Source: a virus | Length of the DNA: 32,446 nt | Strand: one strand, 5' to 3' | Virus record (IMG/VR): IMGVR_UViG_3300032323_003090 | Span: 1 to 32,446 of that record | Shown here: positions 1 through 32,446 of the stretch, one piece after another | Layout of the letters: every line of letters begins with the position of its first letter | How positions within the stretch are numbered: position 1 is the first letter of the stretch | Notes under the pieces: model-generated | What the model was told of the DNA's origin: nothing | Seen by the model: only the letters and a program-made list of their open reading frames with translations | The model's database searches: none | Made by a program: the position numbers and the translations under genes

Positions 1-462
1 AGTACTACTGAATGCAGGATTGCAATAAGAGCAAGCAAACTGACAAGTACGGTCAAAACTGATTTCAAGAGTGCGAAGATTGACGTCTTCACTGGCTGGG
101 GTTCTAAAAGCATAATTTAAGTCCTGTTCAGAATAAATTTTAGTTTTGTAAACGCGGTCACTAATGTTGTCTCTACCAATATCCTCTATTTTCCAACAGT
201 ATTCACATCCTGAGGGTCTTTCGCCTTTCTGCATCTGTTCGCGTTCCATTTTTTTACGTTGCGTATTGTGCAATGCAGAAGGCCTACGTTTGATATCATC
301 AAGATCAATTTTATGAGGTAAAGGATGATGACAACTGGTTGTCATACCGCTGCCTAACCAGATAGTGGCATTATACCATTTAGCTCCACAAAAAGATTCT
401 GACTTGGTATCAATCACTCTATGTTTGTATTCTAAATTTGTTTCAATGTTTTTTTGTTCCAT
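1..462 (-). CDS. Radical SAM protein with N-terminal twitch-type cysteines (copy C), 3' end outside the window
   Basis: Reading the minus strand from the ATG at 462 gives 154 codons with no stop before the left edge. The start MEQKNIETNLEYKHRVIDTK leads to C25 (FCGAKW), C44 (GMTTSCHHPLPHKID) and the pair C86/C89 in ERPSGCEYCWKIEDIGRDNI. The radical SAM motif CQFACSYC (C140, C144, C147) follows, then NPAFSS. The block order and phrases (AKW, TSCxHPxxHxID, ALHNT, ERPxxCxYCW, EDxG, SDRxY, SYCxPxFSS) match copy A closely, indicating tandem duplication with copy B between them. The start is 5 bp after the copy B stop with no Shine-Dalgarno sequence, so it is probably read by coupling. The C-terminal half cannot be seen. 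Confidence 0.85.
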   Translation of the reverse strand, partial: MEQKNIETNLEYKHRVIDTKSESFCGAKWYNATIWLGSGMTTSCHHPLPHKIDLDDIKRRPSALHNTQRKKMEREQMQKGERPSGCEYCWKIEDIGRDNISDRVYKTKIYSEQDLNYAFRTPASEDVNLRTLEISFDRTCQFACSYCNPAFSST

Positions 463-467
463 AGCAA

Positions 468-1589
468 TTACATATAAGGTTTAAATTCTGGCAAAATACT
501 CAATAATGAGTTTTTTCTTACAGATTCTCTCAACTGAATCATAGCTTTAAACTTTTCCCAATTATCAAATGAACAATTATTTTTTAAGGTTAGAACTAAA
601 TCAGATACATTTTTTTTGTGCTGCAAACGTTCAACTGCCAATTGTTTAAGTTCGTCTGGCAGATTGGTTACTTGTAATTCAACAGGATCTTGTATTAATT
701 CCCAGTTTAAATAAAATTTATTTTGATTGCACCAATCTATCAACTTGTCTAAATGTAGCACACTCAAATTGGTCACTACTGCATGTATAAAAAAATTTAC
801 TCCTGGAATGGATGACATCCATTTACAAGTTTGATCTATATTACTCCAATTACTTCCAAATCTTATGTATTCATTTAATAGGCCAAAAGAATCAACACTC
901 ATTTGAATCTTAAGGTGTTTGATTTTTTCTAATATATTGTACCATTCTTGATTAAATTTAGTTCCATTTGTAACCAACACAATAGTTGTATCGTCAAATA
1001 ATTGATTATCAACACCATATTTCAGTAGAAATTGGATCTGTGGCACTATTAACGGTTCGCCGCCCCGTAAAATTAATTTTTTTAAACCAGTGTGTAACAA
1101 CTGAATCAAATTAGATAATTCATTGTCGGTTATGTTAAATTTGGTTTGTTCATTGGTATTAATTTTCAATATTTTATTTTCATAAAGAATACTACTACTG
1201 GCATTTTCTTCACAGCTGATACATTTTAAATTGCATAAATTTGTTAGTTGCATTTCTATATCTATAGGCCATTGTTTAGGATAATCAAAATGATCAAGTG
1301 TTTTTTCAACATATTTGTCAAAAATTTTATATTCCTGATTGGATCGTTGCCTATAACTTTTGATTCCAACATCTTCTTGTTGGTAACAACTTTCGCACGA
1401 TGTAGGACGTTGGCCGGCCAACATCTGAGTTCTAATATCATCTACAAACTCGCTGGCCCACCATTCATGTAGAGTTGATGTTTTAATATTGTGTTCAGAC
1501 TTTTCAGAACTATAGCAACATAAGTTAAAACTCCCGTCAGTTTTTATACAAGTATGTACCCACGGTCTAATACAAAAAGTTTTAGACAT
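468..1589 (-). CDS. Radical SAM protein with N-terminal twitch-type cysteines (copy B)
   Basis: A 373-residue radical SAM protein, about 90 residues shorter than copy A. The core motif is CNLKCISC (C119, C123, C126), followed by LILRGGEPL. N-terminal cysteines are C6, C14, C24, C25 and the pair C65/C68, in TFCIRPWVHTCIKTDGSFNL, CCYSSE and RPTSCESCYQQEDVG. The FCIRPWVH start with a CC pair is SPASM/twitch-like and differs from copies A and C, which start with C-x-A-K-W. Lys/Asn/Ile content is high, matching the AT-rich flanks. The start at 1589 overlaps copy A by 8 bp and the stop is 5 bp before copy C. The substrate is unknown. Confidence 0.85.
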   Translation of the reverse strand: MSKTFCIRPWVHTCIKTDGSFNLCCYSSEKSEHNIKTSTLHEWWASEFVDDIRTQMLAGQRPTSCESCYQQEDVGIKSYRQRSNQEYKIFDKYVEKTLDHFDYPKQWPIDIEMQLTNLCNLKCISCEENASSSILYENKILKINTNEQTKFNITDNELSNLIQLLHTGLKKLILRGGEPLIVPQIQFLLKYGVDNQLFDDTTIVLVTNGTKFNQEWYNILEKIKHLKIQMSVDSFGLLNEYIRFGSNWSNIDQTCKWMSSIPGVNFFIHAVVTNLSVLHLDKLIDWCNQNKFYLNWELIQDPVELQVTNLPDELKQLAVERLQHKKNVSDLVLTLKNNCSFDNWEKFKAMIQLRESVRKNSLLSILPEFKPYM

Positions 1590-2982
1590 ATTCTATTTTT
1601 GATTCTTGACTATAATATCTACACTGTTCCCAAAATTCCTTCATTTCTGGAAATGTTTTTATAAAATCTGTGTTGCGTCGTTTATCATGCTCGTTAAAAA
1701 ATCTAAAAAAATCAGCACGTTGTATTTTAACATATTCTTGATCTAATTTGCTACCTTCACGCATCCAATCTACAACTCGTTGCAATCTTTGCACTTCGTA
1801 GTCCTTGAATCCTTGAAATGGTTGATCCGCAGTTTCTAAATTTGCTCGCATCCAATCTACTACATCTTGTAATCGTTTGGAATATACCGGCGGAAGTATC
1901 TGCAAACTTTGCCAAGTGGGTTGTCTCAGTATAGGCGTGTCAAACCAAACTCTTTGATATGTTTTACTATATAAAAGTCGTAATGATAAAATCCACTGTA
2001 GCAAACTTTGTAGTCCAAGCACATTTAAATTACTCATTGTGACAATAAAACTTAAACTGTTTCTATCGGGAATCTTATCCAAATATCTATGAACATTTTC
2101 ATGTACTCTATTAAAATCCAAGCCGTGACGAATATATTCAGCATGGCCACGTACTCCTGAGTCTAAACTGACATATTGCATAAAGTGTTCTATGTTAGTA
2201 TCGCACAATCTTTTTACATAATCGTGATACTGATCGTATAACTTTTGTTCCACACTAAAATTACTGGTAACATCAATATGTAAGTCAGATTTAGGAAACG
2301 CTAATACATAGTCAAATACTTTAAATGTATTACGATCCATTAAAGGCTCTCCGCCAGTCATCCTAAAGTGTTTTAACTTTGGATACAAAGTTGGCCACCA
2401 CTCCCAAAAGGCATCAACGTACGGATTATGTTCTCGCACTGGTATAGGTTTTCTGCGACCGGTAAAATGGGAAGCATCATTATGAATAGTACTAGTGGGG
2501 TATCCTCCAAATCTTCCAATTTCCTCACCCCAACTGCTACTAAACTGGGGACTACAATAGGAACACTTAAGATTACATACATGATTAAAATTGACTTCAA
2601 CATAGGAAGGAACAACATCCTCATCGCCTGTTGAACCAATAATGGTTTCAAAGTGTTCTGCTGCCCAAGGTTCTCCTGATCTATAATGTCTATCACTTAG
2701 GTTCCCTAAATCTTCTTGTGTCCAACAATAACTACATTCTTGTGGTCGTTCGTTGCGTAACATAATTTGACGCTGAGTTTTTTTGTAAGGTGTGTTATGC
2801 AAGGCACCAGGATTGTATTTTAACAGAGTGGCATCTATTTCGTGCAAGGGAGGATGATAACAACTGTTAGTAAGTCCTGTAGGAAGGTGCAGGCTTACCT
2901 GCTGCCACTTGGCCAAGCATAAACTAGGACCTAATTTATCCCTCATTTCTTCTGCAGCGGACAAAAAATTACTTTTTGTCAT
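1582..2982 (-). CDS. Radical SAM protein with N-terminal twitch-type cysteines (copy A)
   Basis: The 466-residue protein has a radical SAM core with CNLKCSYC (C136, C140, C143), the CxxxCxxC motif that binds the S-adenosylmethionine-cleaving 4Fe-4S cluster, and MTGGEP further on (SAM binding). Before the core are C22, C41 and the pair C83/C86 in ERPQECSYCWTQEDLGNLSD, a likely second 4Fe-4S site of the N-terminal twitch type. Proteins of this layout are annotated in marine phages as twitch-domain radical SAM proteins; substrates are unknown, though twitch and SPASM relatives often modify peptides or small carbohydrates. It starts inside the GT10-like gene (14 bp overlap, GGAAAG upstream) and overlaps the next radical SAM gene by 8 bp. 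It resembles copy C more than copy B. Confidence 0.85.
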   Translation of the reverse strand: MTKSNFLSAAEEMRDKLGPSLCLAKWQQVSLHLPTGLTNSCYHPPLHEIDATLLKYNPGALHNTPYKKTQRQIMLRNERPQECSYCWTQEDLGNLSDRHYRSGEPWAAEHFETIIGSTGDEDVVPSYVEVNFNHVCNLKCSYCSPQFSSSWGEEIGRFGGYPTSTIHNDASHFTGRRKPIPVREHNPYVDAFWEWWPTLYPKLKHFRMTGGEPLMDRNTFKVFDYVLAFPKSDLHIDVTSNFSVEQKLYDQYHDYVKRLCDTNIEHFMQYVSLDSGVRGHAEYIRHGLDFNRVHENVHRYLDKIPDRNSLSFIVTMSNLNVLGLQSLLQWILSLRLLYSKTYQRVWFDTPILRQPTWQSLQILPPVYSKRLQDVVDWMRANLETADQPFQGFKDYEVQRLQRVVDWMREGSKLDQEYVKIQRADFFRFFNEHDKRRNTDFIKTFPEMKEFWEQCRYYSQESKIEYV

Positions 2983-3937
2983 TCAAAAAAACTTTCCATG
3001 ATTTTTCTTTCAGTGACATGAAAGTTTTGTAATTATGTTCTAGTATTGGTTGCATTGAGTCATACATTTTATTTAGATCTTGAACAGACAGCTTGCTCAA
3101 GTACTCGATGTTACTTATAATTGTTTTTAAACCATAAAAACCATCTTCATCATAGCTTTCGTCCCAATAATCAGCAAAAGTCAAAAATCCCAATCGTTTC
3201 AAATTTTTTAAAAAATTTACAGGACCTTGAACCATAAATGGGGTTAAGCAAATTATAGGTCTCCAAATTTTTTCTGTAGGATAAAAAGTTGTACCTAAAC
3301 AATAAGTTTCACAAACTATATCAACAAAAAAAGAAGGATATAATTTTGAAATGTTAAAGTGCTCGGGGGTCACAATAGGATATTCAGAAATCTCTTGCGC
3401 CACAGGAGAATCTAATATCAACTTACAGGCATCTTGTAAATTTTCTTTACCGTTGTGATGTAAAAGATCTTCTATACCTAAATTAACTCTGTGAAAATCT
3501 AAATTGGAATCATAGTGAAAAGTTTGGATTGTTTTTTCTTTGTAATTTGAATATAACTTGGTAGATAGCAACAATCTTGCCCAATTGCTTCTGCCTATGA
3601 ACATTCCAAAATGTTTTTCAATATTTTTAATGGGGTAATTTAATTTTGATGCAAACTGTTGTCCGGTATCCACATATAATGGTAATAGATTAACAATTTG
3701 ATATTCATCATGTCTTTCCAAAACATTATTGGTAATGATAGTGATTTTATCTTTTTTGAAATTGAATTTTTGGCAGAGATTGTCCAATAGATCATAAAGT
3801 CCCAATTTTCTAGCGTCAGGACCTTCATAATTTAAATGTAAAACTAAACTTGAATTTTGTTGATATTCATATAACATTTCAGGAATTTTGATTTCTAAAT
3901 TCCAAATTTTACCATCGATGTTAGGCAATATTATCAT
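2969..3937 (-). CDS. Putative glycosyltransferase, GT10 (fucosyltransferase)-like C-terminal motif
   Basis: The 322-residue protein has a variable N-terminal half (LVLHLNYEGPDARKLGLYDL; DKITIITNNVLERHDEY) and a conserved C-terminal block at about 203-262: FVDIVCETYCLGTTFYPTEK followed by IWRPIICLTPFMVQGPVNFL and LGFLTFADYWDESYDED. The E210...T-E-K223 arrangement, followed by a hydrophobic 'xPFxVxGP' strand, resembles the donor-binding half of GT10-type glycosyltransferases. Many marine phages carry similar proteins with the DESYD ending. Donor sugar and acceptor are unknown, and the N-terminal half is not informative, so GT10 is a resemblance and not a firm family call. Overlap with the following radical SAM gene is 14 bp. 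GAAAG precedes the ATG. Confidence 0.55.
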   Translation of the reverse strand: MIILPNIDGKIWNLEIKIPEMLYEYQQNSSLVLHLNYEGPDARKLGLYDLLDNLCQKFNFKKDKITIITNNVLERHDEYQIVNLLPLYVDTGQQFASKLNYPIKNIEKHFGMFIGRSNWARLLLSTKLYSNYKEKTIQTFHYDSNLDFHRVNLGIEDLLHHNGKENLQDACKLILDSPVAQEISEYPIVTPEHFNISKLYPSFFVDIVCETYCLGTTFYPTEKIWRPIICLTPFMVQGPVNFLKNLKRLGFLTFADYWDESYDEDGFYGLKTIISNIEYLSKLSVQDLNKMYDSMQPILEHNYKTFMSLKEKSWKVFLNDKK

Positions 3938-3939
3938 GA

Positions 3940-4641
3940 CTAAAATATCTTTCTATGTTTTATATGCCGATCTAATTCTTGTGCCCAGCTATAATGGGCA
4001 TTATGATTTGGATGTAGGTTGTCAGTGTCGAACCAATTGTTGCGTTGTGTAATATTATAGATGTTGTCTTCAATACAACAATTCGTTAAATCAATATCAT
4101 TAAACAGCGTTTGATTTGTCTTTTTTAAATCTTCAATGTAGTCCTGATAAAAACTAAACACATAATTTATTTTCTTTTGTTTTAAGAAATTTTGCATTGC
4201 CAGCACTTTGATCAAAAAGGATTCAATTAATTGTTTATGAGATACTAACTTATAGAAAGGTTCAAAAATTTTTTTAACTTGTTTGTCATTGTTCAAAAAC
4301 CCACATCCAAATACCCAATCTTTTTGCACATAATCTTGATCATCTATTGGATAGATCACTTTCTCTGGCCAATCATTTAATTTACTGGAATGCAATGAGG
4401 TGTAAGAAGAATCAAAAACTGTTTCCAAACGATAATCAATTCTACTCGGAGCAGACCACATGATCAAAACTAAATCATAATTTCTGTTTGTTATTTCAAA
4501 AATAGTTGATTCAAAGATATAAGTATTACCAGCACCGCATTGTGCTAAATTAATTAAGTCAAATTTATATTTGTTTTGAAGATAGTAGGGCCAACTATTT
4601 GGACCTCTACTAAAACTACATCCATTGACAAGAACTACCAT
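3940..4641 (-). CDS. SGNH/GDSL-hydrolase-like protein
   Basis: The 233-residue product begins MVVLVNGCSFSRGPNSWPYY; GCSFS (7-11) fits SGNH block I with Ser9 as nucleophile. A block II-like segment is LAQCGAGNTYIFES, with G38-N39. Block V is D207-N-L-H210-P, the usual Asp-His pair. Block III Asn is not obvious: the segment reads YDLVLIMWSAPSRIDY, as in other phage members where W-[ST] replaces G-x-N-D. SGNH enzymes remove or move acyl groups on sugars or lipids; an acetyl-sugar esterase fits the neighbouring glycosyltransferases, but that is inference. The gene is 2 bp from the next start and overlaps the previous one by 7 bp. No signal peptide, so it should act in the cytoplasm. Confidence 0.65.
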   Translation of the reverse strand: MVVLVNGCSFSRGPNSWPYYLQNKYKFDLINLAQCGAGNTYIFESTIFEITNRNYDLVLIMWSAPSRIDYRLETVFDSSYTSLHSSKLNDWPEKVIYPIDDQDYVQKDWVFGCGFLNNDKQVKKIFEPFYKLVSHKQLIESFLIKVLAMQNFLKQKKINYVFSFYQDYIEDLKKTNQTLFNDIDLTNCCIEDNIYNITQRNNWFDTDNLHPNHNAHYSWAQELDRHIKHRKIF

Positions 4642-5564
4642 CCTTCTATTTTCCTTATAACATCTATTTCAGTCATCATAATTTCACTGTTACGTTGTCC
4701 GGTGCTATAGTGATGTTTAAAAAATTGACTCTGTTCTGGGGTATAAGTGACAATAGGTAATCCTAATCTATTAGTTAATGCACTTGCAATTTGTTCGCAT
4801 CCTTCTTTGGGATCTTCTTTACCAAAGCTTGACCATAACTTTTCTAACATGTCAAAATCTTGCACTTGATGATGATCCCAACCTTCTAGCATGATCATGT
4901 ATGTTCCCAGTCTGGCTCCGTACATAGCCCAATAACCGTTTTCTACATCAGCACCTACGCTTTGCCATATACACAAGTGATCGTAGTTTCTCTTATTCAC
5001 ACCCTCTTCAAATTCCTGTAACGAAGGTTTGTGTCCTCTGTCAAGACACATCTTTACACCTTCACGAAAGCCGGCACGCCATGCTTGTTTAGCACTACCA
5101 TTAGGATAGGTTGTACTATAACAATTGTGCATGGCTGTGTATTTTGGATTAAAACAAAACTCCACAGCAGTTTCTTCTGTGCCGTCGCTTGCTTCGTGAG
5201 TGCGCATGTTATAAACAAAGTCTCGAGTCCAGCAACTTACACCGCCATTACCGTAACGCAAACCATTTATTATGTTACGTGCCTTCCATCTAAAAACATG
5301 GTCATGGTTGGTTTCGTCCAGCCGGAGTTGTAAATTAAAAAATTCAGGATCAGGTATGTTGTCTCCATCGATCAGAACAAATCTTTCTGTGTCACTGGCG
5401 GCTGCGGCTGCTTTGTGTGCAGCGTCAGATCCTTTAACGCCATCTACTCTCTTTGCCCACGGAACCATGTTTTGAATGCGTATCCAGAATTCTTCTTTTT
5501 TAGGTTCGTCATAAGTTAAAAAAATACAATCTAAATCTGCTATATCAATCGTTTTGGTAGTCAT
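4635..5564 (-). CDS. Glycosyltransferase-like protein with IDGDN motif
   Basis: A 309-residue protein. Residues 11-70 have a GT-A-like layout: strand LDCIFLTYDEPKKEEFWIRI, the phrase AKRVDGVKGSDAAHKAAAAA, and RFVLIDGDNIPDPEFFNLQL with D66-G67-D68 as the DxD site. Further conserved blocks are NGGVSCWTRDFVYNMRTHEA and GFREGVKMCLDRGHKPSLQE. I recognise this family from marine T4-like phages, where it is usually called glycosyltransferase or hypothetical; activity is not shown. Base composition is visibly less AT-rich than in the flanking genes, with an Ala-rich segment at 49-57. It overlaps the preceding gene by 20 bp and the next by 7 bp. It may be an older phage gene among later additions. Confidence 0.65.
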   Translation of the reverse strand: MTTKTIDIADLDCIFLTYDEPKKEEFWIRIQNMVPWAKRVDGVKGSDAAHKAAAAASDTERFVLIDGDNIPDPEFFNLQLRLDETNHDHVFRWKARNIINGLRYGNGGVSCWTRDFVYNMRTHEASDGTEETAVEFCFNPKYTAMHNCYSTTYPNGSAKQAWRAGFREGVKMCLDRGHKPSLQEFEEGVNKRNYDHLCIWQSVGADVENGYWAMYGARLGTYMIMLEGWDHHQVQDFDMLEKLWSSFGKEDPKEGCEQIASALTNRLGLPIVTYTPEQSQFFKHHYSTGQRNSEIMMTEIDVIRKIEGW

Positions 5565-5925
5565 AATAATCTACGTCATTATAAGTTTCGTTGTGTTCTA
5601 ATAGTATTGCAGAGTGCCCTTTGACTGTGCTAAATCCCGAACTAGCACGTTTCAATCTAACTTTATTGGGACGTTTGACATCTAACAAGGTTAATTTTTT
5701 ATTTTTAACTCTTAGTAAATGAGTGTTGTTTTTGAAGAATAGGTTTGGATCGTCTAAAATAATATAATTATCACCCGCAGGATGATTGGTCTCGTAGTAA
5801 CCTATTACACTGCCATCATCGTTATAGTATAACCTATTTTGCTTACAAACTACAGGTCGCTGAGCATCAAATTCTTCTACTAGCTTGAAAACTTCATTCC
5901 AAAAGTTATTGTTCATAGTATTCAA
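5545..5925 (-). CDS. Small hypothetical protein between glycosyltransferase genes
   Basis: A 126-residue protein with no catalytic motif that I can name. It has an N-terminal helix (NNFWNEVFKLVEEFDA), then a beta-rich centre: NRLYYNDDGSVIGYYETNHP followed by GDNYIILDDPNLFF and LLRVKNKKLTLLDVKRPNK. The 'YYNDDGSVIGYY...GDNYIILDD' style occurs in small conserved phage proteins. The C-terminus is acidic and Tyr-rich (NDVDYYDYQND). It overlaps both neighbours by 20 bp, so it is translated with the glycosyltransferase genes; a partner or substrate role is possible but unproven. The second Met (residue 4) is an alternative start. Confidence 0.6.
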   Translation of the reverse strand: MNTMNNNFWNEVFKLVEEFDAQRPVVCKQNRLYYNDDGSVIGYYETNHPAGDNYIILDDPNLFFKNNTHLLRVKNKKLTLLDVKRPNKVRLKRASSGFSTVKGHSAILLEHNETYNDVDYYDYQND

Positions 5926-6727
5926 TCATTTCCTGAGTTATAAAATTTTTATCATAGTAATGTAATGGATGATATTGATTGATATTGTTTATTTTGATCA
6001 TCCCTTCGTTGAATTCAGTAACAAAAACTTCTTTAAACACAAGACTGTGATCAAATTCATTAATAGCAGGTTTCATATGCACAAAATTTATAAAATCTGC
6101 ACTAGGCAAAGTGCATAATTCTTCACCAATCATTCTTGCGGCTATGGCAAAAACTAAATCTGTACTGGCAGTATCTTCTCTACAATTTTTTAAACAACTT
6201 TGAATATGAATCCAATTGGCGAAAATTGCTTTCACTTTATCAAAAAAACTTTTGGCAGTCTGAGTAAATCTAAAATACATCAAACCATTATAGACATCTG
6301 GCAAATTGTTATCATCAAATGTTTTTCTATAATATCTTACGTCTGATGTTTCTTGCCGATAATTTTTACACCCAACACTTAAAACTACGTCTCGTAATCT
6401 AAATGCATTAACCCAATGATCTATACTTCTTGTGAATAACAAATCGCTTTCAATTTTGATAGTTTCTTTGAATGGGGTTAATTCAAATAAAAATGCTTCA
6501 GTTCCAAATTTTCCAAAATCGTGATCAGGTGCCTGGATAACATAATCAAATGTTTGTTCGTGCTTTTTTGTGATAAATTTTTTGGTATGATTATCTACCA
6601 CCACTGCAAATTTATTGTGTTTCTGAGTTTTTTTAATATTCAACGCCTGTACATAAGCCAATTGCAAATAATCAATATCATTGTTACATGCCACTGTCAA
6701 AAAACCCAATTGTTCTTTATGATTCAT
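5906..6727 (-). CDS. GT-A-fold glycosyltransferase-like protein, paralogue with ESD motif
   Basis: The 273-residue protein shares the block order of its upstream neighbour: GFLTVACNNDIDYLQLAYVQ, FELTPFKETIKIESDLLFTR, VYNGLMYFRFTQTAKSFFDK and STDLVFAIAARMIGEELCTL. The DxD position reads E93-S-D95, a variant that may still bind metal through the last Asp. It ends with a YHPLHYYDKNFITQEMIEYY tail absent from the neighbour. Role: probable sugar transfer, substrate unknown. Overlaps of 4 bp before and 20 bp after place it firmly in the cassette. The pair most likely arose by tandem duplication followed by strong divergence. Confidence 0.65.
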   Translation of the reverse strand: MNHKEQLGFLTVACNNDIDYLQLAYVQALNIKKTQKHNKFAVVVDNHTKKFITKKHEQTFDYVIQAPDHDFGKFGTEAFLFELTPFKETIKIESDLLFTRSIDHWVNAFRLRDVVLSVGCKNYRQETSDVRYYRKTFDDNNLPDVYNGLMYFRFTQTAKSFFDKVKAIFANWIHIQSCLKNCREDTASTDLVFAIAARMIGEELCTLPSADFINFVHMKPAINEFDHSLVFKEVFVTEFNEGMIKINNINQYHPLHYYDKNFITQEMIEYYEQ

Positions 6728-7506
6728 TCTAGTATCTCGTTTATGAATGTTTCAAAATTGTCACTTTGTAAATATGCCTTGCTCATTATATGCAAATTCA
6801 TTTTAGGAACAACATAGGATTTTTTAGAATCTTTAATTATTAAACTGTTATTGAATAATTTTATAGTATCAATGACTTGATCTACTGCCAGCATGTTTCC
6901 CGGAATGGTATTACTTTCTAGGTTATAACCATTGAGTATAATGTCCGCTATTGAAAACGCATAGTCGTTTCTATAGTTTCTTTCATTTACATTAAACAAA
7001 GAATAATAATAGGAATAATTTCTTTGAATTTTACCAACTAGATCAAAGAATAATTTTGATTTTTTAGTTTTTCTAAATGCAAAAACTGTTGCCCATATAT
7101 ACGGCAAGCTCGAAGTACCCATTAGTTTTGGCCATTGTTGTGTGAGGGCAAAACTGTGCCTCTGTAATAGATAGTCCCAATCGCAGTCAAATATCTTGTT
7201 TAAATTATTTTCTAAAATTAAATAATCAACATCAATTACCAATGTCTCATCATAAGGTGAAAGTTCAAAAGCATGATATCTGCCAACATTTCTCCATTTT
7301 ATAAATGCGTGTTCATCAATACTGTATCTAATATTTTCTGTATGGTTTGATAATTCTTTGTCTGTAATCAGAGTGTAGGGCAATTGTAATTTTTGACTTG
7401 CAACTTCAAGAGTTTTGTATGCAATTGATTCGTAATCAATTGTATCAACATTGTATGCAAACGCCAAAATTCCTCTAGATTTTTCTAATTTGTTTGAGTT
7501 CTGCAT
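6724..7506 (-). CDS. GT-A-fold glycosyltransferase-like protein, DVD motif
   Basis: The 260-residue product begins with a Rossmann-like strand (GILAFAYNVDTIDYESIAYK) and a second strand LPYTLITDKEL, then FELSPYDETLVIDVDYLILE, in which D92-V-D94 is a typical metal/nucleotide-sugar DxD site. Later segments (IWATVFAFRKTKKSKLFFDL; NDYAFSIADIIL) match the acceptor half of GT8-type or related enzymes. It probably transfers a sugar from a nucleotide donor in the cytoplasm; donor and acceptor are unknown. The next gene encodes a clear paralogue, with similar blocks in the same order, and overlaps it by 4 bp. The start is inside the preceding gene and no strong Shine-Dalgarno sequence is seen, so coupling is likely. 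Confidence 0.7.
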   Translation of the reverse strand: MQNSNKLEKSRGILAFAYNVDTIDYESIAYKTLEVASQKLQLPYTLITDKELSNHTENIRYSIDEHAFIKWRNVGRYHAFELSPYDETLVIDVDYLILENNLNKIFDCDWDYLLQRHSFALTQQWPKLMGTSSLPYIWATVFAFRKTKKSKLFFDLVGKIQRNYSYYYSLFNVNERNYRNDYAFSIADIILNGYNLESNTIPGNMLAVDQVIDTIKLFNNSLIIKDSKKSYVVPKMNLHIMSKAYLQSDNFETFINEILE

Positions 7507-7789
7507 ATGCTTGATGCCATCTGTTCATTACTGTTTGATAATGTTGTTGTGCTGTGATTAAAAAAGCTTGCCGATCAATCTTGATTGGACTTTCATAAAC
7601 ATCTTCTATATATAATTCATCAACCGGCCAAGTTTGAACAAAAGCCAACAACTCTGGTGTAATTTTGAACATGCCACCGTTGTGTGTCAGATGTAAATCA
7701 GTCTGAATTTTTTCTTTTAGAATTTTTTTGTTAATCTGGAAATCAGTGGCCAACTTGACTTCTTGGACTAATGAATCTACGTCTGTCAT
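7475..7789 (-). CDS. Small conserved hypothetical protein
   Basis: A 104-residue protein, mostly helical at both ends (DSLVQEVKLATDFQINKKIL; ALITAQQHYQTVMNRWHQ-like C-terminal helix) around a central segment LTHNGGMFKITPELLAFVQT followed by acidic DELYIEDVYESP. Similar small proteins with a 'NGGMF' centre occur next to structural or accessory genes in marine T4-like phages, but I know of no assigned function. It has no signal peptide or catalytic motif. It opens the accessory cassette after a 64 bp gap, and its end overlaps the next gene by 32 bp, the longest overlap in the window. It could be a chaperone-like or virion-associated helper; that is a guess. Confidence 0.65.
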   Translation of the reverse strand: MTDVDSLVQEVKLATDFQINKKILKEKIQTDLHLTHNGGMFKITPELLAFVQTWPVDELYIEDVYESPIKIDRQAFLITAQQHYQTVMNRWHQAYAELKQIRKI

Positions 7790-7804
7790 GATTTTCTTTC
7801 AAAG

Positions 7805-7824
7805 GTAAAATACTTAAATTTTAC
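7805..7824 (-). terminator. AT-rich perfect hairpin at the structural/accessory boundary
   Basis: A 7 bp inverted repeat (GTAAAAT / ATTTTAC, 6-nt loop) lies in the 64 bp gap between the last structural gene and the accessory cassette, about 15 bp before the next start codon. The stem is mostly A-T and has no clean U-run after it on the minus strand, so it is a weak terminator candidate. It could instead shape the translation start of the downstream gene. Confidence 0.25.
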
Positions 7825-7853
7825 AATAAAAATTGACAAAAGTAAATTTTTTT

Positions 7854-8819
7854 TTACTGTCTGGTAACAGTGACGGCACCCCAGGTATTGGCAAGATTGG
7901 TCACTTCCGGGTAAGAAACATCTACTGTTACTGTTGCCGTAAGATCAATTGCGTCATTGAATCCGGTACCGGTTCCAGTGGTATTGGTTACGTTCACCCA
8001 AAAACTCAATATAGACCCGTTGTCGTTGTGTTGCCCTTGTCTGCCATTGGTACGATAGGTTATAGTGGCCGAGTCAGTAGTGTATTCCGCTGTAGTTCCT
8101 GTAACTGAAACTATAGCTGTGTTTGCAATTGTGGCTTGGTAATATCCTAAAGAAGTATTATTGGTCACCAAGGTTCCGCCAGCTCCGGTTCTACCAGCAT
8201 TGGTGTTAGCTGCAATCAATGCTACTCCGCCCAAATTGGTAAACAAATTGACAATAGATTGGGATCTTTGTCCGGCAGCTCCTCCACCAAGATTATTGGT
8301 AGCAGATACATTGAACTTCAAACGACCACCGGCGTTGAAAAAGAATCTGGCTCTGTCAGGACTCTGAAATGCCACATTAGCACCAAAACTACGTGTTACA
8401 GTTTGTGTGGCAAGTGGATCTGCCACTTGCCATGCGGGATATGATGTTAGACTATTATGATTGGCAATTACCGCGGAATTGGTTGCAAACAGTAACCTAT
8501 CTTGATTGAGTCTTTGGATAGCTGTAGTTAAAAAACCTGAATGCCCAATCAATTGTCCTGCGGTATTTGCAGTTAAACCAGATGTGGTGTTCCTAATATG
8601 TAAGTTAGCACTATTCAAAATGTTTATAAGCGAAGCCCAATTGGTAGCTGTAACTGTGCCTGTCACTGCAACATTGGCAAGGTTGGCTTGGCCATATCCT
8701 CGACTACCGTTTCCCCATGCCCATACTGCATCTAAGGTATTAGAATTAGATGTTGCATTACCTCCCAATAGATTATTATAATCCTGGGCTTCAATTAACC
8801 CACCTTGCACGTATGTCAT
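7854..8819 (-). CDS. Conserved virion structural protein
   Basis: The 321-residue product starts MTYVQGGLIEAQDYNNLLGG and goes on with AVWAWGNGSRGYGQANLANV and TATNWASLINILNSANLHIR. I recognise this pattern from marine T4-like phage virion proteins encoded among fibre genes. The body is Asn/Thr/Ala-rich and beta-strand-like (RARFFFNAGGRLKFNVSATN), ending in VTVDVSYPEVTNLANTWGAV. It has no membrane segment or catalytic motif. AGGA lies 6 bp before the ATG, in the 9 bp gap after the 551-aa fibre gene. It is the last structural gene before the 64 bp gap that opens the accessory cassette. The exact place in the virion is unknown. Confidence 0.7.
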   Translation of the reverse strand: MTYVQGGLIEAQDYNNLLGGNATSNSNTLDAVWAWGNGSRGYGQANLANVAVTGTVTATNWASLINILNSANLHIRNTTSGLTANTAGQLIGHSGFLTTAIQRLNQDRLLFATNSAVIANHNSLTSYPAWQVADPLATQTVTRSFGANVAFQSPDRARFFFNAGGRLKFNVSATNNLGGGAAGQRSQSIVNLFTNLGGVALIAANTNAGRTGAGGTLVTNNTSLGYYQATIANTAIVSVTGTTAEYTTDSATITYRTNGRQGQHNDNGSILSFWVNVTNTTGTGTGFNDAIDLTATVTVDVSYPEVTNLANTWGAVTVTRQ

Positions 8820-8828
8820 TGCTAATCC

Positions 8829-10484
8829 TTAACTGTTTAACTTTACGATGGCTTCAACTATGCCTTCGCCGGTATCTAATTTATCTTCTAAACTGCGTCC
8901 AATAACATTCCAAGGAGAAAGTTCATGTTTAGCACCTGCTCTGGCCAAACCATCGCCTGCACTTACAAGTCTGTCTCCTTTTCTCACTGAACCTATTACC
9001 TTAACTGGAACTCTACCATTTACAGCCACCGGCGGATGTGTTGAGTTTGGACCCGCTGCGCCGTTCATCAAGTAGGCTGCTCTAGTGCTAATAACTCCAA
9101 ATACATCTTCACTTAGTTCTTTCTTTTCAGCTGTGATTTCTTTAATACCGCCAATGGCTACGACTGTTCCTGGGTCGTAAGGCATATCGGCCGCAAATCT
9201 TTCTGCCAAGTCAGCGTATTGGGCTTGCACTGATTTTCCATGAATTGTATTAAACCACATGCCAAGACTACCCAGATTAGAAGTAGTATTAGACACAGGC
9301 ATGATGTCAGACGACACAAATACTGTTCCGGTAATATTTGATTGATGAGTAAATGTATTGGCCGCATAAACATTGCCAATCAACATACTTTGGGTAAAAA
9401 CATTACTCCATCTGTTGGTAGTGTTTCCTAAAGTAAAGGTAACGTTTGCAGCTGGATTCAAGCTTGCATTAAAGGTACTGATAAACGTACCACCGCCCAA
9501 CAATCTATCAACATAAAACTTTGTAGCAAGGCTCAAATCGGGAGATGTTGAAACAGGATTACTATACGCTTCGGGCAATCCGGTATCGTAATTTAATCTT
9601 AATACGTTTTGATCGACTCCGCTTTTTCTAACTCCTAAGGTAAGATCTTTATTGTTTGATGTATTTCTTAATTTTACAACACCAGTATCAACTGATGCAA
9701 CAAATTCTCCTGCCTCGCCTACTGTAATTCCATTGTCATCATCTACTACCAAGAAACCGTTAATTGTACCTGACTGATCGTTTCTTAAAAAAGATGTTCC
9801 TGGCACACTGGCACCACTAACACTTAAGGCTAGGGCTAGTGCTGTATTTCCATAAAATTGTTGGTTGAGATCTGTATTTAAATTTAAACCACGCGACACA
9901 GTTGCAAAACCAGATACATTAGTGTTAAATTGAGTATCTTTGCTCCAAATACCAACCAATGTACCATCAATGAAAAACTTTAGTACAACATAGGTTGGTC
10001 CTGCACCACCGCCGGGCAATTGAGATTGTAACGTGTCAGGAATAGCACCAGTGTTACCTAATGCAGTAGCAGATACTGGGCCAATAACCACCCATGCAGT
10101 TCCATTCCATACTTTTAATTGTTGATTGATTGTATCAAACCATTGCTCTCCTGCTACTGGTGTAGTAGTAAAACTGCCAGCATAAGTCATTGTTGCAATA
10201 GTTTTCCATATTGCATTTGCTGTGCCTTTGGTTGTGGCTGTGTTAATATTCAAGTATTTTGTTGAAGAATTCCACCAAAGTTGGCCTGGCAAAGGTGCGC
10301 CTGGTGCAGCAGTATTGGCAAAATTTTCCATCAATCTTACCATATTTTGATTTAAAAATATACCGTATCCGGGGTAATTTTTACCTACCAAAGTCAAGCT
10401 TGTTGATGTGATGTCAATAGTGCCGTCAACTAATCCACCGGTAATCAAAGCAGATCCGTTTGTTAAGGTTATATTATATGCCAT
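8829..10484 (-). CDS. Tail fibre/structural protein with C-terminal ADLAE...GTVVAIGG domain
   Basis: A 551-residue protein. Residues 20-80 (DITSTSLTLVGKNYPGYGIF, NQNMVRLMENFANTAAPGAP, PGQLWWN) match the N-terminal domain of the 371-aa fibre protein. A second short motif, GEQWFDTINQQLKVWNGTAW (112-131), is common in phage fibres. The middle is beta-rich with typical fibre phrases (LGNTTNRWSNVFTQSMLIGN, 352-371). Residues 422-551 form a compact domain starting QYADLAERFAADMPYDPGTV and containing NGRVPVKVIGSVRKGDRLVS. This C-terminal domain occurs on many marine phage fibre proteins; an intramolecular chaperone-like or tip role has been suggested for similar ends, but I cannot show cleavage. GGAG lies about 12 bp before the ATG. 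Confidence 0.75.
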   Translation of the reverse strand: MAYNITLTNGSALITGGLVDGTIDITSTSLTLVGKNYPGYGIFLNQNMVRLMENFANTAAPGAPLPGQLWWNSSTKYLNINTATTKGTANAIWKTIATMTYAGSFTTTPVAGEQWFDTINQQLKVWNGTAWVVIGPVSATALGNTGAIPDTLQSQLPGGGAGPTYVVLKFFIDGTLVGIWSKDTQFNTNVSGFATVSRGLNLNTDLNQQFYGNTALALALSVSGASVPGTSFLRNDQSGTINGFLVVDDDNGITVGEAGEFVASVDTGVVKLRNTSNNKDLTLGVRKSGVDQNVLRLNYDTGLPEAYSNPVSTSPDLSLATKFYVDRLLGGGTFISTFNASLNPAANVTFTLGNTTNRWSNVFTQSMLIGNVYAANTFTHQSNITGTVFVSSDIMPVSNTTSNLGSLGMWFNTIHGKSVQAQYADLAERFAADMPYDPGTVVAIGGIKEITAEKKELSEDVFGVISTRAAYLMNGAAGPNSTHPPVAVNGRVPVKVIGSVRKGDRLVSAGDGLARAGAKHELSPWNVIGRSLEDKLDTGEGIVEAIVKLNS

Positions 10485-10509
10485 TTTTAAAAAATCTCCA
10501 ACTGTTTAT

Positions 10510-10517
10510 TATTTATG
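10510..10517 (-). promoter_or_regulatory. Possible T4-type late promoter element before the 551-aa fibre gene
   Basis: The minus strand reads CATAAATA, one mismatch from TATAAATA, about 25 bp before the ATG at 10484, in a 56 bp gap that is one of the largest in the window. A GGAG lies between it and the start codon. The spacing suits a promoter followed by a ribosome binding site. Chance occurrence in AT-rich sequence cannot be excluded. Confidence 0.35.
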
Positions 10518-10540
10518 AATTAAAATTTGCCGCCAAAAGC

Positions 10541-11545
10541 TTAGGTAAAGCTTCGAATTGATGTACTGTAAAGTTGTGTGTTAGCTACAAAATCTAAATT
10601 TCTTTGCCCTGCCCCTTGCACTTCTCTCCAATTATCATCAACTTTTATAAAAATTTTTTCTATATCTTTCCAGGCGCCGCTTATTTTGACAAATGCTTCG
10701 CTTACTTGACTCCACTCGCCGCCAGTTTTGATACCAAACAAGCCCGTTGGTTCAATCTGTATAAACACTCTACCATTTTGCCCATTGCCGCCTCCGCTGC
10801 TGCCGCCGGCAGCGAACCCGGCTTTATAGTAGGGTGTATTCACTCCAGTATTAGCTGAAAATATTGGAAAGTTACCACCGCATTGTCCTGCATAAGCAGT
10901 TCTATCTAAACCAACTATTGCACCTCCCTGACCACCTGGGTAACCGCCGCCTCCAGCACCGCCGCCGCCGCCATTTCCGGTTTTATTTTGACCGTTTTCG
11001 CCTCTGTAGTCAGTGGCTGCTGCTCCGGTGGCGTTGTTCTGTATAGATGCGTTGCTTATTTGTCCTTGACTTTGACCGCCATCGCCTGCACCGCCGCCGC
11101 CACCTCCCCCGGCTGCAACAATAGCCAGAGCACTATTGATCAAGATAGCTGATGCACCTCCGCCACCTCCGCCTGCACCACCGCTACCAATTGGCCCTGA
11201 ATTTCCTCCTTGGCCGCCATTAAAACTTAAATTGTTGTTACCATTTATTTGTATTCTACTATTTCCAGCTCTGCCACCAGGCGAACTGCCATTGATAGAC
11301 CCGCCTCCATTTCCTCCCTGTCCGACAACCACTTCAAGTATGTCGCCTCGATTAACAGAAAAAGTTGTGGTATTATATAAACCTGGCGATCCTACTCCAC
11401 CCCAGGGACTGTCAGAATCAAATCCGCCACCTCCGCCTCCGCCACCCCAGAGGTGTGCAGTGATATTTGCTTTGAATGGCATTTCGATCACGAACCTACC
11501 AGTTGATGTAATTGTAAATTCGCGAGAAATTAATTTTGTTGGCAT
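10541..11545 (-). CDS. Glycine-rich adhesin-like tail protein
   Basis: The 334-residue product begins with strands (SREFTITSTGRFVIEMPFKA then NITAHLW) that lead into long glycine runs from residue 33 to about 257, broken by short beta segments such as TFSVNRGDILEVVVGQGGNG. A closing strand GRVFIQIE is at 258-265. The C-terminus (276-310) has tandem W/V/K repeats, GEWSQVSEAFVKISGAWKDI then FIKVDDNWREV, seen in many phage fibre tips. The layout recalls glycine-rich phage adhesins; in T-even phages of the S16 type, gp38 packs glycine-rich strands as a polyglycine II sandwich at the fibre tip. Homology to gp38 itself is not claimed. The gene starts 3 bp after the preceding fibre gene, suggesting the two may work together. 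Confidence 0.7.
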   Translation of the reverse strand: MPTKLISREFTITSTGRFVIEMPFKANITAHLWGGGGGGGGFDSDSPWGGVGSPGLYNTTTFSVNRGDILEVVVGQGGNGGGSINGSSPGGRAGNSRIQINGNNNLSFNGGQGGNSGPIGSGGAGGGGGGASAILINSALAIVAAGGGGGGGAGDGGQSQGQISNASIQNNATGAAATDYRGENGQNKTGNGGGGGAGGGGYPGGQGGAIVGLDRTAYAGQCGGNFPIFSANTGVNTPYYKAGFAAGGSSGGGNGQNGRVFIQIEPTGLFGIKTGGEWSQVSEAFVKISGAWKDIEKIFIKVDDNWREVQGAGQRNLDFVANTQLYSTSIRSFT

Positions 11546-11548
11546 ACT

Positions 11549-12664
11549 TTACGGAATATACTTGAACCAAATATCGCCATTGTTACCATCGCTCACAGTA
11601 GGATCAGATGTGCTTACAAACTTTCTGCTACCGTCCCAGAATGTGCTTCTGGTCATTACATATTCAGTGGTGGCTATCTGTGTTGTATTTGCACCAAAAG
11701 ATGCGGTAGGTGCGACAGGAGTTCCAGTGAAAACAGGACTTACTAAATCAGACTTGGTTGCAACATTGTTTAAAATTGCTATGTTTAGATCTACCGTGTT
11801 GTTATCTATCTTGGTATTCAAGGCGGCAATGTTAATGTTGGCTGCATTTACTCTAAGATTAGCAGCGCCAACATTTGCCAACATTGCTGTTTCAACTGCA
11901 ACTGTTTGATTTAATCTTGATGCCAAGTTGGAGTTAATAACATTTACATTAGAAATAATAGACGAATTAATTGTATTGTTTATTGTATCTACTCGAGATA
12001 TGGTATCTCTAATAGCTATCTGAGCATTTGCAGCAGTAATGTTGGCTCGCAGTTGATCTTCTTCTGAAATCCTAGCTGCCAGATTTGAATTGATTGAATT
12101 AATATTTGCGTTAAAACTGCTTGTGGTATTTGCTAACACAGAAGCCAATTGACTATCAACATAAATTTTGGTTGTTAAACCAAAATTGTTTGTGGCATTA
12201 GATGCCACTTCAACTTGACCGTTAAGACCGTTAATGTGCAGCACTCTTGTGCTAACCCCAGATACATTAGCAAAAACACTTACATTACCAATATTAGAAG
12301 AGTTGGTAATTTGAATATTGCCGTTAGTGTCGTTTATACGGAAACCGCTAGAGCCAATTTCTAAATTTCCAGAAATATCAACATTACCTTGTATCACGCT
12401 ACCAACTGGTATCCATGTGTTGTTGATTGAATAAATTTTTAAACTGGTATTACCTTTATCAAAATACAACTGACCAGTAATCGGGAAGGCCGGTTCGGTA
12501 TTTGCACTAAAATTTTCTAATAATCTTACAAAATTCTCATTGGTTTGATCACCATAATTTTGTGCCAATCTGCCAATTAAGGTTAAGCTGGTGCTGGTGG
12601 TATCTTTAGTACCGTCTTGTACAGTTATAACAGTACCATCTGTTTTTGACACAAAATATGGCAT
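11549..12664 (-). CDS. Tail fibre protein with shared N-terminal domain, stalk and fibre repeat
   Basis: A 371-residue fibre-like protein. Residues 15-80 (DTTSTSLTLIGRLAQNYGDQ, NENFVRLLENFSANTEPAFP, ITGQLYFD) match the N-terminal domain of the 551-aa protein downstream and are probably the virion attachment part. Residues about 170-305 are Asn/Ile/Ala-rich with spacing that could form a coiled coil or fibrous stalk (NSNLAARISEEDQLRANITA). Residues 303-337 form a classic tail fibre repeat (SPVFTGTPVAPTASFGANTT then QIATTEYV). The C-terminus ends NGDIWFKYIP. AGGA lies 7 bp before the ATG, only 4 bp after the preceding stop. A receptor-binding or fibre-shaft role is inferred from these domains. 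Confidence 0.75.
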   Translation of the reverse strand: MPYFVSKTDGTVITVQDGTKDTTSTSLTLIGRLAQNYGDQTNENFVRLLENFSANTEPAFPITGQLYFDKGNTSLKIYSINNTWIPVGSVIQGNVDISGNLEIGSSGFRINDTNGNIQITNSSNIGNVSVFANVSGVSTRVLHINGLNGQVEVASNATNNFGLTTKIYVDSQLASVLANTTSSFNANINSINSNLAARISEEDQLRANITAANAQIAIRDTISRVDTINNTINSSIISNVNVINSNLASRLNQTVAVETAMLANVGAANLRVNAANINIAALNTKIDNNTVDLNIAILNNVATKSDLVSPVFTGTPVAPTASFGANTTQIATTEYVMTRSTFWDGSRKFVSTSDPTVSDGNNGDIWFKYIP

Positions 12665-12668
12665 TATA

Positions 12669-13367
12669 TTATCCTATGCTACTTAAATTGGTTAACGTTT
12701 GTATTCTAATTGTGTAATCAATCTGTATCAATCGATTTAAACTTTTTTGTACCGGATGAAAAATAACATGCGTGAGTAATTTTCCTGTAGTTGTCAATCC
12801 TGACGTACCATCATTACTTCTGGCTTTTAGACCAAGTTCATCAAACGTGTAGGTATCTTCCAAGGTTGTGCTATTATCAAATGCACTTTGCCCTAGCGGT
12901 TCGCCGTAATCCAATAAACAACTGACCACAATATCGCTATACACACGGCCGGGAACATGTCTGACTTCCATTTTGTTTCTAGTAGGATCAGCATTTAAAG
13001 CACTGGTATTATCTACAATTTTGGCAAAAGTTGGATTGTAAAGATTACTGTTACCTGTGTTTGTGTTTGGTGGCAAATAGTTGATAATTCCAGTAGGATC
13101 TACACTTGTTCCGCCATTGCCAAAATGCATTTCAAAAATATAGCTTTGTCCTTTGTTGGCCAATGTGTAACCAATCGCTTCACTTATATTTTCATAATGA
13201 ATGGCGTTACGTTTTTCGATAAAAATTTCACCTGATTCGGGGTCAAAAATCTTGATGTGACCCTGTACATTCAAGCCACCTATTTCGTCTGGCTTTGTAT
13301 TATTGTCTTTATCTTGTTGTAAATTTTCCATTTTTGATTCCATATTACTATTTAGTGAGGTATTCAT
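12669..13367 (-). CDS. Conserved virion structural protein, marine T4-like phage type
   Basis: The 232-residue product has a polar, low-complexity start (to about residue 28) followed by a conserved body: GLNVQGHIKIFDPESGEIFI, EKRNAIHYENISEAIGYTLA, MHFGNGGTSVDPTGIINYLP and a C-terminal HVIFHPVQKSLNRLIQIDYT. I recognise this body from structural proteins of marine cyanomyophages, where it lies among tail and baseplate genes with no defined T4 name. The role is thus virion structure, probably baseplate or fibre attachment, by context. The start at 13367 overlaps the giant gene's stop (ATGA) and suggests translational coupling; in-frame ATGs at 13343 and 13331 could be the true start, since the conserved region begins only near residue 30. 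Confidence 0.75.
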   Translation of the reverse strand: MNTSLNSNMESKMENLQQDKDNNTKPDEIGGLNVQGHIKIFDPESGEIFIEKRNAIHYENISEAIGYTLANKGQSYIFEMHFGNGGTSVDPTGIINYLPPNTNTGNSNLYNPTFAKIVDNTSALNADPTRNKMEVRHVPGRVYSDIVVSCLLDYGEPLGQSAFDNSTTLEDTYTFDELGLKARSNDGTSGLTTTGKLLTHVIFHPVQKSLNRLIQIDYTIRIQTLTNLSSIG

Positions 13368-16300
13368 GGTATATAACTAGTCTGCTCTCTAATAAATTGT
13401 GCTGCCACAGTGGTGCTATTTTGTAATGTGACACCAAACTGTTCCCAAATGTTACTCTTTAAAGTTGTTACACCGTTTAGAACTACATTTCCATTCGACA
13501 ACAAACTTCTCGGATACTGTAAATTATTGGTAAATGTAATATCTCCAATTGGTTGTAAAGTTAGGATGTTAGCAGTTGTGCTAACTACACCAATAGTTTT
13601 ACTTGCTACGCTGATTCTTGTGTCGGCATTACCAAAGGTATTGCTTCCAAATCCGTCTAAACTTATAGACACAACATTTGCATTAGTTATGAAGTTAGTT
13701 GAATCAATAATTCTAGTAGCAACGTTAGTGGCCAGTTTCAACGTGGCAGTGTTACCAGATATGAATTCTACTGGAACTGTAAATGAAGAGCTTACATTTG
13801 AACGCACTCTAAACACAGTTTGAACATTAGGCGCAATTGTTATACTTACAATGTTTGCTGTTGTAAAATTAAATGTGTTTGCTTGCAAATTGGCAATATT
13901 GGCTCTAGTGCCTACATTGGCAGCTGTCTTAATTACATTCACATCACCGGTAATAAATTGAACTGGTATAACATTACTATTAAAACTGCTTCTTGTAACA
14001 CGCAAGTTGGCATTACCAACATTTACAACGCTCGGTGAGAATGCTTTTTGATAGATACTGACAATGTTGGCCGAAGTATTACTAAACACCGATCCACCAA
14101 AACTGTACAAGTTAGCAATATTGACTCTGGTGCCAATATTGGTAGCAAATTTTAGATTTTCTACATTGCCTGTGACAAATTGTACATTAACAAAATTTGA
14201 AACTACATTTGCATCAATAACTTGAAGATTTGATACATTACCTACAAATTGAGTAATGTAGTCCCCGATGTTTGCACTGATAGTCTTATCCAATTGTAAT
14301 CTGTATGTATTACCTTGGAACTGAGTTATGTAATCGCCCACATTAGATGTAATAGGACTTGAAAACTCCACTAGGTAAGTATCTGGATCATAGAACTGTG
14401 TTATTATATCGTTCTTGGCAGCACTAATTGCATTACTCAAAGTCAAAGTATAATCAAGATTTGCAGTTGCCCATAGTCCCGGGGATACAATATCAACAGC
14501 TACAACATCATCTTCTATTATATCTTTTTCAACTCTGGTGATGTATAGACCTGTCAGTTTGTTATTGACATACACAGGATCAACCAAAGAACTGATAAAT
14601 TTACTGTTTGGTGTCACAATCAACGTGGTAGAGTTATTGACAGTTTCAACAATTGTAGCTGTGGCATTTGAAGTGCCAAATTGAGTAATTACATTCCCTT
14701 CAAGCTGACTGGTATTTCCTGACAAGAACAATCTGTAACCTTTTACATTTCCGCCTACTATTCTTGCATTACCTGTATTCCCTGCAAATTGTGTAATGTA
14801 ATCACCTATGCTTGCTGTGATTGGGCCGGAGAGCACTGCTCTGTAAGTGGCGTTTGATGTAACATGTAGATTACCGGTGATAGTTTGTGCGCCGGTTATT
14901 TGAGCCGCTGGTATAGTTTGAATCACACTACCGTCGGATACTAAATTTCCACTAGCAACATTTGCACTTATGCCAGTACCATCTACACCTCTGCGTAATT
15001 GACGCAAAGAATTATTTTTTACTAATTGTATATTTGCCGAATTAATATATGACTCGGAATTTGCATATACGTTGCCTAGTGTTAAGAATGTATTACTGTT
15101 GATCACAATCAAAGAATTTTTTGCAATTTCAGTGTTTGCTGTCCAGGCCACTGCTGTGCTCAGTTTGACTGCATCGTATCTTTGGTAATAATGAATTTTT
15201 TCACCATTGATATAGATTACTCCAGGAATACCAGCTGGTACATTTGGCTCAGGTAACTTGGTCACATCACTTACTAAAATTTCTTGATCCGAATAAAGCA
15301 AATTGTTAGCGAGTGTTGTGGTAGCATTGGCACTAATTCTACTGTAGGTTATATTGGCGCTCATTGGTTGGAACACTCTGTAACCGTAAGTGGCTGTGTT
15401 ACCAGCGGTGTTACTAAACACACGCATTTCCATGGCGTCATACATTCTACCAGGCACAAGTTCTTCCGGAGCATGACTTGAATAAATGTCAAAATAGGCT
15501 CCGCCTACTATATTGATATCTTCGGGTCTTGTTCCTAATTCAGTATCTAAATATGTGCTGTAAATATTTGAATCAACGATGTAATCTTGATCAAGATAAG
15601 CAATAGTTACTTCAACATTTCCGCCTGATGCAATTGGTGTAAATGTTTTATCAAAACTAGATATTGACGTTACATTTGCGTTTAAAGGTGTGCCGTTTTT
15701 ACTGATTTGTAAATTGGCATATATATTACCACTTGGAACAGTTAAAAATCCAGGTGTAATATAAATGATATCAACTTGATTAGAATTGGTTACAGACTGT
15801 AACACCCAGGCATTTCCACTAGAATTGGCCTGAGTAAGATAATCACCAACATTGGCATTGATGTTTTGACTCAATGTGACTTTGAATGTTGTTTCAACAG
15901 GCTGACCTGTCAAAATCATGGTGTCTCTATCAACTCCCACGATTCTAAAATATCCATTATTTTGGAAGTCAAAAGGAACGTTGGCTTCAATTCTAATGGT
16001 TTTGTCTAGATCAAATCCCAAATCTAAAAAGTCAAACTGTGCTGTATTTCCACTGTTAATTGTTAAACCATCATAATTGAAAGAAATGATATTGCTTGAA
16101 ACTTCAAAAGCATTGGCTCTAAACGTAGGTCCAGTTACCTTTGATGCTGGGTATTTTGTACCCGACAGTAACTCGTCAATATTTTTTCCAGGCATTCCTA
16201 CGGTAGGTTCATAGTATGCTGTTATTCTATCTAGTGCGTTGAGTAAAACATTTCCATCTTGAATTATAGAAAATCTTGTAAAGTCAAATTGTGAAACAAT

Positions 16301-19300
16301 TTCTACGTTTGCCTGCACAGAAGCAGCAGCAAAACTACTTGCATAAACATTGCCCGATGTTGAATAAACATTGTTACTAAATGAAATGTAACTGTTTATA
16401 GGATACAAAGTATTGACCAACCAAGGTGTTGCATTTGCATTCTGTGGAAGATAAACTTCATTTTCATGTACAACTAAATTTCCAGATACAATATACAAAT
16501 TACCTGAATCTAAAGTGTCGCTGGATATTACAATGTTTGAATAAGAAGTATTTGGTGTCCAAGTTACCAGGTTACTGCTATAAGTGGTTCGATCAAATTT
16601 TAAAGTGGTGAAAATATTTTTGACCAAATTATAACTTAGATTGCTTTGTAATGAATAATATTGATTTTTTAAAATTGGGTATGCTTGACCACCTATACCA
16701 TCGCCGTTGATTGTGACGTCAGGCGCAGACGTATATCCCACGCCAGGATTGATGATTGTGATACCCGATATGGACCCGTTTGAATACAAAGTACTAATCG
16801 CAGATGCACCTGATCCGCCGCCACCTGTTATTTCAACATTTGGAGGGAATGTATAATCTAAACCAATATTTCCAAGTATAAAATCTACAATTTGAAATTT
16901 GTAATTATTCGCCCAGTCAGAATAGATTGGTTGCTCAAATAATTCATTGTCAAATTGATTACTTAAACTGGGGCTTCTAAATTGATCAAAGCGAGCATCA
17001 TATGCACTTGGCAGATCAAAATCAGTTATATTGCTATCTAAATTATCTTGTTTAAAATAATTAGGAATATATTCTTTTATTTGAGTCCTATACGGTTTTA
17101 CCTCGTTGATATAATCCTGATAAAAGACCTGGTTGTCTCTTGTGAAGTTTGGAAATTGCTCTAAAGCTCTGAGACCATGCACGACGTCAATCAAACTTGT
17201 TTTTATTACCCAGTCTGGACTCTTTTGTTCGGTAAAAATGTAGTTCAACATTGCAAAGAACAAATTGTTGAATTCAACACTGAGTTCATCCACTAGAATC
17301 TGCTGAACCATTCCGTCATAAATCAATCTAAATTCTTCAGTAGGAATAGGATCATAGCCTGATACATCATAGGTTGTAGTATCATATCCTCCGCCAAGTG
17401 ATGGATCGTATAATGCTCTGTTTAATTGCAATGTGCCATTTTGTGCGCCAATCAAAGTCAAGCTCAAGTCATCCTGTGTCTCATACAATATCCAAGTTCC
17501 GTTACCGCCATCTAGGATTTTGATATAATCGCCTGCAATTGGGCTTATGGTCTGTATCTCTGCATAGGTATTCAGAGTATAGGCTATTGTGGTACCAGGT
17601 TGATAAACAGTATCGTACCAGTCAATCGCAGTCCAATATAGTGTTGATTTGTAGCTTTGTATTCTTATAAGATCAAATTCCCCAGTGCTACTATTGTACG
17701 AATAAATTGTCCATTTTCCGTTATGATTGGTATCGGAAGGAACTAATATTTTGTAACCGTTTGGCAGTGTGGTTGTATCAATATAATTTAAATTATCAAC
17801 ACTGTCTGTTTGTTCATCAAATCCCGACACTGGCAAGGGTTCTTCTGACTTTAATGAAGTAGGAGTGCTTAATAATAAAATAGGATATTCTACTAGAATC
17901 AAATTGAGTGTTTCTACATAGGTGGTAATAGCTGTGTTTCTACGAATCACCATAGATTGTCTAGGTAGAAGACTGACACCCGGCTTGTCTTGAGCACTCA
18001 ACGCCGGATCTGGAACAATGGCTCCTAGTTCATCGAACCCGGCCAAACTGTCTTTCAGTTTGTTAATTATTTTTGTTGGCAAATTGGTAAGCGAAGCTCC
18101 TTGCTGTACAAGCTGCCATTCAGTGTGTATTAGATTTGTATTTCTTATTTGAGCAAGATCAAAATGAATAGCAACGCTCTCACCTGACAGTTTATCTGCT
18201 ATGTTGTATAGACCAACTGCATTAGGAGCTAACAGGGCTAGATAAGGTATATTTTGATCTTTGGGACTGGTAATATAATTCTGCAGAGCAAGCGCACTGA
18301 TAGTTCGTTTGGTTTTAAGAACATCAACGTTGGATTTGCCTACCACCCAGTAGTAATACTTTTGAGTTACAATTCCGGTCACCGGATCAATAAAAGTTAC
18401 GGATGAATATGCAGAATTGTCGGCATATCTAGGAGCACCATCACCTACTGAATCAATGTACTGACTTGGTAAAAAGTCGCTTTCTACCCATTCGTAAATT
18501 CTTACTAGACTGCCCGGAAATAGAGAGCCCCAGTTTTTAATTCTGTAAGTTATTTCGTCTTGTTCATAATCAATAAAACTAACTGTGCTCAAATCCCACC
18601 AGATTCTACCAACCTGTTTGTCTGACCAATAAAAATTTGTGTTGTTTATTGTGTCAGATCTATCGGATTGATTGTAACTAGCAGGATCATATTCTTCTTT
18701 ATAATCCAATTCTTGATCCACTACGCCTAATAGTTTTCCTTTGGCTGGGTCAAGATAATCAAAAAAATCTAAAATTTGTTGTGAATTTACATTGTATAAA
18801 AAACTACTTAAAACAGCGTTGGTATCAACTCTTGGCTGACGGAATCTTGTCAAGGCCCATCCGCTTTGTTCATCTTCATTGTAAAAATAAAAAAGTTCTC
18901 CATTTTCACTTGATATAGTTCTTGCATTTGATAATCCGGCTATTAAATATTTTCCGTTCAAAACCACACTTGATCCAAAATTCACATTGTCATCTAGTGC
19001 TGGTCCAAAAAGTTTTTGACTGTAGGCAAACAGTGAAGGATTGTCTATGTCTTCATTGGGGTTTTCTAATAAATCATAAACATACACGGCTCCGCTGTCT
19101 TTAAGAACATCTACAAAGTTTGTTGTATTTCCATCAAAGGTTGTAATTAGTGGCAAACCTTGATCAAAATTTATAGGCAAGTCGTAATCTCCGCCCTCAC
19201 TTCCAATAACTAAAACTCCGGTAGCTTGATCAACTGCTATGCTGGTTCCGTAAAATTGTTGTTCAGTTTCTGGATGTTTGAACACTTGTACAAATTTATA

Positions 19301-22300
19301 ATCTTCTAGACCAAGATCCGCTAATGGAGTGCCTTGATTTCCATTCAATATGTTTAACCGATTTCCTACAACAGTAACATCACTGGTGATTCTCAGCTTT
19401 CCGCTTTCATTACTAGCAGTTACTCCTGGAATAAGTGCTTGGTTGATATCTGCAATCACATTCGCCAACTGTGATCCTGAAAATTGTACCAATCTGTCAT
19501 TGATAATAATACTTTGCCCAGGAGTCACTGTTGGATTGGTTTTAGTGGACAAAATAGTTCCATAGATTCGGCCCACGTTTAAAAATCTAGTGACCAGACC
19601 TTGAGAATATTCAGTATCAATATATTTTGAACTTACAACATAAATGTTGCACCCAGTGTTACACATGGCCAAGCCACTACCAAAATTGTCATTCAGTGAG
19701 CCTGTCAGGTTTGAATATAATACCTGATCATAAACAAATTGATTGGTTTCAACAAATAATTTTCTACGTGGTTCTAGTAACGAGGACCCAGGATCTCCAA
19801 AAGTAATCTGAGATGGATTGATACTAGTTATTGTGTAATCTGCATCAACACCTTCTGGTTTGTTTGTAAAATCGTACTGCAAAACTCCATCTAAATAAAC
19901 TCTGTAAAAATTACCAAAAGGATCAGGTAGTGTAAATGTGTTCGAAGAGCCAGTGGTAGTTAATTCAGTTTTTGTTCTATGATAAACAAATACAGCTCCT
20001 GCACCGCTCACATCATTGACAGTTGTGTTACTGGCACCAACTGCAATTACCGATCCATCTGAATTACAAACTACAGCTGATCCAAATTCACTGTTAATAG
20101 CAACTTCAGAAGACTTGGGTAAAGTTTCTAAAAATATATATTTTTCTGCTGGTTTGACCACTGACATGATAAGGAAACTGGCTGGTGGAGTTGCAAATAC
20201 CAAGTTTGTTACTGCGCCCACGGCAGTAACAGTAATTGTAATATCATGAACTCCTGTCAAACCACCAACAGTGGCACCATCAATTGTTAGAACATCTCCT
20301 ATCAAATAATCAACACCTGCATTTTCTAAAACCAATGTGTAATTTATTGATGCAGAACTATAAGAAACTCTGAACTTGGCTCCGGTACCAGTGCCACCTG
20401 TCGCCGTTCTGTTATAATAAAATACTTCCGTACCTGCAGTGGGTCTTGATCCAGTTTGAGTATAACCAGTTATTCCAACCAAAACTTTTGTGATGTTTAT
20501 GGTCAGACCGTTAGTCACAGAAGACCCGCCTAGCTCTTCACCAAGAATACTAATGGTATCATTTAACAAGTATCCTTTTCCAGGATTGTTTAGAGTTACT
20601 GTATATACGCCGCCTGATCTAGCTACATCAAAGGTTGCACCAGTGCCACTGCCCCCGTCGGCCGGAACATTGGTATAATTTGCAGTCCCTGATGCTGCGG
20701 TTCCTGAAAATGTAAATGTTTCAATTGAAGATTTGATGGTGTTATCAAGATTGTAATCAATGTAGGGAAGAAACTGTGATGCAATAATAGATGCTGATAC
20801 AATAACATCAGTTGCATTATCAATCAAGGCAGTCAAACTCAAGGTTGTAATAGAACCATTGTCTGGTTGTATTAGTTCTTGTACTGCCGACTGTCTTTCG
20901 TAATCAATTGCATAACAATAAACTTTATTGGCACCTGGTGCTCCAACATATAGGTACTGAGCATCATCGCTTAAAGCCAACGAGTGACCAAACATGTCGC
21001 CTGAGACACCCGACTCGGCAGTTAATATACACTGTAGTAGTCTGTCTTTAAAAACATACACCACACCAGTGTCGTTGGCTGCTGTTGGATCACTACCTAT
21101 TAAGTAGCTATTGACGTTATTCTTTGTTCCAGTTGCAATAACCTTGCCAAACTGATTGATCTGAGAATAAATGTGATTACTAAACAATGAAGCTTTAAAA
21201 GCGAATTCATCTTGAGAATCTCTTGAATAAACACCTATTCTTCCTGATCCAGAATCAGGAGCTGATGCATAAAGATATGTTGATGTAAAATCCAGTGCAA
21301 TTGCACTACCAAAATGATCAAAACCTGAATATTGATCTAGCTGTATGGTTTCTCTGTAGATCCAAGGATCAGTTTTGGTATATACTCCCCAGTTGTCTTT
21401 GTCATCAATAGTCTCAACCCACACCTTGTCATTTCTTATCAGCCCTGAATTAGGTGCATAATTTACAATATCCAATGGAGTAGCAAACTTACTGCTTGTT
21501 AATTTGTATAGCAAACCTTGCCCAAGAACGGCTTGACTCTCAATTAATTCTTGTAAGTTGCTATATATAGTAGCTAAAAATCTTGTGTCATCCACGATAG
21601 ATTGAACAAGATACATACCATTGTATCTAGGATCAAAATTTTTCAAAGCAACTATATCATTTTCTTGGAGCCCATGAGGTGCGTTGGATACAAATTCTGC
21701 TTGTGAATTAAGATGGTAACGTAGAATAAAAATCAAACCAGGAACTGGGGTGGCTCTATAAACATTCCATTCATCGTTTAGATCTCTAGCAGTCCAAATA
21801 GTGTAACCTATTCCAATTTCGTTGGCAATTTCTCTGTAGCTTTCATAATTTTTGATATCAAACACTGTATTATTGATATCATCTAAATGTACAAAGCCGG
21901 CCACTGGCAATGGTTTAAATTCTACTGGTTCGTTATAATCAACTGTTTTTAGGAAATCAACTTGAAATGCGCCACTTTGCCTATATACAGACTGCTGCGT
22001 AAATGTTTTGATATCTACGTCAGTGTTTGATTCAACTTCAGCAAGTTGAAAAACTGACGGATTATTTCTAAAAAATTGCTCAGGTAAAACAAATTCAAGA
22101 AAATTATTTGTTTCTAAAGCACCGTATTCACCTACGCGAATTGCCCAATTTTCATAAACAGTCAGCGGTTGGGTGCCTAAATTATTGAATTGCGAACCTT
22201 GCAATGCATCAATTGCGTTAAGAGTTCCGCCTTGTTTTATCAATCCTTGATAAAATTTTGATTGGGTTGTTACATCAATTCCTAGATTTGTAAAATATTC

Positions 22301-25300
22301 TCTAGGTCTGAAACCTATTAACCCATTACTGAACAACTGTATTTCTTCGTTGATTGGTTGATCATTGATGTCATAGTATTTCAATGATTGCGAAGCGTTA
22401 GTGGCAAAATTGTTTATCAATCCCGAGCGTAATTCGTTATTATCTATTTTTTGCCAAAAAGCAATCTGGAAAGTGTCAGCAGCAATAATGTTTTGTAATG
22501 CAGTGTATAGTGAAGATTTATAACTTACCAAGGAGCCTTTGAGATAATCACTACCAGCAAGCCATTCTGGAACTGTTTCGTTGCTGTAAATGTATCCTGG
22601 TAGTTCCAAACTGCCATTCCATAATCCTGTTTTATTGCCAACAAGTTTTAATCTTGATTGTCTGCTTCCAGTTTCAGGCACATAAATTACATCATTGAAA
22701 ACTGTTGTATTGTCTAATAAAAGTAAATGTTCGTATTGGACAAAATCAAACGTGGCGAATCCGATAGTTTCATTACTAATGCACTTGATAGTGAACAGTC
22801 CATTATCTCTTGTTACAGTGAAACTGTTTTTTCTAATGGCCTTAGAGTTAATATCTAAAATTCTACTACCATATGCAGAACCGGTTACTTCATCAATAAT
22901 TGCAGTTGGATTAAAAATTGTTATGTAGTCGCTGACAGGGCTTAGAACCAACACATTGCCAGTTTTCCAACCTTGATTGGTCCAATGTAAAAATTCCTTG
23001 GAACTCAATGCCCAATCTTTCTTTTCTTTTAGTAAATTATCTCTTTCGTCAAACACAAACCCTTGAAGTGTAAGATAACGCTGATAACCTATTAAAAAAT
23101 CAACTACCTGTTGTTTTTTACTAAATTCAAATCCATACGGTATGGCCAATCTTTGATTCTTGAAATCCTGATATACCACAGCAGTTGAATCACCAACTTG
23201 AATATTATACGAATTATTGTTTGCAAGACTTGGCACAATTACAAAGTAGGGATTTCCTATATCATATCCACTGACAGTGTAGCCATTTTCTGTTTTTTCA
23301 ATTACCACAGCTGAATATGACAATTTGTCTAATGGAGCTCCTTTATATAATTCAATGCTGTAGTTTTCGTCAGGAATAACAACACTGGCATTAATACTGC
23401 TGGGGCTAAATTGTTCAGCCAGTAGATTTATAATACTTTTGTCAGAAAATCCTGCCATTTTATAACTTAGTTGAATGTTCAATAGTTCTAAGTTATCTTT
23501 GACATATGTACTGGCATCATTGATACCAAGATTTTTTGCATAATCAACAATCCAGTTGATATATCCGGCAGCTCTGTCAATGGTGTTGTCTGCATTAATA
23601 TATCCGTTGATCTTTATAATGCTGGGCGTTATGTGTCCGTTGTTTTCTACTAAAAATTGAGAAGTGGCCAGATTTCTCTTGTAATTTTCAATATCTAAAA
23701 GCAGTCCAAAATATCTAGCAGGCTTGGCAATTGCAAGTGCAAAATGCAAAGCAAAAGGAAATTCTGAACTTCTACGCCAAGCCAATTCAGTGGGGCCTAT
23801 GTCTCCTACTGCAAAACTCAAATTTGCAGATAGGCTGTCGTAATCTGTGGCCAAAAATTCTGTAGGACTACGTAGATTTCCATTGTCATCAACTGGAATA
23901 ATAGAAGTTAAACTGGGTCTGCTGTATCTTAGATCTAAACCAGCTCTTGGACCCGCATGAATGTAACCTGCTTCTAGATCACTCCATAACACAAAGTTTC
24001 CGCCGGTGTAGGGTGCCGGACCATATCTGTCGTTCCAGTAGTCTGGTTTTTCACTGAAACCCAGCATTTCCCAAGGATGTGTATGCGGCCGGTCAGTGTC
24101 AAAGAAATAACGGTATATACTACGCCAGGTGCCTGGAAAATTTTCCCCATTCACTATATCTCGGAATTTTTTTAAGTTCCAAGTAAATGGATCACTGGCA
24201 GAGAATGTATTGTTTGTAGTGTAATTGACACGATTGGTACCTGCCCATCTCAGAAAATCCTGACTGAGCAATTGATTTATTTCCTGCAAATTGTAATCTA
24301 GAACTCTGAATTTACCAGGAATATAATCGTTAATATTAAACAAATTTACATCATATTCTACTTTAATATTATTATAAATTCTTTTTTCTAACTCTAGCAG
24401 TAGATTGTCTCTAAAATCCCCAAATGCCACAGTAAGACTTCCGTCGTGCCCTTGTATGACAGGCACAGGAGTTCTATAGGTGTTGTCAGTATAAATTTCT
24501 GGTATATACTTGGGATACATTCCCAACTTGGTAGGAGTTTCAGGAATATAACTTCCGTCTGTACTACTGTATTCTACTATTGAGATTATATCATCTATCA
24601 ATAATGTAAAAGATTCTACAATATTAATTGCTGCACGAGTTTGATCAAATGTATAATCTCTTCCTTTGATCAATAGCTCAGTAGTGGTAATGTTATCAAG
24701 TGTTCGTGTGAGATAAACCAAAACTGCTTTGTTACTGATCACAGTGTCTTGGAAAATATTAGTTATTTCATAGGTTCTAATTTCTGGATCAAAAACCGTG
24801 TAGCTTGGCAACGTGACTTTGTTACTTTCTCCGTAAGGCACCATGTCACTGAACTGCCAAGGGAAATTGCTATTTTTTACACTGTTTATTCTTTGTAAAA
24901 TTGTATCAACAGCGGCGGCAGTGTTCTGTCTATCTAGCTCCAGATTGGCTGCGTATTCTAGAAATTTTTGTTTGAATTTTGAATATTCTCTTGATGCCAA
25001 TCTCAAACTATCAACAAAACTCATGGTTGGATGATTCAAGAACAAACCGGGATATACTACTGGGGCACTGTGCTGTAGGATTGCACCGCCACGATTGGTG
25101 TAGAAAATATCTCTTAAATTGCTCTTACCTGGTACTGTTCCTACTATGTCAAGACTATTGTTTTTAAATGCAATCAAATGATTACGCATTTGTCCAAGAG
25201 TAAGCTCTGTGGTGTTGATGTTTAAAGAATTGTTATCTAAGTTTAGTGGAACTTCGTAAAAGGCATCTCTTGATGTTTCTTGTGAGTTAAAAATGCTAAC

Positions 25301-28054
25301 AAAAACTGCATCATTAACTTGTAAAAGACTAGGATTTATTAAAATTGCCAATCTTTCATTTATTTGAGTAATGGCAAAGTTTCCATTTTCTACTCTAACA
25401 TTATTAATAGTTACTTTGATATTGGGACTATCTAGTGTTACATCAGGCAAAATATCAATAGGGAACAGATTGGTAGTTCCATCATAGATAAAATTGAAAA
25501 TCTGATATTGTTGGCTGAAATTTAAATTTATTTGCCAAATGTTAATTCTACTACTGGTCGTTCTTGTAATATTTTTTTGCAATAAACCAGAATTGATAGT
25601 TCCGGTCAATTCAAGTCCGGCCGACGACCTATAGGTAAAAGCGTCTATATCAAAGTTATTTTCAAAAATTATATCGCCTTGAGTTGCCAAGTTTCTATAA
25701 CTGATAGGAAACCCTAAAACAGTATCATTGGTACCAGTGCCTACCTTGTATGAAAATAATTTTGTGCCTTGAAAATTTGACTGGGGATAAACACTGTTGT
25801 CACCTAAACTGACACCATTGTTGTCAATGATAAGAAATTTTGGTGGTTGATTTATCGAAGTCTTTTGTTGTGAATCAACCCAATTTACACCATTGAAGTG
25901 CCATTGCTTGGCTCCGTTACTGCCATAATTGACTGGCACTGTGTGGCCATCTTCTATAGTAGAATCTTCAGCTTCTTCAAAATAGGCTTTATAAACATTA
26001 GCAGGATTGGTAGAAAATAATTCAATACTGAAATTGTAGATTTTATTTCTAACATTTAAATCTTCATCTGCGGTAAAAACGATTCTATCACCGTCAGCAA
26101 AAGTCACAGTTTCTGTATCTTGAGCCTGGCCGGTACCTGCTACACCTTGTATAGCAATAAATTCTGTGTTCAATCCAAACCCGCTAGGAGCTCCTGCAGC
26201 AGCCCAATTTGTATTTCCTAGCGAAGTGATTCTATACGTTCTTCCTGGTCTCAAAAATTCAGAATTTACTGTAATACTAAATGTGGCCTGGGTAGGGGCA
26301 GTGGGAGGCGAATAATTAATTATTACGCCTTGAATCTGTTGGTAAGCATTTGTGACTACATCATCTAAAACATCAATGGCAGCTTTTGCTTGTGTGCCAT
26401 AGTTAAACAATTGTAGATTAGAATTGAATTCTATGATTGGCCGTTGTGCTCTAAGATTCTGATCAATTAATAATTGAGTATTGTTATACTCTGCTGTTTT
26501 TTCTAAAATATTTACATGAAACCATCTGTTACTTCTTGACCATGCATTATTGTCAATAGAGCTTCTATTAATGGTAATATAGTCAGGATTGGATAAATCG
26601 TTATCCAACTCTGTAGAAAATAATGTGCTTGCTTCGACGAGTTTGATAGAAGTACCAACACCTTCTACATAATAGGTATTGTTTGTATAAGGAGCCACAG
26701 CAGTTGAATCAAAAGTTACCTTGAGTCCATTTGTAAATGTGACACCATTGGGACTTACATAATTTTTTTGTCCTACAATTTCCGTGGCAGGATCAATAGT
26801 AAATGCATTATAATCAATTAATCTAATAACCCCAACAGCATTGTCAGATTGATCACTCTGATAATACAAAAAATCCAAAGCTGCTGTCAATGACGGTACC
26901 TGATTAAAAATATTTGATCTTTTATAAAATTCTCTACCAGTGTTTTCTAGACCAGATACAATTCGCACCTTGTTCTCATTAGGCACATTAAATTTTGTTG
27001 CTAGATACAAACGCATATTGCCTTGTACATCAAGATATACACTTGTCTGATAAATGCTGGTTCTTTGCTCAAGAGGTATCACAACATCTTGATCAAGATA
27101 GATTACGTCATCAAGCACTCTTGCAGTATTGTGCCAGTATTGTTCATCGATGTATTCATTGTTAACAAATACAATTGACAAGTTGTCAAACGATGTTGAA
27201 GGACCATCAAACCCTCCTAGATTTTCTAGATCACTAATCAAACACCCTTGTAAATCTTGATAACTCAAACTGGTTGCATAGTTAACTTGATCCACTATTG
27301 GCATCAATGTCCATTCAATTTGAGCAGTAGCAGACGGTACATCAAAAGTCACTGCCCCTGCATCCTGCCCGTTGTTTGAAACTCCCAACACGGTTCTAGT
27401 TTCTAAATTGTTTAAGTTTGGATCAAATCCAGACACTCCTGGTTTAGACTGGATGAAAAATTTATTTTCAGGTTCATTGATGTTGAACGTATAGGAGCCA
27501 CCGCGAGCCAAAGTTATCAATGGATTGGTAATGGCATCAAAGCCACTTACTGAATATGATCTTTTTGTAGCGTCGTAGGTAACATCAAAGGTGGCTTCAG
27601 TTGGCACATCGGCAGCACTGATTATAATTTCATCTGGACCATTTTCTAACCAATAGTATTGGACAAAATTAACAAATTTGTCTAAATCAATTTGAGGATC
27701 ATAAGAATAGTATTCGTTGTCAAACAGGCGATTGTGATTGTTATCAAATCCGCCGTAATAACTAATTTTGTTAGTGATGTCTGCGTATGTAGTTGCAAAC
27801 TCTAACTTGTTAGAAACTGGGTTTTTAATAACTATAGTGGGTTCGACTTGATAGTTTTGTCTATCTTGAGTGGGCTCAGTGATGTAACTGTCGGAAACTT
27901 TGAATGAAGGTGCTAATTTTCTTCCAATATAGCCAGAAACTTTGACTAGGTTTGGCTCACTTAAAAGTTGATCCGTGGTAGCATTGAGAAACTTTTTGTT
28001 AGTTTCTGTCCTAAAAACTTCTGGTAAAAATTGTAAAGTTTTAAAAACCGCCAT
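13364..28054 (-). CDS. Giant multidomain virion protein (4896 aa), probable baseplate/tail component in the gp7 position
   Basis: One uninterrupted frame of 4896 codons starts 8 bp after gp6, with AGGA about 7 bp before the ATG. The N-terminus (LQFLPEVFRTETNKKFLNAT, then NLVKVSGYIGRKLAPSF) resembles large structural proteins of marine T4-like phages, which I know mostly as unnamed virion proteins. Domains in order: conserved N-terminus (1-150); possible cupredoxin-like sandwich (165-250); a small domain shared with gp6 (591-648); a conserved GHDGS...LELEKRIYNNIKVEYD segment (1198-1228); seven FG-GAP-like propeller repeats with insertions (2245-3035); three GGxGxGA/NPGxGY modules (2455-2581, 3735-3788); Asn/Gly/Val-rich repeats (4065-4823). 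No signal peptide or membrane segment is seen. Its place after gp25-gp6 suggests a counterpart of T4 gp7 (1032 aa) with large expansions; that is inference from order. The stop overlaps the next start by 4 bp. Confidence 0.85.
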   Translation of the reverse strand: MAVFKTLQFLPEVFRTETNKKFLNATTDQLLSEPNLVKVSGYIGRKLAPSFKVSDSYITEPTQDRQNYQVEPTIVIKNPVSNKLEFATTYADITNKISYYGGFDNNHNRLFDNEYYSYDPQIDLDKFVNFVQYYWLENGPDEIIISAADVPTEATFDVTYDATKRSYSVSGFDAITNPLITLARGGSYTFNINEPENKFFIQSKPGVSGFDPNLNNLETRTVLGVSNNGQDAGAVTFDVPSATAQIEWTLMPIVDQVNYATSLSYQDLQGCLISDLENLGGFDGPSTSFDNLSIVFVNNEYIDEQYWHNTARVLDDVIYLDQDVVIPLEQRTSIYQTSVYLDVQGNMRLYLATKFNVPNENKVRIVSGLENTGREFYKRSNIFNQVPSLTAALDFLYYQSDQSDNAVGVIRLIDYNAFTIDPATEIVGQKNYVSPNGVTFTNGLKVTFDSTAVAPYTNNTYYVEGVGTSIKLVEASTLFSTELDNDLSNPDYITINRSSIDNNAWSRSNRWFHVNILEKTAEYNNTQLLIDQNLRAQRPIIEFNSNLQLFNYGTQAKAAIDVLDDVVTNAYQQIQGVIINYSPPTAPTQATFSITVNSEFLRPGRTYRITSLGNTNWAAAGAPSGFGLNTEFIAIQGVAGTGQAQDTETVTFADGDRIVFTADEDLNVRNKIYNFSIELFSTNPANVYKAYFEEAEDSTIEDGHTVPVNYGSNGAKQWHFNGVNWVDSQQKTSINQPPKFLIIDNNGVSLGDNSVYPQSNFQGTKLFSYKVGTGTNDTVLGFPISYRNLATQGDIIFENNFDIDAFTYRSSAGLELTGTINSGLLQKNITRTTSSRINIWQINLNFSQQYQIFNFIYDGTTNLFPIDILPDVTLDSPNIKVTINNVRVENGNFAITQINERLAILINPSLLQVNDAVFVSIFNSQETSRDAFYEVPLNLDNNSLNINTTELTLGQMRNHLIAFKNNSLDIVGTVPGKSNLRDIFYTNRGGAILQHSAPVVYPGLFLNHPTMSFVDSLRLASREYSKFKQKFLEYAANLELDRQNTAAAVDTILQRINSVKNSNFPWQFSDMVPYGESNKVTLPSYTVFDPEIRTYEITNIFQDTVISNKAVLVYLTRTLDNITTTELLIKGRDYTFDQTRAAINIVESFTLLIDDIISIVEYSSTDGSYIPETPTKLGMYPKYIPEIYTDNTYRTPVPVIQGHDGSLTVAFGDFRDNLLLELEKRIYNNIKVEYDVNLFNINDYIPGKFRVLDYNLQEINQLLSQDFLRWAGTNRVNYTTNNTFSASDPFTWNLKKFRDIVNGENFPGTWRSIYRYFFDTDRPHTHPWEMLGFSEKPDYWNDRYGPAPYTGGNFVLWSDLEAGYIHAGPRAGLDLRYSRPSLTSIIPVDDNGNLRSPTEFLATDYDSLSANLSFAVGDIGPTELAWRRSSEFPFALHFALAIAKPARYFGLLLDIENYKRNLATSQFLVENNGHITPSIIKINGYINADNTIDRAAGYINWIVDYAKNLGINDASTYVKDNLELLNIQLSYKMAGFSDKSIINLLAEQFSPSSINASVVIPDENYSIELYKGAPLDKLSYSAVVIEKTENGYTVSGYDIGNPYFVIVPSLANNNSYNIQVGDSTAVVYQDFKNQRLAIPYGFEFSKKQQVVDFLIGYQRYLTLQGFVFDERDNLLKEKKDWALSSKEFLHWTNQGWKTGNVLVLSPVSDYITIFNPTAIIDEVTGSAYGSRILDINSKAIRKNSFTVTRDNGLFTIKCISNETIGFATFDFVQYEHLLLLDNTTVFNDVIYVPETGSRQSRLKLVGNKTGLWNGSLELPGYIYSNETVPEWLAGSDYLKGSLVSYKSSLYTALQNIIAADTFQIAFWQKIDNNELRSGLINNFATNASQSLKYYDINDQPINEEIQLFSNGLIGFRPREYFTNLGIDVTTQSKFYQGLIKQGGTLNAIDALQGSQFNNLGTQPLTVYENWAIRVGEYGALETNNFLEFVLPEQFFRNNPSVFQLAEVESNTDVDIKTFTQQSVYRQSGAFQVDFLKTVDYNEPVEFKPLPVAGFVHLDDINNTVFDIKNYESYREIANEIGIGYTIWTARDLNDEWNVYRATPVPGLIFILRYHLNSQAEFVSNAPHGLQENDIVALKNFDPRYNGMYLVQSIVDDTRFLATIYSNLQELIESQAVLGQGLLYKLTSSKFATPLDIVNYAPNSGLIRNDKVWVETIDDKDNWGVYTKTDPWIYRETIQLDQYSGFDHFGSAIALDFTSTYLYASAPDSGSGRIGVYSRDSQDEFAFKASLFSNHIYSQINQFGKVIATGTKNNVNSYLIGSDPTAANDTGVVYVFKDRLLQCILTAESGVSGDMFGHSLALSDDAQYLYVGAPGANKVYCYAIDYERQSAVQELIQPDNGSITTLSLTALIDNATDVIVSASIIASQFLPYIDYNLDNTIKSSIETFTFSGTAASGTANYTNVPADGGSGTGATFDVARSGGVYTVTLNNPGKGYLLNDTISILGEELGGSSVTNGLTINITKVLVGITGYTQTGSRPTAGTEVFYYNRTATGGTGTGAKFRVSYSSASINYTLVLENAGVDYLIGDVLTIDGATVGGLTGVHDITITVTAVGAVTNLVFATPPASFLIMSVVKPAEKYIFLETLPKSSEVAINSEFGSAVVCNSDGSVIAVGASNTTVNDVSGAGAVFVYHRTKTELTTTGSSNTFTLPDPFGNFYRVYLDGVLQYDFTNKPEGVDADYTITSINPSQITFGDPGSSLLEPRRKLFVETNQFVYDQVLYSNLTGSLNDNFGSGLAMCNTGCNIYVVSSKYIDTEYSQGLVTRFLNVGRIYGTILSTKTNPTVTPGQSIIINDRLVQFSGSQLANVIADINQALIPGVTASNESGKLRITSDVTVVGNRLNILNGNQGTPLADLGLEDYKFVQVFKHPETEQQFYGTSIAVDQATGVLVIGSEGGDYDLPINFDQGLPLITTFDGNTTNFVDVLKDSGAVYVYDLLENPNEDIDNPSLFAYSQKLFGPALDDNVNFGSSVVLNGKYLIAGLSNARTISSENGELFYFYNEDEQSGWALTRFRQPRVDTNAVLSSFLYNVNSQQILDFFDYLDPAKGKLLGVVDQELDYKEEYDPASYNQSDRSDTINNTNFYWSDKQVGRIWWDLSTVSFIDYEQDEITYRIKNWGSLFPGSLVRIYEWVESDFLPSQYIDSVGDGAPRYADNSAYSSVTFIDPVTGIVTQKYYYWVVGKSNVDVLKTKRTISALALQNYITSPKDQNIPYLALLAPNAVGLYNIADKLSGESVAIHFDLAQIRNTNLIHTEWQLVQQGASLTNLPTKIINKLKDSLAGFDELGAIVPDPALSAQDKPGVSLLPRQSMVIRRNTAITTYVETLNLILVEYPILLLSTPTSLKSEEPLPVSGFDEQTDSVDNLNYIDTTTLPNGYKILVPSDTNHNGKWTIYSYNSSTGEFDLIRIQSYKSTLYWTAIDWYDTVYQPGTTIAYTLNTYAEIQTISPIAGDYIKILDGGNGTWILYETQDDLSLTLIGAQNGTLQLNRALYDPSLGGGYDTTTYDVSGYDPIPTEEFRLIYDGMVQQILVDELSVEFNNLFFAMLNYIFTEQKSPDWVIKTSLIDVVHGLRALEQFPNFTRDNQVFYQDYINEVKPYRTQIKEYIPNYFKQDNLDSNITDFDLPSAYDARFDQFRSPSLSNQFDNELFEQPIYSDWANNYKFQIVDFILGNIGLDYTFPPNVEITGGGGSGASAISTLYSNGSISGITIINPGVGYTSAPDVTINGDGIGGQAYPILKNQYYSLQSNLSYNLVKNIFTTLKFDRTTYSSNLVTWTPNTSYSNIVISSDTLDSGNLYIVSGNLVVHENEVYLPQNANATPWLVNTLYPINSYISFSNNVYSTSGNVYASSFAAASVQANVEIVSQFDFTRFSIIQDGNVLLNALDRITAYYEPTVGMPGKNIDELLSGTKYPASKVTGPTFRANAFEVSSNIISFNYDGLTINSGNTAQFDFLDLGFDLDKTIRIEANVPFDFQNNGYFRIVGVDRDTMILTGQPVETTFKVTLSQNINANVGDYLTQANSSGNAWVLQSVTNSNQVDIIYITPGFLTVPSGNIYANLQISKNGTPLNANVTSISSFDKTFTPIASGGNVEVTIAYLDQDYIVDSNIYSTYLDTELGTRPEDINIVGGAYFDIYSSHAPEELVPGRMYDAMEMRVFSNTAGNTATYGYRVFQPMSANITYSRISANATTTLANNLLYSDQEILVSDVTKLPEPNVPAGIPGVIYINGEKIHYYQRYDAVKLSTAVAWTANTEIAKNSLIVINSNTFLTLGNVYANSESYINSANIQLVKNNSLRQLRRGVDGTGISANVASGNLVSDGSVIQTIPAAQITGAQTITGNLHVTSNATYRAVLSGPITASIGDYITQFAGNTGNARIVGGNVKGYRLFLSGNTSQLEGNVITQFGTSNATATIVETVNNSTTLIVTPNSKFISSLVDPVYVNNKLTGLYITRVEKDIIEDDVVAVDIVSPGLWATANLDYTLTLSNAISAAKNDIITQFYDPDTYLVEFSSPITSNVGDYITQFQGNTYRLQLDKTISANIGDYITQFVGNVSNLQVIDANVVSNFVNVQFVTGNVENLKFATNIGTRVNIANLYSFGGSVFSNTSANIVSIYQKAFSPSVVNVGNANLRVTRSSFNSNVIPVQFITGDVNVIKTAANVGTRANIANLQANTFNFTTANIVSITIAPNVQTVFRVRSNVSSSFTVPVEFISGNTATLKLATNVATRIIDSTNFITNANVVSISLDGFGSNTFGNADTRISVASKTIGVVSTTANILTLQPIGDITFTNNLQYPRSLLSNGNVVLNGVTTLKSNIWEQFGVTLQNSTTVAAQFIREQTSYIP
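13585..14190 (-). repeat. Three tandem ~65-70-aa repeats near the giant protein C-terminus
   Basis: Residues about 4622-4823 hold three copies with the shared frame V-[QE]-F-[VI]-[ST]-G-[ND]...LK.A.N[IV].TR...N...ANIVSI. Anchors are VQFVTGNVENLKFATNIGTR, VQFITGDVNVIKTAANVGTR and VEFISGNTATLKLATNVATR. Nucleotide similarity is also visible between copies (the ANIANL-coding part recurs about 220 bp apart). Asn, Val and Thr are strongly enriched. The repeats precede a short unique end (NSTTVAAQFIREQTSYIP) that may cap the structure. Confidence 0.65.
14240..15860 (-). repeat. Repeated 'NxGDYITQF' beta motif in the giant protein C-terminal third
   Basis: Six occurrences of a strand ending in [YIV]-[IL]-T-Q-[FA] are spread over about residues 4065-4605: NVGDYLTQA (~15840), SIGDYITQF (~14795), EGNVITQF (~14685), KNDIITQF (~14400), NVGDYITQF (~14325) and NIGDYITQF (~14260). 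They are usually followed by G-N and a short strand. The last two are only about 22 residues apart. The regular return of D-Y-I-T-Q-F suggests a fibrous or solenoid beta structure. Confidence 0.6.
18950..21330 (-). repeat. Seven FG-GAP-like propeller repeats in the giant protein
   Basis: Seven blade-start motifs occur in order of translation: HFGSAIAL (~21308), QFGKVIAT (~21143), MFGHSLAL (~20985), EFGSAVVC (~20083), NFGSGLAM (~19681), FYGTSIAV (~19247) and NFGSSVVL (~18965). Most are followed by YLY/IAV strands and a G(A/S)...GxVYV(Y/F) strand, as in integrin-alpha FG-GAP repeats. The first blades are about 55 aa apart; later ones are separated by extra domains of roughly 30 to 240 aa. Seven repeats is the number needed for one closed propeller. 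In known proteins such propellers bind protein or glycan ligands; here binding is inferred only. Confidence 0.7.
20310..20700 (-). repeat. Two GGxGTGA..NPGxGY modules inserted between propeller blades 3 and 4
   Basis: Residues about 2455-2581 hold two tandem modules: GGSGTGATFDVARSGGVYTV with NPGKGYLLNDTISILGEELGG, and GGTGTGAKFRVSYSSASINY with NAGVDYLIGDVLTIDGATVGG. A third, more diverged module is at about 16690-16850 (GGGGSGASAIS...NPGVGYTSAPDVTINGDGIGG). Each has a Gly/Thr turn, a beta strand, a second strand ending in N-x-G-x-x-Y and a short D-x-[IV]-x-I-x-G strand. I know the pattern from marine phage tail proteins but not its function. Confidence 0.55.
26110..26280 (-). other. Second copy of the gp6-type inserted domain, in the giant protein
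   Basis: Residues about 591-648 read TYRITSLGNTNWAAAGAPSG, then GLNTEFIAIQGVAGTGQA. The order of motifs (Y-R-I-T-S-x-G-x-T-x-[WF]...GA...F.A..G.AGTG) is the same as in gp6 residues 538-588. The two copies differ clearly in sequence, so they are not a recent duplication. The module seems to sit between otherwise continuous structural segments. Confidence 0.55.
27300..27560 (-). other. Possible cupredoxin-like beta-sandwich in the giant protein
   Basis: Residues about 165-251 read ITLARGGSYTFNINEPENKF, then a GVSNNGQDAGAVTFDVPSA turn and a strand IEWTLMP. The pattern 'L-x-R-G-x-x-Y-x-F-x(2)-x...G(V/T)xNNGxxxGxxTFxVP' is what I associate with cupredoxin-fold modules in phage and bacterial surface proteins. 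No Cys/His copper-ligand set is visible, so if the fold is right it is structural. Fold assignment is inference. Confidence 0.35.
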
Positions 28055-28062
28055 TATTATTC

Positions 28063-31000
28063 CTACGTTACATTAATGTTTAATTGTGATGCTGTTATCG
28101 CTGAAATGACTTGTACACTATCTACTGTGGCTGCGCTTACCAAAATTTCATCTGGGTCTGCGTTAATTTGATATAAATTTCCAAATTGCGAACTTGTATC
28201 AGCAGGAACAATTACAATGCTGCTTACATTGGGAACCAACGATGTGTGTAGATATGCACTCAACTCACTGAAATAAAAAGTTTCGCCAAAATCCCAATTG
28301 TTGATATTAAAATAATCATTTATTGCTGCAATTACCTGACTTTTAATTTCATTGTCGCTAATAATAATGTTTGGGTTTTTAATTACTTTGAAAGTTGCTC
28401 GCAAACTTGCTTGTGCTTTGTTACCAAATAAAGGTTTAAAAACCGCAGGATTATAAATTATACTGTCGCTAACAGTTTTGTAAGCTTCAATTGAACTGAA
28501 CTCAGTTTTGAGTTCGGCAGCCGATGGCGGTGTTGGTTCTGTAATTTTTCCGCTGGTATCATTGATATATGCAAAATAATCATCAGAATAACTTTTTGTA
28601 AGAATATAAAAATCAATCAAGTTGTTGGGACTTGGATCAATTCTTCTTGTGTTAGGTGCATTGTGTCTATATTGAAATTGTAAATTTTGTCTGCCAACAA
28701 AAGCTATATAGGAATCTGATTGAGTCAATGATGTACCATCAGATACATAAAATAATTGCTCTTCAAATGCATAAAAAATTGTTCCTGATGCATACAAAGA
28801 AATAAAATTTAAGATTTCATTTTCTGTGTCATACTCACTGACAACATCGCTTTGATCCAATGGATCGTACTGCAAGAAATCATATTGATTCCTATTTTGT
28901 ACAAAATACACTAATTTGTTACGTGCATTTACTGCGGGATCGATCAGCGTAACGAAAAGATCTGGATTATCCGGTACTTCATCCAAATTGTCATCGGGAA
29001 AGGTAACTCTTATTTTTCTATTGTCTTCTGTTCCATTTGGTCCAAATGCTCTTTCCCAAATGCGATAAGTTTGACTGTAATACAAAGCATCGCTAGAATC
29101 TGGCAAAGTGTTGGTACGCAATACTTTGATACTATCAACAAGAGTTGTAGCTGTTCTACTGTCATAAACTCTTATATCTGGATCAAAGTAAAATCTTGTT
29201 TCTCTTTCACTTTCAAAATAATAATCTATACCGCGACTGACTGCGGTATATTGCCCGTTTAAATATGAAAGATTTAAAAACCAACTGTTGTCTAATGCTG
29301 TTCCTGCTGTACTACCAGCATTGGTCAAACTGAAATCTCCTGTGCCTAAATTCTGACTTTCAATAATTTTCCATGACATTGATGGTACATCATAACGTAG
29401 GCCAAAGGTTTTAAAACTTAATATTTGCGCCACGATATCTGCTATTAAAGATTCTGACCAGTCGTTGGCAAACACAGGAACAATCTGACTTATAATAGCC
29501 CCAGTGGGAACCACCACACTCAATGTGGCTGTTTCTGCAGGACCTGGTGTGTCATAATTTATAATGCTGGCCCATAATTCAGTTCGTTGATATTCCGTGG
29601 TAGGAGTTCCGGTCTGTATTTGATTTTGAGCATCAAAGTACTTGCCAGTGGGCGGCACAAACTTTATTAGACTGCCTTGCACAAGAAATGTATAGGAAGG
29701 ACTAGAGAATGTTCCCAAACTGCGCCCACTGGCCACTTGTGTTTGTGTCCAACTTGGCATAATTGCAACTGTTCCGGTGCCAGTGCCCGCTGCTGTTGCC
29801 TGGAACAATGTTCCTACCGCATTGCTAGTTGCACCCACTGTTGTAAAAAGACTGGTTCCAGTTGATACAATTTTATAACTGTTTCCTGCTACCATGCTGG
29901 TGGCATTTATAGTAGCTCCAATCGGACTGGATCTAGTGGCAGTATCATAATAAAGGTGACTACTGGTTTGGCTGCTGATAAGAGGCTTTAAAACATTTCT
30001 AACAATTGCATTGACTTCAATACTGCTGGTAAATTGAAAATATTCTGTTTCTGCATATGACGTGTCTTTGTAAATTATGCCATCCTCTGCAAAAATATTT
30101 GTGCTTGAATATTTTCCTGTAGTGTCAATCACATCAAGATATCTACTTGTTCCAGAACTTGTTCTGTTAACAGCTTTGAGCTTTAGGATATTGCTGAATG
30201 TAGTGAATGGTAATATATTATAATCCTCTCCAGTTACCATACGATTCTGCGTATAATACTGCTGAGGAGCGTTTGTTCTAATGCTGTCTAGAGATTCTCT
30301 TGATATTGCGTTAGATACTGTATATTGTAAGCTGACTCTGACAGTCAAAGTTTCTGCTCTACCAGTTCGGCCTCTGTAAGGAATAGTGATAGTAACTCCA
30401 GACATTTCATCAGGAGTAATCTTGTATGTTAAGTTATTTCCAGTTCTATAATAAACTCTAAAATTACCCACTGGCGAATTGGTAAAACTTCCGTCGCCAA
30501 AAACTAAATCAATTTGATCATTTGCTCTTGATGCAACACTATAAAGATTTCTCTCGGCAGTGTTGTTGTAAATTACGTTGGTTCCATTGACCGCTGGAAC
30601 CTGTGTCCAAATTGTGTCCAAGAATCCGTTAGAGGCAAGACTATACAACCACACATCTGTGTTGTTGATGTTGTCAAAGTTGATATTGACGATTCTATTT
30701 GGTAAATTTTCTGTAATAACAAAATCAAGATTGTTCAAGCTTCCTTGTTTAAAAAAGAAAAAGAAACCTGTGTTATTGCTGGCATTTCCTTGATTATCAT
30801 TTTTATATAAAATATTAAAATTGCCACCAGGAATAGGTGCAGCTTCGTAGATATACTCTTGATTTACACTGGTTGCGCTTACAATTTCAAATGGATAATT
30901 TACACCAGATACAGCTGCCGTGAATGGATATGTTGGTATTAAACCAGACAGTGTAGATACAGTATATTCATCAACTTTGACATTATTCAAAGTTTTTGAT

Positions 31001-31524
31001 GATGCTGGCTTGCCTATCGCTTGCGATGGCACCAAGGCCAAGTTGAGAATTGTTGTGAATTGTTCTAACCAATTTTCATTTGCACTATCGTTCCAATTTA
31101 CAATTGTGTTGCTTAGATTAATACCAGTGGTATCAAATATTGTTTCTGTTGTGCTTACGCTATCAAATTTTAAAAATCCTGATGCTGGAATGCTGCGTTT
31201 TGGGTTATAACTTACCAATCTTGCCAGTTTTAAAATGCTGTCTCTACGTTCTGCAGTATCAATAAAATTTTCTCTAGCATTGAGATCGGTTCTAAATGCC
31301 AAACTTTGCCCTAAAAAAGCAATTAAATCAATCAGGGCGATATATTCGGAACTGTCAGTGAAATCGTTGAAATCTTCTGGGTAGTAAGTACGCAAGTACT
31401 CAATCATGGATTTTCGCAAAGTTTCGTAGTCAAAACTTTGGAAGTCTGCTTCTCTGAAAGTTTGATAAATTTTAGTCCAATCTTGTTGAACTAATAAACT
31501 TGTTTGCCTTGTAGTAATTGCCAT
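28063..31524 (-). CDS. 6: Baseplate wedge subunit, T4 gp6-like, enlarged
   Basis: The product is 1153 residues, longer than T4 gp6 (660). The N-terminus carries the diagnostic gp6 stretch (about residues 40-115): YYPEDFNDFTDSSEYIALID, then NARENFIDTAERRDSILKLA and SYNPKRSIPASG. A baseplate-J-like region starts near residue 340 (DLVFGDGSFTNSPVGNFRV) and continues with MVTGEDYNILPF. The C-terminus (about 1030-1153) matches the gp6 dimerisation region, with FNINNWDFGETFYFSELSAY. In T4 gp6 forms the dimer that links wedges into the inner baseplate ring. Between the J-like region and the C-terminus are extra beta-rich domains, including a small insert at residues 538-588 that also occurs in the giant downstream protein. 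AGGT lies about 8 bp before the ATG. The giant gene starts 8 bp after the stop. Confidence 0.9.
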   Translation of the reverse strand: MAITTRQTSLLVQQDWTKIYQTFREADFQSFDYETLRKSMIEYLRTYYPEDFNDFTDSSEYIALIDLIAFLGQSLAFRTDLNARENFIDTAERRDSILKLARLVSYNPKRSIPASGFLKFDSVSTTETIFDTTGINLSNTIVNWNDSANENWLEQFTTILNLALVPSQAIGKPASSKTLNNVKVDEYTVSTLSGLIPTYPFTAAVSGVNYPFEIVSATSVNQEYIYEAAPIPGGNFNILYKNDNQGNASNNTGFFFFFKQGSLNNLDFVITENLPNRIVNINFDNINNTDVWLYSLASNGFLDTIWTQVPAVNGTNVIYNNTAERNLYSVASRANDQIDLVFGDGSFTNSPVGNFRVYYRTGNNLTYKITPDEMSGVTITIPYRGRTGRAETLTVRVSLQYTVSNAISRESLDSIRTNAPQQYYTQNRMVTGEDYNILPFTTFSNILKLKAVNRTSSGTSRYLDVIDTTGKYSSTNIFAEDGIIYKDTSYAETEYFQFTSSIEVNAIVRNVLKPLISSQTSSHLYYDTATRSSPIGATINATSMVAGNSYKIVSTGTSLFTTVGATSNAVGTLFQATAAGTGTGTVAIMPSWTQTQVASGRSLGTFSSPSYTFLVQGSLIKFVPPTGKYFDAQNQIQTGTPTTEYQRTELWASIINYDTPGPAETATLSVVVPTGAIISQIVPVFANDWSESLIADIVAQILSFKTFGLRYDVPSMSWKIIESQNLGTGDFSLTNAGSTAGTALDNSWFLNLSYLNGQYTAVSRGIDYYFESERETRFYFDPDIRVYDSRTATTLVDSIKVLRTNTLPDSSDALYYSQTYRIWERAFGPNGTEDNRKIRVTFPDDNLDEVPDNPDLFVTLIDPAVNARNKLVYFVQNRNQYDFLQYDPLDQSDVVSEYDTENEILNFISLYASGTIFYAFEEQLFYVSDGTSLTQSDSYIAFVGRQNLQFQYRHNAPNTRRIDPSPNNLIDFYILTKSYSDDYFAYINDTSGKITEPTPPSAAELKTEFSSIEAYKTVSDSIIYNPAVFKPLFGNKAQASLRATFKVIKNPNIIISDNEIKSQVIAAINDYFNINNWDFGETFYFSELSAYLHTSLVPNVSSIVIVPADTSSQFGNLYQINADPDEILVSAATVDSVQVISAITASQLNINVT
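29761..29910 (-). other. Inserted ~50-aa 'YKIVSTGTSLFTTVGA' domain within gp6
   Basis: This segment encodes residues 538-588 of the gp6-like protein. It reads SYKIVSTGTSLFTTVGATSN and then GTLFQATAAGTGTGTV. It follows the pattern Y-x-I-x-S-x-G-x(2)-x-[FW]-x(3)-GA...G..F.A...AGTGT that recurs in many marine phage structural proteins. A second copy is in the giant protein near 26110-26280. T4 gp6 has no such segment, so it is best read as a small insertable beta-domain. Its function is unknown; surface decoration or carbohydrate contact is only a guess. Confidence 0.6.
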
Positions 31525-31544
31525 TATTGATACCTATTGTTTAA

Positions 31545-31552
31545 TATTTATC
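31545..31552 (-). promoter_or_regulatory. Possible T4-type late promoter element before gp6
   Basis: The minus strand reads GATAAATA, one mismatch from the T4 late promoter box TATAAATA, about 20 bp upstream of the gp6 start codon. It lies in the 48 bp gap between gp25 and gp6, one of the few gaps in this operon. Position and similarity support it, but AT-rich DNA gives such matches by chance and no sigma-factor gene is visible in this window. Confidence 0.3.
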
Positions 31553-31572
31553 TGGAAATTTATATGGTACTT

Positions 31573-31953
31573 TTATGTGGCTGCTAAACTGTTACTATCG
31601 CGATCAAACTGTATTGCTAGTACATCACTGAGATTGTCGGGTAGAAAAGTAAGTTCAATTTGAATTTGTAAGCCGTATTCAAATTGATCAACCAGCACAT
31701 TGTCCACTCTCAATCTAGGATCATAGCTGACCACACGCTGAATATCAGCAACTACAAGTGCTTTGACATCTGCTGTTAAAGGTTCAAATAACACGTTCCA
31801 AATTATGCTGCCAAAATTTGGATTCATAAGTTTTTCACCTTTTCTGATAGAAAAAGTATTGAGTAAATCACGTTTTATCAATTCCAAATCAGTCAATCTG
31901 AATTTTTTGTATTGATTTATAGTGCTAAAACCACGGTATCTATTAATGGCCAT
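31573..31953 (-). CDS. 25: Baseplate wedge subunit, T4 gp25-like
   Basis: The protein is 126 residues, close to T4 gp25 (132). It shows the GPW/gp25 pattern: an N-terminal basic stretch with DLELIKRDLLNTFSIRKGEK, then NPNFGSIIWNVLFEPL, then a VVADIQRVVSYDPRL segment and a C-terminal beta-rich IQIELTFLPDN. In T4, gp25 lies in the inner baseplate, binds the gp6-gp7 core bundle and helps nucleate the contractile sheath. The neighbouring gp6 gene agrees with this. The ATG at 31953 is supported by the conserved MxxNRYRGFSTI-type N-terminus. The leader is short and shows no clear Shine-Dalgarno sequence. The next gene starts 48 bp downstream. Confidence 0.9.
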   Translation of the reverse strand: MAINRYRGFSTINQYKKFRLTDLELIKRDLLNTFSIRKGEKLMNPNFGSIIWNVLFEPLTADVKALVVADIQRVVSYDPRLRVDNVLVDQFEYGLQIQIELTFLPDNLSDVLAIQFDRDSNSLAAT

Positions 31954-31981
31954 ATCTGTATTTATTTGGATTTATTGCTGA

Positions 31982-32446
31982 TTAAAATGCAAGAATCATA
32001 CTATTAATTCCCACAGTGGTAAAAGTGTGAGTTGTTAAATTGTTTGACTGAGTAATAGTTCCGCTGCTACTACGAGGTGAGCCAGGATATCTTATAATTA
32101 CAACTCCTTGCGTGCCTGCGCTAGCAACTGCTCCAGCATTTCCAAAGCTGCCTCTCAAACTATTTGCATTATCTCCAGGAGTGGTTGCACTTCCAGCAGT
32201 TAATAAAAAGCTCAAAAGTGATGCGGTTCTGCCAAATCCAGACCCGCCGCCTCCACCAGCCATTGTATTTCGTTCTGAATATCCGCCACCGGCACCGCCC
32301 CAATAACCGCCACCGCCACCACCTCCATAACTGTTTGAACCAGGTGTGCCGCCCTGCAATGCCGTTCCAGGATTTCCTCCTGTTGCAGTGCCACCTGCAG
32401 ATTGTGTTCCGCCTCCACCGCCAAATGCTGTTTTACTGTCATAAGG
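31982..32446 (-). CDS. Glycine-rich adhesin/fibre-like protein, 5' end outside the window
   Basis: The reading frame is open to the right edge, so this is the C-terminal 154 residues of a longer protein; a TTG at 32359 could be misread as a start, but the frame continues upstream with no stop. The visible part is rich in glycine runs (for example GGGGGGGYWGGAGGGY) and then has a beta-strand-like closing segment, GTQGVVIIRYPGS, typical of phage glycine-rich domain proteins. It ends with a short Thr/Ser segment (TITQSNNLTTHTFTTVG). Such proteins are usually virion fibre or adhesin components whose glycine repeats can form polyglycine II helices; that role is inferred from family resemblance. 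It is immediately upstream of gp25 in the baseplate operon (28 bp gap), which supports a tail location. The N-terminus and any attachment domain cannot be seen. Confidence 0.75.
   Translation of the reverse strand, partial: PYDSKTAFGGGGGTQSAGGTATGGNPGTALQGGTPGSNSYGGGGGGGYWGGAGGGYSERNTMAGGGGGSGFGRTASLLSFLLTAGSATTPGDNANSLRGSFGNAGAVASAGTQGVVIIRYPGSPRSSSGTITQSNNLTTHTFTTVGINSMILAF

Follow-up and report, generated by a model that had tools for sequence, protein, structure and literature searches.

A giant protein assigned to the RaK2-type virion structural family, encoded behind the gp6-type wedge gene of an IMG/VR phage contig

The contig IMGVR_UViG_3300032323_003090, analysed here over its full 32,446 bases and referred to as the window, encodes behind a gp25-gp6 gene pair one intact giant gene, the product of which combines three conserved blocks with optional inserts and a variable end. 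As the window is the entire IMG/VR record, it represents a fragment of a larger phage. On the basis of profile comparisons the protein belongs to the RaK2-type family of giant virion structural proteins (phrog_10938), and its gene occupies the slot which is filled by gp7 in T4. The reading favoured here, and considered probable, is that this giant forms a scaffold on gp6 which replaces the linking role of gp7 and carries modules that extend outwards.

The giant gene and its neighbourhood

The giant gene consists of one frame from ATG to stop with no internal stop codon (13364..28054, minus strand; 4,896 codons), which encodes a product of 542 kDa, accounts for 14,691 of the 32,446 window bases and starts 8 nt downstream of the end of the gp6-type gene (28063). 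The preliminary description of this DNA, in which a single uninterrupted frame of 4,896 residues was placed directly behind gp6, with about 45 % of the window and nearly five times the length of T4 gp7 (1,032 aa), is thus borne out by the reading frame, the intergenic gap and a uniform coding signal. The order of the genes in the window is gp25, gp6 and then the giant, followed by a conserved gene and two tail-fibre-type genes:

31573..31953, minus strand, gp25-type baseplate wedge protein, 126 aa (Pfam GPW_gp25, E 1.7e-11; phrog_43, phrog_261)
28063..31524, minus strand, gp6-type baseplate wedge protein, 1,153 aa (phrog_10646, E 6e-298; phrog_219, E 2e-24)
12669..13367, minus strand, conserved neighbour of the giant, 232 aa (phrog_11259), with a start that overlaps the last bases of the giant gene
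11549..12664, minus strand, tail-fibre-type gene, 371 aa (tail fibre families phrog_454 and phrog_2631)
8829..10484, minus strand, tail-fibre-type gene, 551 aa (phrog_15511 and phrog_14394, in common with 11549..12664)

The N-terminus of the window gp6 matches the gp6 of Prochlorococcus phage P-SSM2 (hhalign probability 96.6, E 6.5e-10). A homologue of the 232-aa neighbour lies directly behind the giant in 29/42 relatives and has been relocated nearby, on the other strand, in RaK2 and Serratia phage BF. This protein was considered as a hidden gp7 and was rejected, as no gp7 match was obtained. The two fibre-type genes have in common N-terminal families of approximately seventy amino acids (phrog_15511/14394), which recur in genes behind the giants of Cassandra and Phosso, and this shared N-terminus is likely to be a baseplate-docking domain. 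Two adjacent radical-SAM genes (468-1589 and 1582-2982, minus strand) occupy the far end of the window, the first of them with a SPASM domain, and a radical SAM gene is also present four genes behind the giant in Phosso. Two further consecutive genes with similar starts (5906-6727 and 6724-7506, minus strand) resemble glycosyltransferases by eye, with no Pfam hit.

Third-position GC content is even along the giant frame (0.25-0.32) and similar in the gp6 gene (0.28). Comparison with the closest relative, L138, with which the giant shares 86-93 % amino acid identity depending on the block, shows that in each block nucleotide changes are concentrated at the third codon position (155/65/698 for codons 1-2100), and an excess at this position was observed in all blocks against each of three relatives. 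The uniform third-position GC content and the position 3 excess together indicate that the giant frame is a real coding sequence. In two other contigs the corresponding frame measures 4,902 and 4,904 codons between stops, with an identity to the giant of approximately 90-91 % over 4,333 residues, and a single stop-free frame was found in 30/30 long relatives searched, twenty-nine of them with 4,059-6,290 codons and one with 2,019 codons that is ended by the contig edge. The frames of four relatives (L168, L181, L185 and L031; ~6,090-6,290 codons) exceed that of the window protein in size. Among the forty-two frames that are complete within their loci, forty-one span 3,439-4,904 codons, and the remaining one (L013; 2,060 codons) has been shortened by a single frameshift relative to the 99.7 % identical L011. 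An assembly fusion of several genes, raised in the preliminary description as a possible undoing of its claim, has a negligible probability and is excluded by the same-length frames in other contigs, the giant frames of isolates and the uniform coding signal, with nothing in its favour. The giant is a real and intact protein, and an unusually large yet not extreme member of a known giant family.

Family membership and modular anatomy

Searches against the PHROGs database matched the giant to phrog_10938 ('virion structural protein') in four stretches (E=0; 1,076 bits), the same family being matched by RaK2 ORF070 with 5,737 bits. The core profile match, the place behind gp6 and the presence of the blocks 1-145, 481-2100 and 3061-3740 in this order all place the window protein in the RaK2-type family. 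RaK2 ORF070, Serratia phage BF gp235 and CBB_236 likewise occupy the slot behind gp6, contain the three blocks and belong to phrog_10938, and the CBB member is found in virions. Between the window and the RaK2-type blocks, BLAST identity is 22-35 %, and the window giant is approximately 1,560 aa longer than the RaK2/BF/CBB type owing to insert 1, a propeller insert and an extended C-terminal region. PHROGs files phrog_10938 under 'head and packaging', which is probably wrong. A PHROG match to 'head closure Hc2' at residues 3720-3784 was rejected as an indication of a head function, since it is short, lies over a Gly-rich repeat region and looks spurious.

Translated searches recovered fifty-five to sixty records from isolates, almost all of them jumbo myophages. 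A megablast search against phages gave no match, and a name for the gene itself was not found in the RaK2 and Alcyoneusvirus papers. The giants of the isolates range from those of RaK2 (3,326 aa) and BF (3,339 aa) to those of Vibrio phage 2.275.O (3,771 aa), the PA5oct-like Cassandra (3,857 aa) and Phosso (4,555 aa), and the gp25-gp6-giant order is conserved in all five. The giant of SCTP-2 (3,807 aa) lies behind an unannotated long gene in the place of gp6. The closest isolates in both sequence and gene order are the Arenbergviridae (Cassandra, PA5oct and MIJ3), Phosso and Atu_ph07. At least 596 IMG/VR stretches encode relatives, and gp6 adjoins the giant in 96/98 metagenomic loci with a gp6 match. 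Nine further relatives (L217-L225) come from contigs that binning had placed in bacterial MAGs, including those of Pelagibacter, Porticoccaceae, Rickettsiales and Neomarinimicrobiota; these are probably phage contigs, some of them possibly mis-binned. The large size of this family and its existing annotation indicate that the giant is not a one-off, and the window specimen is ordinary within it.

A table of lengths among complete members distinguishes three conserved blocks, optional inserts and a variable C-terminus:

27620..28054, minus strand, conserved block 1, aa 1-145 (142-171 aa in every complete member of the table)
26615..27619, minus strand, variable insert 1, aa 146-480 (9-499 aa in relatives)
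21755..26614, minus strand, conserved block 2, aa 481-2100 (1,485-1,913 aa in relatives; motifs HTHPWEMLGF and FYQGxIKQKGT)
22469..22624, minus strand, small CBM5/12-like module, aa about 1811-1862 (profile and Foldseek)
18875..21754, minus strand, optional insert 2, aa 2101-3060, with six to seven FG-GAP-type blade motifs and Gly-rich inserts (99-1,286 aa in relatives)
16835..18874, minus strand, conserved block 3, aa 3061-3740 (639-1,033 aa in relatives)
13367..16834, minus strand, variable C-terminal region, aa 3741-4896 (174-1,208 aa in relatives)

Block 1 contains a conserved motif around LDKFVNFVQYYW, and AlphaFold confidence is low for most of its length. The conserved N-terminus noted in the preliminary description is therefore present, but its attribution to marine phages is too narrow, as phages of Klebsiella, Pseudomonas, Sinorhizobium and Salicola have this block in common. 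Insert 1 was modelled with confidence (pLDDT about 90), and its weak, cupredoxin-like PDB matches lead to the suspicion of a cupredoxin-like beta-domain. For residues 1000-2110, most of which fall within block 2, AlphaFold (61 sequences) gave a pLDDT of 82 and a pTM of 0.73, with confident prediction of approximately residues 1000-1880. Foldseek comparison of this model against the PDB returned no match besides the small CBM5/12-like module, and the top matches in a viral library include a structural protein of Atu_ph07. The sequence of the whole giant protein likewise gave no match in the PDB.

The CBM5/12-like module scores below the cut-off in Pfam (CBM_5_12, E 0.033), has a best E of 0.0015 in profile comparison with the PDB, and shows a local Foldseek match to the Milano spike 8fqc and to chitinases (probability 1.0, E about 0.07). 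The same module recurs at residues of about 40-92 in gp34, the proximal long tail fibre protein of T4 (E 1.7e-4), as well as in the spike of Agrobacterium phage Milano and the gp6 of Vibrio phage 2.275.O, and may represent a common docking or sugar-binding module of phage tails.

Blade motifs and C-terminal repeats were searched for with regular expressions. Six blade motifs in insert 2 were found by pattern and a seventh by eye (NDNFGSGLAMC), all within residues 2248-3055, and the Pfam match to FG-GAP_2 (E 0.0055) reaches 17.3 bits, below the cut-off of 23. An FG-GAP/integrin-alpha-type beta-propeller is thus supported at the sequence level for insert 2, to which it is confined within the window protein. 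The insert is absent from RaK2, BF and four further relatives (L021, L022, L194 and L196), Cassandra and Phosso have an insert that lacks FG-GAP blade motifs, and on a quick tree with some long branches the propeller must have been gained or lost three times or more. Insert 2 also evolves faster than the core, with identities of 86 % vs 93 %, 57 % vs 71 % and 43 % vs 57 %. The C-terminal region incorporates a Gly-rich module (3745-3780), a beta module in common with P-SSM2 gp7 (4237-4290) and repeats (4417-4610 and 4626-4781), among them a [FI]xxG[DN]...TR repeat that is present three times and [D/G]xITQF units that recur. The Gly-rich module (16715-16822) reads GGGSGA...GVGYTSAP. The propeller, inserted modules and repetitive C-terminus of the preliminary description accordingly find support in the blade motifs, the length table and the repeats.

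Presence in virions and comparison with gp7, gp8 and gp10

Relatives of the window giant are packaged in virions, the window phage itself being known here from its genes. CBB_236, the gene of which adjoins CBB_237 (gp6), was detected in virions of phage CBB by mass spectrometry, with twenty-one peptides and 7.7 % coverage (PMC5259590). In phAPEC6 seventeen virion peptides were assigned to gp245 (381.9 kDa), which adjoins the wedge protein gp244 (PMC7247149). As its mass equals that computed for RaK2 ORF070 (382.2 kDa) and its neighbour is a wedge protein, gp245 is taken as a homologue, assigned to the family by size and neighbour and not by sequence. The low coverage of the CBB and phAPEC6 relatives (7.6-7.7 %) fits a low copy number. 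Six copies of the window giant would amount to 3.25 MDa. With a mass of approximately 650 Da per bp of DNA, the 351-kb genome of phAPEC6 comes to approximately 200-220 MDa. The capsid of this phage comprises 1,620 copies of a 42-kDa major capsid protein, or approximately 68 MDa (PMC7247149). The giant would thus dominate a baseplate, not a virion, and the earlier proposal that it makes up much of the virion mass is contradicted, with six copies contributing about 1 %.

T4 gp7 (phrog_964) resembles the giant in its position behind gp6 in the wedge operon, its multi-domain size and its presumed six copies, but it is five times smaller and shows no significant similarity in sequence, or in fold to the modelled parts of the giant (1-700 and 1000-2110). 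As a control, T4 gp7 and cyanophage gp7 could be linked by hhalign at T4 residues 730-813 (probability 94.8, E 6e-8), whereas profiles of the giant compared with both by hhalign and hmmsearch gave no significant match over the core. The best weak match to the gp7 core motif lies at residues 1912-1973, with an E of 0.003 against cyanophage gp7 and of about 0.1-0.6 against a merged gp7 profile; not being significant for the number of comparisons made, it is a lead only. The sole better match in the comparison set was that of the beta module at 4237-4290 to P-SSM2 gp7 (E 7e-4), and a window-family profile (A2) found nothing in the P-SSM2 genome. The AlphaFold models of residues 1-700 and 1000-2110, of which 1-120 and 1900-2110 are of low confidence, did not retrieve gp7 from the PDB. 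Neither profile nor fold comparison therefore upholds the likening to gp7 in the preliminary description as one of homology.

Profiles of T4-type gp7 matched nothing in the complete genomes of Cassandra, Phosso, RaK2, SCTP-2 and BF or the near-complete genome of Vibrio phage 2.275.O, and gp8 profiles matched nothing in those of Cassandra, Phosso, RaK2, SCTP-2 and 2.275.O, although both sets do detect P-SSM2. The complete relatives retain gp6, gp25 and gp53. The suggestion that the giant stands in place of separate gp7, gp8 and gp10 parts agrees with this for gp7 and gp8, but the gp10 C-terminal domain is encoded by a separate gene in Cassandra; the idea of a gp7-8-10 fusion is thus not demonstrated.

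A giant protein behind gp6 already exists in a model phage, as P-SSM2 gp7 (PSSM2_111, phrog_2885) has 5,195 aa. It shares with the window giant both the slot and a small beta module, but carries the T4 gp7 core motif, which is not detected at significance in the window family. A comparable replacement of gp7, by VrlC, has been proposed for pelagi- and cyanomyophages (PMC7029224).

A probable scaffold in the gp7 slot

In T4, gp7 occurs once per wedge and six times per baseplate, in contact with gp6, gp8 and gp10 (PMC3004832). The counterpart of gp7 in simple systems links a pair of gp6 chains and also bears the tail spike (PMC10457771). The gene order suggests a position in the wedge for the giant as well, and this position, with the absence of other candidates, makes it most likely that the giant fills the role of gp7. 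About six copies may be present in the baseplate, one per wedge; their conserved blocks would build a large scaffold that sits on the gp6 dimer and assumes the linking function of gp7, perhaps also that of gp8. Fibres could be held, or the cell surface touched, by the optional propeller, the beta-rich variable C-terminus and the CBM-like module, all of which would face outwards; copy number, contacts and a receptor-sensing function are alike presumptive. Against this reading stand the placement of the family under 'head and packaging' in PHROGs and the two models, of residues 1-700 and of 1000-2110, in neither of which a known baseplate fold was recognised. It is conceivable, if doubtful, that the scaffold is unrelated to gp7, with a new-fold core of approximately 2,400 residues in place of both gp7 and gp8, and that this family and that of cyanophage gp7 independently grew beyond 4,500 residues in the same baseplate place.

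The giant may alternatively be a true but extremely diverged gp7 ortholog, with helices that fill the gp7 place in the (gp6)2-gp7 core bundle, all other parts being insertions. The gene position, the lack of any other detected gp7 in complete relatives and the growth of cyanophage gp7, which is profile-related to T4 gp7, to 5,195 aa in the same slot are all consistent with such an origin, as is the match at 1912-1973, the most consistent of the weak matches to the core motif. However, no match is significant for the number of comparisons, and T4 gp7 is not among the PDB fold matches, even though the models of 1900-2110 and 1-120 are of low confidence, so that orthology can be entertained only tentatively.

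A long peripheral appendage near the baseplate, such as a tail hair, whisker or adhesin that is not part of the wedge, is unlikely. The beta-rich repetitive C-terminus, the CBM-like module and the optional propeller would suit an appendage, and phage CBB has atypical whiskers along its tail (PMC5259590), but the approximately 2,400 residues conserved in all members are too many for a fast-evolving adhesin, the gene is fixed behind gp6, and separate fibre-type genes come after it. Cleavage of the giant as a polyprotein into several baseplate proteins is more improbable still: three conserved blocks with variable linkers and low mass spectrometry coverage could be read in this way, but protease-site evidence is lacking, the mass spectrometry tables hold one entry per gene, and the blocks are seen in separate genes in no relative, L013 being accounted for by its frameshift.

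The family to which the giant is assigned is common and includes some of the largest proteins of these phages, yet it has been annotated without characterisation of its structure or role, and its confidently modelled core (aa 1000-1880) has no solved structural relative. Cultivable relatives are available in RaK2, CBB, phAPEC6, PA5oct and MIJ3. If both gp7 and gp8 have been replaced, jumbo phages build a contractile baseplate around a central part different from that of T4, in which a fixed scaffold carries swappable outer modules.
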